Shown here: piece by piece, positions 1 through 64,000 of the stretch
Layout of the letters: each line of letters starts with the position of its first letter
Numbering within the stretch: position 1 is the stretch's first letter
Assembly: GCA_037576215.1 (NCBI GenBank)
Contig: JBANDB010000013.1
Coordinates: forward strand, 1,426,001 to 1,490,000
DNA length: 64,000 nucleotides
Origin: Armillaria gallica
Taxonomy: Eukaryota; Basidiomycota; Agaricomycetes; Agaricales; Physalacriaceae
Reading direction: 5' to 3'
The notes under the pieces: model-generated
What the model was told of the DNA's origin: nothing
The model's input: the letters and a program-made list of their open reading frames with translations, nothing else
The model's database searches: none
Made by a program: the position numbers and the translations under genes

Positions 1-54
1 ATTAATGCTTACAAATCTCTTTGACACTATGTTTTCAAACATATCTACAAGCCC

Positions 55-198
55 TGGCTTGAGCCCGAGCCAGGCCCGAGCCCGATAGGGCTTTGGCTCA
101 GGGCTCGGGCTTGCGAAATTGAAAGCCAGGCCCGATGAAAGCCAAGCCCAAGCCCTCAAAGCCAGGCCAAGCCCGGCCATGTAAATCACTAACTAGCA
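55..198. repeat. degenerate GCCCGAGCC low-complexity array
   Basis: The sequence is a run of imperfect repeats of AGGCCCGAGCCC and AAGCCAGGCCC in both orientations. It ends abruptly where similarity to the caspase family begins (about 199). It looks like a simple-sequence or satellite fragment that replaced the 5' part of the adjacent caspase-like gene. No coding sense is visible. Confidence 0.7.
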
Positions 199-837
199 GG
201 GCGATGCGCTGCTACAGGATCTAGTACATGTCGCAGCGCCGGTATCTGTCCGATCCAAGCCATGTGCCCCATCGATCGTGACACCAAGGATCCCAACAGT
301 GGACATTGGATACCCGACATCAGCGACCGAGAGCTCAATACTCTTTTCGCGCAAATAGTTTACGCCAAGGGAAGTGAATTGAAGATCACATTGATCAATG
401 GCGACTGTAACGTCGGGAGCGCGAGTCAGGGACCATGTCTGGAATCGGAAAGAGTCCCCGCTATGAGCCCGACTTCTTATTCTGACGCCAAGAATATGTT
501 ACACGCTGCGCATGCAAGACTCCGAGAGCTCCCTCGCTATCGATCCGTATTATCGCAGGATTGGCGACCAGATATAGGTTTTCACTGTGTGATTGTGACG
601 GCGGCGAGTCGGGACTGCCAGATTGCGAAGGACAGTGGTGGAGGAAACGGATGGCATAAGGATTTTACTGCGAGGCTGGTTGATGTTCTGATGCCGGGTG
701 AACTCAAGATGGAAACAACATACACTGAACCCAATAATCGTCTGATTCGCACACCTGTCTACACTCCAGCCGTTTGTGGGAACCCCCAAAACAAGCCTCT
801 TTGGTATCCTGCTATGTGGTGCTGCCGGCAATGACTG
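199..837 (+). pseudogene. 5'-truncated caspase-domain (peptidase C14) fragment, copy 1
   Basis: The open frame from about 199 (ATG at 262) matches the C-terminal two thirds of the two other caspase copies in this window, including CPIDRDT, WIPDISDRE, the LPRYRSVLSQDW segment and the C-terminal PLWY. Caspase-fold proteins are cysteine peptidases with a His-Cys dyad. Here the block with the catalytic His is absent, because similarity starts only after it. The Cys block reads GDCNVG where the other copies have DCCY(A/T)GG, so the dyad Cys position is kept but its surroundings are altered. A stop (TAA, 190-192) and the GC-rich array lie immediately upstream. It is most likely a dead fragment; the 190-codon frame could still be transcribed. 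Confidence 0.75.
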
Positions 838-1456
838 TATTGCGTAGAAATATGGTTTCTGTGTCACTAATGTGCTTCTTGTTTAGTTGATTCATTGCTG
901 TGTTTAGATACTCGTAATAGAGACCTCAGCCATCCGGCTCCCGTACTGTGCTCTCAGTACGAGGCTACTCTACTGCGGACAGAACAGCTCCTCTGCCGTG
1001 TCTCGTGGTTGATCTCTGCAAGTTTCTTTTGCGTATATGTCACCCTTCCAAAGCGAGATTACTCGTGCTTGAAAGGATAAGTAGAAGGATTGAAGCGAGA
1101 ATTTTAGGATTACTGCTCGTGTGTTCCATGGACTTTCCATGGATAGGTCAGAAAGTAAGTAGGGGCGGTTGTACTGGTATATACAGCCGCCGGAAACATA
1201 AAAGGCACTAAGGGATGGAAAGGGTAGAGGATCGCATTCGAGAAGTCCTCACCATAATACAACGAGAATTTCTTCTTTTTGGGTCTACAATGGCGTTATA
1301 ATTATTTGAAATCTACCGGTAGTCACAGCGAGAATACTTGGAGAATACACCACAAATGCTTCTATGACAGTAAGTTAAATAAATAGAGGAGCATTAATTA
1401 CGCAGATGCAACACTTATTCCTATCCAGTACAGTTACTGCACGCACATACGCAGCC
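838..1456. other. no gene recognised
   Basis: Between the tail ends of caspase copies 1 (+) and 2 (-). Only short frames occur, with no recognisable domain, and I see no repeat structure. Confidence 0.5.
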
Positions 1457-2771
1457 CTAGAATCCAGTAGCAGTATTCAAATACCAAAGAGGCTCATTCA
1501 TGTGGTCCCCATAAACGAACGGAGTCTGTGTAGGTGAGTGATTCAGAAGGTTGACGAGGTCCTGGTATGTTGTTCCCTGGTTGCATTTCCCAGATGTAAG
1601 AGCGTCAACCAGGCTCCTAGTAAATTCCCCACCACATCTATCTTCCCCACCACCACTCTTCCTCGCAGTCTGGTAATCCTGACACGCCGCCACAAGTACG
1701 TGAGAACTCATATCTGGCTGCCAATCCCGCGATAATACGGATCGATAGCGCGGTAGATGATGCAGCCTTGTATGTGCAGCGCGCAGCATATCATTGACAT
1801 CAGAATGAGAAGTCGGGGCCATGGCACGATCTCCTGTTGGCGGAGATGAACCCCTACTCGCACCCCCGGCGTAACAGCAGTCAGCGAGGAACGTGATCTT
1901 GTGCCCCTTTGCGCGAGATATTTGTGTGAAAAGAGCATTGATCTCTCGGTCACTGATGTCGGGTATCCAATGTCCACTGTCGGGGGTGTCACGATCGATT
2001 GGACATATAGCTTCGATTGGACAGACATCGGCTTTGAGACATGTAGATTCATGAGCCCACTCCGGTGAACAGAGGTAGCGCAAACCATGTCCAGCATAGT
2101 AGATGATGATATTGTCACCTCTCTGAATTTGAACGTTGTCGATAAGATTGGAAAGCACGTTTACGATGTTGGTGCGGGAAGGTGTCATGGTGCCAGGGGT
2201 GGGATCGTTGGGCCCGAGAAGACACTGGATGCGATGCTCTGGCACCTCGAACTTCACCATGAGTAATTCCTTCATCATTAATGCGTCCGATACACAGCCG
2301 TGCAAGGGATTGGACTGATATGCATCGATTCCAATGAGAACGGCCCAAAATCGGGATGCATGGTATAGGATCTACGACAACTTGAATGAGCAAAAAACCT
2401 CAACAATTAGAATATACGCTTACAGCTGGCGGGAGTGGCTGGTTTCTCCAAGCGCGGAAGAGCTTCAACTTTTCTAAATCCTCCACATCGTCTTGCGTCA
2501 CTGATACTCTCGCTTTTTTACGTCGAAACAAGGTACGTGGTTGTCTTGTGGTTGCACGCCTTCTTGCTTCCCCTAATACCGCCTCAGGGTCGACGCGTTG
2601 AGGATCGGAGTCCAGTTCAAAACTCTGTGCGAGCCTCTTCTCCACCGCTTCACGACGCAGTAATTCCTGGGGCGGCATATGCGGATGTGGTGCCTATGTA
2701 GGCAATCTGATGAACACGCCGTTGCGTCTACAAAGGGGACTTACTGCAGAATGACGGTTTGGGGTGAAAAT
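1457..2771 (-). pseudogene. caspase-domain (peptidase C14) gene remnant, copy 2, lacking its 5' exons
   Basis: Two exons are clear: 2424-2693 and 1457-2371, joined in phase by a 52 nt intron (GTAAGC...GTCGTAG, branch-like TTCTAAT). A short piece of the preceding exon follows at 2745-2771. The caspase exon begins at RFWAVLIGIDAYQ, a typical start of the fold, then has the His block IIYYAGHG and the Cys block FLADCCYAGG, so both dyad residues are present. Compared with the intact copy at 13311-16549, exons 1-4 and most of exon 5 are missing and similarity stops near 2771. The domain could be functional if a new start were used, but the gene is truncated relative to its paralogue. Family assignment is confident; activity is unknown. 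Confidence 0.75.
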
Positions 2772-5498
2772 TTGTGCTAAGTATGTTTGACGGTATGGAA
2801 TGTGATGCGTCTGGAAAGTTTAGTCTGATTAAGAGCCAACAGATGAGCAAAAGACATACAGTCCGAACGTTGTGGGCTTAGGACAGACTTCCAGTGGCGA
2901 GGATGTTTTCGCCATAGGTCTTGTCTTTTAAAACAAGAGGACATGTGAGGAGAGCATGTCAGCTTCACTACAACACGTTCGTGTACATTTCAAAGGGAAG
3001 ACTGCGAGATCTATGCATTACGATACACAATATAAATCTGCAGAAGAGCTGGTGGCACAAACGACGTAAATTGCAGTTGCTGCGATTCAAACTTTGGCCG
3101 CGCGCGTAACTATCATGATCGCAGCGCTTTGTGCAAGCTTCTTGTATTGCTGCAGACGCAGTCAAAACTTGAAAGCCTGGGCAACGGAAACCGAAACAAT
3201 TTGCTGAAACAACTTCGATAGAAGCACGTCACCTACCGTCTACGTCAGCGAATGACCATGCAGTGACTGGACGTTGAACTTAAATACTAGCTACGATCGG
3301 ATGGGAAAGAGTCAAGAGAAAGGGCGGCCCGTGACATAAGCGGCATGGAAGGATCGGGTCGGGCCGGAGCATGTTTCACGAAACCTGCGCGAGCTGCTAC
3401 GGATGGTTTTTACAATTGAACTGGTAGTTATTGCTTCTCACTGGCCTTGCTCACGCCTCCTCCAAAGAAGACAGTGTATATTTGACAAGAACCAACCTAA
3501 TTGAACTTTGTACTTTCACAATCAAAGCACATCGAAGGAAGAGGAGGATCGATAAGAGAAGACCCGCCGGAACCATAGCCAGGTGAATGGCCTAATCTCT
3601 CTCTGTGCATCACGTAAAGCTTACTGGTTCCTGAAAGATGTCTACACAGCGAATACCCACTGCCCAGCTTCGTGCCGAGATGTCGGTTCTGCTACAAGTT
3701 AAATTTTAGTTGCCTCGATACCGCCCTTGAAACTCACTCTGATCCTAAGACTGTGCCAACAAAGGGAGTGACTGTGATGCAACATACATTCCGAGCCTCT
3801 GGTGCGCTTCCCGTCCCATTCTTTCTCACTCCCAGGGAATGTTTGCATGACGCGAAGTCCAATACTCTCACGTCTCTAACGCCGCCGCCGCAGAGTACCC
3901 TGCAAGTAGCAGCGTTCACCTTCCTTTTCCTTCCTTCCCAGCTGATGACGACCCGTCGTCAAGCGTTTCGTATGGGAAGCCGAACTGATATGAACTGGTT
4001 ATTAATCTGTAGAGAATTGCCATCTTCGGACCTTCTCTTGCACTCACTTATTGCGAGCTGTTGGGTCAATTGAATCAGTGGAGATACTCTACTGATCGAT
4101 CCTGCCAACGTGAAGGGTAAGGATGGATGGAAAGGCCGGACGACCACAGGCAGGCAGACCTCCGCGGTTTTCGCGCAGAGTCAGTCTGACGAGTCCGAGC
4201 CAAAGGTATCTCAAGCGAATGTTTGCGATTTGTGCCAGCTATCTAATTTTTTACAGGGATCACCTGGAATAGGATGGGAGTGGTAAAGAATACCTCGATG
4301 GCCAAGAAGTTATAATTCGCGTCTACGTATGTACTTGCTAGGTGAGAAGCTCTGTTGCCAGTGGCGCCGGTACGTCACTGTCCTCGCAACGTGTTTTGTC
4401 GATCTGAACGGTGTTAATTTGGCGCTTCGTGATATGACGAAGGGTAACTTCAAGTCGGTGGTTTCGTTAGGCCGCAGGTGGCATTCTATATGCATCGGAA
4501 ACGCAATGTCCATCAGAACAATGTATGGGGCCTGGACTACGAAAGAATCACTCGGAGTAGGCCTTGATAGGTCGAGAAACCCTTAGGCGCCTATTTGGTA
4601 GGCGCGTTCATCAAAACGGCTATTATTGGTGGTCTGTTTACTACTTACCTTTGTCCAACGTAAGTAATTCATAGTTTTTGGTTTTCCGCTCTTAGAAATT
4701 TCGCCACAGTTCAACAAAGGGAATTTTCAGTTGAGCTGTCCGGTTTCATGGGTCAACTTATCTCGACCTTGACCACCACTACCAAATCAGTTCTCGCCCA
4801 CCATCAGCTCCCGCGTGCTCATCTCCTGTCACGCATTACTCTGCGAGTTCCGCCTGCATCGTAAGCTGCCAGTGGTACCTAAGTCTCTCCCCGTGACAGC
4901 GACCGCGACGATTCCAATGTTCAACTTATCGACCACCCCGCTACGTATACCTCGAACTCTCTAGTCGCTGGCTTAGGCTGTTGCCCTACCTGTGTACTCT
5001 TAGTCTGTAAATCTTCAATATAGCTCTTCCCAAAAATTGCTCGCCGTCGGATTTTCAGTAGCAGGCTTGATACTGAAGCAATTCATGTAGGGCCAGTCAA
5101 TTTTACGTGGGAATCTACGCCAATGAAAAGATCACAAACCGGATCATAAGAGTAAATGAAAGGAGAAAATACTTGCACATCGAAAAATAGAAAGAGTGAA
5201 GGTACTCAATGCGGTCAGTATACGCATTGGAGATGTCTTCTAATCGTACATGCACTCGGAGTACACGTCTAGCAAAAAATACGTCAGTGCAGCATCTTGC
5301 TGCATTACTTTATGTACATTTACACTGTGATTTATTGAACTTATGAAACCCACCGAACTGGCTTGGGATCATGCACCGAACATGCCCTGCTCTCGTGAGC
5401 GCTTGTTTGTGTCTGACAATGTTTTATCGGGGTCGTCTGGTAGTACAAAAAGCGGGAAAGCGAGCAGTAAGCTTCAAGTGTTGTCGTTCGCTAATAGG
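2772..5498. other. long stretch without recognisable genes
   Basis: Several short frames occur on both strands (for example 3672-4073 + and 4329-4586 +), but none shows a known motif, a consistent codon pattern or splice-joined extension. Composition is ordinary. I see nothing that can be named. Confidence 0.4.
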
Positions 5499-5664
5499 CC
5501 TGTAACCGATCGTCTTGAATGGTGTTGGTGTTGGTGTTGTTACCGGCACAAGGTCCCAATAAGGAACGGCCGGGTCCACGGCCCTGACATGGCGAACCAT
5601 GTGCTGTGGGAGGCAAGCTTCTTGATCGTGAGCTTGCCTCCCATTCAAGACGATCGGTTACAGG
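5499..5664. repeat. 166-bp foldback structure with nested inverted repeats
   Basis: A 24-bp arm at 5499-5522 (CCTGTAACCGATCG...) is the exact reverse complement of 5641-5664. Inside it, GGGAGGCAAGCT (5608-5619) pairs with AGCTTGCCTCCC (5631-5642) around an 11-nt loop. The two inverted repeats share the right arm region. No clear target-site duplication was found. It may be a small MITE or a structured transcript end. Confidence 0.7.
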
Positions 5665-5779
5665 TCTAGTTCGCCAAGGGTGCTCGCACAGATTAGGTTA
5701 GGCGTTGCCGCCGCCGGCTAATTTGCGGCTAATATTGAGTGTCGGCTCTAGCCGGATCGGCAGACTGGCTGAAAACGCG

Positions 5780-6030
5780 GCTTGCCCTAAGGTCTATAGC
5801 GAACTGTTGTGAATCGTCGGAGTTTGAATTCGGCTGTGAACCGTGAATGCGCCCGTTTAGGCAGGTGCTCGCTGGCGAAGTCGTGGGGCGATTCACACTT
5901 TTGGCCCATGGCGAAGGCGAAGTCACAGTCAATTCACAACTTTTGGGTGCCCGATTCACGGTTTTCAGTGCCCGATTCACAGAATTATTCACGCTTTTTG
6001 GCTGACCGATCACTTTTTGGCTGGTGAAGT
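5780..6030. repeat. TTCAC-rich degenerate repeat cluster, left of Ndc10-type gene
   Basis: About ten imperfect units of the form (G)ATTCAC followed by A/C and CTTTTGG occur in 250 bp (for example 5890, 5930, 5950, 5976, 5989). Similar units occur at 10508-10592 on the other side of the Ndc10-type gene, both clusters including a GCGAAGTCACA string. Confidence 0.6.
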
Positions 6031-6206
6031 CTGCTTTCCACCTCAGACTTCGCCATCTGACCGTGCCTACCTTGCCAGTCTTACGGTGTGGTGTGCACTT
6101 GTCTCTGTCTTTTCTTGAGGGGAATAGTAGTGATACAAGTTGAATAGAATATGCAATAAAAATACACTACTACATAAGGCTTGTTAAATATCTGTCTGAT
6201 CTGGCC

Positions 6207-9200
6207 TCAGTTCTCCAAATTTGCTGTCTTTTTCTTTACCTGCAAAGCCGAATGAAGAGCGTTGACGGTCTTGCTTCCTGTAAGCTTCTGCTGTTGATCT
6301 TCAAGGGTCCGGATTGCATCATCCGAGCTTTGACCCTCGGTAATCATCACCTCAATGCGTTTCACGAAGAAGTGATAGTTTCCCCAGATTTTCCGGGCCT
6401 GAACACACCCATTAACAAGCATAATGGAAGATCAGAATATGGAACCATGCCTTAGCATCATTACGGGGTCTCCATGATGGCAGCCTGCCCTTTCCTGTAG
6501 TGCTGTTCTTTAAGCTTCCCCACATTTTCTTGATCAGTTGCAATGGCGGTAATCGCCCTATACCATCCAAAATGATTCCCTCACTCCAGGATTGCCAGAT
6601 ACTCCTCACGTCAGAGTAATCTCCAAGGCTTCTAGGAGCATAACAGTCCCATAGCCGCACCGGATCTGTTACACGTGAGAAAACTGAATGCCAGTTTATT
6701 TCTGACTTTTGGAACGTCGGCAGAGCATGAGGCGAATATGCGGCAGGTGCAGGGATGATAAGATCATGCGATGAACGAGACTGGGTTAGAGTGGGTAGTG
6801 ATGGTAGAATAGGGAGTACGTAGTAAGTCTTTTGGTTAATGTTGAGTGTATATGGTACAAAGACATTGGACTGTCCAGAAAACGTTGGGCTAGGAGCAGT
6901 GGGACTGGGACAGAATGACAGCTGCATAGGCTGTGTTCCTGTTCCTAGGTTACCGAACGAGGCAAAAGTTGACCTCATTGGGCTGCCAAATGGGGATGCT
7001 ATGTGAACATCAGAATCTGACAAATTAAATAAGTGCTGAGATTGCGGGACTGGAGAGCTTGGTGGTGAGGACATATGAATGTCTTGATTATCATCTGATG
7101 CTGCAAAGCAAAGTGAAGCTGTGAGTAGCAGGAACCCAAAAAGCAGGGAGAATGTTCACCTCAGAAGAGTGCAGTCCCATCAGACTGGAAGAACGCCTGT
7201 GTCTTGGCCATTGGCATGTTTATAGTAGCATGCTGTTGACTTGATACTTGCCCCATGCCTTTAGAAGCACTCGCAGAAGTGAACCGTAGGACAGGGCCTT
7301 TTCCTGAACGCTGCTTTGATGGAGATAATGGATCTGTACAGGTGATCAAACGTTCCATCAGACGAGTCTGCGCTTGTGCGGTATCTTCAAGGCCCCGAAG
7401 ACGAATTGACATAGCTGAGACTGCATGTCGTGTCGGTGTCTCATGGAATAAAGTGCTTATATTACCATCAGATAAGCTCAAGTCTTCTCGGGCTTTCAGA
7501 GCAGAAGGCCATTCACTAAAGAAGACCTTCGCTTCCGTGCACTGAACAATCTTGATGCGCTGGAGAAGTCCCGAAGTCGGGAATCGTACATTGATAGCTG
7601 CCATTGTCTAAATGAATTTTTTAGAGATCAGCAGATGACATATGAGGTGCAATCATACCTGCCAAAAGAAAGGCCGCAGTTCAATCAGGAGCTGCAGGAA
7701 ATTGTATATGCCCTGGTTCTGGCACCCATGCTCTTGCAGGTTTGCTACAGTCTCCTCAATGAAAGGAAAGACCTTCTTTTGCAATTCCATTGGTACACTC
7801 ACACTTGCCCATGGAACGGAATAAGTTTCGCCAACTGCAAACCCAGCAAGAGCGACAACAGCCTGTTGAATATGATCATGGTCAGGGATACATTGAATTG
7901 AATTGGTGGATGGGACTGTGACGAACAAGCTTTGGGATCTTCGCCATGTAAGTCTCACGCCGCTCATTGCCAGCCCAGTTTCCCGTCGCATCAACTTGAT
8001 CTGGAGGAACTCTAGTGCCAGCGATGAGCTCATAATAAACCCTAGGACAACAAGACAATTACATACCCCATGTCTTCTAAAATAGTAGGCATTGTCTGGC
8101 ATGCCAAGTGAGTCTTCTTCTTTGTTGTTATCGATGTCTTGTCCAGAAAGTTCTGGTACATCTTTCCAAGGGCATCACCGGTGAAAGGCTTGTTGACCGT
8201 CTTCCCAAACATCAACAATTGCTATTAATAAGTGCTTAGCAAAAGGTTAATCTAACGATGCAGATGGAAATAACTGACATTGCGATACGTTGATGGTTGA
8301 GCCCAGTCCCACCCATCAGTCTTTGAACACAGCTGCTCTTGGTCAAACATATACTGTAAATGAATCGATAGTGCACCAATAGGGCACCGGAGGATGTCGC
8401 GATTTGGTAAGACGAAGCTATATGAAGGCGCTGTTTTCTGAAGATGGCAAGTCAGAAACAATGAAGCGCTGGGTGGGAATCACCAATTTAAATAGCACGA
8501 ACTCCTGGTTTTGCAACCTTAGTTTGATAGAAGAGACTTAAGACACCAAATAATCTACGCCCTTGTCCAGATACTTGTCCGTTTGAGAAGCGAAAGTCAG
8601 GGAGATTCACATGATAGGGTTGCAGACACATCATCGGAAGGCTTATCACTTCGTCACCATGGTTGAGGGTTGTGGCTTGCCATGTCCATGAGAAATGGGA
8701 CTTAACAATAGTCGGAACTGATTGCCAAGAACAGCAGGAGTATGAGCAGCAAACGAGATAGCTGTGGAAGGATTCCCTACCCTGATTCTGACCGAAGATT
8801 GCAGCTGTAATTTCATTGAATTGTTCTGGCCAGAGTTCTTGGTCCAGGATTGTGTTCTTTGCAACGTCAAAATCCTCAGTCCTATGTTACCATCATCTCG
8901 GTATTAATATTAGAACGTGCGAGATTGATACTACTTACTGCAGACGATGTCGTTGAGCCTGAATCATCACAGCCTTATAGAAATCAGCTGTTCGTGAATT
9001 CGCTGCTGGGCGATCATGTATCAAACTGGCATCGTCGTCTTCTTGTCGGCCACGGACACGGCCCAGCATGGTCATGATCTTCTTTAGTGAAGACTGAAGC
9101 AAAGTATTAGACAGACACAAAAACAAAGCATCGAGAGCACTGTATACCGCTGAAAGTCTTTCATTTGTTTGCTTAGGCACCCCCCGCTTTGTGAGGAGCT

Positions 9201-10385
9201 GTCGAGTAGCAGCATACTTGAGGTATTGTATGATAAGATTCGCATCGATGATGTGATCAGGTATAATCCCATCATTGATAGCTTGGGGTACCCAGCGCTA
9301 TTTCCATTTTAAATGGTCGGCATGGATAAACGAGCTGCGGAAGTACATACCTTCCATTGGGTGAGGACCGCCTGTTCCGTCACTCTACCGCTCTTCCTTC
9401 GTGCCTGAAGAATGTAATTATCGGCCCATTCAGTAGCCTGAGCTGCGGCTTGTGATGTTGGCTTGGACCGGTCATCTTGTCCATTCTGCATGCTAATACG
9501 GCTGTCTCGTGCTGGTGCAATATCTCCTACACTGTCTCTACCATCCTCCACGTTGCCCTGTGTCCCGACTTCTATTTCCTCTTCACTCTCTCCACCACTG
9601 TCCTCATCTGCCTCTCCCCTGATAACACCACGTCTCAACCGAAACCCTCTCTCAAATGAATCCATCAACTCCGTCGCATCTTTGACAACTTGATTTGAAT
9701 CGACGGAGTCAGCGGACTGCATTGGGTCAGCGTCATCGTCAATCTCTTGAAACGGGACTTGTAGGTCGTTTATCTCGTCATCGCCAACACTGCTTGAGTG
9801 CAAGACAGTCCGGACCATCTGACATGCCTCGGAAGTGTTCGTTGTGGTCGTGGATGACAGCAATTCGGGTGTCATATGAAAGAGGTTGCTTTTGGGGGCC
9901 AGCGTGGGATTCTGACAGCGTACTCAGTCTTTATTGAGCCGGAATAAAACAGTTTACGCACCTTGTATCCAGGAAATCCATCCTGCTGAAGACGGTCCAG
10001 TAACTCCTGTTTTTTACCTGTACACTTCAGACCCCTTGCTCTGCATTCATCCTTCAAGTGCGGAACGGTGAAAGGTAACCTTGCGCTAATGTGGAAAGGA
10101 ATTAGGGGAGTTTGCAGACACTAGGTTGTGGCAGAACCTACTTGCTGCCGCTTGAACATCGACCGCGTGTTCTGATAGGCCCGATTGAGGATGTTTGTCG
10201 TAGCGGTAGATTCTCTGATGCTGATGAATGCGAGTTAAGGTACAAGATGAGAAAGGGATCAAACGAGCCAGCTCACAGGGACTGCCCATAGCCGTATTTT
10301 CGGTCCTAGTTACCTCAGCCAAGCTTGATTGCCGTGATATTGCTGCAAGAACCGGGTCAAGGTTCGCTTCAGAGAAGCCCGCCAT
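6207..10385 (-). CDS. SAP / Ndc10_II / GCR1_C protein, Crypton-related (multi-exon, probably partly decayed)
   Basis: This minus-strand gene has many small exons. N-terminal reading from about 10385 is MAGFSEANLDPV; its junction with the next exon is unresolved. A SAP-like DNA-binding motif (KDECRARGLKC...ELLDRL) lies near 10055-9962. Clear exons then follow: 9351-9911, 9148-9297, 8939-9093, and one from 8881 down, with introns of 50-60 nt. Next come FSWTWQATTLNHGDEV (about 8650-8700) and RCPIGALSIHLQYMF (8252-8461), typical of Ndc10_II, a domain related to tyrosine recombinases of Crypton transposons. The C-terminal exon (6412-7074) ends with W(5)G...PSWR typical of GCR1_C. The position of the first catalytic Arg reads His (NHGD), so recombinase activity is doubtful, and a TAA near 8490 may break the frame or lie in an intron. 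Family is confident; exon borders outside 8881-9962 are approximate. Confidence 0.7.
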
Positions 10386-10489
10386 AGTCTACACTGGAGG
10401 AAGCCGTGACTGTTAGTTGAATTAGTTTAAAGATGGCCCAGAGTGCCTGCAGCGCAAAGGGGTAGCGTATCGGAGGGTAAGAGTTAGAC

Positions 10490-10592
10490 TAGGATTTTGA
10501 GAGCGTCACGCGAAGTCACACTTTTTGTGTGAATGCCGGCCAATTCACAAGCCGGATTAGTGTGAATTACCCTATTTGGGTTCACTTAAGAT
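10490..10592. repeat. TTCAC-rich repeat cluster, right of Ndc10-type gene
   Basis: Units GTCACACTTTTTGTGTGAAT, AATTCACAAGCC, GTGTGAATTA and GGTTCACTT sit within 100 bp. They resemble the cluster at 5780-6030. The pair could mark the limits of a roughly 4.8-kb mobile element carrying the Ndc10-type gene. Confidence 0.45.
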
Positions 10593-13180
10593 TTGTGGGT
10601 CTTCTGCTTTCGCACGGGACGACATCGAGTAACGCACCTCAACGTTCAACCATGCCCTTATCAGAACGTTCCACTGCTGTGTTGCTGGTCACATCTCACC
10701 TGCTTACCGTGTCTATATTAGCCATCTAGGATACGATGGCCTGTGAATTCTCTCTGGTGTTCTTCGGGACACATCCCATTCTACGCGCAGACAGGTGTGT
10801 CTATCCATTGCACTGCTTAACAGTTACTTGATCTATGTATCCTTCGACAGTTCTTGATTGTGTGACTGCCGAACATATCACCAGTGCCACTGCGAGGCTT
10901 CCATGTGTGTGCTTTTTGTCCATTATGTTACTTTTTCTCAGACACCGTCTAGTAGTCACGGTCTTGGTTCAGATTTGTCTTCAACGTCAATGTCAACCTC
11001 TGTATCTCTTACGTCGAGAATGTTGTGGGTTACGTTGGCCGGCAGACCATTACAAACGGGCCATGAAGCTGAAGAAGGACATTGAAGGGAGGATACAGAG
11101 GACGCGAGCGACGAGCGTAGCTTGGCATAAGCTCTATCCTCCTGACGACTCCGTCAGGATTAATGTCCATTTCTGCCTCGCTAGTCTCCTCATCTGCCAG
11201 ACGCGAACTACAGCACGTGTTTCACGCCGAGGACTTCTGATAAGAATTCTCAAACGACAGCTACTTGTTCATCAAAACCATCCAGCCGTTTCAGAATCAC
11301 CTGTGCTGTGCTTAGTCCAGGGTGGATAAGAAAAGAAGACAAGATTTCGTTAGTGGCCCTGTCAACTGATTCGCGCTGGTGGGAGATCTAACCTCACGGA
11401 TGGGAAGGTGCGAGGTACGTACATTTTCTTCGTTCCGTTATTTCACTCACAGACTCATCCAACAGCGGTTCAAATTCGTTGTGTCAACCTCGATGTCTCT
11501 TTTGACGACTATGTCATTGGCGAGAGCGTCCAACTTCAAGTTATCCCGACCCGCATGAGTGCCAGCCAGGCGTATTCCCGATGTTGTTTAGTGATCATAT
11601 GGCCGCCCTCTACGACGACGATGGTGCTCGATGCGTCATATTCACACGTCGTGGCCCCGCTCGCCGTATATAAGCAGGTCAAATCGCGCTCTCGATCTTC
11701 CCACCATCCCTCTCTCTCCACCATACCCATAAGCGGGGGTGCCGTCTCCCCAGAAAAGCGTCGCAAACATCGCCTCGCCGCCAATCCCGCTGTCAACGAG
11801 GCATACCATCAATTTATCACCGACGTCACTTTTTAATTCTCAGATCAGTCCCGCGCTGCGCAAGCGACGCGGCGAGATCATGGAAGAGGGCCATCTGCAC
11901 GACTTGCCCATTCCTGAGGAGGTTGTTCCCAACACAGGTTCGTCTTATAAATATTCTAGCGCATATACTAAATTTTGCTAGAATGGATGGCCATATTCTT
12001 CTGAAGGCACGTTGGCCAGTTCGCACGTACGCCGTCTTCAGATGCTACACCATCACACACATCCCCATCGAAACCGTCTTCCTTTCTCAAGTCAGAACAA
12101 CCTCGCAGCCACCATTATCTTTCCGCAGCACTACACTTTCCATCCGGCCAAATGAGATCGTTCATCATATCCTCTCTTGAGGCCATCCGCGTATACTGTG
12201 TTTGCGCCCAGTGGACAAGAAAGGAGGATCAGACCTCGTTGGTGGCGTTGTCAAGATTGCTGCTCAATTCGCTCTGGTGGGAAATACAACCCCAATGGAT
12301 GGGAGAACGCGAGGCACCTAGGTACGTATTTTTTGTTCATTCCGTTACTTTCACTCACAGCCTCGTCCAACAGTGACGCCTTTACCGGGAATGCTCGACG
12401 TCAATTTTGTCGGACTGACCAAGGGTATGAGGCGGATAGTCCCATGGAGGCTTTCACAAATAAAGAATCACGTTTCTTTTGCCCATATCCTACCACAGGG
12501 TAAATATCGTAATATCTACATCCGTGACCAGCAGTTACAACTTTGAATCAATCCAATCTCTCCTTATCGAGGATATCCGTTGCATCTAATCCTACTGATC
12601 TCCGTGTTCATGTTGACAACCTGAACTTCCTTCGATCTTCCGGAACCTAGTGCCGCAGTACCTTTCCGCCGCACCAAACTTTCCACCTCGTTGGGTCTGG
12701 CCAAATAAAACTATATTCCTTCGCTCCATCATGTCTTCTTTCGAGGTTGTCTCACGTTACGATCTATAACACCCATCTTCACGATCCTACGGTTCAACTA
12801 GGGTATGAATGCATTTCTAGCGAATAAACTACCGTTTGATTGATTTCTTCACCTCTTGATGACCCCGGGCCGGAGGTTGCGTCTGCAGTTCCAACTATAG
12901 CTCTGTTCCAATATGAATGCAGGCATCATAGCATGGATGTCAAAAGAATACGAAGGATATGTTGACGGGGTTCATACTGTGCAAGCGGAAGAAGTTAGGA
13001 CCCACTGATCCTGTCGGTGAGTTGGACACGCCACTGGCACGCTCTCGTCGAATGTCTCTTATATTACCAAGGTCTGCGTACGTGTATTTTCTTCGTCTGT
13101 TTGGTTCTTGGTATTAAAAATTCCAGGCTCTCGTTGAGGTACTCGTAGATTGTATACATCATCCAACTCGCTTTCATTAC
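10593..13180. repeat. decayed dispersed/tandem repeat region
   Basis: No intact gene. A segment recurs at about 11320-11470 and 12210-12380 (TGGTGGGA...GGATGGGA...GCGAGG, then TACGTA, TTTCACTCACAG and TCCAACAG), with a weaker third match at 10890-10960. Another pair, around 12100-12180 and 12660-12760, shares TTTCCGC(A/C)GCAC and GGCCAAAT. The part 11512-12075 is homologous to 18911-20010. Frames such as ISPALRKRRGEIMEEG (about 11850-11890) look like remains of a coding unit I cannot name. Confidence 0.55.
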
Positions 13181-13310
13181 ATTGTTTAGAGGAAAGACAT
13201 GGAACGAAAGCCTTTACTTTATTGCCTACTACAGCCTACTATGTCTTCGAAATGTCCTGCCACACTGCATCGACTTTGTCCGAACTAACATTCTGACTTA
13301 CAATCTGAGG

Positions 13311-16300
13311 TCAAGGAATCTGTCCGAACTTCGTGCCGACCTTGGAGTATGGAGACGCCAATTTGTCCGAACTCCACATGCCGACCTGTGTAGGCATAGT
13401 CGGGGGTCCAGTAGCAGAATCCAGAAACCAAAGAGGCTCATTCATGTGGTCCCCACAAACGTAAGGAGTCTGTGTAGGTGAGCGATTCAGAAGGTCGACG
13501 AGGTCCTGGTATGTTGTTCCCTGGTTGCATTTCCCAGATGTAAGAGCGTCAACCAGGCTCCTAGTAAATTCCCCACCACATCTATCTTCCCCACCACCAC
13601 TCTTCCTCGCAGTCTGGTAATCCTGACACGCCGCCACAAGTACGTGAGAACTCATATCTGGCTGCCAATCCCGCGATAATACGGATCGATAGCGAGGTAG
13701 ATGTCGCAGCCTTGTATGTGCAGCGCGCAGCATATCGTTGACATCAGAATGAGAAGTCGGGGCCATGGCACGAGTTGCTGTTGGTGGAGATGAATCCCTA
13801 CTCATACCCCCGGTGTAACAGCAGTCAGCGAGGAACGTGATCTTGTGCCCCTTTGCGCGAGATATTTGTGTGAAAAGAGCATTGATCTCTCGGTCACTGA
13901 TGTCGGGTATCCAACGTCTACTGTCGGGATCCATGGTGTCACGATCGATGGGACACATGGCTTCGATTGGACAGGCACCGGCTTTGCGACATGTAGAATT
14001 AGGAGCGCACTGCTGCGAACAGCGGTAGCTCGAGCCGTATCCAGCATAGTAGATGATAATATTGTCGCCTCTCTGAATTTCAGCGTTGCCAATGAGATTG
14101 TAAAACACGTTTATGATGTTGGCGCGGGAAGGTATCGTAGAACTTCCAGGAGTGGGATCGTTGGACCCGAGAAGACATTGGATGCGAACCTCTGGCACCT
14201 CGAACTTCACCATGAGTAATTCCTTCATCAGTAATGCGTCCGATACACAGCCGTGCAAGGGATTAGACTGATATGCATCGATTCCAATGAGAACGGCCCA
14301 AAATCGAGATGCATGGTATAGGATCTACGACAACTTGAATGAGCAAAAATCTCAACAATCAGAGTATACGCTTACAGCTGGTGGAAGCGGCTGGTTGCTC
14401 CGAGTGCGGAAGAGCTTCAAGTTTTCTGAATCCTCTACATTGTCTTGCCTCACTGAGTCTCTCGCTCCTCCGAGTCGACGTGGTCGTCTTGTAGTAGGAC
14501 GCCTTCTTGCTTCTTTCAACACCACCTCAGAGTCGATGTGTTGAGAATCGGAGTCCATTCCAAAACTCTGTGCGAGCCTCTTCTCCACCGTTTCACAACG
14601 CCGTAATTCCTGGGGGGAGATATGCGGATGTGGTGCCTATGTAGGTAATCTGATGAACCTGCTACTGCGACCACAAAGGAAACTTACCGGAGAATAACTG
14701 TTTTGGGTGGACATTTGTAAAAGATCAGGTGTCTCGGAAAATGCATGCTGCCCGTAACTACTACCACTGCTTTTGGGTGTGTTATCAGAGTGTTCCTCAT
14801 CTCCGGTCGACACAATGTAGGAACCCATAGCCCTAAGATTACGGATGGCTGGAGCGATACTCAATCCTAGCCGAGCAAGCATATTCTGGGCTGTTGGGAG
14901 TACCCGCGTGTGGGGGAAAGAACTGGACGAGAAGAAGGGACTAGGTCTCGATACCGTGCTCCCCGTAGAAATAGTTGGCGAAAGCTAGTGAATAGGTCAC
15001 AGATGCAGCACTTGACTTGTTGAGTGAACGTACCTGGAAGTGATTATCCGAATCTTGTTCGGCGGTCGCATTAACCTTACTCAAGTATATAGAGTCAGTT
15101 GTGGGTGGGAGCAACCGTTTATCCAACTCGTCCCTAATTTGGGCCCAGAGAATTTCGTCTGTGGTGTCTCCACCTGTTTCAAATTCTTGGATGATCTTCA
15201 TCCATTCTTCGTCGTGTGTGACCACTATATCGAGTGACGGATCCTAGAAGCTATAAATACAGCAGCACGGATTCATGAAAGTAGAGTGAGCTTCACCTTT
15301 TCCAAGAGATATAAATTCATAGCCGCAGAAGGATTCATGAGCTGATGGGCAAATCAGTTATTTTTTAGATACGACTAGTGTCAAGAGGCTCACCTCACTA
15401 TCTCTGGGGGGAAATTCGGATATCGACATCTCACAGTCGAAGTCCGTGTCTGACAACCGGTCTGCGTTCGAGCCTAGATCATCCTCGTTATCCATTACTG
15501 GTGGCGTACCATACAATATCCAAGGGAAGTACAAACGACGACCAGACGACTCAGTTTCTCCGGGTAATCGAGGACAGGGCGCTCTATTATCAAGGGAAGG
15601 GATCTTGTCTTTGAGCGAACCAGAGATGTTCCTCAAGACTGTCTTCCCATCGGATTTGAAAAGGCCATCCGATCGGAGGGATATGGTAAAGCCGCGCGCG
15701 AAGATGCACTGATTCTCGAGGTCCCTGGGATAAGGATAACGAGCAGAGGGAAGAGGGTAAACCCGTGTATCGACTGAGAAGCCCGCATTCCATGTATGAC
15801 CAGCTCTTAGCTCTCCACCTGCCATGCCAGCCGCAATAAAGCTAAGGCAGACCGAGCGACTATGAGATGGCTTCCCAACAACTGCAGTACCCCAAGAATC
15901 TGTTTTATCGCATCCAGTGGCGACATATAGGGACCCATTTGGTGCTTCTCGTCCTAAGTATTGCGAGCTATTGACATAGGTATACCAAGCTGCCCCATTG
16001 GCAGTAGCGTACTCTTTGATCGCCCCCTTGCTTAGAATTTCGTGCTTTGTAACGCTATGTGGAAGACATAAGATGGCCGCAGATTCCCTTGTGGTGCTAA
16101 ATTCGAACGACGCCTCCGCCCGGGCAAGACTGATAGAGGGAATGTCAGCAAAGCCAACGGTAATGGTCTGGGTGGTGCCGCCACTACACTCACCCAGTCA
16201 CATCGGCGGAAACACCTGCTGATATCTCCGTGGAGTTTACGTCAGCACTGGTGATGTTATAGTTATAACAAGCTGGCATAATCCGTGGAGATTCGGAAGT

Positions 16301-16549
16301 TTGTCGACGAAGAGGTCGAAAGTCGGGTGGTACGTTACCACCATTGACCGGATCATCAGCATCACAAAAGATATTGAAGAGGTAATCGAAGCCACCGATG
16401 TCGTTCAGGATGCCTACATCCCCAGGATGTACATCTCGCTCAGTGTAGGCTGCCGAGCGACTGGAATCGGGTTCAGGAAACCAAAATGGATATCCATGGC
16501 CTTTACGGATGCGGTGCGTGATATAGAGAACGTGGGGACGTTGCTCCAT
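13311..16549 (-). CDS. fusion protein: mushroom-specific N-terminal region plus caspase domain with His-to-Tyr change (copy 3)
   Basis: Exons 16194-16549, 15394-16129, 15297-15341, 15034-15243, 14688-14984, 14376-14636 and 13311-14324 join at GT/AG borders (introns mostly 51-64 nt) into 973 codons without a stop, i.e. 972 residues; the total length is divisible by three. Start ATG is at 16549 (MEQRPHVLYITHRIRKGHGY). The N-terminal half carries HGYPFWFPEPD, GDVGILND, GGFDYLFNI, YVATGCDK and VVTHDEEWMKI, which I recognise as a family of uncharacterised Agaricomycete proteins. The last exon is a caspase (C14) domain from RFWAVLIGIDAYQ. Its Cys block FLADCCYTGG is intact, but the His block reads YYAGYG instead of the YYAGHG of copy 2, so one dyad residue is lost. 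A pseudoenzyme or scaffold role is possible (inference). The exon model is mine; two neighbouring genes rather than one fusion cannot be fully excluded. Confidence 0.75.
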
Positions 16550-18910
16550 CGTAACAATGGGGTGATTAAGGACTTGCTCAGTTTTGTGGCAGAGCTTACA
16601 TATGCGTTGGATTCAACAGCACTTGCTGTGAGCTGGCATACGCAAAAGTCCAGATGTAAACTTCGTGCTGCAGGTAAAGAGGATGGATTTTGATGCTTCG
16701 GAAGGGTCAAGATAGGTTTAATGTCACCGCGCAAGTAGGTGAATGTTATTATGTATTTGGACAGTGCAAGGGAAAGCTGTACGGGATCAACCGTATAGAT
16801 AGATAGAAGATTGATTACATCGCACATACCAAAAGGTCGGGTACGACTTGCCATGTAGTCAATGCACAGCGTTTGCTGAAATGATCAGGTCGAGGTTATC
16901 AGTAAGAAATACGATGTGGACTGTCGTTGCGTAATGATCTCTGTAGGGTATTTCCGGCTCGTTCGGTGAAAATAATTTGTTGAAGACTTGAAGTCATGAT
17001 GTGTGTTGTGTCAACCTTGTGTTGGATAAACACGCGCACCGTGTGATCAGGCACGTTTGCCTAGCGAGTTAGGAAAGAGCGATTCATGTTTGCTAGGGGG
17101 GCAAACGAGTACAGGATACTACGAAATCTAGCTACTTAAATACATTTCTGTATCTTCTAGTACTTTCTTTCTCTTAGTAAACCTTTGCTCAGCACAACTC
17201 GGGCTCACTGGACATCGCGCCAGCTCGCACAGCCACAGCTTCATCAATATTCCACACCTAGGCCGGTTTACCGATCGATACGCTGGGTTCCCACGCTAAC
17301 TTACCTGCCATGCTGTGCACTTACCTGCCAATGCTGTGCACTTACCTGCCATTGCCGTTTCGGGATTGATAGCATATTTTTTTTCTTTTGGCTTCGCCTC
17401 AAGTCTCAGAAGTCTCATACTCTCTGTAGCTTTGTATTTGAGTGCTATGAGCTGTACTGAACTCACCAAAAATTTGAAGGATATGCCACTCTCGAGTTAT
17501 GAAGGAAACAATCAAGAAACAATGTTATCTGACCATGCTTTGTCAGCGGACTTACCTGCCACATACCTGCCACCCCTTCGTTTTTGTCTTTGCACCGATT
17601 CCTCACAGCTCATTTGCTCCTACAACTATTCTCTGATACATCATACATATATACTGCAGAATTCATGGTTTTTCGACTTGTTTTCGAGCATGTATAATGA
17701 ATATTTTGCACCTACTTTTCTCCCTTTTTTGGTTTTCCTTTCTTGTGTTTCCTGATACTCTTTTCGAGCGCACAAGCTACTTGCATCATATGTATACATC
17801 GGAACACGACTTACTGGTGCTGTATTTTTAGCAATTTGGTATAACTTGCATGCTCGACACTTGTTTCGAGCCCCTAAGATCATGAGAAATTGATACAATC
17901 TCAGGTGCGCGCAGCGCGGAAAAATAACACGGAACGGTTACATGTATGAAATAGTAATAGCTTTAGCATACTGATGAAGGGGCGAGAGCCTTCCGGTTTT
18001 TTCTTTTCTCCTTCTTTTTTCTTCCAAATTCGGGTGAAAACACCCAGTGTAATGGTCGGAAAACCCCTAGGCCTGATCATCGATCAATGATCATAGGTCA
18101 AACACCAGCACCTTCCTTCCTTCCAACACGGATAGTCCTGATTCTGACCATCATCATTGACTCAGCGCGCGAATGATTCGTCGATACTCCCTCGGGCACT
18201 CCTTCCCCTTCATTGGTGCAGGGTTTGCGATGTTGCAGGTTGCTTAAGTAGCCCTCATTTATGATTTGGCTGGATGGCCTGCAAAACACCTGGATGACGC
18301 TCACAGTAAAAATAGGGGTTGCGACGCTGCGATTGTGGCTCGCTTCGAGCTCATCACTTGTGCACAGTGTCTTTCGATGCTGGTAGTCTCCTGTAAGCCT
18401 GGGAGTGTAACTGAAAGGTGCGATGTCCTGAGGCCTGAAGTTTGAATGTTCTAGATCTAGTGCTGGGACGGTGTTTTTACGTTGGTCTCGCATGTTACTC
18501 CTGTATGATTTTGCGCTGGGATTTAAGGATGAGTATATTCATGTCCGTCCTGTATGCTTTAGCCCTGGGATTACTTGAACGATTATTTGGATCTGCCATT
18601 GTTCACGGCCAGCATATCTGTGCTTGCTCCGTTTTGGGGATGTTTTCAGGGGCCCCTAAGTATATTCCCTGAAGTTTGAACCATAGTGTAGATCGGCGTT
18701 ATAGTGTACTTACTTTATTTTTCACACCTTCGACGCTAGTTCTGAGAGGCCGTACCCTGCAGGGGCTACGCTGAATCAGTTTGGTCCAAAGAATGTTCGG
18801 TACAGTAGCACAAGCATGTGTAGTACGGACTCTGGTTAGCTTCCTTCTCAGGGACAGGAAAACCAGAATAAACATCCTCCCTCCCTCCCGAGGAGGAAAA
18901 TGATGCCGCC
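16550..18910. other. no gene recognised; short tandem repeat inside
   Basis: The minus-strand frame at 16414-16854 is a shadow overlapping exon 1 of the fusion gene. Further on, a unit close to TGCTGTGCACTTACCTGCCA is repeated about three times at 17299-17352, and CTTACCTGCCA recurs at 17549-17572. The rest is AT-rich without recognisable content. Confidence 0.45.
17299..17352. repeat. short tandem repeat, ~21-bp unit, about 3 copies
   Basis: CTTACCTGCCA(A)TGCTGTGCA occurs three times head to tail, with single-base length differences. The core CTTACCTGCC reappears at 17549 and CATACCTGCC at 17561. Confidence 0.7.
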
Positions 18911-20010
18911 ATGTCATTGGCGAGAGTTTTCAACTTCAACCCATATGAGTGTCAATCCAACAATTGGATTGGCGCAATTTCGATTTTGCTTAGTCATCAT
19001 ATGGCCGCTTCCTCTGCCAAAGCTTGAACGCCCTTAGTGACAATGGTGTGCGATGTGCCATATTCAAGCGTCATGGCCTCCTCCGCTGTATATAAACGCA
19101 TCACATCGCACCAATCTTCCCACTGTTCCTCTGCCATGCCCATATGCGAGGACCGCACATCGCAAACGTCGCCTCACTGCCAATCCAAGGGGGTGGCAGA
19201 AATAAAATTGCACACATGACGTACATTTTCGCGTTTAAGGTCAGGCTGAACCCCCCCTCCCCCCCCTCTCCTGCCATATACAGTAATAATGTATCCATAT
19301 TAGGACTGCTTAGTAATGCTATCTAAGCTACCGGGAAGGTACCGGCTTGTGCCGATTTATTGCCACGCATTGCCGGTTAGCCGCCCTACCTCACTTTCAC
19401 CAGGAACCTGTCTAATGATGATGATATTGTGTCTAAGAAGGTATTTGAGCATGAAAAAATGTGTATTTGTACGAAACAGTTAAAATAAACATACATCAGA
19501 CCTCCAGCAATGTCTTAATAGTACTAAATAAGGAAATGTCGGTTTCATGTTTAAGGCTCAGACCCCTCCCCCCCCCTCCCCCTACCCAATGTGCCAGATT
19601 TTAGCCGTGCCACCCCCTTGTGCCAATCCGTCGACAAGGCCTGCCAGGAATATGCCCTCGACTTCACTTTTTATTCCCAGATATGCCCTATTACTGACAG
19701 GAACCATAAACATGCACTGCGCAAGTGGAGAACGTGGCGCAGTGAGGCCATGGAAGAGGGTGATCTGTAAGACTTGGTCATTCATGAGGAGATTTTATAC
19801 AGCACACCCGTTCCCGACACTTATTATTAATTTCTAGCGCATATACTCACCTTTCGCTCACTGTTTGAATCATCTGGATGAAATGTGAAATGGATAGCCA
19901 TACCCTTCCAAGGACGCATAGACGAGTACTGCAAAAAAAGTTACCATCGACCAGTACGTGTGCAGCATGTATGCCGTCCTCAAACGTTACCATCACACAC
20001 ATCCCTGGTG
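18911..20010. repeat. second copy of the 11.5-12.1 kb repeat unit, split by a MITE
   Basis: TGTCATTGGCGAGAG, ATCATATGGCCGC, CCGCTGTATATAA, TCTTCCCAC, CATCGCAAACGTCGCCTC, GGCCATGGAAGAGGGTGATCT, CTAGCGCATATACT and ACCATCACACACATCCC all recur in the same order as at 11512-12075. The only large difference is a 435-bp insertion at 19186-19620 plus its duplicated target. It carries no intact frame. Confidence 0.75.
19186..19620. mobile_element. hAT-like MITE, 435 bp, perfect 13-bp TIR and 8-bp TSD
   Basis: Termini CAAGGGGGTGGCA (19186-19198) and its exact complement (19608-19620) are flanked by the 8-bp direct repeat TGCCAATC (19178-19185 and 19621-19628). TIRs starting CA(R)GGG with 8-bp duplications are the signature of hAT transposons. 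It encodes no protein and holds C-rich tracts (19251-19276, 19563-19583). A related, older copy lies at about 44527-44893. The homologous region at 11.77 kb lacks the insertion. Confidence 0.9.
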
Positions 20011-20489
20011 AAACTATACTTCAACTAACTGCTCGAAGCCACTGCTCTTCTCACTGTCGCCTGCTGTGACAAGAATCTCGTCCACTATCGATATCGCCAA
20101 CCCAACGACAGTACAAGCATTGGATTCTACATCTCGGATTCGTTCTGAGTGCGTGGGTGTAATGAAAGGAGGAGAATCCTTGGTTGGTCCTCAGTCTTCA
20201 TATCCAAGCGCGTGCTGCATCTGTCCAGCTGGCTACGGACTCTTGATGGCCGCTTGACGTACACCATCGTTTTCTTTTACTGGTGGCAATGCGTGGGGTG
20301 TTTTCTTTTACGTTGATCCATACCGATACCTTTTTGAACTTATGGTTAGTTTTGGTATCCCGTCCTCTTGCTGTGTTTAACGACCTAGTGTGTACAGGTA
20401 CATGTAAAACAAGATGTTTTTTTTTTACCCACCGACGTGCAATGATAGACTTTAGCCGAAATCTCTCCCTTGGCACAGATCAAAAGTTC

Positions 20490-21700
20490 CACGGCAACAC
20501 ATTATATTACCCTCCCTCATGATTCGGATTATTATACACCCTAGAAAGCCATACCCCTTCCACCTTCTCAAAGATCTGCATCTTTAGCACCCACCTAGGC
20601 CTGTGGGGCAAAGAACTGCACCCACATAAAGAGAAGGAGACCAAGGGAAGCGGTAACAAAATCATCGATCCACTGCTTTTCAATGTATGCAATTCCTATG
20701 TCTTATTCTTCTTACTCTTTACTAATGCCCAGACGAAAGACTGGTATTTGTTCTTCCTTTCTGGACTCGATACGATGAGGGCAGCCAGCCGTTAGCAATC
20801 AATCGATGTTCATCTCGTGTCGTCAGTCGAGCTACAAGACTCTGGCATTTCATAAGCGTCTGTGATCCAAGGCAACACAGGGTTATGTCATCCTCCTTCC
20901 CTCACGATTCATACCTCCTCGGAACTTTGATTATCTTATACCATCTTTGCTGGGGGTGGTGCAGGCATGTGAAGAGAAGGGCCATAACTATGCGATGGCA
21001 AGCGCGGGCACCTGGGTGGTGCCGCATGGTACAAAGCTAGACCTCACTGAACCTGAGAGTGTCCTCCGTTTGTCGCAGAAGGGAGGCTCTGCGCTTGGAG
21101 GGTTTGCCGGAGAGTCATTACTGGGCATCAGTGGATGGGCTCTTTCACCTGCTGGAAGATGATACTGGGCACTGGTGAAGGGTAAATTTACTCTTCCTAG
21201 ATGAAAAGGAAATTACGGGGCAATTGGAAAGGAAATTGTTCCCGGTAGCATCACTATTCCTCCGTCCGAGTTCATCTTCCTCTCAGCTACAACCATATGA
21301 ATATGACATCAGGATGAGATGCTTCCTCCTTCATGGCTCGGAACGTCGTACACCCTGGAGAAGTTATATCCGTCTGATGCCTGACATCATGACTATGGTA
21401 CAAGCAACGAACTGCACATGCAAAGAGAGGGACCATGGGAAAGCGCCGCGTTTGAGAACTGTACAGAAGCCGAGTAGAGCGGACAGATAATTCACTACGA
21501 AAGGATGAGGACCCATCCCGAAAGTAGACCTCTAATCCTCCCTGAATGTTTTTACTGGAGAATGGTGGCTTGGAGGAGTAGGCTTGGCCGGAGGATCATG
21601 ATCGCTGGTAATATGCGGACAGAGCGACACCTTTGGTAGCTGTCAGCCATGGTTAGAACCTTCTCTGTTATGAAGACTAATAGGAATGATGCCCTAGATC
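20490..21700. repeat. three diverged tandem units of roughly 400 bp
   Basis: Similar blocks occur near 20505-20660, 20895-21020 and 21330-21460 (CATGATTCGG/CACGATTCAT/CATGGCTCGG, ACACCCT(A/G)GA, GAACTGCAC..CAT.AAGAGA.GG..CCA.GGGAAGCG). The second and third also share a following block (GACCTC...GAGGGTTTGCCGGAG / GGAGTAGGCTTGGCCGGAG). Similarity is low, so limits are approximate. No gene is recognised. Confidence 0.45.
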
Positions 21701-23853
21701 GTATCCACGGACGGATCCAGCTTCAATCCTTCTTTACACAAAAGAAACACACAAGCCACGGTGATGGCAGTTCAATGACCAATAGTGCAGCTCTTACTCT
21801 CCTTCACGTGGGCATACTCCATTACTTACAGTGTGCCCTATTTTGTGAAATCTGTCCTTGTTTCTCATCACTCTTACAGTTTAGAATACCAGTACAAACT
21901 GATGATCAACTTCATTCCTCCAACCCACACTGGAGATTATGGCAAGAGCAAAGCATCTGTAGATCACAAGGAACCAATATCCGAAGTTGCCAGCTTCTCT
22001 AAACATGGGTTCCACCAATCCACATGGGGAGCGCATAGCGCGATTCTCTGCCAGGTACTCACTCAAAATGGCTACCTCCAGTAATTGTCGACCTTCAACA
22101 TTACCAAAAGCTCGACCTCAATTTGCGCGTCAAATGGGCCTGAATTTTACAGTTTACCTGCGCCGTTCGCGATGGTCGTGGCGTCATAACTACCGCAGCA
22201 ACAGTAATGCAATGCATGTATGTATATTTAAACCAGTGCTACTTCTTCAATGATCTCGCACACCAACATTCTTGGTTTTTTCGCATTTCCATACTCCGTT
22301 GCATTTGTCTCTCTCTTAAAACCAGTCTACAGCATGGGGAAGATCTCACACCCTGTATCCACACATCAAGGCATATTTTGGGGTCCTCCCAACCCCAGAC
22401 TTTTGGCTCAAAGTACCTCCGTCTATCGCCGTTTCCACAACCACCACCGCCTTACATTCATGCTTTCTGCGCAGAAGAATCGGCGCTTCATAGCTTTGGG
22501 TACTCAGCATAGAGAGGGGAGGTCATTACCCCAATCAGTTCGAGATGCTAGGTGTCGCTTTCCAGATGCACAGGCATGCCAATAATGCCAGTAGAAACAC
22601 TAAAACAGGTAGCCCCTTGGTATTGAATGTGGTAGGAATGCAAATCATCTCTGTGAATGAATTGAACGATTGATTTTCTTACAATGAAAGGATGAAATGA
22701 AACGCACTGCCATGTAATCTAGAAGTTTAGCGTGTGAGAGATTGTCAATAATGACACCATGGAACTGGTGCTCAAGGAGAGAGGATAGGAGGCTAGGGTG
22801 CACTGCCAGATAAAGTGACCAGAGCAACTCATTTGAACGTGTCTTTCTTGTCTTTCTGCCTTTACTCATCCTTATTTTAACGAGAGCCAGTTTGTGATTG
22901 GGTCGCTTGCCTTCGGCGCAGCAGCTAGCTGTAGCAAAGGACAAAATATATTATCAATTACTAACAAACAACACTGGCTCATAAGCTTAAGGCCCAAATG
23001 GTGGCTGTGTGGGACCGATCCCCACACCAGTCTGTATTTGGAGCGAGAGCATATCCAAAAGTTAAGTGCCGGACTTTCGGCAAACTTGTCTAACAAGTGT
23101 TTTTGCTCTAGTTATTGACCCATCATACCTCCCTGCCTTCATGGAGCACACTGTCCTCAATATCAAGTTATTATGTTATTATGGCGCCTCCCCTGAAACC
23201 ACACAAGGTTAGGTGCAGAAAAGGGATGGGGTCTACCAGTCTTCAAGCTTCAAGGCTTTTGAGCTGTGAAGTCATTCAGGCAAGGGGGAGGCGGGCTTCA
23301 AAAAACACACATGACATACATTTTCGTGTTTAAGGATGAGCTGACTTTGCCGAAGTGGGCCATTGCGAGCACGGCAGGTACGAGTCCGAAGAAGCCATTG
23401 TAACCCTTCTCGTCTGCAGTACTGATATTCGTAGTCTGAATCTCGACTTCATTGCTTCCTTTAATTGAAGCACTTGAAGCACTCTTAATCCCCTTAACTT
23501 TCCCTCTGTCATAATTGGAGACTGGAGTGTGTAGTATCTGGAACATTTTTCTTGGTGACACTGCCATTCAGAACGGCATTATCGAGGATTTATGCAAGAT
23601 CTATGCCTACCATGTGTCAAGTACATTTCTGATGATTTCTCACAAGAAGCAGATGTACTCACAGTACTGATTCCTCCTTGTTTTATCCACTATTTCGCCT
23701 TCACAAACTTCAAAGTACTCAGTTCAAGTCAAATTTAAGCAAAATCTAAGTCCAGTTGAAAACTTTGCGAGGGTTTAGAGTGCAGGACCGATGATCATTT
23801 CAACTTGAGAGGTCAAACCAGCAAGCGCAATATTTTCCGAGGTGACCTGGGCT
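21701..23853. other. no gene recognised; left end of a MITE copy at 23281
   Basis: Short frames only. At 23281-23335 the sequence CAAGGGGGAGGC...ACATTTTCGTGTTTAAGG matches the left end of the 19186-19620 MITE, but its right end is not found. The following segment, 23341-23391 (GAAGTGGGCCATTGCGAGCA...GAGTCCGAAG), recurs at 46253-46290. Confidence 0.5.
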
Positions 23854-24384
23854 TAGGGCTGCACACCATAACTGTACTGTACAGTTGAACGGCTTCCATG
23901 TACGGTATACGTGCCGAAGCCATGAGCTCCTCAAGCAATACCGTACAGTACGGCCGTCGACAGCCGTAATTCATGTGGCAGTGCTTCCTGACTTTCAAGC
24001 GTTTTTGTGAGCTCTGTATCTGTATTCTAATGCAAGGAAAGGTAGCTCACCATTCGAACCAATCAATGTTTTAGATTTTACAATGTTTCTGACTCAAATT
24101 CACGCTTGCAGGACCCTATGACACCATAGGTGAGTCCTTCACAGCCATCTCAGGCACTCTAATATATCGATTTTTTGGTCAAGAATGACTCAGAGCATGC
24201 TAGCTTGGTGACTACGCTAATATATTATGCGTAGAAGATTGAACTAGCATGTAATTGAGGGACAAACTCACCAGAGCAAATACGGCCATATATATGACCA
24301 TGACGGCCGTAATTGTACGGACCGACGCTGACAGCGCATCGACTATACGGTATACGGTTCAGTTATGGACGGTGCGCAGCCCTA
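23854..24384. mobile_element. hAT-like MITE, 531 bp, 8-bp TSD CCTGGGCT
   Basis: The left terminus TAGGGCTGCACACC (23854) and the right terminus (24371-24384, complement TAGGGCTGCGCACC) form a 14-bp TIR with one mismatch. The inverted similarity continues inward (ATAACTG...GTATAC) after a 4-nt gap. Both ends are flanked by CCTGGGCT (23846-23853, 24385-24392). Subterminal copies of TACGGCCGT / CCGTACAGTACGG resemble transposase-binding repeats. There is no coding capacity. Confidence 0.9.
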
Positions 24385-24740
24385 CCTGGGCTGATTTAAG
24401 TCTTTGAATGCAAGATAATAACCACCCGATATTACCTTGGCATCGAGTTTGTGAACTAACCGCTGGAGTTCAAGAGAGATGGACTTTCCATCCTTGGGAA
24501 GTGCTCTTGACAGGGATCCCGAGTCCTATGAATATAGGATATCTCAGTTATTATGCAGATGTGAAAGACCCATGGGAAAATCTATTTGTGCCATCATTTC
24601 ATTTCGGTCATTGCCGGCCCTCTCCTCTGAGCTATCATGGGAACATTTTCTATTTGTGCCCGTCCTTTCCCGCTTTCTGTTCCGATTGATTCCGCTTGTC
24701 CCACTCTGCTCTCGCCATCGACGCTCCTTCGCATCTGTCG

Positions 24741-25368
24741 TAGTGAACCGTATTGACCCAACAATGTTATGTAGCACGTGATCCAGTAAAACGTTTCCAG
24801 ATATCTGGCACTGCCACGGTGTTTGTTTTTTGTTCAAGTCCACTCGCTCTGTATTTTTGCAGCTCGTATTCCTTCTTCCACCGTTATAGTACTCGCTTAC
24901 AACTTTATTATAGCAATATTTTATGCCTGAATACATGTATATTCATAGTGACTATCAACTTGATAATGGCATCAAATGATCAAATAAGGACTAAACTTTT
25001 GACAGTTTCTATAAGTATAATATCTTCCTGCCTTCCGGTTTAAACGAAAGAATATTTAGGCATGCTTTTCTGATATTTATACGGTGTTTTAGGGATTCTA
25101 TGTGCCACTACTCCTTAATTTCTCCCCCAAAAAGGCTGCAAACCCTGATTCCATGCTCAAATGTCTTAAAGATATGTATTTTTACACAAATGAAAAGAGC
25201 TATAGTTAACTACTGAGTACCATAATGGTGGAAGAAGGAATACGAGCTACGAAATTACCCGCGCATGGACTTGCCTGAAAAACATACACTGTGGCAGTGC
25301 CGGATATCCGGAAACGTTTTACCTGGATCATGTGCTATGTAACATTGTTGGGTCAATACAGTTCACTA
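24741..25368. mobile_element. foldback MITE, 628 bp, arms of ~175 bp
   Basis: TAGTGAACCGTATTGACCC (24741 on) is matched by the reverse complement of the sequence ending at 25368 (TAGTGAACTGTATTGACCC), and pairing continues for about 175 bp up to CTCGTATTCCTTCTTCCACC near 24890 / 25220. Flanking direct repeats are TCTGTCG (24734-24740 and 25369-25375), extending to 8 bp if the terminal T is shared. The arms are roughly 85-90% alike, and about 270 bp of unique sequence lies between. Confidence 0.8.
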
Positions 25369-25375
25369 TCTGTCG

Positions 25376-26208
25376 TCCATCTTGTAGATCTAGTTATGAG
25401 GGCGAGCTTTCTGATGCATTGAATGCGGATGCAAAGGTACGTTTGAGCTTTGTTCTCTTGGGGCATGCTAATGAGGGATGACTTTATATCAGGATTTTGC
25501 TTCTTGTCAGTACAACGATGAAAATATGGAATATCACTGCAGCCTTAGGCAGGATCGGGTACATCGATGATGGGTGAGGGGTTCAGCCAAGCAATAAAGG
25601 CACCTTTGATAGACTGTGAAGGTAGCTGTATGATTCCTGTAAGTGTTGATTATCTTATTTCTCGTTCGTTCAGCTGACTTTGCTTGCTAAGAGGTGTAGG
25701 CCACATATTTTTTGTGTAATCAGTCCATGTCCTTGCCTTTAAATTTGATTCCGATACTAACTACTGACTATAGCTGCATAAATCAATGATATATGCCTGG
25801 TAAGTGTTTGTGTTTACTGACATGAAGGGAGAGCTAACAATGAAATAGATGTTTCGACCTTGTGCCAAATTGCTTGATTAAGGACACCGGTATTTAAGAG
25901 GTACATATTGTCTGTCGCTGCCAAGCTGAGCGCAGAGACGGCTCTGTGTCGACTCGAGAGAGGAGGTAACGTTTAATTTACTCGCATCGATGGCACTCTG
26001 ACCTTTGCATAGACTTTGCGGAACCAACCACATTGTGCAAAGAAAATAATTATATTGATGATGGTAACGATTATCACACTGAAGTAGTCTACTGATAGCT
26101 AGTCATGAACATGGGATGGTAGTCTAACGTGTGCCAGTGCAGGCATAAATGTTAAACTTTAAACATAGGACTCGGTATTGCCACACAGATGTAATGGCCC
26201 TAACCCGA
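25376..26208. other. no gene recognised
   Basis: AT-rich sequence between the foldback MITE and Gypsy-1. A few intron-like GTAAGT strings occur, but no frame with a known motif. Confidence 0.4.
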
Positions 26209-27600
26209 TGATGAACCTAGAGACTCCTGCGGGCAGAAAACACAAGACCTGTAACGGCAAGTGTAGCCAAACACAGAATCTGAAGGCAGGTTCTAGCGAG
26301 TCTAGTCTTGCACCTCCGTGCGATGACTGTAGCTTCCTGGTGGTGTAGCGACGTCTTGCTACGCTTTGTTATGATTCTCTGAAGGCTGTTCAGAGGCTCA
26401 AGGTATGTACGCGAACTTTCCTGGAAGGGAAAAGGTGCGTAAACATGGGTGTATGCTGAGCGGGGGCGACCTAGATGCAGCGCGAACTTTCCTGGAAGGG
26501 AAAAGGTGCGTAAACGTGGGTGTATGCTGAGCGGGGGCGACCTAGATGCAGCGCGAACTATGTGGTGTCGGAATCCTGGCTACGGTTCCGGTAGAAGATA
26601 TTTTCCTAAGCTCGCGTGCTTTCTTTAGAGAAACGCAGAGATGGAGCTGGCTTATCTAGAGAAACTCGAATTAGTATCGTTCCTAACTTATAGGAACAGT
26701 ATGCTGTTGGTGTTAGAGACTAAAGTTCGGAACCCTAGCTACGGATTACCCTTTGAAGTCTTCAGGTATGCGAATTTATGACAGGAGGATGACAAACAAG
26801 GTAGTCTTTATATGATACCCTTGCTTGTGTTTTGGACGAGAGGATGTGAATCAAGTTATTTAACACTTGGTAGCTAGCGAGTTTGGAGAAACTTCGCAAA
26901 GTGTTATATCTCTTAAGAACGTAGAGATATTAACTTTAATTCGCGTGTATTGGGTGGTGTGTGTGGTGTGTGTATCCTCTATCGAGAACTGTCTTTTTTC
27001 TATCTACAGGCCGTTATCTTTTATACTACAGAACTGTACTTGCTAAGTAAGCGAACTTTTGCCTTGGCTTGATAACCGCAGTACATGATTTGTGAGCGTA
27101 GTGAACTATTTGTAACCGTAGTTCACTATACCGTGTGCTATTCTACTGTGCATACTTATTAAAAGTTCGCGTAGCCTAATAAAGCTACAGAAGGTTTACT
27201 AATTTACTTACTACTTACTCAGCCGCAGTTAATGGCTCACTAATCTCTACTATATTTCTAAGCTGTAAAAGTGTATCCATATGGCCTCTTGAGAATCCGT
27301 AGCTATGCATAGCCTTCGCGTAGTTAAACCGCGTGACCGTATGGCTTTGTCCACGTGCAAAGGCCTAGAATAATGACGCGTGTCTAATTTACTGCGGAAG
27401 GATTGGCAATCAATGTGCCTGGAGGCACAATGACTCATAGATATCGGAGTGAAAGTTCGCGTGGAGTGGGAGATTTAATATGATTCGACCTGTGCTGGAC
27501 TTGCAACATTTGGTTTAGTGAAAGGCCGCGTAAGGGAGATAGGCGATAATTGTAAGTGGTGTCCGCGATTTCAGAGCGCACAGAGCCTGAAGGCTCATCA
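26209..27600 (-). repeat. Gypsy-1 3' LTR (left copy), 1392 bp
   Basis: It runs TGATGAACC...GGCTCATCA. Differences from the right copy are a 71-bp tandem duplication and a few transitions, three of them in CG/TG context (for example CTACGG versus CTATGG twice, TTCGCGTG versus TTCGTGTG). It contains seven CGAACTTT motifs counting reverse orientation and the duplicated one at 26482, if 27817 just outside is included; six lie strictly inside. Confidence 0.95.
26411..26552. repeat. 71-bp tandem duplication in the left LTR
   Basis: Two copies start at 26411 and 26482, each beginning GCGAACTTTCC. The sequence after the second copy starts GCGAACTAT. The right LTR has a single copy (39706-39776). The extra 71 bp accounts exactly for the LTR length difference (1392 versus 1321). 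Confidence 0.95.
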
Positions 27601-27613
27601 TCTCCCCCTGACT
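27601..27613 (-). other. Gypsy-1 polypurine tract
   Basis: Read on the minus strand, AGTCAGGGGGAGA directly precedes the 3' LTR terminus TGATGAGCC. This is the expected place and composition for the plus-strand primer of reverse transcription. Confidence 0.8.
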
Positions 27614-27893
27614 TTAATTTTTCATTGAATTGCCGTCATATTTTCCCACTGTCTGCTTCTTTCTGATATTTTCCGGTTGCAACTAGAATTCTGTTGCTAT
27701 GTGCGTGCTTCTTAGTCCAGATTTGGACTGATATGTGCCTGGTCGTTCTTCCGATGATGCGATAGAACCTTGCGTCGTTTTTGCTGCAGAGTTCTCATGT
27801 AGCGCTGGAATGGTTCGCGAACTTTTGGCCTAAGTTCTTTGTTTCAATGCCATTTTTGTCATCGGTGTCGGTCATGGCTCGTGCGCCGTTCTC

Positions 27894-27901
27894 GAATTAT
27901 A
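27894..27901 (+). promoter_or_regulatory. TATA-like box of antisense gene 1
   Basis: ATTATAAAAG lies about 110 nt upstream of the ATG at 28008. A GCGAACTTTT motif lies about 75 nt further upstream (27816-27825). The second antisense gene has a comparable TATAAAAG, so both probably have their own promoters, opposite to gag-pol. Confidence 0.5.
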
Positions 27902-28007
27902 AAAGTCGTTGACTTTTTACTTCGATTCTCCACCAGCGCTCACAGTTCCAACTGTCCGCGTATTTTTAGTAGCTTAATTTTTACCGTAGTCTCCCGTAGT
28001 TTTTGCT

Positions 28008-29774
28008 ATGTCGGCTTCTCCTCCTCTTCGTCCTCCTTTTGCTGAAGCCTTAGCTACACTTCGTTATTGTCTTCGTCATCCCGCCGAAAGTTTGGAGGCA
28101 GCCATGCACTCAGATGCTTGGGTCCGCGCGGTTTTTGTGTCTTGGCGCCATTTACATACCGCCTGGATTTACAGTGAAGAGGGCTTTCTAGATGATAGGA
28201 AGTGGATGGCGCTGGAGAGCCAAATCTGGGGCTTGTTGGCTCAAGTCAACCAAGATCTTGTCAATGATTGCTGTGACGAATATAATGATCTTGTCACGGA
28301 GGCCGTAAGTCTTTTCTTTTCTTTCCAAACTTTTTTAGCTGACCTCGAACTCTTTCAGCTTAAATGCAGTGTCAACATTGAGCCTATCGAGATGGAGTCT
28401 GAGTCCGAATCAGAGGAGGTGCAGTCTCCTGCTCAGAGTCCTGAACCTAGGATTGTGACTCCTCCTCCTCCTGAACCATCGCCATTCCCGCAACCATCGC
28501 CTCAAGATCTCATTCCTCCGATGCCGCATACTCCGACTCCCGAGCCAGAAAGTTCAGTTCCTGTGCCTCCAGTTCCGCCGCCAAAGAAGTACAACTTTGG
28601 TCCCAGGAGCATCAATGGTACGCGAACTTTTCCTTTGCTCGTTTTAACTTTCTAACTCTGAACTTTTTGTAGATGGGCCCGGCTTTGGAATGAGGCATAA
28701 ACAGGTGGAAGTAAGGGTTCCTCAGCTGCCCACTGGGTTTCGTGCACCTCCACCTCGTATTCCTTCGCCTTCACCTCCACCCGCTCCGCCGGTGGCAAGT
28801 TCCAGTCGTTCTCGAAAACGAGTTTTATGTGAGTATAGTTTCCGAACTTTTTCTTTGTCCCTTGGTTTGACAAATTTTGGTAGCTTCTGACGAGGAACAA
28901 ACGTCCCCCTCCAAGTCTCTTCATCAAGCTTCCCCCCCTCGCTTGACTCGTGAACAAAAACAAAAAGGCCATGCCATTGACGCTTGTAAGTCCCGAACTT
29001 TTGGTTTGACCTTCTAATTGTCTGATCCCAAACTTTTCAGCTGGCTCCAAACTTCGTGGTCGTCCTCGCAAGATTCCAGAGGAGACTACTTTCGTGGCGC
29101 GCAAGTGCGGGGGCCTTGGCGAACCGATCCCGAAGAATGTCAGTCCTCTGACTAACGGTGACTTAAGGCCTATGGGTCTTCTCATTCCTGATCAAGACTT
29201 CGGGGACTTCGTTGGCTGCAAAGGTGCCTTCTTCAAATGGGAGTTGGCCGGGAAAATTGGGCACTTTGTAAGTCCTCCTTTTTGTTTTGTTCCCGAACTT
29301 TTTCTTAGCCCTATTTTAGATGACCGAACCTTGCGATGCTTGCTGTAAGGCTCGCGTTCAGTGTCCGTTCTGGTTCAGCAAAGTGCTTTCATTGCACTAT
29401 TCACAAACACGATTGTGTTGTGAATAACCGTTCGCACGTTAACACTTTGGAGGCTGTTTTCGTGCCCGAAACCCGTAGGTTCCGAACTTTTTCTTTGTGA
29501 ACTTTTCTAATTTGTGTTTACAGCGCTTGTTACTGAAATTCGGGGTCTCCTCAAGAATCTGGTTCAAGAAAGTCGCCAAATGAATGATACGGACGACAAT
29601 ATTCTGTCCCTTTTCCGGGCCAACCACCTTGACAACATCGAGTTGGTCTCCGAGCTTTTTGAAAGGGGCATCATCGAGGGTGAGGCCCTACTTGATTTGG
29701 AGGCTCAAGAGGCAGGTAGCGACGAGGATTTGGATGCAGAGGGGGAAGAGGATGAACTCCAGGGCGACGAGTAA
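28008..29774 (+). pseudogene. antisense accessory gene 1 of Gypsy-1: AT-hook plus Zn2Cys6-like protein, one frameshift
   Basis: Seven exons: 28008-28304, 28359-28617, 28673-28828, 28884-28985, 29041-29267, 29320-29474, 29524-29774. All have GT/AG introns of about 50-55 nt. Regions in order: a helical N-terminus (MSASPPLRPPFAEALATLRY), a Pro/Ser/Glu-rich linker, an AT-hook-like core RGRPRKIP (about 29055-29078), a Cys cluster and an acidic C-terminus. The cluster at 29332-29434 fits C-x2-C-x6-C-x6-C-x2-C-x6-C, the spacing of fungal Zn2Cys6 DNA-binding domains, but is split by one extra base after the third Cys (about 29363-29365). Without that base the frame runs into the last exon. Introns 2-6 each contain a CGAACTTT motif. 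It lies opposite to gag-pol, between pol and the 3' LTR. I infer a sequence-specific DNA-binding protein; the target is unknown, with CGAACTTT a candidate. Confidence 0.75.
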
Positions 29775-30588
29775 ATTTGCAGTATTTTCACGTAGTTTTG
29801 CATAGTCCCTTGGACTTTAAACAATCTCTTGTGTACACCGCACCTTCGGGCATATTGTTTTTGTTGTTGTATGTACCGCACTAAAGTGCAATAAATATTT
29901 CGCATTTTTGACTTGTATTTTGTGTGATTTTGAGTGGAGTTTCCTTAATAAGGCATTCGAACTTAAAGTTCGCGTTCCCCATTAAAGGTTGTGACGTCAT
30001 ATCCATTTCGGAGTGACTTTTGTGTAATTTCCGGCCTTGGCATATTTTTGCCAAGTCCATTTTTCCCAAAATAGCTTTCTTGATATGTCAGAGACATGGA
30101 TGCTGTTTTCATTTGCCGGTGCCTTCGTCATGTTTCCGAGGTATAACATAGTCGTTATTTTGTTACTGATATCCTTTTGGACAACTTCTCTTTCACCAGT
30201 TATTTTGGTATGGCCTGGATCAAGAAATATCGCGTGTTTTCTCGTTCGAGTAGGGTGTTAAAATTTCGCATTTTCTGGTTGGTTTTCTTTCATGAGTTGG
30301 CGTATTTTTATGTTTGAATGAATGTGGGGTGTACTACGCGGTGTTTCGATGCGTCACAACATGGATACCATGTCCCCTCCCCCTGACTGTAATTTTTCAA
30401 TGGTTTTGGGCATCGAAAATCATTCATTGCTCAGGATCAATGATTAAGGATAGGTATGATGTCGGGTTGCAAATTTTTTGGAGCCGTGGCTTGTACTTCG
30501 GATCCTTGTCCTTCTGTCCGCAGTGATGCTTAGAATTTACAAGTCCGCGATGAATGTTGAATCAGCCGTTTTGACCCTACGCATACTT
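29775..30588. other. spacer between the two antisense genes
   Basis: About 810 bp of AT-rich sequence, with one AAAGTTCGCG motif at 29964 and an AATAAA string at 29890 that may serve antisense gene 1. No further gene is seen. Confidence 0.5.
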
Positions 30589-30598
30589 TTCCTTCCAT

Positions 30599-30607
30599 AT
30601 AAAAGGG
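30599..30607 (+). promoter_or_regulatory. TATA-like box of antisense gene 2
   Basis: CATATAAAAGGG lies about 40 nt upstream of the ATG at 30641. Position and sequence fit a TATA box. Confidence 0.5.
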
Positions 30608-30640
30608 TGGAAAATTCGCGAGGCTGACTTCAACCAGTCA

Positions 30641-32211
30641 ATGACTGTTATTGTCTTTCCTCCTAAACCCCCCGCCTTGTCTGAGCTTGTTGCTCGACTT
30701 GAGCATCTTGTCTCTCTCAACCTTCCCAAAAGTTCTTCAGCTCAGGCCGTCAAGGACTGGTTTCGCGAGTCAAAGGATATAGAGGTAGTGTCCTTTTTAT
30801 TCCACGTTTTGCTTTTTATTCTAAATTTTGTAGACTCTGATTTCTATCCATTACGCGGATTTTCATGGCAACCACCAGTTCAAGCAGTTATCGACCCGTA
30901 CTAAGCATTTCCTACGCCTCCATGGTTTCTACGCCGAGTGGGCTCAAATGTCAAACTGGCATGGAGCTTGAGTTTCGTTCACTTCTCCCCGTTTGGCTGC
31001 TGTTTCTAAGGCAGCGCAGGCTGTTATTGAACGGATCGAGGAGATGCCTCCTGTGGCCTCTACTTTTGACAGCGACGTCCATATGGGATCACCGGCTGAA
31101 GGCAACGGTTCGTCTGGTTGGGGAAAGTCTTCCTGGTCCAATGCCGCCTCTTGACCCTCCTCTGGTGAGGACCATGCTTCTGGAACTCAGACTCCAGATG
31201 GTAAGGCGCAACAGGCAGAGCCTGATAGTTCGGACTCAGACCCTTGGGTGCGTATTTTCTTTCCAAATTTTGTGTGGTTGACTTAGCGAACTTTATTCTC
31301 CAGGGTTCTTTGCCTAAGGGTGACTGGAGCCAGCCACCGAACATCGAAGATCTCGCCGCCAAGGAAGGCACCTTGAAGGACGCGCAGACCATTGCTGACA
31401 AAGTGTCTGAGCATGTTCCTCCTCGCGTCCCTTTTGAGGGTCAACAGTTTGGTGCGAACTTTTGTGCCTTCTGTGATGGTACCCCTCGTCACTCTCCTCA
31501 TGAGTGTCCTGCACGATCTGTTAAGGTGTCTTGTGAACTTTCTTTTTATTTAATTCGCACGTTAACATTCCGGCTTTTTAGGCTCATCGTCCTTGTGCAT
31601 CGTGCCTGGCCAAACACGAGGAGTGCACCTTCCTTGGTTTGAAGGTGGAGTGCACTAATTGTGCTAGGCATTGGGGCCGAACTTGCGTAGGAGGTGTCCC
31701 TGACCGCAATGTACTGTCTTTCCCCTTTGTTGGGGAATCTGACGAGGCTATTGATTCCGTGATGGCCAAGATCGATTCGATGACATTGTCTACCGCTCTG
31801 TACGGTCCAATCGGAGGTAAGTTCACTAGTTTATATTTTGATCTTTAGCTAACTTTTTACTCCGGAATGATAGCCGGTGCCAGTACGTCTGAAAGTTCGC
31901 GTGCTCAGGAGGTCGAGGATTCTGCACGTGCCTACGCTGCATTGAATTGGCGCCAGTTGACCTTCAATGGTCCTGAAACCTTAGCGTCTCTCGTGGCTTC
32001 TTGCGATTCCTTATTCTCCAGGATTGAGGTTAACACACGTGAGCTATTTGCTCTTTTGAAAGTTCGCGCTACCCTCACGTCCGAGTATTGTATCGTTCGA
32101 GCCAAGTTGGAAGAGAAGCATGCAGACCCCAGTAATACTTTCGGGCCCCCTCTTCCTTCTCCTGTTCGTGCTCGCAAGAGTTCGAAAGGCAAGGGTGCCT
32201 CCTGGTGGTAA
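30641..32211 (+). pseudogene. antisense accessory gene 2 of Gypsy-1: Cys-rich Zn2Cys6-like protein, two in-frame TGA
   Basis: It starts MTVIVFPPKPPALSELVARL. Introns are about 30786-30833, 31250-31304, 31526-31581 and 31818-31870; the last three hold CGAACTTT or close variants. The second exon contains two in-frame TGA codons (about 30974 and 31152), each readily derived from CGA. The central part has a CAFC...HSPHEC module, followed by a Cys pattern C-x2-C-x6-C-x8-C-x2-C-x6-C (about 31594-31690), again the spacing of a Zn2Cys6 cluster. The C-terminus ends RKSSKGKGASWW, converging with the pol 3' end at 32408. It is probably a paralogue or functional partner of antisense gene 1; the DNA-binding role is inferred. 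Confidence 0.7.
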
Positions 32212-32407
32212 GCGATCGGCGCGTAGTTTAAATTTGAAGGCATGGACCTTGGTCGCACATAGTTTCCTGTAGCCGCATATCCTTTTACGTTGTTCAACCA
32301 ACGTCGTAGTACTTTTTAGCATGTAGAGACCGTGTATAGTTCGGTAGATCCCCCCCCTCACAATTGTATAGCTTGCAAAGGGATTCCACTCCCAAACATT
32401 GGTGTGA

Positions 32408-35400
32408 TTAAGCAAGTTCCGCTTCATTATGGTCTCCTTCATCGTCAGGTAGCTCGTCCAATGTATCCTCTTGATTGGAATCAAACAACTGTTTCATTCT
32501 GGCCTCGGGGACATCAATGATTGCATTGATATCCAGAAGATCTATCTTTTGCCGCACAAAGTATGGAATCAATCGATACGCCGCTATTGGTCTAGCAAAT
32601 GTTGAACTGTCTAGTTCGCACAAGATGTAGGCTCTGCCCTTGTTCCGTCCTAGAACCACTAAGGGTCCCAAGTACCGGGGACGCATTTTCCTATTCAAGG
32701 CCTTTTCTATTTGCGTGTTTCTCATTAAGACTAGACTTCCTTTTTCAAAGTTAAAGTCTTTAATAGAGTACTGATAGTCTTCTTCGAACTTTAGGGCCGC
32801 ACATCGCCTGGCTTCGTATACTTTTGATTTGATGCGTTCTAAATCTTTGGATCGTTTTTGGAGGCTGATTGCTCATCGCGCAATAAGTGAAGTGGTGTTT
32901 ATGATGTTATTAGGTGGGGGCATTAGCCAAGTGGACTCCACTATGTCGAGTGGTAGCAAAGGTTCGGTACCCGTGGCTGCAAAATACGGGGAGCAGCCCA
33001 TCCGTCTTCGCGTAGTTATCCTGTCTGCCCAGAATACCGAATACGCATTCTGGCTCCACTTCTTCTGATCTCCATCGGACGCTTTGAACAATCCTTGTCT
33101 GACATCAAAGTGTGGCCTTTCAGCTATTCCATTGGCTCGCAAATTATAACCAGAGATTCGGATATGGTTGATGTGATATTTCTTGCTGAGGTAGCCTATG
33201 GCTGCTACGAAGGCTTTTCCATTATTGGTTACGATTTCTACTAGAGCTCCCCATCGACACAGGATATCTTCAAAAATCCATTCTCCTATGGTACGCGCAG
33301 TTTCTCTTCGCAAGCATCTAAACTCTGGGTAATGACTCATGGAACAATGCCCTTGTACAATATATTTGTATTGTCCAGACATAGGCATGATCATCGTGTC
33401 CATGTACATCTTTGAGAATAGAGGTGCGGGTACAGCAACAGTTGCGGGCAAGTAGATTTGTCGGGTTTGACGAACTTGACATAAGTGACAAGTTCGAACA
33501 TACCAAGCGATATCAGCCTTCATGTCGGGCCACCAGTAACGAATTTTTATTAATTCGTGGGTAGCATAAAATCCTTTATGTGCTACCTTGTCATGACAGG
33601 ATATCATGATCTCAATTCGTTTCGACTGGGGTATGACAAGCTGATGCTTTCCTTGTGAATTTTTATGCCACAGTTTATCATCTTTTTCGAAGAAATTCAT
33701 CGTGTAGCGCATAAACTTTGCGTAGTCTTCCTCGTTATATCCTGGTGGCCGTTCTAACTTGGTGTGCCATTGTAGGATGTACTCGAGTCTTTTATCACAT
33801 AGTATTTGTTGTGCGGTGTGTGGGACATCATCGTATGTGAGCAAACTATTTGATTCTTGCGAACCTTCTGTATCCTCTGCAGTTATTGAGAATATAGAGT
33901 GGATTTGCGAAGTTTGTAGTAAGCCGTAGTGGGTATGTAAGAAATCATCCATCCCATCTTCCGGTGGTGGCGGATCCCCTTCTTGAGGAGGTCTTCGTGA
34001 TAGGCCGTCTGGTCCATGTCTAGTACCAGGAACGTGTACTAGCACGAAGTGGAATGACAATATTCCAATAATCCAACGATTTACTGCTGCTGATGGTGCG
34101 ATGTCCGGGTTTTTAAGCATTCCTTTAATTGCGCTTGCATCAACTTCTACCACAAAGGTCGGAAGACCTATAAGGTATAATTTGCAATCGCCTAGTGCCC
34201 TGTATAGCCCGTATATTTCTCTTTTGGCTTGCGAATATCCGCATTCGCGAGGATTCAATGTGATCGATCCAAATCTTGCAAAGTTTCTGATTGACGGATC
34301 GTCAGGGTTGCATTGAGCTAGGTAGTAGCCAACGGCTGCTGGTCCTGTATCGACTGCGAGTATCACAGCTCCTGAGGAATTATAATTTATTGGTTTTAAG
34401 GCCGGGCTATTTCGCACAGCTTGTTTCAAGTCTTCTTGTGCCTGTATTTCCTCTTTTTCGAATTTGAATTCCGCGTCCTTACGGAATAACCTGGTGAGGG
34501 GAAGCGATCTCTCTGCGAAGTTTTCTATGAAGTTCCTCAACACTCCTGCTGTTCCGACAAAAGCCCTTGCATCCAAGATATCTTTACAAGGTCCCCAGCG
34601 AATTATTGGGTCGACTATGCTTGGTAATGGTAGGCAGCCAGTATAAGTACACCGGTGCCCTATCACTATTATTTCTGGACAGCATAAGTATGCTTTCTTG
34701 CCTGAGAAAGTACCTCTGCAATATTTCATGCGTTGTACTATCCTATTCAGGTTTGAAAAGTGTTCCCAAACAAATCTTCGAATACCCGAATTTTCTGGTA
34801 TAGTCTCGTAGGTGTTTCCAATCTCGTAGCGTGTTTCTGGTCCCCGTACTGGTACATTGTCAATGTACGGTATCATATACTGAGGGATTTCGGGTTGCAA
34901 GATGAAGGTAACGTTGTCATGAAATATCGGGACTGAGTTGGTCCATCCCATAGGTAAGGTTACCAATCTCAATGCTCTGTAAGGTGTTTGGAATGTTGTG
35001 AGGTCTCGCGAACTTTCTGCTAGTACCCTCTCATCGTATCCGACAAATAAATCTAACATAGCTCCACAAGCTCTGCCTGCAAAGTTTTCTGCCAGTTGGT
35101 CAGTAGTAGGGGGTAATCCCGAATGTGCAATGGTAACTTCGTTAAGGGGTTCCAGACTATGGACGATTCGTAGACTCTTTCCATCTTTCTTGAGGACTGT
35201 AAACCAGTGAGAACGGTAGGAGGAATTTGATGGTTCGTATACCCCGGCGTCTAGCTTAGTTTTTATAATCTTGCAGACCTTGCTATATATTCCTGGGGGT
35301 ATAGGAATATTTCGCAATACCCACGGAGTATGTTCTACAACCGGGATATTGATAGGAGGGAAGAAGTCTTGTCTAAAACTCCCTCTTTCCGAGTCTTCCC

Positions 35401-35463
35401 AAGCAAAAGCCTGATCTTGTACACACATGAAGTGGTGCATAAGCTTTCTTTCTTCTTCCCAAG
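32408..35463 (-). pseudogene. Gypsy-1 pol: reverse transcriptase, RNase H, integrase (inactivated)
   Basis: The main frame is 32873-35440 (855 codons), with a continuation at 32408-32725 beyond a TGA at 32873. RT is recognised by WVLRNIPIPPGIY, HSLEPLNEVT, LPMGWTNS and the catalytic box, which reads YIDN (residues 192-195, Asn codon at 34856-34858) instead of YIDD. RNase H follows (VILAVDTG...VVEVDAS). The integrase zinc domain HDKVAHKGF...CHLCQ is followed by a DDE core in which the second acidic residue is changed (VTNNG for VTDNG, about 33220), while ANGIAER retains Glu. The fragment RPRYLGPLVVL is the integrase C-terminal part. A missing base near 35463 separates it from the upstream frame. 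It should be unable to transpose unaided. Confidence 0.9.
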
Positions 35464-36913
35464 GAAACCGTCATTATGGATTGAGTCGATATACTCTTTC
35501 CTTTCCATGGTATATCAAGTAGTGGAATTAAATTTGGGTGGGCGAGGCGATAATTCAGGTAAGTCTTTTAAAGGATCTCCCTTAATGTTGCAAATTATCC
35601 TGAATTTGTCGGGTAGCGTGGCTAACACTGATTATATTTGAGTCTTTTCAAACCAAGGTTCATAGTTTTCATCAGATTATTACGTATAGATTGTACATGT
35701 ACTCGAGAGGTTGTAGATTCTTTTTGGAGTGGGGTTTCTTTTCCGAACTTTGTGTGTATTTTCTTTTCAAACTTTTAGTTCGCGGACTGGCTAATGGTCC
35801 ATTATCGGTGTTTATTTCTTGTGTGGAGGGGATATTAATTCACGTAGGATCACAGGCAGTTAAATACTGTGCTGGTATTTGTGAGGCTTCGAATCCGGTA
35901 CTAGTAGTGTATGCAGAAATGATAGGGTTTTGATTTGCATCTAACTCAATGACTATGGCCACTTCTTCTTGATCTTGTAGCCTATCATCTAGTCAAGGGT
36001 CATCTTCTTCCTGATATGGGTCATTCGTCATGAGTCTAATGCGGCCCCTAGGTCTGGTTGGGATAGTCGCGGTTTTTCCCATATTAGGATCATGGATCGT
36101 GATGGTCTGGTCCTGATTCTCATAGTTCCGAACTATACTCTGAGTAAGCATATCGAAAGGTCGCCCGAGTAAGATGTCGTATATGGATTGTCATATGACA
36201 TGTACTTGCAGGTACAAGGTGATGTCTCCAAATAGGAATGCAACATTTCTTGCAAGCCCCAACGAACTATTTAATGTTCCATTGGCTGACTGCATGTCTA
36301 TAATCACAGTGGGGTCATAGGTCAACCCAAGGCGATGACACACTGTTTCCGACATTGAGATTACTTGGGATCCTGGATCAATGATGCATTCGACCTTTAA
36401 CTGATGATCTACGATAGGCAATATTGACCGCAAGGCAATGGATTCAGCCACGCATTTAAGGGGGCCTATCTTTTCGCCTTTCTTAATGCGAGCCTCATAT
36501 GGATCTTGCACTACAAAAGATCCTTCTGGTGGATCTTTGCGAACTTTTTCAACCTTGACTTGTTCAAAGGCCTGAACTATGGGATTTGGAGGTCCATATA
36601 ATAGCGTAGTTTTTGCTTTGGAATCTCCGGATGGTACTTTGATCTCCACCATTCCGGGTCCAGTGTATGAAACATCATTCTTAAAATGTTCGACAGTAGG
36701 TGGAACTTTCCATTTCGTGATGTCATCTTTTGTGATGTCCCTAATTTCGGGTGATAATGAGAATAATTCGCGTTGGGACAAGGTGACTGGAGCATCCATT
36801 GTTCGCTCGTAGACATTCCTAGCTACCAAAACATCTTCTATAGGTGCTTTAGTGCGGTATGCTGGTTCGTGATCCCGTACTTTCTTTCGGTAATCAGGCT
36901 TTGCACCTATGTT
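35464..36913 (-). pseudogene. Gypsy-1 protease and linker region, interrupted
   Basis: This is in frame with gag after a TGA (36914-36916). The aspartic protease shows IIDPGSQVISMSE (about 36385-36350) and DMQSANGTLNSSLGLARNV, the DxGS form common in basidiomycete Gypsy elements. A TGA at 36191 interrupts the conserved HVI...YDILLGRPFD, and another lies near 35993. All three stops are explicable as CGA to TGA. Confidence 0.8.
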
Positions 36914-39376
36914 TCAATCAACGGGTGGGGCGTAATTGGCTGGCCTGACTGAAGCAAAGGGATGGATATCTTCGGGAATAGTTTCTTCCATTCGATCAAG
37001 AGAGGATTCCTTCCCTGATTGTCGGGTCGAGTTCAGAACCGAAGTTACATCCTTTTCCGTCCTTTTGCTTCGCTTATCCTCCTTAACTGTAGGAGTGATA
37101 GCTTTAATGGCCTCTGCCTCTTTTGCGTCGTTTTCCTCAGTTTGTGGGGAACGTATTTCCATATCACTATCGTCTGAATCGGAGACATCGACAAGTGCTG
37201 GCATATCATCAAAGTCTGAGGTAAGTTCGCGATCATATTCATCCCCTTTCAGCTGCGCTTTCTTGATGGATTTTTGCTTCTCAGGTTCCCCAGCCACCTT
37301 CTGACTATTTCGAGTAGGTCTACCCATTGTTTTTGTGGGTTCCATTGGAACAGGGATCTCTTTCGAAGTTTTGGGTGCTGGATTCTTTTCCGAACTTTTA
37401 TCTGTGTTGCGAACCAGGTTTTGTCGAGTTAGACGAGGGATGCAAACTTCTACTTGTTTAAACCAAGTCTTTAAAGTTTCATCCTCTGAAGCGTCAGCGC
37501 ATTGCTGTAGACTCTGTAGTTCCTTTTCAATAGACCCTGTCTTGGCTATGAGAGCTTTGACACATTGCGTGATGGTCATATTGGCTGGTAAGAATCTTTT
37601 GTCCACTAGCTGAGCATATTGTTCCGCGTTTTTGATGAACGTAAGGGGTTCCCTGACGAATTGCATCATGGTAGTTACAGCACCCAATTGACCGGGGTTC
37701 TGTTGATGCCATTCTTCGATTTTGTCTGCAAGACAATTGCCGGGTAAGCCCTTTGGGAGATAAGCACCCGTAGGTAACACAATATGATTTTTGGTGTTCC
37801 TGCGACATTTTCCTTCGCGAATTTTTACATCAATGTCTTCGCAAGCATTAATGTAATGCCCTCTTTGTCCGCAGAATCCGCAATTGCCATCTCTCGTTGA
37901 GGGAGAGCTAGGAAATAATGATTGTGGCCCTGTCCCGTAATTATTCCTTCGCTGCTGACGATCTTGTTTATCCTGTATCTGCAGTTGTGCTAATTGAGCT
38001 ATCTTCTCCTCAATAGCTTGGAGGTGCAAGGATATTTCGGAAGGTTCAGGTTTTACTACCACTGGATCCGGCATTCTAGAGGTGTATGCCTGTGGTATTG
38101 ATGAAACCACAGGAGGATTATATGTCACGTATCCTGCCCCAGCCTGGTACAGTTGGGGTGCACTTGTGTAGAGACTTTCTCCTCGGCTGGTTCCTTGCAG
38201 AACAAACTGGGCAGCCTCATATATTTTGCTGAGTGCGTATGGGTCCGAAGGGAAATGATCGGGGAGTTTAATCTGGAGTCGGTGCATTATTCCTTCCCAG
38301 ACATTATCAGGGAATCCTTTGCTGAATAAATTGCTGATTTCCGAACCAGAAAGTCTCTTCTTGGACTCTAGGAACTGTGCCTTAGGGTAGAATTCCCTAT
38401 AGTATGTTCCGAGTTCAGCTAATGAAGAAATTTCGCGAGCATATTTGCCCACTACTCTTTCAATATCCATACGCTCGTACTTTCGATTAGCATCTGCGTC
38501 TGGGTATTGCTTAATGATGGCGTTTTTAAGCTGTTCATAGGTACTGTTTGCATCCGCGAATTCGGCTAGGCTTTCCCAAAAGTCTGCAACTGCGACACCA
38601 GGATAATGAGTCAACCATTTCTTCTTTTCTGCATTATCAGTGATACTGTAACGCGTAAAAAGAGCTTCCAGGTCTTGTAGGTATCGCGAAAGCTCGCGAC
38701 CTGGATTGGCTTCATCAAATATCGTAGGGGCGCTACGCTCCCTTCGGAAAGGCATTCGTGTGCTCATAGCAGCTGCTGCAGCGGGTTGTGCTCCTCCAGC
38801 TTGGCCTGGGTTCGACATTGGAGTTGGTAGAACAACGGTGGGTTTGGTTTGTACGGAAGGTTGTAATGGAACGGTGGATTGTGCTGTTACAGGGATGTGA
38901 TAAGGTTGGATTTCTTCTTTTACCGGTGTGGTAACTTGTGCTGGAGTTTGTTCTGGCGAATTTAAAAGTTCGCTAGTGTCGGTACTTTGTGTGGCAAGAC
39001 TAAGACGTCTTCCAAACTCAGTAAAGTCTAAGGCCTCGTCTGGTCTGAACAAGTATGCGTCTCCTAATGCAGGTGTGATATTTCCCACAGTATTGTACGC
39101 AGTGGGGAAGGTATCCGAATTAAGATTCTCTTCTGTGGGTTGTAGGCTGGACAAGACTTCGTCCTCTTCGCTTAGTTCGAAGGGTTCCGCAGTTGAAATA
39201 TCTAGCTGCGAGTCGTAGAATTCTCCTGGTATAGAGAATTCGATATCTTCTTCTTCCTTTATCGGAAGGGTCGAAGCACTAGGAATGGGTGGATCGTATG
39301 TGGGGTTGTCGGCAGACTTGGGTTTCAAGTGCTCGGTATCTTTTTGCCACTGTTGGCATTGCGAAGTATTTCGCAA
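36914..39376 (-). CDS. Gypsy-1 gag (820 codons) with zinc knuckle
   Basis: Gag is the structural nucleocapsid polyprotein of the virus-like particle. The frame has an acidic N-terminal third, a capsid-like region (about residues 210-390; PFRRERSAPTIFDEANPGRE to PDNVWEGIMHRL), and a CCHC knuckle CGFCGQRGHYINAC (about 37845-37890), the nucleic-acid-binding motif. The lysine- and acid-rich C-terminus runs into the protease after one TGA. No strong ATG is seen at the very start; translation could begin further upstream. Confidence 0.85.
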   Translation of the reverse strand: MRNTSQCQQWQKDTEHLKPKSADNPTYDPPIPSASTLPIKEEEDIEFSIPGEFYDSQLDISTAEPFELSEEDEVLSSLQPTEENLNSDTFPTAYNTVGNITPALGDAYLFRPDEALDFTEFGRRLSLATQSTDTSELLNSPEQTPAQVTTPVKEEIQPYHIPVTAQSTVPLQPSVQTKPTVVLPTPMSNPGQAGGAQPAAAAAMSTRMPFRRERSAPTIFDEANPGRELSRYLQDLEALFTRYSITDNAEKKKWLTHYPGVAVADFWESLAEFADANSTYEQLKNAIIKQYPDADANRKYERMDIERVVGKYAREISSLAELGTYYREFYPKAQFLESKKRLSGSEISNLFSKGFPDNVWEGIMHRLQIKLPDHFPSDPYALSKIYEAAQFVLQGTSRGESLYTSAPQLYQAGAGYVTYNPPVVSSIPQAYTSRMPDPVVVKPEPSEISLHLQAIEEKIAQLAQLQIQDKQDRQQRRNNYGTGPQSLFPSSPSTRDGNCGFCGQRGHYINACEDIDVKIREGKCRRNTKNHIVLPTGAYLPKGLPGNCLADKIEEWHQQNPGQLGAVTTMMQFVREPLTFIKNAEQYAQLVDKRFLPANMTITQCVKALIAKTGSIEKELQSLQQCADASEDETLKTWFKQVEVCIPRLTRQNLVRNTDKSSEKNPAPKTSKEIPVPMEPTKTMGRPTRNSQKVAGEPEKQKSIKKAQLKGDEYDRELTSDFDDMPALVDVSDSDDSDMEIRSPQTEENDAKEAEAIKAITPTVKEDKRSKRTEKDVTSVLNSTRQSGKESSLDRMEETIPEDIHPFASVRPANYAPPVD

Positions 39377-39484
39377 GGGACGCGAAGTTGTTGGTTCGTA
39401 GGGTCTGTTATGACCAAACTTCTTTGAAGGAGCAATGGTCGAAGGTGTGAATTAGGAGATACAGTCAAATTTGACTATTATCCC

Positions 39485-39501
39485 CCTCGCGGTGGGCTCC
39501 A
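39485..39501 (-). other. Gypsy-1 primer binding site
   Basis: On the minus strand, TGGAGCCCACCGCGAGG lies 3 nt after the 5' LTR. It begins TGG as expected for pairing with a tRNA CCA end. The same 17 bases form the PBS of Gypsy-3 (56354-56370). The tRNA is not identified; a tRNA with U at position 73, as in yeast tRNA-Lys(CUU), would fit. Confidence 0.8.
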
Positions 39502-39504
39502 AAA

Positions 39505-40825
39505 CGATGAACCTAGAGACTCCTGCGGGCAGAAAACACAAGACCTGTAACGGCAAGTGTAGCCAAGCACAGAATCTGAAGGCAGGTTCTAGCGAGTCTA
39601 GTCTTGCACCTCCGTGCGATGACTGTAGCTTCCTGGTGGTGTAGCGACGTCTTGCTACGCTTTGTTATGATTCTCTGAAGGCTGTTCAGAGGCTCAAGGT
39701 ATGTACGCGAACTTTCCTGGAAGGGAAAAGGTGCGTAAACGTGGGTGTATGCTGAGCGGGGGCGACCTAGATGCAGCGCGAACTATGTGGTGTCGGAATC
39801 CTGGCTATGGTTCCGGTAGAAGATATTTTCCTAAGCTCGCGTGCTTTCTTTAGAGAAACGCAGAGATGGAGCTGGCTTATCTAGAGAAACTCGAATTAGT
39901 ATCGTTCCTAACTTATAGGAACAGTATGCTGTTGGTGTTAGAGACTAAAGTTCGGAACCCTAGCTATGGATTACCCTTTGAAGTCTTCAGGTATGCGAAT
40001 TTATGACAGGAGGATGACAAACAAGGTAGTCTTTATATGATACCCTTGCTTGTGTTTTGGACGAGAGGATGTGAATCAAGTTATTTAACACTTGGTAGCT
40101 AGCGAGTTTGGAGAAACTTCGCAAAGTGTTATATCTCTTAAGAACGTAGAGATATTAACTTTAATTCGTGTGTATTGGGTGGTGTGTGTGGTGTGTGTAT
40201 CCTCTATCGAGAACTGTCTTTTTTCTATCTACAGGCCGTTATCTTTTATACTACAGAACTGTACTTGCTAAGTAAGCGAACTTTTGCCTTGGCTTGATAA
40301 CCGCAGTACATGATTTGTGAGCGTAGTGAACTATTTGTAACCGTAGTTCACTATACCGTGTGCTATTCTACTGTGCATACTTATTAAAAGTTCGCGTAGC
40401 CTAATAAAGCTACAGAAGGTTTACTAATTTACTTACTACTTACTCAGCCGCAGTTAATGGCTCACTAATCTCTACTATATTTCTAAGCTGTAAAAGTGTA
40501 TCCATATGGCCTCTTGAGAATCCGTAGCTATGCATAGCCTTCGCGTAGTTAAACCGCGTGACCGTATGGCTTTGTCCACGTGCAAAGGCCTAGAATAATG
40601 ACGCGTGTCTAATTTACTGCGGAAGGATTGGCAATCAATGTGCCTGGAGGCACAATGACTCATAGATATCGGAGTGAAAGTTCGCGTGGAGTGGGAGATT
40701 TAATATGATTCGACCTGTGCTGGACTTGCAACATTTGGTTTAGTGAAAGGCCGCGTAAGGGAGATAGGCGATAATTGTAAGTGGTGTCCGCGATTTCAGA
40801 GCGCACAGAGCCTGAAGGCTCATCA
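39505..40825 (-). repeat. Gypsy-1 5' LTR (right copy), 1321 bp
   Basis: It is the same sequence as 26209-27600 without the 71-bp duplication. Its inner terminal dinucleotide reads CG instead of TG (39505). It carries five CGAACTTT motifs. GTGTGTGGTGTGTG and the terminal region are conserved between the copies. Confidence 0.95.
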
Positions 40826-41462
40826 CCGACCAGTATAGTTGAGTATCCGCAAGTACAGTGCTCACCATGCAAGTGTCCCAGTCTCAAGGATTTTTTTGGC
40901 CCCAAGAGACCAGTTCCAAAGTTTGCTGAGTGCAGTGCTGAAGGATATCTCTGTACGTAGTCCATGAGCATCGCTGTCGTAGGGAGTAGTATGAGAATGT
41001 TGTCTTATTTCTGAGAAGCATTTGCTGGTAGCTTTCATCATCAGAATTCTGATATTTGATATTCATGTGATACAAATAAGATACAAAACAGATAAAGTAG
41101 GTGGGGTTGTGGGAAGGGAGTGGTGTGTGCGCTGGCAGGCAGTTGACTATGCATAGATGGCAACAATAGATCATCTACTACATGAACTTCTGCACATGAT
41201 GGCTGCGTAGAGCCGTGAAAACAGAGATTTTTTGACATTGAAGCGAGGATGTCGTCGATGGCAGCAAGAATTATTAGTAGCATCAGGTGAGTATGTGGTG
41301 GGTAGCACCATGCTACTCTGTGCCGTATATAAACCAGACCCTATATTGGTGGCTATGGCATGGGCTAGCGATGAGGGAGGGGGCGAGATAGGGATCAGCG
41401 GCGCCATAGAGCGTTACAAGGAGCTGGCAAAGAGAAACGGCAGCCACCATCAGATTGCCCGG
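40826..41462. repeat. first copy (left part) of a 1-kb dispersed repeat
   Basis: From about 41070 the sequence matches 47230-47600 (CAAATAA.ATA, TAGGTGGG.TTG, ATGCATAGATGGCA, GTAGCACCATGCTACTCT, GATGAGGGAGGGGG). It is interrupted at 41463 by an LTR-like insertion and resumes near 43345. Minus-strand readings such as NLMVAAVSLCQL occur in both copies, with stops. Confidence 0.6.
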
Positions 41463-43320
41463 TGTCACACCCACGGCATGGCTACCCATGTAAATTCGCG
41501 ATTTGGCATATTTAAGCATTAGCTTATAGGCTACACTTAGGGAGCTTGCTAAGCAGACATGTGGATACATAATCTAAGTGAGGTTACTGAAGTGATGTCG
41601 CAGTATGTCAATGGAAACAACAGAGCTAACCAAGGACTTGGTCATAGCGCTGTACCAGAAGGGCAGGCTTGACAGAAAGGCCGTTTAGCAAGCTCACTCC
41701 TTCCAATAAGCTTGACCTGCGCTCGCATCAGTAGGATGAACTTAGAGGTGAATCACAACACCTTGATGATAGCCATGTGCTCACTTAATGAAAGAAGCAT
41801 GGTGCCTGAAAATCTGGAGATAACCTTGTGCAAGGACAGAAATGGAGAGAGATCACAAGGTGGGCCTAAGACAAGGGTTTCGGCTGAGAGATTAGCAGGT
41901 TTGCTAGCAATCTGAAGGATCTGATGGCTAATATGCCTAAGAAAGGAGCTGTCCACCAGAAAGGAGCTCTGGGAGAGAGATGCCGTGGGCTTAATCACCA
42001 GTTGCCAAGGCCCTAGGCCCACGGAGGTGACTTTGACATGCACCATCATTGCAACACCTTGATGAGACCAATCAGAGGCAGTATGACTCACCTGCCAATG
42101 AATACCACAGCTGCAGTGGACTGACATCGAAAACCATAGAAATGCATCAAAATATCTATACCCTTTTCTGTACTCATGGACTGTTTGTAATCATCTTCTG
42201 CTCATAGTATATAAGTAGTCCAGTTAGGCAGTGTACAATTCAAGTTACTATTTGCCCTCTTCTCTGCTCAGGAACAGTGCGAATGGCTTCAGTTGCATTG
42301 AAAAGGCTTAGCTCGGAATCTGTAGGTCTCCTGCCTTGTGTAGTGAGCCTGCTAGTCACTAGCCTTGGAAAACGTGACAGACAAGTGCCAAGAGACTGTA
42401 TTTTGGCAAGAGAGTCATTAGTTGGCTTCTGGGTTCATTGGTTATAGAGAGCTCACAGAGAAATAGAACCAGAGAAACATTTTGGATAATAAACTTCGGT
42501 TTACTTGAGATAAATAAGAGATTCAGAGGCAGTGAAGCTGCACTGGCCTTGAGAGTTGACTGGATATCATCTGAGAGAAAGCTCTGTTCCATTTCTGGTG
42601 CAGTGTAAGAGAAAATTGAGGGTTTCATGCAGGAATTGGCCTAATCAGGCTGCTTTGTGACAGCTGCACTAGGTGTAGTAGGTGCGTGCCGGCTGAAAGA
42701 ACTCCAGCGGTGCCTTGTTACTTAGTGAGCTTGCAGGGTGCAATACCTGATTGTTTGAGGGTTTATTGTGTTTGTTTGAGAGTGCTGAGGGCCTCATTTG
42801 TGATGAGTTGGGAGTCAGGTTTAGCAGACTAGAGTAATACAAAGGTGTGCGCAGTTGGACCTAGTGGCACTTTGTACTAGTGAGCTCACTGAACGGACTT
42901 TTGTTGTGACCAGTTGGGATTCAGGTTTAGCAAGCTAAGATGAAGGCGAAGTCATGCGCAGTTGGACCTAGCGGCAATTCGTACTTAGTGAGCTCACTGT
43001 GCGGACTGTGTCATTTTTGTGGATCTGTGTGTCTGTTTGTATAAACTATAAAAGTCTTTGCCTTGAGGGTTGTGTGGTACTCCGTGCTCTCTTGTAAAAA
43101 GCTTCAGAGGAGAAATAAAGAGAACTTGAGATATTGCTGGTTACTTCGCGTTGCGTCAGGCCATTAAGAGAGAGTTCTTGAGATTTGTTGAGATACTGTC
43201 AGCACGCAAGTAGAATTAAATTCCTTGCTCCCCTCTGCACTTATAGAGATTGGTGTGTGTGTGTTAGTGAGATTGAGTGTAGGTTTGGTGTGTGTTCACG
43301 CTAGGCCACTCTTAGTTTCA
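41463..43320. mobile_element. probable solo-LTR-like insertion, ~1.86 kb
   Basis: It is absent from the homologous sequence at 47.6 kb. It starts TGTCACACCC and ends ...TTAGTTTCA. It contains no protein frame, TATA-like strings near 42208 (AGTATATAAGTAG) and an AATAAAG near 43116. A roughly 110-bp segment is duplicated in tandem (about 42805-42905 and 42905-43010: CAGTTGGACCTAG.GGCA and GTGAGCTCACTG). No matching target duplication was found, so the limits and LTR nature are tentative. Confidence 0.45.
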
Positions 43321-44200
43321 CCAGTGCATGCCATGAAGCTCTTCACCAGTATTGAAAATGGGGATAGAGGTCAGATGGTGGTCGTACAGTAGATAGAGGG
43401 CAAAGGATGCAGCAGGGATGGGTGTCCAAGTGTCATCATCATCATCGTTGGTGATGACAACGTTGGAGAGGAAAACGGGCCAGATATCCATCATCCCCCA
43501 TATCGAAAATGGGGGATGCATGGAAATGGGGGATATTTCCGACCTGGGGTGGGCAGTAGGGACTGATGTTGGTATTGGGTGGGGGTGGCAGCAGTGGGGC
43601 TGTTGGTGCTTGTGTAGCCATCATCTTGGCATTGTCTGCCACATACTGAGATGTAGAATCGATGCCCAGATGAGCGTTGTTGCTGCTGCCTTCAATGAAC
43701 ATGGGGGGCTGATCTTGCTCCTACCCTCCTGCTTGCACCATTCTGCCCTCCTGCATCTTCTTCAAGATGTTCTCCTCCCACTTTGCTCATGCCCTACCTT
43801 CCTTCATACAACTGCGATGTTCTCGGGCCCTCCCTGGACCTTTCATCATTGTCATCGTCGTTGCTCTGTTCGTCTTCGTCTCGTCCTCATTGCTGAATGC
43901 TTATTCCCATCCATGCTAGCAGAAGCACCCGATTTTGGATTCTCCACTTGGTCCGTGGTCAGTTCTGTGTATAAAATTACTGTGTGTGGGCGATTGGCCC
44001 TGATGTCAATCCAGGGGATGCTAGATAGGGTGATAGGTGGGGATGGTGCCAGTTTTGAGGTAATAGCTGGTGAAGCATCGCTGTCGCCATAGTCCTGGTT
44101 GATGGCGGTCATGAGTGGTCACTGTTTGGGTGTCGCATGCGGTGCTGCCTTGTGTGAGAGCTTACGCACGAGATGAGGGTGAGATGGTTGCTGTCCGGGA
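43321..44200. pseudogene. first copy (right part) of the dispersed repeat, decayed minus-strand coding sense
   Basis: It matches 47600-48180 (TGGTGATGACAACGT, AATGGGGGATGCATGG, GACCTGGGGTGGGCAGTAGGG). Minus-strand frames (43852-44112, starting MTAINQDYGDSDASPAITSK, and 43442-43702) look protein-like, with SSIPWIDIRANR and HASPIFDMGDDG. The second is shared with the other copy. The product is unknown, and stops break the frames. Confidence 0.45.
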
Positions 44201-47200
44201 CTCTTGGGGCTGCCAGATGTGCCAAAAGGACCTAAATAAAATAGACTAATAAATACAGATATAAATGAAATGTACCTCTAAATTTGTGCACCAATGCTTG
44301 GGATATTGGTGCACAACATCAGCATGATACAAAGAATCAGATCGAGGATGGAGCATTGGAGCAAGTGTGCAAGCGTATTTGGCTCTATTATTTGTGAAAG
44401 ACAACTGTTGCCATAAAAAGAGCACTATTTGTCACTGTTGAATTCTAAGGTAAAACTTAAAATGCAGGGTCCAGGTTCAAAATGTAGCATAAAAGAACGA
44501 ATCCTCGTTTTACTTGGACTTGTAACCCCCCCTCTCCCCCTCACCTGCCATATACAGTAGTAATATGTACATATTAGGGCAGCTTAGTAACCTAATCTTA
44601 GTTACCGGAAAGATGCCGGTATGTGCCAGTTGGTTGCCGAGAGTTGCTGGTTAGCCACCCCACCACACTTTGGCTAGGAACATGTCCAAGATGAGTATTT
44701 CAACATGAAATGCACTGTATTCATATGAAGGCATTGAAATAATGATAATTTGAACCACTAGGTAAGTCCTACAGTGCCATATAGCCTAAAATAGGACATG
44801 CAAAGTGCATGTCACTTTCACGTTTAAGGCTTGGACCCCTCCCCCTCCTCCCCCCTACCCTATGTGCCAGATTTTAGCTATGCCTCCCTCTTGTGTTCAG
44901 GTGCGCAAGGCTGACTTGTCTTCCTATCATCAATTAACTATTTTCTTATGCAGAATCGTATGATCCCACAAATGAGATATAGGTCACGGTATAGCCATGC
45001 TCCCTAACACTACTACCCATTCAATTCCACTCTCATTAAATCATGAACATGACATGACATTTTAAGACAATGGAAAGCACTGCAGCTTTTGAAGGTGCTT
45101 GAGAACAATGCCTTGGGGAATCAATGGGGTGCTTGTAGTCTCTGTGGATGTCCATATGACTTACCTTTGTGCGCCTAAGACTCTGCAACCTGATCACAAG
45201 AAAATAAACATACACTTTTGAACATGTTGCCACACCTTGGCAAGTCTGCCGAGCTTCACCCATATCCTTTCCAATATGTCTTGGCTAGACCAAGTTCCAA
45301 ATGACACACCTGAATATGTCTATCTATCTGGTGGTAAAGTGCCGGTAGCTGAAGATAGGCACTTGTTACCTACATCATCCAGATGGAGATCAGTGCAGTC
45401 ATGAGGTGACCGATTGGCAATATCTGAGGAAATAACGGGACCATAAGTCGTGCCCTCCACAACTTCTAGATTTGGTACACATTCCCATACTGCCCAATTC
45501 TCTCATCAAAATCCCTTTCATGATGCCCTGTGTGGTTGGTGGCGAGGCAACTGGACTAGTATGTTTGTCTCCGATATTAAAGTGGCCACTCCTTACATTT
45601 CTATTCTCTTGTAGCTTCCCTGATGGATTCGTACACAAGAGACAGGATGATGTTTTACCCCACACGCCTCCAGATTGTTGACTGATATCGTCTTTACATC
45701 AGGTAGATTCAGAAGGTGCATTGATAAAAATATCCAAGTGGTGCAGAGGATGAAGTTTGAAGCACCATGATTGTGTGTTGTTTAATGCCCTTCGAAGGCA
45801 GGGTTCTTTGCTTTGACACGCTGCAAACCTCAATTTTACCGAAGGTCAGGTTCCTTAAGTGCTTGTTAAACAACCCATTGTATCTCATGTTAAAGTTATC
45901 GTCATGTCCACATGCACATTTTTTACTTCTCGTTTTGACTGAATGCTGTAAAGATATATTAAGCACTGAGGTACAGCAAGGTGCTACCGGAAGTTATATA
46001 TAAACAACTGCCAACAGAAATGGATGCTTAGCAAAGCTTCTGGACCTCCTTCCAAGCTTCTCACATGAATCCTTCTGAATATGTGTAACACCTGCTGGAC
46101 AAGTACTTATGTAATGCAACATCTATGGTGAAATGAAACTGAGATGCCTAAAGCTTCCTTTCCACATCATTACAGTCACCTCCCTCCTAACCCATAGTGA
46201 TTGGTGGACCCTCAGAGCTATGGGTTACAAGAGAGTATGGGCTACTTAGCTGAAGTGGGCCACTGTGAGCATGGCAGGAACGAGTCCGAAGGTCAACAAG
46301 CGAACACTGGAAACTTCAAAGCACCTACTGCACGGTTATAGATCAACAAAAAAGAAACAACATAATAAATAGATATCTGTGTATCTTGTACATGTATACA
46401 AATCTTTACACACCAAAATATCCAAAGTAAACAGGGACGTACCTTCATTGCAGGAAGAACTCTGAACCACAGGGAACTTGCTGGCTCTGTGTAGTATAAA
46501 TTTTGAGATATTCAGGATTAAAACCTATTAACAAGACTTACCATGATCATATGACATGGAGAAGAACTGGTCCTGTAACACTGAATGGTTCTGCAAGGCT
46601 TGGAGTTCATAAATCAGTGTCGAAACTGAGAAGGATCTTATCCAGTTTGATGCCAAATCATCTTAACGAGGGACTTACCATCATTGCAGTTGATGTTGGT
46701 CCATGAGGTTTGCGTCTTGGGAAAATTAACATCAAAACTTATAATAAATCCATCAGCATCAATCCCAAGATATCTTAACAAATGACTTACAAGGTTCACC
46801 AGATGGCGATACATTGTCTTGGGGTAAAGCTCACTGTGACTCTGTGAGACAGTCGCTGACTCCGACTCGCTCTGCATGAGTTTGCAAGGTGAAAATCGGC
46901 ATCAACACTGATCATAAATCCATTAGAAGTAACACCAGCTAACAATAGACTTACAATGCTCACCAGATGACAATACAATGTCTTGGTGCAAAGTTCAGTG
47001 CCAAAGAGTATTGGGTACGCTTGGCGACCAATTGAAGTAGGTTGATACCAGTTGCGACTTGCCGGCAAAAGGATTGTTGCTGTTAAAAGAAACACTGAGC
47101 ACCTGTGGTGATGATTGTAATAGGAGTATACCAAGCCCTAGTGACTCTCGACATCTCATACTTCCCTTCCCATTTGTTAACAAATTCAATATTCATGTTT

Positions 47201-47214
47201 GAAGCAATGTTCAT
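44201..47214. other. repeat debris without recognisable genes
   Basis: It includes an older relative of the 19186 MITE (44527-44893: ATATACAGTAGTAATATG, TTAGTTACCGG, GTGCCAGATTTTAGC, right end TGCCTCCCTCTTG). At 46640-47010 there are diverged direct repeats of about 165 bp with CTTAC splice-like strings. Minus-strand peptides (PKTMYRHLVNLVSHLL; TKTLYCHLVSIVSLLL) show it was a repeated coding unit. Confidence 0.45.
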
Positions 47215-48200
47215 ATAGAAAATATTATGATGCAAATAAATATATAAAACAAATAAAATAGGTGGGATTGCGGGCAAGAGCATTCTACCATGCATAGATG
47301 GCAGTAATGGGTCCTCTACCAATACAGTCACTGAAATGCAGCATACAAGGACTGTGCAATGCCATGCAAAACAGAAAATTTCAGTATTGCCAGATTGTTG
47401 TTGATGTTGGCGAGCACCGTTGGCTGCATCGGGTGGGTGTGCAGCAGGTAGCACCATGCTACTCTATGCCATGTATAGCACAGGTTCTATATTTGTGACT
47501 GTAGCATGGACTAGGGATGAGGGAGGGGGTGAGGTAGGGATAGATGGCACCATAGTGTCACAGGGAGCTCGCAAAGGGAAACAGCGGCCACCATCGGATT
47601 CCCCAGTATCAAAAACAGGGGTGGGGATCTGATGGTGGTTGTACAGTCAATGGAGGGCACGGGATGCGGCAGGGATAGGGATGGAGTCAGGTGTCATCAT
47701 TGTTGGTGATGACAACGTCGGGAAGGAAAAAGGGCCTGATAGTTGTGATCCCCCATGTCAAAAATGGGGGATGCATGGAGATGAAGGACATTTTGGACCT
47801 GGGGTGGGCAGTAGGGACTGATGATGGTGTCAGGCAGGGTTGATGCCAGCAATGAAACTTGAACCATTGGTGGCGGCAGGGCTGTTGGTGCTTGTGTTGC
47901 TGTCATCTTGGTGTCTTCCATCGCACACTGGGTAGTAGAACCAATGCCCAGATGGACGCTGTCATTGCTGGCTTCGTTGGATGTTTGGGGTCCAATCTTG
48001 CTGCTGTCCTCCTGCTCGCACCGTTCCACCTTCCTTTGCTCTCCCCAGCACGTTCCCCTTCCACAGTGCCCGTGTCCTACCTTCTTCCATACCCTTCCAA
48101 TGCTCTCAGACCCTCTTCAGCCCTCTTGTTGTCATTGTCATTGTCGCCCTGTGTCTTTGTTATGATTTTTCCATTTTCTCTTATCTTATCTTATCTTGGC
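47215..48200. pseudogene. second, uninterrupted copy of the dispersed repeat
   Basis: It is homologous to 41070-41460 plus 43345-43960 but without the 1.86-kb insertion. The minus-strand frame 47697-48029 (MERCEQEDSSKIGPQTSNEA ... HASPIFDMGDHN) is the best open piece. It is followed downstream by TTATCTTATCTTATCTTGGCACCTTGG near 48180. Function unknown. Confidence 0.45.
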
Positions 48201-48723
48201 ACCTTGGCATGACACACGGTCACCAGCGCTAAACTGAATGACTTCAGCCTTCCTGCTGAGACACCAGGTTATGGACAGGTTTCTTGACAGGTATCGTACA
48301 ACTTTCGCATTTACTGGACTATCTATAGAACTGAATGAACAGTATATAAGTAGTATAGCTCTCAGCCATGTACCCTAGCTTCGAGCTAAGTTAATACATA
48401 CCGGACTTATCCTCTCTACCTTCTTGCTATGTGTTTACCGCTTGCACTCATGGTCTGCAAGTATTGCCACCTCTAGCGTCCTGTCCGAAGTGCGAGACAA
48501 CGTTGGGTTTATGCTTACTTGTTCCACCCGAGTCCAGGCATAATAATTAGCTCAAAGCTTTCTACACCATCCCTTACCGCTAGCCAAAGGGACCCCTCAC
48601 CACAATGGATTCCCCGAACAATGAATGAAAACCCCTCTTGGAAGGAATCATCTTCGTCCTCCTGAAACTCCTCGCCTACTCCATCCTCTATCTCTTTGAA
48701 GAAATAGAAGAGATCCAACGACG

Positions 48724-48864
48724 ATGAAACACATGACCCCAGAGCAAATCAAACAAGAACTCACTAAACTCGATGCCTCCCTGGTCAGTGCCCTTATCGT
48801 GTTGCTCATATACACATATGCCCAGACCAAACGACTGCATGGGAGAGTGGTCCACGAAGACTAA
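48724..48864 (+). CDS. small frame A: 46-aa peptide with one hydrophobic segment
   Basis: It starts MKHMTPEQIKQELTKLDASL, then has the hydrophobic stretch VSALIVLLIYTYA and a basic tail. It lies upstream of gag in Gypsy-2 and overlaps frame B by 26 nt. No family is recognised. A single-pass membrane peptide is inferred from composition only. Confidence 0.4.
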   Translation: MKHMTPEQIKQELTKLDASLVSALIVLLIYTYAQTKRLHGRVVHED

Positions 48865-48991
48865 AATCGCAATCGCCATCTCTGGAACCATCACCTTCAT
48901 AGCCATCCTTGCATTCCTTATCTTCAACATCTTTCTCTGTGTCAGAGAATTCCAGACTTATCTTGTTCAGCGACGTCTAGCCCATCAATGA
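48839..48991 (+). CDS. small frame B: 50-aa peptide with strong transmembrane segment
   Basis: It starts MGEWSTKTKIAIAI. A 20-odd residue hydrophobic run (TITFIAILAFLIFNIFLCV) is followed by a charged tail ending RRLAHQ. Its TGA stop overlaps the next ATG as ATGA (48988-48991), suggesting coupled translation with frame C. Confidence 0.45.
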   Translation: MGEWSTKTKIAIAISGTITFIAILAFLIFNIFLCVREFQTYLVQRRLAHQ

Positions 48992-49107
48992 ATGCTGATC
49001 CCATCAAACTCACATTCTCCTCTGCCTTCATAGGAATAACCATCGCCTTCCTCACCGCCCTGGTAGTATTTACCTACCACACCAAAATCCGAAACCACCT
49101 CCTCTGA
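48988..49107 (+). CDS. small frame C: 39-aa peptide with transmembrane segment
   Basis: MNADPIKLTFSSAF is followed by IGITIAFLTALVVFTY and the basic end HTKIRNHLL. The stop overlaps the next ATG as TGATG (49105-49109), where gag may once have begun. It shares size, one-TM layout and position with frames A and B; the function is unknown. Confidence 0.45.
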   Translation: MNADPIKLTFSSAFIGITIAFLTALVVFTYHTKIRNHLL

Positions 49108-51504
49108 TGGGGACTGATTGTCTCCGACCAACCCAGACACCTCATTGGGTTCACCATCAAACCCCATAGACCTGAACCAGAACCAACCACCCCATGGTGC
49201 ACCGTCTGAAGGAGGCACGCCACAATCTTCCGCCACTCCTCTGAGGAGTTCACAAGTAGGGAGGAGCCAAACACCGGCCTCTCAAATGTTTCAAGAATGG
49301 CCAGACCCCATCCCGACGAGGGACCAACTGGGACGAGGCTCTGAACTGGAACGTACAGATTACAGTCAAGAACCCAGATTGGCCTGGACACAAACACATA
49401 CGACCAGCCTTGGGAGAACTGGATGTACAGTGGGATGAACCCCTATACGAGGCCCAGCAACCCACCAATGCCCCCCCCCCCGAATACCATGTATGTCCCC
49501 GGCCAGGGGAGGCACTCCTGGCAAGAGGTCACCCCCAGCTACTATGTACCGGACCAGGTGGCCGCCTCCTGGTACCCTTTTCAAGGAGGATACGCTGCAC
49601 AGGGGACAGCTCGGATTCAGACTCCGATGCTGGCCCTGCCTCCCTTCCCAAATGTACCAGAACCATACCCGATGTCCCCAACAACATTGACCCTGAGAAC
49701 AACAACACCCAATCCAGAGAGCGACTCTGACTCGAGCACCAAGGGGAAGAGAACCCCTTCAATGCCAATGGCCCCGATTTCGAGTGGCCATATCTCGCCC
49801 CCATCGACAGAGAAATCCTGGGAGACACCTGATCCACAGCCTGGGATGTCAGGTGAAGGGATGTCGAGATGTGAGCCAACAACCATCTCCCTGGACCCCG
49901 AGAAACCATGGGAATCTACCTCGCCCTCAACAGAGGAGAATGACTCGATGAACCTGGTGCTGCCACCCTGGAGGAAAGACTCACTGCCAACTGGTTCCAG
50001 AATCTTTGGGCCTCAGCCATGGGCCACTGACTACACAGGCTACGTCCCCACACCGCTGACGAGCAGTCGGCACTGGAACACTCTCTCACCTGCCTCATCA
50101 ACAGGGAGCAGCCCATCTGGAACATCAGCTGAATGTGAAAACTTGCTTGGCTTCAACCTAGACCAAGTGACATTCGGGGAGGCAATTAGGAATGCAGGAG
50201 ACGACCCCGGTATATACTGGGGACCTCTGGCTCTTCTCCCAGACTCGCCACCCAGGAGGAGAGGGGGATATCGAGGACGGGGTATCCAATGGATCGGATA
50301 CAATCTGTGGCCAGAAACAAGCAGAATCATAGCAGGAACAGGAGATGCACCAATGGGAGACACAGGGGGCTCAGGAGAAGCCCTGGCACCAACAGTTGAA
50401 GACCGACTGGCGCAGGTGCAAGCCCAGCTTACACAAATGTGTGACATTGAAAATCAGCTCTGCGCTGAGCTCAAACAAGCAAGGAAGGGGAAGGAGCCAG
50501 ACAGGGGAAGACAACCACAACCGGGACCCAGGGCTGACCACTTCTCAGTCCTGAGACCTCCCAGTTGGACTGGACCCTCTGCCCAAGGACCCATAGGAAC
50601 CTGGGACCCCACCTCACCACCCGCCATGGCAGGAGTAAAACCAATCCTGATGAAGACCCCCGCAATGTTCAAGGGGGACCATGACGACATTGACCGATTC
50701 CTGGGGGACTGCCAGACATACTTTGAGGTGTTCCAGGCCTACTACCTCAGACTACTCTTGCTCATGGTGGTTTTCACCACCTCGCACCTCGAAGGAGACA
50801 CCCAAAGTTGGTGGGTCTATCTCTGAGAGGAATACTGGTACATACCTCCTTGGAATAGACAAGCCAAGGACATACTACAGGGGCCCCGATATCGATACCT
50901 GCCGTGGGAAGAGTTCTGCTACATCTTCCGTGAACAATTCCGAGACCCAGCCACTGAAGAAATGCATGAAGCCTGCATGGGCGAAATCCGGATGGGCAAT
51001 TGCCTGGCCACGGTATTCTTCTGAGCCCTCGAATGGGAAGCCAAGCTTGCCAGACAACGAGATGACGAAGATGAGTGAGGCATCTTGGTCCGCACCGTGC
51101 AAAAGGGAATTCCACCCAGGTATGCCTCTATTATCAGCAACATCGGCGTCGACGTCCCGTGCACCTACCAGGAATGGAAGGACCAGGTCACCCTGATGTA
51201 CAAGGAGTGTCAGAAGAAACTGGCGTATGACCAAGCCCATGGAATCGAACCGTGTCGCAACCAGAAGCGACCCCTGGGGAACCAGAAGCAGATTACTGCC
51301 ACCAGCAGTTACAAGAACACCGCAGGTGGCGCGACAAGTTTCTCAACAGGCAAGCCAACTGGTGACAACAAGGGCCACGACCAAGGTGGGAGATGGGTAG
51401 CCAGACAAGGAACGACCTATGCAGGAGCAGGAGAACCAATGCAGATTGATCAGAAGAAGTACATGGCGGAAGGAAGGTGCTTCAACTGCCACAAGAAGGG
51501 GCAC
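49107..51504 (+). pseudogene. Gypsy-2 gag, frameshifted and with stops
   Basis: Pieces: 49118-49438, 49423-50826 and 51085-51504 in different frames. Pro/Ser-rich N-terminal parts precede a capsid-like region (LMKTPAMFKGDHDDIDRFLG, then SHLEGDTQSWWV), typical of Retrotrans_gag. TGA codons interrupt it at 50824, about 51021 and about 51076. The C-terminus has RCFNCHKKGH, the first half of a CCHC knuckle, cut by the solo LTR at 51505. The second half (LLNDC) is at 52037 on. Confidence 0.75.
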
Positions 51505-52030
51505 TGTCACACGCATGCTGCTGGCCTCTGCTTCACACCCAGTTCAACCTCAATACTAACTCCAGCATTGCTCACTATCGGACTCCAAGGCCTCTGACTG
51601 CTTACCATTACTATTCCATTTGATATTTCATTTATCATTTCATTTTACTATTTCACATATTAACTCTAGAACCTAAATCCGGTAGCGAACAGACCACCAC
51701 CGGAGCCCTTCGGACTCGGACTCAGATTTACCTACTCATATATATACTGTAGAATTACTTGTAGATACTCAGTTCAAATATCAACTTGGCATAGCCAAAT
51801 CTCTCTCTGACTCCAAGTCTAATCTATCGCTCTCCAAGTCTGTGGCCTCCACTCCATTGGACTATCTTTACTCTCTATCCAAACCTTCACTCTCCACGGA
51901 CTCCATTCCACAATCCAATCTTAGGGCTTTGGCTCAAGGGTGATGTTGCTAATAGCTTTGCCAAAGCCCATGCACTCTGCGGACCTCTGCTCGTGCAAGT
52001 TATCTTTGTCTATTTGGCAAGTCCCTAACA
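51505..52030. mobile_element. solo LTR, 526 bp, 5-bp TSD GGCAC, inside the Gypsy-2 zinc knuckle
   Basis: TGTCACACGC...CCCTAACA (5'-TG...CA-3') is flanked by GGCAC on both sides (51500-51504 and 52031-52035). Removing it joins CFNCHKKGH to LLNDC in frame, restoring a CCHC pattern, so the borders are certain. It contains TATATATA near 51740. No internal region remains, so it arose by recombination between two LTRs of a full element. Confidence 0.92.
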
Positions 52031-53480
52031 GGCACCTCTTAAATGATTGCCCAAAGAAGCAGAAACGGGAGGTATGGGCAGTGGAGATGACCAAGTGCCC
52101 CTCTCCAAGGACACTAAGATCGAGGAGGTAAAAGAGTAGGTCATCAAGTGCTCAATTCTTCTGTGATGACCAAGGACTTACATATGGGTGTGCGCCCTCT
52201 TCCCGCTGGATGGTCTGACTTCTTTTTACATACAGACATTTTATCTCACACGTGTTCGGCTATACCCTGGTCCCCAAGTGTGGGGCCGGTTTGTACTTAT
52301 GCGACTTCTAAAGATACGAACAATATATGGCACACGCCATTCATCGACTTCTACCTGCACACCTTTATCAGAATCGAACCAATACGATGTCCTTCGGGAC
52401 ATGGACTTAACTAATGAATCCCCTTCTGTAGGACTGCTACACCTCAAAGGGTTGACAGAGCTGCCTGCCAGGGCACAAGCAAAGGCGACACCCATTGCTG
52501 GGCATGGGGCAGAGGGCCCCTCGAACAAGCATGCTGAAGTGAGGGAAACCTCAGCAACACGACCGGCTAAACGACCAGCAAGTAGCTCATCGTGAGTGAA
52601 CACATCAATCGAAAAGGTGACCACCACATCGTCACCCATCCTAATGGCGAAGCCCCAGTCGAGCAACTCTACAGTCAAGGAAACCTCCTCGACCAGTGGA
52701 GTTTGTGCAGTGACAAAGGCCTGACTGGATGAGGCAGAGCGAGCGCCTGGCGTGAACTCTGAGAAAGCCTCTACACACGACCATGTAGTGCCTGCCCAGG
52801 CAGGGGATGCAAGAATGCTAACTCGGAACAAGACCCATGAGGGCAAGATGATCTGGCCTTGCCAAGAAAATGTGTGAACCACCAGACTGACAGTAACAAC
52901 AAGGACAACCAAGCACATCGATACTGACAGCTCCCTGCTGGGGCGGAACAACCTGCTAAGTCCTGAGGGAGCCGGCATGGAGGCGACCATCCTTGGACAG
53001 TGCGAGCCCAGCCCCACTGTTCACGATCACCACTGCAACATTGTGGATGGCCCCAAGGTCCAGCCAGGCTTGCCAAGTAGCAAATCTCTCAGTAGTGACA
53101 TCGGTGAAGATGCACATGTGACAAGAACTGTTGGATGCGCAACAGCCCTGACCAAGACAGCCAAAAGGAAGGAAGCTGCTAGCACCCAGGCAGTAGAAAG
53201 GGGGCATCAGGTAACCATGATTGAAGTACCTGATGACAAAGACAACACTTCATTCCAGAAATGGCTTGCCTCAGGCAGCCCAATGATGTCCCTGAAGCCG
53301 CGCCATACAACTCTTCTGACTCCACCCGACTCACCCACTCGGGCGACAAAGTCGCTCCCTAACGAGGGGGTTGAGGTGACCTCACCAACAGTAGCTAAAC
53401 CCACCCAGGTTAGCGTGAAGGTTCAGGAGGTCCCTCACCGATGGATGAAACCTTTTGAGGTTGACTGGACACTATGAGCA
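52031..53480 (+). pseudogene. Gypsy-2 gag end and long linker to the protease
   Basis: It continues from the knuckle (LLNDCPKKQKREVWAVEMTK) and then runs through a low-conservation region with frames 52188-52595 and 52977-53477 and several TGA/TAG stops. It is Thr/Ser/Pro rich and shows no known domain. It ends at a TGA (53475) just before the protease frame. Confidence 0.55.
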
Positions 53481-53489
53481 GTCCAAGAA

Positions 53490-54984
53490 GTGTGCAATGA
53501 CAATGCCACCCATGCCGCCCTTTGTGTTTGGATACACAAGGACCAACTCAGAGAACTCACCAACGAGCTTCTCCAATTCCTCTGGCAAGGAGGCAAACTG
53601 GCTCAAGAAAGTCTATACGAGCTACGCGAACTGATCTGCTACATCCGTGGTGCCTCGGGAGACTTTATGATCCCTGTAACTATCGAACCGTGTACAGGAA
53701 GGCAGATCCTTAGTACAAGGGCACTGATTGACAGTGGATGCACAGGAAGCGCAATCAACAGCGCTTATGTGCGCAAACATGAAATTGACATGAAGAAGGT
53801 GATAGTACCCATCCCAGTCTACAATGCCAACGGGACCCACAACCAAGGCGGGGATATCACAGAGTTCGTAGAGCTCTGCGTAACAATTGGCAAACACTGT
53901 GAACACATCGACCTCATGGTCACCAACCTCAGAACAAAGGACATATATCTCAGACACAACTGGCTGAAATGCCACAACCCAAGCATCAACTGGAAGACCG
54001 GCAGTGTCATCTTTGGGCACTGTCAATGTGTCAAGAACCCCATCGAACTCCCCAATGCAGATCCCGATGACCGATGGGATGAAGAACTCGAAGATGGCGA
54101 CACTATCCTAGCTGTCCAAATGGAAGAAGAGCTGATCATCTGCACAATGCATCATGCCAATGACCTTGCAGCTAAAGCCAATGCTGACAAGCCCAAGAAA
54201 ATGTTCGAAGAAATGGTACCCGAGCATTACCACTCCTTCCATGACTTGTTCTCCAAGGAGAACTTTGATGAACTCCCTGAACGAAAGCCGTGGGACCACA
54301 CCATTGAGCTCATCCTGAATGCAAAGTCAACCTTGGACTGCAAGGTCTACCTCTTGAACCAAAACAAACAGGAACAGCTTGACAAGTTCCTGGATGAAAA
54401 CTTGGAATCTGGCTGAATCCACCTGTCCAAGTCCCTGTTTGCATCCCCCTTCTCCTTTGTCAAGAAAAAGGATGGCACACTCCGACCAGTTCAGGATTAC
54501 TGTAAGCTCAATGAGATGACCATCAAGAACTGTTACCCATTACCACTCATCTCCAAACTCATTGACAAGCTACCCAGTGCCAAATATTTCACAAAGCTCG
54601 ATGTCCGTTGGGGATACAACAACGTTCAGATAAAAGAAAGGGATGAGGCAAAAGCCACCTTCCGCACAAACCAGGGACTCTTCGAGCTGACCATCATGTT
54701 CTTCGGGCTCACTAACTTGCCTGCGACATTCCAATGGATGATGAACGACATCTTCCACAACCTGATCGGGAAGGGAAGGTCATGATCTATCTTGATGATA
54801 TCCTAATCTTCTCCAAAGACCTGAACAAACACTGACAGATTGTGAAGTGTGTCCTCCAACACCTTCACAAGAACAAGCTCTTCCTCAAAGCAGAGAAGTG
54901 CAAGTTCGAGATACTCGAAACAGAGTATCTCAGGGTTATCATCAGTGAGAACTTGGTCCGTATGGACCCTGTTAAGATTGCCGG
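53490..54984 (+). pseudogene. Gypsy-2 protease and partial reverse transcriptase
   Basis: Protease: ALIDSGCTGSAINSAYVRKH (about 53725-53785), an aspartic DSG site. RT follows: ELPERKPWDHTIEL, a TGA at 54414, [34 protein letters not shown], then after a frameshift near 54780 the intact catalytic box YLDDILIFS (about 54790-54816) and another TGA (54836). It stops at KIAG by insertion of Gypsy-3. RNase H and integrase are not present in the window. Confidence 0.85.
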
Positions 54985-56351
54985 TGATATGCCGTCTACG
55001 TGTTCACACTTAGATTTTGCGATTTTATACAAATACTATTGCATATCTACCTTACACTAGTGATACAAAAAGGACTATAGCTGAGGCTTCGAGCTGATAG
55101 TTAGACTAGTACACAGCTAGTAGAGCCAGGACTTAGATGTGATACCACTAGTGGGTCAACTCTACCAGCCGGCCATACTAGTGACTTGAATGCTAGCAAG
55201 GTTAACTAAATATAGCCACTAGCAGACGAGTAACGTGACTAGCGCACCCAACAAGAGGCAGAGGGCACAAATCTCGTGAAGTTCAGTCACTAGTGGACCG
55301 ATCTGGGCACGCAATGCCTAAGTCAGGTTAACTAGTCATGCAGCAATCTCGAAGCAGGACTTAGAAATGAATTGGCAATGGATTAACCTTGCGGCAGATC
55401 CGACTAGTGCAATATGGATCTATTACGATCGGGACTAGTATAGCCAGGTTGCGCCTTTGATCATGATCGACAGCTGCTACAGGCACGTTCGCCAGTTCCA
55501 TCGTTTACCCTTGACACTAGTGGAGCATTGCTGCACCAAGGATACGGAATACCACCACTAGCGGAGCTCCTAGGCCCACTAGTCAGCAAGCGACCGTTTC
55601 TAGACCGACTATTGCGTGATTATTCACCATTACTCGTGACTAGCCAAGAAATTCTTATCAATAATACCCCTCTAGTCAGTTATTTATATCTCGATTGTAC
55701 CTTGATTGTCAGTATATAAGTAGTAGAATATGCTCACGTGCGGCAGGCAAGCCATCCCCGCAATTGTGACCTACTAGTCAGTATCTAGTGCCCCAATTAA
55801 AGGCTTTTGTGCTTAACCTCGATGAAGCGGCTACTAGTCGCTAAGTTACCCATAGCATTGAGTGAATAGAAGTGTCTTAGAGCAATCTTTTGTGTCCTGC
55901 AAAGGCCAAGAGTGTTTCAAAGTTAGTTCAAGCGAGTTCTCAAAGTTTAAAGTATTATTCTTAGGCCAAGAGCGCCACTAGTTTGCCTAGAAAGCGACTA
56001 GTCAAGTGTTTATTCACTTGTAAGACATTATAGGGCCAAGAGAGCCACTAGTTCAAAGCAGTCCCAGTCAGAGCGAGCGCAGTAGCTCAAGTCGAGTCAC
56101 TATTCATCCAATTGTGTCTTACCAACCCCACTAGTGCGAGTAGTACGCTTGTATAGCTCACTAGTAATGAAATAAAACGTCTTTAAACAACTTTCCTTGA
56201 TTATTGAAGTCTGCAGAGTGCTTCTATCATACTCGAAACGCCCAAATTCAATACATTGGTGATAAGTGTAGAGTTAGTGATTGGTTTAGTGTTGTTGGTG
56301 TTCATTGCCAGCCTCTAGTCCATTTGCCACTCGCCATTACTGAGCACATCA
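54985..56351 (+). repeat. Gypsy-3 5' LTR, ~1367 bp
   Basis: It starts TGATATGCCG where the Gypsy-2 RT frame breaks and ends GAGCACATCA, 2 nt before the PBS. TATA-like ATATAAGTAG lies near 55713 and an AATAAAAC near 56172. About 17 of the ACTAGT motifs are here. The 3' LTR is outside the window, so the borders rest on TG...CA, the PBS and the RT break. Confidence 0.8.
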
Positions 56352-56353
56352 TC

Positions 56354-56370
56354 TGGAGCCCACCGCGAGG
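56354..56370 (+). other. Gypsy-3 primer binding site
   Basis: TGGAGCCCACCGCGAGG is identical to the Gypsy-1 PBS. Both elements therefore probably prime from the same tRNA. Confidence 0.85.
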
Positions 56371-56841
56371 GAGTTTCAGACTTGATAATCTCATTGAATT
56401 AAGACTTTTATTTGACACTAGTCTTGTTAAATAAACTACTATTCAACCTAGCAGCTTGTACGCAATCTGTCTAACCAAGCCTCAGCGAAAGCAAAGGGCA
56501 AAGCTAGAGTAACAGAGCCCGCACAAGCATCGTCTTCGAGGCCAGCACCTAATAGTGCCGCCACAAGACCAAAAGGAAGATCAACAGCCAATTCAAAAGC
56601 TGCTGGTGTTGGAGTCCCATCTAACTACGACTTATTAAAGAATAAATGAAGTGCAACTGCACCACCCGATAGCCCACAAGCTAGGACAGAGCAGCGAATC
56701 AATGCGAATCTTAATGTCCAACAGACAAGACCCCTTGCACCGCACCCATGGCCAAGACCTTCCCCCTCTAGTGGATCAACAAACCCACTAGCCCCTGGAC
56801 AATCAAACTCCCAGTCCATTCAAACCGCTAGTAGACCGATC

Positions 56842-57603
56842 ATGTCTGCTAGCACCCAAAAGATGCCTAGACCGACGTCTAGGGACACGCCCAAGTTTGA
56901 TAGTGATGAGCCTGAGAACTTGCGTCGTTTCCTTGGTCAGATGGAGGATTTATTCTCCGACTATAGCATCACCGACGACGACGAGAAGAAGAAGAAACTA
57001 GTGAGGTACACGGATGCACGTACTGAAGAAGAATGGCAAGCATTGGAGGAGTATGATGGTGGTACCTTCGCCGAGTTCAAGGACGCGATCTTGAAGAACT
57101 ATCCAGAGGCAGCAGACACAGAGACAGGCACTTGGGAGAGGCTCATGCGTATTTCGCGTAAGTTCTCGAACCTTGGGGCTGACGAGCACAAGTCATACCT
57201 GAAATTCAAGCGCAGGTTCTTGACTGAAGCCAAGAAACTACAGAAGCCTCCAGCGCTAGTCACGAATCGTGAACTAGTGGAGAAATTCACTGAGTCATTG
57301 TCACCCATGTTTAGAGAAAACATCATGTCGCGATTGAGTATCAAGCGTGGAATCAAAAACGCGACAAGTGTGCCCGCCCCTGCTCCTGCTGCTGCTGCTG
57401 CCACAGCCGGTGCTGCTGCCACGGGTGCTGCTGTTGCTGCACCTGTAGTCGTGAGACCCATCAAGAGGCGTGAAGATATGCACACTCTCGATAAGGTTGT
57501 TGCTGAAGCAGATGATATCGCTCTCAACAGCTCTACTAGTTACCTTCTGTCAGGACTAGTGGAAGTGTATCATCGACCGGAGCCACTAGTGGTTCTGGAA
57601 TGA
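56842..57603 (+). CDS. Gypsy-3 gag, first frame (capsid-like)
   Basis: MSASTQKMPRPTSRDTPKFD introduces a capsid-like region (FDSDEPENLRRFLGQMEDLF, YPEAADTETGTWERL, FTESLSPMFRENIMSRL), then an Ala/Pro-rich tract (57361-57450). The same frame is open upstream only to a TGA near 56647, so the true start may be further 5' in another or mutated frame. Its stop overlaps the next start as ATGA (57600-57603). Confidence 0.75.
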   Translation: MSASTQKMPRPTSRDTPKFDSDEPENLRRFLGQMEDLFSDYSITDDDEKKKKLVRYTDARTEEEWQALEEYDGGTFAEFKDAILKNYPEAADTETGTWERLMRISRKFSNLGADEHKSYLKFKRRFLTEAKKLQKPPALVTNRELVEKFTESLSPMFRENIMSRLSIKRGIKNATSVPAPAPAAAAATAGAAATGAAVAAPVVVRPIKRREDMHTLDKVVAEADDIALNSSTSYLLSGLVEVYHRPEPLVVLE

Positions 57604-58364
57604 AGGCAGAATTTGAAGATGTGAAGCAGCAAGTAGCTGCTTTACTTGATCGCATTGATGTGAGTGAGAAACAGGCGAAGGAGCGTCAAGAACAAATATT
57701 GAAAGCCTTTCAACAAGGCGGAAATAATAGCTCCTCGTCTAAGCAATCGCAACCTCAGAATGAACACTCGGGAGCGGGACCAAATGACAACTGCTGGTAC
57801 AACTGGAAGCCTGGACATTATGTGAAGAATTGCCAGAACATCCAGAAGCATGTAGCAGAAGGTTTGTTGAAGCTCGTCGATAAGAAGTTCATGATGATAG
57901 ACGGGACAGCTATCCCGCATGAGCCAGCTCATCTCTGCCCAATGGATCGTATGCTTGCATCGTTGAATAAAAGGCAAGAACAGATGTTCTGGGAAGATGT
58001 TAGTGGGCCCGCTGGTATATTCAATATCAACGTACCTGATAACACTTCCTTGTATGTGAACAAGCCTCAAGATGCTAGAGACGAAGTAATTGACAAACTT
58101 TGCCAAGATCTGCAATATTGGCAGACTAGTACTCATGTTCCAACATCAGTTCAGCCTCAGTTGTTACAAGCACCTGTACCATCTACTAGTAGTCAGCCAA
58201 TGAATCAATCCTTTGACTCTAATGTGTTTTTGAACCAAATGAGGTCACTATTCAATCAGGCCGGTAGTCAGAATGCGACTAGTGGCCAGAACTTCGAAGG
58301 TCAGTATGTTGCCACATGCACTAGTGGTGGTGAGTCTTCCCAACAGGGTTTCGAAAGGGTCTGA
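57600..58364 (+). CDS. Gypsy-3 gag, second frame with degenerate zinc knuckle
   Basis: The frame starts with a coiled-coil-like segment (EFEDVKQQVAALLDRIDVSE). The nucleocapsid motif reads CWYNWKPGHYVKNC: the second Cys of C-x2-C-x4-H-x4-C is Asn, so zinc binding is doubtful. The rest is Gln/Ser/Asn rich. It starts in the ATGA overlap with the previous frame and ends in a TGATG overlap with the next (58362-58366). Confidence 0.7.
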   Translation: MKAEFEDVKQQVAALLDRIDVSEKQAKERQEQILKAFQQGGNNSSSSKQSQPQNEHSGAGPNDNCWYNWKPGHYVKNCQNIQKHVAEGLLKLVDKKFMMIDGTAIPHEPAHLCPMDRMLASLNKRQEQMFWEDVSGPAGIFNINVPDNTSLYVNKPQDARDEVIDKLCQDLQYWQTSTHVPTSVQPQLLQAPVPSTSSQPMNQSFDSNVFLNQMRSLFNQAGSQNATSGQNFEGQYVATCTSGGESSQQGFERV

Positions 58365-59674
58365 TGAAGGCTATGGGGAAGGATAAGTCGATCCCTACGA
58401 CTATTCCCCATAAACAGCCAGAGGACCATTTTAAAAACCGACCAAAGGGAACTGAACTGAAGAAATATGTAAAGAAAGCGATTGAACCAGTGTCTGATGA
58501 ATCTGATGAATCTGAAAACGAAATACCAGTACCGAGAGTACCCACTAGTAAGAAAGTCGTTGTGGAAATTCCCACTATCCGACCCACTAGTAAGAAACCG
58601 GTTACTGTAGAAGACGCTAGTGATGATGAGGATGAGGCCCCATGGCGAGAACTACCTTTTAGGAAAGTTCCGAGTGTAAGTTTCGTGCCCCTTCCCTCAG
58701 ACAGCGCAAACAAAAAGAAAACTAAAGTAAGATTTGATGAATCCAAAGCACCAGCGTATAAACATACGGCGCCTATCCATAAGGAAGGTAGAGTGCAAGA
58801 TGTCACATCTAAAGTATTGAAAACGCCTATTGTCTTGAATGCAGAAGAACTTATGGATCTGTTGGAGCCATTAAGAAAAGAGATCGCTAAGTTGATGGCC
58901 AAGAAAAGGATTTCGATGCAGCCAGTGACCAAACAGATGTATAGTGCGGGGGAGACTCAACCTGAGTCCAACCCATTGCCATTTAGTGAGACTAGTGATG
59001 AAGAAGATGCGACTGGTGAGGACTTGTCCTTGAAGTCTGATGCGATCGACATCCATGACTTGCCATCTGGGACGTTTATAGCTGTGCAATTCAATGTTGG
59101 CTTGATACCAGCTGGCTCTCTAATTATGTCCAACCCGTATCTTCAGTATCTTGACTCACTAGCGCCAGGAGAAAAGCCTAAGCAGGTAATAGTCGCGAAA
59201 GACTCGGCTAGTCTGCGAGCTGTGTATCCAGTAATCAATGGTGCAGGCGAAGAAGAAAGTGTAGTTGACGGAGGCTCGCAGATAGTATCGATGGCTAGTA
59301 TGATAGCAACCAAGCTCAGAGTAGCTTGGGATCCTGACATTACCATCCATATGCAGAGTGCGAATGGTCAACTAGAGAAAACCTTAGGGCTAGCGAGGAA
59401 TGTTCCGTTCCTTTTCAATGATATCACTGTGTACCTGCAAATACACATCATCGCTAGTCCAGCATATAAAGTACTACTAGGTCGTCCGTTTGATGTCCTC
59501 ACTGAGAGTGTAATCAGGAATCACGCAGATGGTGGCCAAATCATTATTATCACTGATCCAAACACTGGTCGAAGGTGCACTATTCCAACTTTCTTGAGGG
59601 GTGCGCCTCCTTGGGTTGCGAAAGCTGTTCCTAGAGCTACTGAAGAGGGTTTTCATTTGAACTCGATGAATTGA
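58364..59674 (+). CDS. Gypsy-3 protease frame
   Basis: A charged N-terminal half is followed by an aspartic protease: ESVVDGGSQIVSMASM (about 59260-59300), HMQSANGQLEKTLGLARNV and VLLGRPFDVL, clearly related to Gypsy-1 (DPGSQVISMSE, MQSANGTLNSSLGLARNV). The active-site D-x-G-S is intact. The stop TGA overlaps the following ATG as TGATG (59672-59676). Confidence 0.8.
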   Translation: MKAMGKDKSIPTTIPHKQPEDHFKNRPKGTELKKYVKKAIEPVSDESDESENEIPVPRVPTSKKVVVEIPTIRPTSKKPVTVEDASDDEDEAPWRELPFRKVPSVSFVPLPSDSANKKKTKVRFDESKAPAYKHTAPIHKEGRVQDVTSKVLKTPIVLNAEELMDLLEPLRKEIAKLMAKKRISMQPVTKQMYSAGETQPESNPLPFSETSDEEDATGEDLSLKSDAIDIHDLPSGTFIAVQFNVGLIPAGSLIMSNPYLQYLDSLAPGEKPKQVIVAKDSASLRAVYPVINGAGEEESVVDGGSQIVSMASMIATKLRVAWDPDITIHMQSANGQLEKTLGLARNVPFLFNDITVYLQIHIIASPAYKVLLGRPFDVLTESVIRNHADGGQIIIITDPNTGRRCTIPTFLRGAPPWVAKAVPRATEEGFHLNSMN

Positions 59675-60324
59675 TGAACGATCAAGGAGAGTTAGCCCTG
59701 CAAATCGTGCAGACTAGTGATGGTAAGTTTGAGATTGAAGGCTATATGAAGCCAAAAGAAGGTGCTAGTTTCTCAGAGAAAGAGCTATGCGACAGCTTCC
59801 TCATGGCTTCAATGGCTAGTGAAGAAAACCTTTTGCAAGATGAGCAAGCCAAGGGACTATTGAACTCTTACTTCCAAGGTAAGGTAGTTCCAGAAGGCTA
59901 TAAAATGCAATATCATGTGTGTGAGCACACTAGTGATGGCTCTCTGTTACTAGACGATACTGAAGTCCCAATCTATAATGTACTAGTTGATAACTTGCGC
60001 ACAAAATCAAAGACTAGCCAACCTACAAAGAAAAAGACGGCACTAGTCCCCGGTTTTGAGCACCTTGGTGCACGCATGAAGAGCCCCGACTTTAAGCCAG
60101 TTGCAGTGCTCGCTAGTAAGAAATATAAGCCTGTGGCACTAAAAGTAAAGCCACTATTAGGCGATCTGCTGGACAAGTTTCAAATAGTGAGAGACATTAA
60201 GGGTGATCCCCTCAAGGACATCCCACTATTGAGCACTAGCCTGCCAGAATATGTGCCTACAGCATGCTATACCCCTGAAAGAAAAGCTAAGATTGATGAA
60301 AACCATCCAGAAGGATTTCTATAG
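59674..60324 (+). CDS. Gypsy-3 frame between protease and RT
   Basis: It starts MNDQGELALQIVQTSDGKFE and ends at a TAG (60322) in frame with the RT frame 18 nt later. The RT frame's leader continues PEERKLMHHF, so TAG is probably a mutated sense codon and this was the N-terminal part of Pol. No catalytic domain is recognised in it. Confidence 0.65.
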   Translation: MNDQGELALQIVQTSDGKFEIEGYMKPKEGASFSEKELCDSFLMASMASEENLLQDEQAKGLLNSYFQGKVVPEGYKMQYHVCEHTSDGSLLLDDTEVPIYNVLVDNLRTKSKTSQPTKKKTALVPGFEHLGARMKSPDFKPVAVLASKKYKPVALKVKPLLGDLLDKFQIVRDIKGDPLKDIPLLSTSLPEYVPTACYTPERKAKIDENHPEGFL

Positions 60325-63300
60325 CCAGAAGAGCGCAAGCTAATGCACCATTTTATGACTATCCAAGAGCAAGCTTTTGCTTGGGATGACACGGAACGTG
60401 GGCATTTCCAAGAGGACTTCTTCCCGCCAATAGATATTCCTGTAGTACTGCACACTCCATGGGTTTTGAAGAATATCCCCATCCTGCCTGGAATCTACGA
60501 GAAAGTCTGTTGGATTATTAAATCCAAGATCGACGCTGGTGTATACGAGCCATCTAATTCCTCCTACAGATCGAGGTGGTTCTGTGTAATTAAGAAAGAC
60601 GGTAAAAGTCTTCGACTAGTGCATAGTTTGGAGCCTCTGAATGCAGTGACTATCGCGCATTCTGGGATTCCGCCGGCCACAGACGAACTATCTGAGCATT
60701 TTGCAGGAAGAGTGTGTGGCGGGTGTTTGGACCTGTATGTTGGATATGACGAGCGAGATATCGCGATTGGATCCAGAGACTATACTACGTTCCAAACTCA
60801 TTTCGGTTCGATGCGACTAGTGAAATTACCAATGGGTTGGACTAATTCGGTACCAATATTCCATGAAGATGTAACGCATATCCTACGAGAAGAAATACCA
60901 CATGTCACTCGTCCCTATATCGATGATGTACCTGTACGAGGGCCCAAAACTCGCTATGAAACTGAGGATGGGGGCTTTGAGACTATCCTGGAAAACCCTG
61001 GGATTCGTCGTTTTGTATGGGAACATATGCAGAACATGAATCGAGTGGTTCAACAGATGAAATATTGTGGAGGTACCTTCTCTGGACCTAAGACGTTCTT
61101 GTGTGTTGAGGAAATGATGGTGGTCGGTCATCTATGCACATATGAAGGAAGAAAAATCGAACCTGATAGAGCTGGAGTCATCAGTCATTGGGGTCCTTGT
61201 CAGCACCTCACAGATGTACGAGCCTTTCTGGGCACTTGTGGAGTCTGTCGAAAGTTTATAAGGGACTATTCGAAGATAGCGGAACCACTGGTCAAGTTGA
61301 CACGACTCAATGTATCCTTCGAGTGGGAGGCTGAACAGCAGCTAGCCATGGACAAGCTCAAGCATGCAGTCGTGACTAGTCCGGCTATTCGACTGATTGA
61401 CCTCACTAGTGATGCAGAAGTGGGTCTATGCGTTGATACTTTGTACAAAGCTGTTGGATTCTACATCTATCAAGTTGACGAGAAGGATCCTACCAAGCGC
61501 TATTATGTGCGCTTTGGTTCGATCACTATGAATGAAAGAGAAGCACGGTTTTCACAGCCCAAACGCAAGTTGTATGGTCTATTGCGAGCTTTAAAGGCTT
61601 GTCAGTATTGGCTTATTGGAATTCGCAACTTAGTGGTTGAGACCGATGCGCAGTACATCAAGGGTATGCTAAGCAACCCAGGAATGGGACCAAATGCCAC
61701 TATCAATTGTTGGATAGAGGATATCTTGATGTTTCATTTCACCCTTCGACATGTGAAAGGTAGTACTTTCCCTGCTGACGGACTATCGAGGCGAGATGCG
61801 CAACCTGGCGACAAGATCCATCCTGACTTGGAGGATTACGAGCTAGAGGACCATGGCCCTTTGCAGTTTGAAGTAGCGGAAGGGACTAGTGAGCTGCCGA
61901 AGGAACTAGAGGAATTTAAGAATGAAATTGATAGTCGAGGTGGTTACATGCACGCACTAGCCACTAGTATCGACAATTTTTCTGTAGAATTAGATGAAGC
62001 CCGCTCTCGTGAACTAGAACTAAGAAATCTTTACTTAGCACAGGAGAAAACCAATGAAACCATATGCCAGTTCTTGAAAGCGACTCCACTCATTCCTGAT
62101 CTCGAGTATAAGTTCGATCCTAACAAAAGAGAGGACTATCCAGAGAAACAATGGACTAGTAGTGGACTAGCACAAGATGGACAGCTGCCACATATCAGGA
62201 CTTGGTTGAGGAACCCTAGACACCGCCCAGAAGGACTTAACGACAAGCAGTACTTGACTTTCAAGCAGTACTGTCGTAACTTCTTCTTGGACAAAGAAGG
62301 CAGACTATATAGACGCAGTACTGAAGGAGACCACCAGCTAGTAGTGGATAAAGAGCATCAAATGTATATGATGAGATCGGCACACAACTCGTTAGGACAT
62401 AGAGGCTTTTACGCAACTAAGTCACTGTTGGAGCAACGGTTTTGGTGGCCAGAGTTGGAATGAGACGTCAGTTGGTATGTCAAGTCTTGTCATTTATGTC
62501 AAGTCAGACAGAAGACTATGGTCCGTATTCCACCCTCTGTCACCGAAACGCCTTCACTATTCCAGAAAGTACACTGCAATACTATGGTTATGACCCTGGT
62601 TTCTAATAAGTGCAGGTATATAGTTCACGCACGTGACTTGTTATCATCTTGGCCTGAAGCAAGGGCCTTACAGCAAGAAAATGCTAAAGCAATTGCGGTT
62701 TGATTCTTTGAGGATGTGATATGCAGGTGGGGCTGTCCCAACGAAATAGTAACTGATAATGGCGGACCTTGGGTCGCAGTTATACAGTGGCTAAGTGACA
62801 AGTATGGCATCACCGGCATAAAGATCACTCCTTACAACTCGCAAGCGAATGGAAAAATTGAAAGAGGCCATTGGGACATTCGTCAATCGGTATTTAAGGC
62901 GACTAGTGGCAACCCAAAGAAGTGGTTTTACTTCCTACCGCATGTGTTATGGGTGGACCGTATCACTATCAAACGCGGTACCGGTTGCTTGCCATATTTC
63001 ATGGCACTAGGCGCACATCCAATAGTACCCCTTGACATAGTAGAAGCTACTTGGCTAGTCAAGCCCCCAAGTGGAATCTTGAGCACCGAAGACCTTATTG
63101 GTATGAGGGTGACAGCACTAGCTAAGCATGCCAAACATATAATGGCCATGCGACAGAAAATTAATAAGAATAAGCTCGATACAGTACTACGCTACCAACA
63201 TGAGCACAAGGCCACTATCGTGGATTACGACTTCAAACCAGGTCGACTAGTGCTTATGTGGAACACGCGAGTCGAGGAAAGTCTCGATAGCAAGATGGAG

Positions 63301-63540
63301 CTGAGGTACTTGGGGCCACTAGTCATTATCAGAAGGACTAGGGGTGGTTCTTATGTCTTAGCAGAGTTGGATGGATCCATAGTGGGTGGCACAGTTGCTC
63401 AGTTTAGAGTAATTCCATACCATGCGAGGCATAGTATCGAGTTACCCAAGAAAGTTCATGATTTGATCGATGTAAGTCCCCAAACTCTTAAGGAGTTGGT
63501 GACTAGTGACGAGTCTGTCCCAACAGAATATCACTATTGA
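60325..63540 (+). pseudogene. Gypsy-3 pol: RT, RNase H, integrase with stops
   Basis: The frame 60343-62463 holds RT (WVLKNIPILPGIY, HSLEPLNAVT, intact YIDD at about 60918-60929) and RNase H (VGLCVDTL...LVVETDAQ), and ends in the integrase zinc domain (HNSLGHRGFYATKS). TGA codons at 62461 and 62701 interrupt; the rest is at 62464-63540. In the integrase core the first Asp is changed (HCNTM, about 62573), while VTDNG and ANGKIER are intact. It ends with the LRYLGPLVII-type C-terminal part. It aligns closely with Gypsy-1 pol. Confidence 0.88.
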
Positions 63541-63877
63541 CCCTTAGGCAAGAAACTATATGGTATAGACCAAGTTAGGCTGCAACAGAGCGACACTAGT
63601 GAGTCTGACAGCGAAGATTCAGGTTCGGAGGCTGAAGGATACCTTCAGCCCAATGAATATGATAGCAATAGTGATGAAGACAATGAAGTCCCCATCACTA
63701 GTCAACTGAGAAGCTCGAAAACTGCAGGCTAGAATGGTCAAACACACTTTATATTGCTAGGTAATGACGGTGTATGCTAGGTACTGTATCTAAGCAGTTG
63801 GAAATTATGAGAAATGACAGACTGGTGATTGAAAACTTTTATATATGGCAACTAGTGACCATTACAAACAGCTAGTG
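63541..63877. other. Gypsy-3 pol 3' flank
   Basis: The pol stop (63538-63540) is followed by an acidic reading (SESDSEDSGSEAEGYLQPNE) in another frame, ending at a TAG near 63730. This may be a former C-terminal extension after a frameshift. Three or four ACTAGT motifs lie here. Confidence 0.4.
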
Positions 63878-64000
63878 CTAGTCAAGCTTGGAACTAGAGG
63901 CAACGGGAGTAGGAGAATCGTCTTCCATAGGTACCAGGAGATGACTTTCGAGCTGCTTGACGACTTGGCCATGATGAGCAACCACAAACTTGCGGTACTT
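63878..64000 (-). CDS. 3' end of an antisense gene in Gypsy-3 (partial)
   Basis: A minus-strand frame enters from the right edge and ends at a TAG (63878-63880). The 40 visible residues begin KYRKFVVAHHGQVVKQLESH and end ASSSKLD. It lies just after pol and points toward it, exactly where Gypsy-1 carries its antisense genes. No domain is visible in this part. That it is a homologue of the Gypsy-1 antisense genes is inferred from position. Confidence 0.5.
   Translation of the reverse strand, partial: KYRKFVVAHHGQVVKQLESHLLVPMEDDSPTPVASSSKLD

Follow-up and report, generated by a model that had tools for sequence, protein, structure and literature searches.

A phased, family-private palindrome and an antisense cysteine-cluster gene in an Armillaria Gypsy element: a candidate self-encoded regulatory system

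Introduction

Self-encoded, family-specific anti-silencing has already been described for plant DNA transposons, namely the VANDAL elements of Arabidopsis and their VANC proteins (available parts of PMC5735166 and PMC10398659). The element treated here, Gypsy-3, lies at the end of a 64,000-nucleotide stretch of Armillaria gallica DNA (the window). Plant Gypsy elements can carry an antisense accessory ORF between pol and the 3′ LTR, as Gypsy-3 does, and we know of no phased motif array in such elements. Fungal Zn(II)2Cys6 (GAL4-type) factors contain six cysteines, with two C-x2-C pairs, and act as dimers on short inverted or everted triplets.

Structure of the elements

Gypsy-3 spans positions 54985-71192, running past the window end, and contains 73 copies of the palindrome ACTAGT; the span given in the preliminary description was too short. 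Its paired LTRs are 1,367 bp long and 98.1% identical to each other (5′ LTR at 54985..56351, plus strand; 3′ LTR at 69826-71192, beyond the window), and a CCGG target duplication is present. A primer-binding-site-like sequence, TGGAGCCCACCGCGAGGG (56354..56371, plus strand), directly follows the 5′ LTR both here and in the sister element Gypsy-2, as had been claimed. Several gag-side open frames, some of them interrupted, occupy 56650..60324 (plus strand); a Pfam scan of two pieces gave no significant match. The pol frame (60325..62463, plus strand) matched RT_RNaseH, which is RNase H-like, and the zinc-binding Integrase_H2C2; the RT domain itself was absent from the Pfam listing. A downstream pol frame (62704..63540, plus strand), integrase-like by position only, had no Pfam match. 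The paired LTRs, primer-binding site and order of RNase H followed by integrase zinc domain identify Gypsy-3 as an LTR retrotransposon of the Gypsy superfamily. Gypsy-2 is located at 26210..40825 on the minus strand (LTRs at about 26210-27600 and 39506-40825), and its pol is about 60% identical to that of Gypsy-3.

Enrichment of ACTAGT

Exactly 48 copies of ACTAGT, which as a palindrome has no strand, were counted at 55056..63856, the number originally proposed. Dinucleotide composition predicts 3.0 copies for 55001-64000, so that the reported 20-fold excess is strong but closer to 16-fold. The rest of the window holds five copies in about 55 kb, below expectation, as had been noted. The window total of 53 compares with a mean of 13.0 in dinucleotide shuffles (sd 3.8; largest of 100, 25). 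The proposed extended form, CACTAGTG, is real, though weak (0.4 bit before and 0.3 bit after the hexamer). Per kb, Gypsy-3 has 12.4 sites in the LTR, its densest part, 8.6 from the 3′ LTR to the antisense ATG and only 0.4, the minimum, in the window copy's antisense gene. Site flanks have almost no sequence in common, and no tandem units were seen when the LTR was compared with itself.

Codon usage does not account for the excess, in line with the preliminary description: 26 sites lie in coding pieces against 6.96 ± 2.30 in codon shuffles (largest of 500, 15). More than one reading phase is used, although the "several" of the earlier account reduce to two, with 18 sites in phase 0, eight in phase 2 and none in phase 1. 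Phase 0, the commonest (18/26), reads ACT-AGT (Thr-Ser); phase 1 would place TAG in frame.

Helical phasing and its sequence background

A property absent from the preliminary description is that ACTAGT copies are spaced by multiples of about 10.25 bp. For the 47 pairs lying within 160 bp of each other the mean cosine at 10.25 bp was 0.78, a value reached by none of 4000 jittered sets. All 17 copies in the 5′ LTR fall in a single 10.24-bp register, with a standard deviation of 0.76 bp over 108 turns. The copies thus tend toward the same helix face.

When ACTAGT and its one-mismatch sites were masked, AA/TT steps remained in register with the sites, and GC, CG and CC steps were opposed. WW/SS power at 10.24 bp was 31.4 in the LTR and 20.4 after site masking. 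Among 40 blocks of the window, each 1,367 bp long, none exceeded 5.4, which argues against a general 10-bp periodicity of the window. Masking 6 bp more around the sites lowered the power to 11.0 (largest of 300 shuffles, 11.8) and masking 10 bp more to 9.8 (largest of 300, 7.6); with 15 bp more the periodic signal in the LTR was gone. The arrangement of AA/TT in phase and G+C steps opposed is that of rotationally positioned nucleosomal DNA, and is modest away from the sites. In an 800-bp scan that allowed periods of 10.1-10.4 bp, values of 15.8 (19001-19800) and 13.3 (25001-25800) were obtained elsewhere, against 27.8 in the LTR.

Phasing was not found in the ACCWGG family (10 pol loci, L040 and its LTR, L046 and L047) or for AGTTCG of Gypsy-2, which offers few pairs; a property common to all families is excluded by its absence from both of these. 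It was also absent from three Gypsy-3 pol loci (L014, L015 and L019) taken singly. A lattice extending beyond nearest-neighbour phasing was not established, because permuted intervals were equally coherent in 504, 639 and 484 of 4000 trials in three LTRs.

Family-private words and their conservation

Related Gypsy families of the same genome have motifs of their own, as the preliminary description had anticipated. Words were read at 30 of 63 long pol matches and in the window's own Gypsy-2. ACTAGT was found at 12 of the 30 loci, ACCWGG at 10, CGGCAA at two, and ATCTAG and AGTTCG at one each, every word being private to its family; four loci had no clear word (L023, L026, L027 and L032). L026 contains clustered AAACCC (12 against 2.0), which was left out of the word count. 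Gypsy-2 carries AAAGTTCG/CGCGAA in place of ACTAGT, at unphased sites. In pol alone, the own word exceeded codon shuffles at seven of eight loci tested, the exception being L035 (AGTTCG, 1 against 0.7), while no other family's word did so at any of the eight (lowest, 31 of 300).

When three lineages were compared, ACTAGT had been retained in 44 of 48 cases; for TA hexamers free of CpG the figure was 53-68%. ACTAGT sites and the rest of the LTR have similar shares of variable columns (9/114 and 114/1251), and third-position changes, too, are similarly frequent within sites (3/49) and elsewhere (185/1717). CpG context accounts for 1428 of 2973 pol differences, as expected of methylated, silenced copies; CpG decay was not lower near ACTAGT, with no sign of protection.

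The antisense gene and its cysteine cluster

The 3′ end of an antisense coding region is located at 63878..64000, on to 64135 (minus strand), and the remainder of the gene at about 67105-69362, beyond the window, with its start adjoining the 3′ LTR. In another copy of the family (C6), whose two LTRs are identical to each other, this gene is open, with 10 exons and 550 aa. The best conserved part of its product among relatives is a cysteine cluster, carried by 33 of 41 relatives and by none of 1520 shuffled proteins, with loops of 8-8-7 residues (G3 type). A G2-type cluster has spacings of 6, 8 and 7 in four of 12 relatives and 6-5-7 in one more; that of Gypsy-2 (31594..31686, plus strand) reads C-x2-C-x6-C-x8-C-x2-C-x7-C. 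The Zn(II)2Cys6 pattern is C-x2-C-x6-C-x(5-12)-C-x2-C-x(6-8)-C, with which the G2 type agrees in the four relatives just named; the first loop of the G3 type has eight residues against the usual six. The preliminary description had asked whether the full gene encodes a distinct DNA-binding domain. A cluster resembling Zn(II)2Cys6 is present, but no known domain was found for the antisense proteins in Pfam (its zinc-cluster model included) or PDB.

Such clusters lie antisense in five families (G3, ACCWGG, AGTTCG, CGGCAA and L023/L043), and none was found on the sense strands of the same nine stretches. In the ACCWGG family the cluster sits in the antisense stretch L046 and not in the L040 protein, of whose 23 relatives none has one. 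The suggestion that word and binder diverge together is partly supported: words are private, and the clusters of the putative binders differ among the five families. The coupling is imperfect because L043 has a cluster although its family has no clear word; conversely, no cluster was seen in L039 of the L017/L039 family, although L017 has a word.

Relatives of the Gypsy-3 antisense protein lie in ACTAGT-rich DNA at all 12 loci read, which overlap. Very different antisense proteins sharing ACTAGT would speak against the pairing. One type in ACTAGT-rich DNA, P0035, is only 36% identical overall; it is not a clear case of this kind, because its cluster region shares 64% identity with that of the C6 copy.

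Discussion

We regard it as an even prospect that ACTAGT and the antisense protein form a self-encoded, family-specific regulatory system, with the protein acting as a DNA-binding activator or anti-silencer. The basis of this proposal is what was observed: the motif, its phasing and register with AA/TT and G+C steps, the gene with its cluster, and the family-private words. ACTAGT would be the cis-acting half. With its start beside the 3′ LTR, the antisense gene would yield a zinc-cluster-like protein for which we infer zinc binding, DNA binding, dimerisation, and activation or anti-silencing; it would bind, probably as a dimer, the ACTAGT copies of its own family. Lying on one helix face, the sites may turn the CTAG minor groove toward the histone core and the major groove out, so that several molecules could be bound next to one another along wrapped DNA. 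Protein bound in this way might hold the LTR and antisense promoters open against host silencing and, given an own word and an own cluster, each family would open mainly itself. Only tentatively do we suggest that the protein coats LTR DNA wrapped on nucleosomes as a lattice on one side: with the major groove outward at 10.24-bp steps, it would read chromatin and not naked DNA. The retrotransposon would then encode its own pioneer factor and also supply roughly a kilobase of docking surface to match it.

The main rival, unlikely in our judgement, is that the array is structural and needs no binder: CTAG repeated about every 10.2 bp would itself position nucleosomes, the LTR would shape chromatin on its own as rotationally positioned or PATC-like DNA, and the antisense protein would have some other role. 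The masked LTR speaks for it, with AA/TT in register, GC, CG and CC opposed and a power above that of every window block. In the available parts of the sources, CTAG is described as an element that positions nucleosomes with its minor groove turned to the histones (PMC2880596), and PATC DNA as capable of preventing silencing in C. elegans (PMC7725773). However, the signal away from the sites is modest and vanishes with 15 bp more masked, positioning needs no family-private word, and the words of sister families lack TA (ACCWGG) or are not phased.

Different words in sister families of one genome also argue against a host transcription factor whose sites the element has collected, with an antisense protein unrelated to the word. 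Many host sites are short palindromes, as ACTAGT is, and LTR promoters often use host factors, but a promoter needs no dense sites inside gag-pol, and relatives of the antisense protein lie in ACTAGT-rich DNA at every one of the overlapping loci read; we consider this explanation improbable. Binding by the antisense protein as an autorepressor or copy-number control would equally explain sites over the LTR and in the segment leading from the 3′ LTR to the antisense ATG, but repression has no obvious need of tens of sites across gag and pol, which makes this quite improbable. That the enrichment follows from coding, tandem duplication or a signal in RNA is hardly credible: the Thr-Ser phase predominates among coding sites, but these exceed codon shuffles, the LTR is the densest part, flanks share almost nothing, and phasing at 10.24 bp belongs to double-stranded DNA.

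Nothing describing such a phased private-word array with an antisense cluster gene was found in the open-licence PMC literature. As described in the available part of PMC2880596, CTAG/TTAA positioning sequences resemble the Gypsy-3 LTR in CTAG, AA/TT and G+C in the same rotational order at about 10.2 bp; what sets Gypsy-3 apart is a single fixed hexamer that one element family maintains across more than 1 kb. The likeness to PATCs is that of periodic DNA tied to protection from silencing, but PATCs consist of A/T clusters outside coding sequence, according to the part of PMC7725773 available, whereas Gypsy-3 has a private palindrome and an encoded protein. The antisense cluster shares six cysteines and two C-x2-C pairs with Zn(II)2Cys6 factors, and differs in its longer first loop (8, G3 type), lack of a Pfam match and antisense location inside a retrotransposon.

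VANDALs, on the available text of PMC5735166 and PMC10398659, are Mutator-type DNA transposons with a VANA transposase, and VANC targets mainly non-coding tandem repeats in one orientation. Gypsy-3 is an LTR retrotransposon with a helically phased palindrome, 26 sites in ORF pieces and no repeat units, and the VANC domains DUF1985/DUF287 were not matched in the antisense proteins scanned with Pfam. An element-encoded accessory protein, a dense, short, family-private motif and different motifs in related elements are common to both, as far as those texts describe VANDALs. The sister families' pairs of word and cluster would give a natural series for joint change of protein and motif, and the helical register makes a specific and testable prediction about how nucleosomal DNA is read. 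On the best reading, drawn by analogy, the system would work like Arabidopsis VANC, but in a fungal LTR retrotransposon; if so, a private palindrome with an antisense cluster gene would make anti-silencing a convergent strategy.

Structure of Gypsy-3 and distribution of ACTAGT

The LTR retrotransposon Gypsy-3 occupies positions 54985-71192 and is bounded by LTRs of 1,367 bp (98.1% identical) with termini TGAT...ATCA and a target duplication CCGG. At both copies examined this 4-bp duplication lies within GCCGGC (54981-54984 / 71193-71196; L045:64-67 / L044:2529-2532). The insertion site of the sister element Gypsy-2 is TCGG (40826-40829 / 26205-26208), and a target preference is possible. The two elements have the same PBS, as the preliminary description had stated. 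It had also attributed about 48 ACTAGT copies to Gypsy-3; indeed, 48 of the 53 copies in the window fall at 55056-63856, where local dinucleotides predict 3.0. Codon usage does not account for the coding copies: six ORF pieces contain 26, versus 6.96 ± 2.30 after codon shuffling. Their density is 12.4 per kb in the LTR, 8.6 between the 3′ LTR and the antisense ATG, 3.9 in the gag-pol span and 0.4 in the antisense gene of the window copy; in another copy, C6, three lie in 2,160 bp of this gene.

Related open frames at 1457-2371 (-), 13311-14324 (-) and 193-834 (+) resemble metacaspase genes or fragments of them. A partial pol of another Gypsy-like element adjoins the 3′ LTR (L006:7542-9975), and ends in an apparent chromodomain.

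Family-specific words

The suggestion that related families carry different private hexamers was borne out in a set of 30 pol loci, where the word was ACTAGT (12), ACCWGG (10), CGGCAA (2), ATCTAG (1) or AGTTCG (1, the word of the Gypsy-2 family), with none clear at four. In pol, observed versus codon-shuffled counts of each locus's own word were 7 vs 2.0 (L011), 9 vs 2.0 (L014), 5 vs 1.3 (L018), 8 vs 2.4 (L017), 16 vs 3.6 (L020), 15 vs 3.7 (L031), 4 vs 1.1 (L036) and 1 vs 0.7 (L035). P0035 and P0027 led to further antisense relatives; the 12 overlapping loci surrounding these (L049-L060) contain 6-16 ACTAGT each (expected 0.5-1.0).

ACTAGT was retained in 44 of 48 ordered comparisons (L011, L014, L015), and CpG-free TA hexamers in 53-68%. 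No difference inside versus outside ACTAGT was found in third-position change (3/49 vs 185/1717) or in variable LTR columns (9/114 vs 114/1251). CpG context, 9.7% of bases, accounts for 1428 of 2973 pol differences, and CpG decay showed no dependence on distance to ACTAGT.

The antisense gene

In the window copy this gene lies mostly past 64000, in a region broken by an inverted repeat at 64179-67130 (arms of ~1,437 bp, 99.65% identical, 81 bp apart), which is explained either by insertion of a foldback sequence or by misassembly. The C6 copy, whose LTRs are identical, has a 550-aa open frame built from ten exons with GT/AG borders. In the hand-built model of the L038/L044 gene, the 3′ splice acceptor of exon 6 (CTAG|T) is part of an ACTAGT.

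Among the matches listed from the 8000 best candidates scored, at least 41 relatives were found, all uncharacterised and all named Armillaria or Desarmillaria. The best-conserved stretch of 31 aligned relatives lies around YGCAQCSSSVQNQ-C-FLGWGKRCNNCEAATKSLCSF, and a cysteine cluster with spacing 2-8-8-2-7 is present in 33 of the 41 listed. The antisense proteins gave no convincing match to a known domain in Pfam or PDB.

Similar antisense clusters occur in other families: L041 (two), L042 (two), L043, L046 and Gypsy-2 (at 31594). None was detected on the antisense strands of L040, L039 and window positions 32900-39500, or on the sense strands of the nine stretches. Only 20 core columns of the Gypsy-3-type and Gypsy-2-type profiles could be aligned, at E 0.012 and a probability of 3.6, which does not establish homology between the two types. 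The two clusters in each of L041 and L042 are apparently different, and might be paired with the composite words of these elements.

Helical phasing

Spacings between ACTAGT sites in the LTR include 20, 30, 31, 42, 49, 50, 60, 62, 72, 82 and 83 bp, among others. Among 47 pairs no more than 160 bp apart, taken from the LTR and the internal part together, the best period between 9 and 12 bp was 10.25 bp, with a mean cosine of 0.78 that none of 4000 jittered sets matched. The same was true of the LTR (0.82; 0/4000) and the internal part (0.73; 0/4000) taken separately, while the coding part gave 0.68 (19/4000 as high under codon-wise jitter). The best period remained 10.25 bp from 60 to 400 bp and faded at 400-600 bp; the shortest distance band, of poor resolution, gave 10.15. 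The 17 LTR sites keep one phase over 1,104 bp (R 0.89, where random sites reach 0.76 at the 99.9% level); interval permutation shows nearest-neighbour phasing to be enough for this long coherence. The C6 and C2 LTRs gave R 0.90 and 0.93, values not independent of the window LTR because the three are 92-96% identical. Lineage-specific sites (LTR alignment columns 71, 305 and 419 in the window copy; 132 and 234 in C6 and C2) are also in register, at most 1.5 bp off. When 12 further stretches were tested singly, phasing was clear in L018 (0/500; includes an LTR) and L038 (7/500), marginal in L009-L013, L016 and L021 (8-27 of 500; mostly the same sites) and absent from L014, L015 and L019.

Register with DNA shape

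With ACTAGT and all one-mismatch sites masked, AA/TT has its maximum on the centre of the site; the maxima of GC, CG and CC lie about 5 bp off. The window LTR has a WW/SS power of 31.4 at the 10.24-bp period (20.4 with sites masked), and the C6 and C2 LTRs reach 32 and 34 near 10.26 bp, compared with ≤5.4 in 40 window blocks and 4-5 in the ACCWGG-family and Gypsy-2 LTRs. In an 800-bp scan a few stretches elsewhere reach up to 15.8 near 10.3 bp; outside Gypsy-3, such periodicity was noted at 19001-19800 (15.8) and 25001-26000 (13.3). Masking a further 6 bp around the sites left an LTR power of 11.0 (largest of 300 shuffles, 11.8), masking 10 bp left 9.8 (largest 7.6), and at 15 bp no periodic signal remained; in L038:1-1400 with 10 bp masked, the 10.24-bp peak persisted (10.3). 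The periodic background is therefore real close to the sites and modest farther off.

Possible function and comparison with known systems

Among the families tested, phasing was found in Gypsy-3 only. Judged from sequence, it suggests that a putative protein would be bound on one face of wrapped DNA. The role of CTAG may instead be purely structural; one study describes it as a nucleosome-positioning element whose minor groove faces the histones (PMC2880596). Taken together, the arrangement fits a two-component system, in which dense private sites in the LTR and antisense promoter are accompanied by a predicted antisense cysteine-cluster protein. Such a system may be likened in its working to VANC, the Arabidopsis VANDAL anti-silencing protein, for which a high-density private motif required for in vitro binding has been described (PMC5735166). 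A private motif at high density is common to both, yet the Gypsy-3 system does not belong to the VANC type, because its protein, element class and motif layout all differ.
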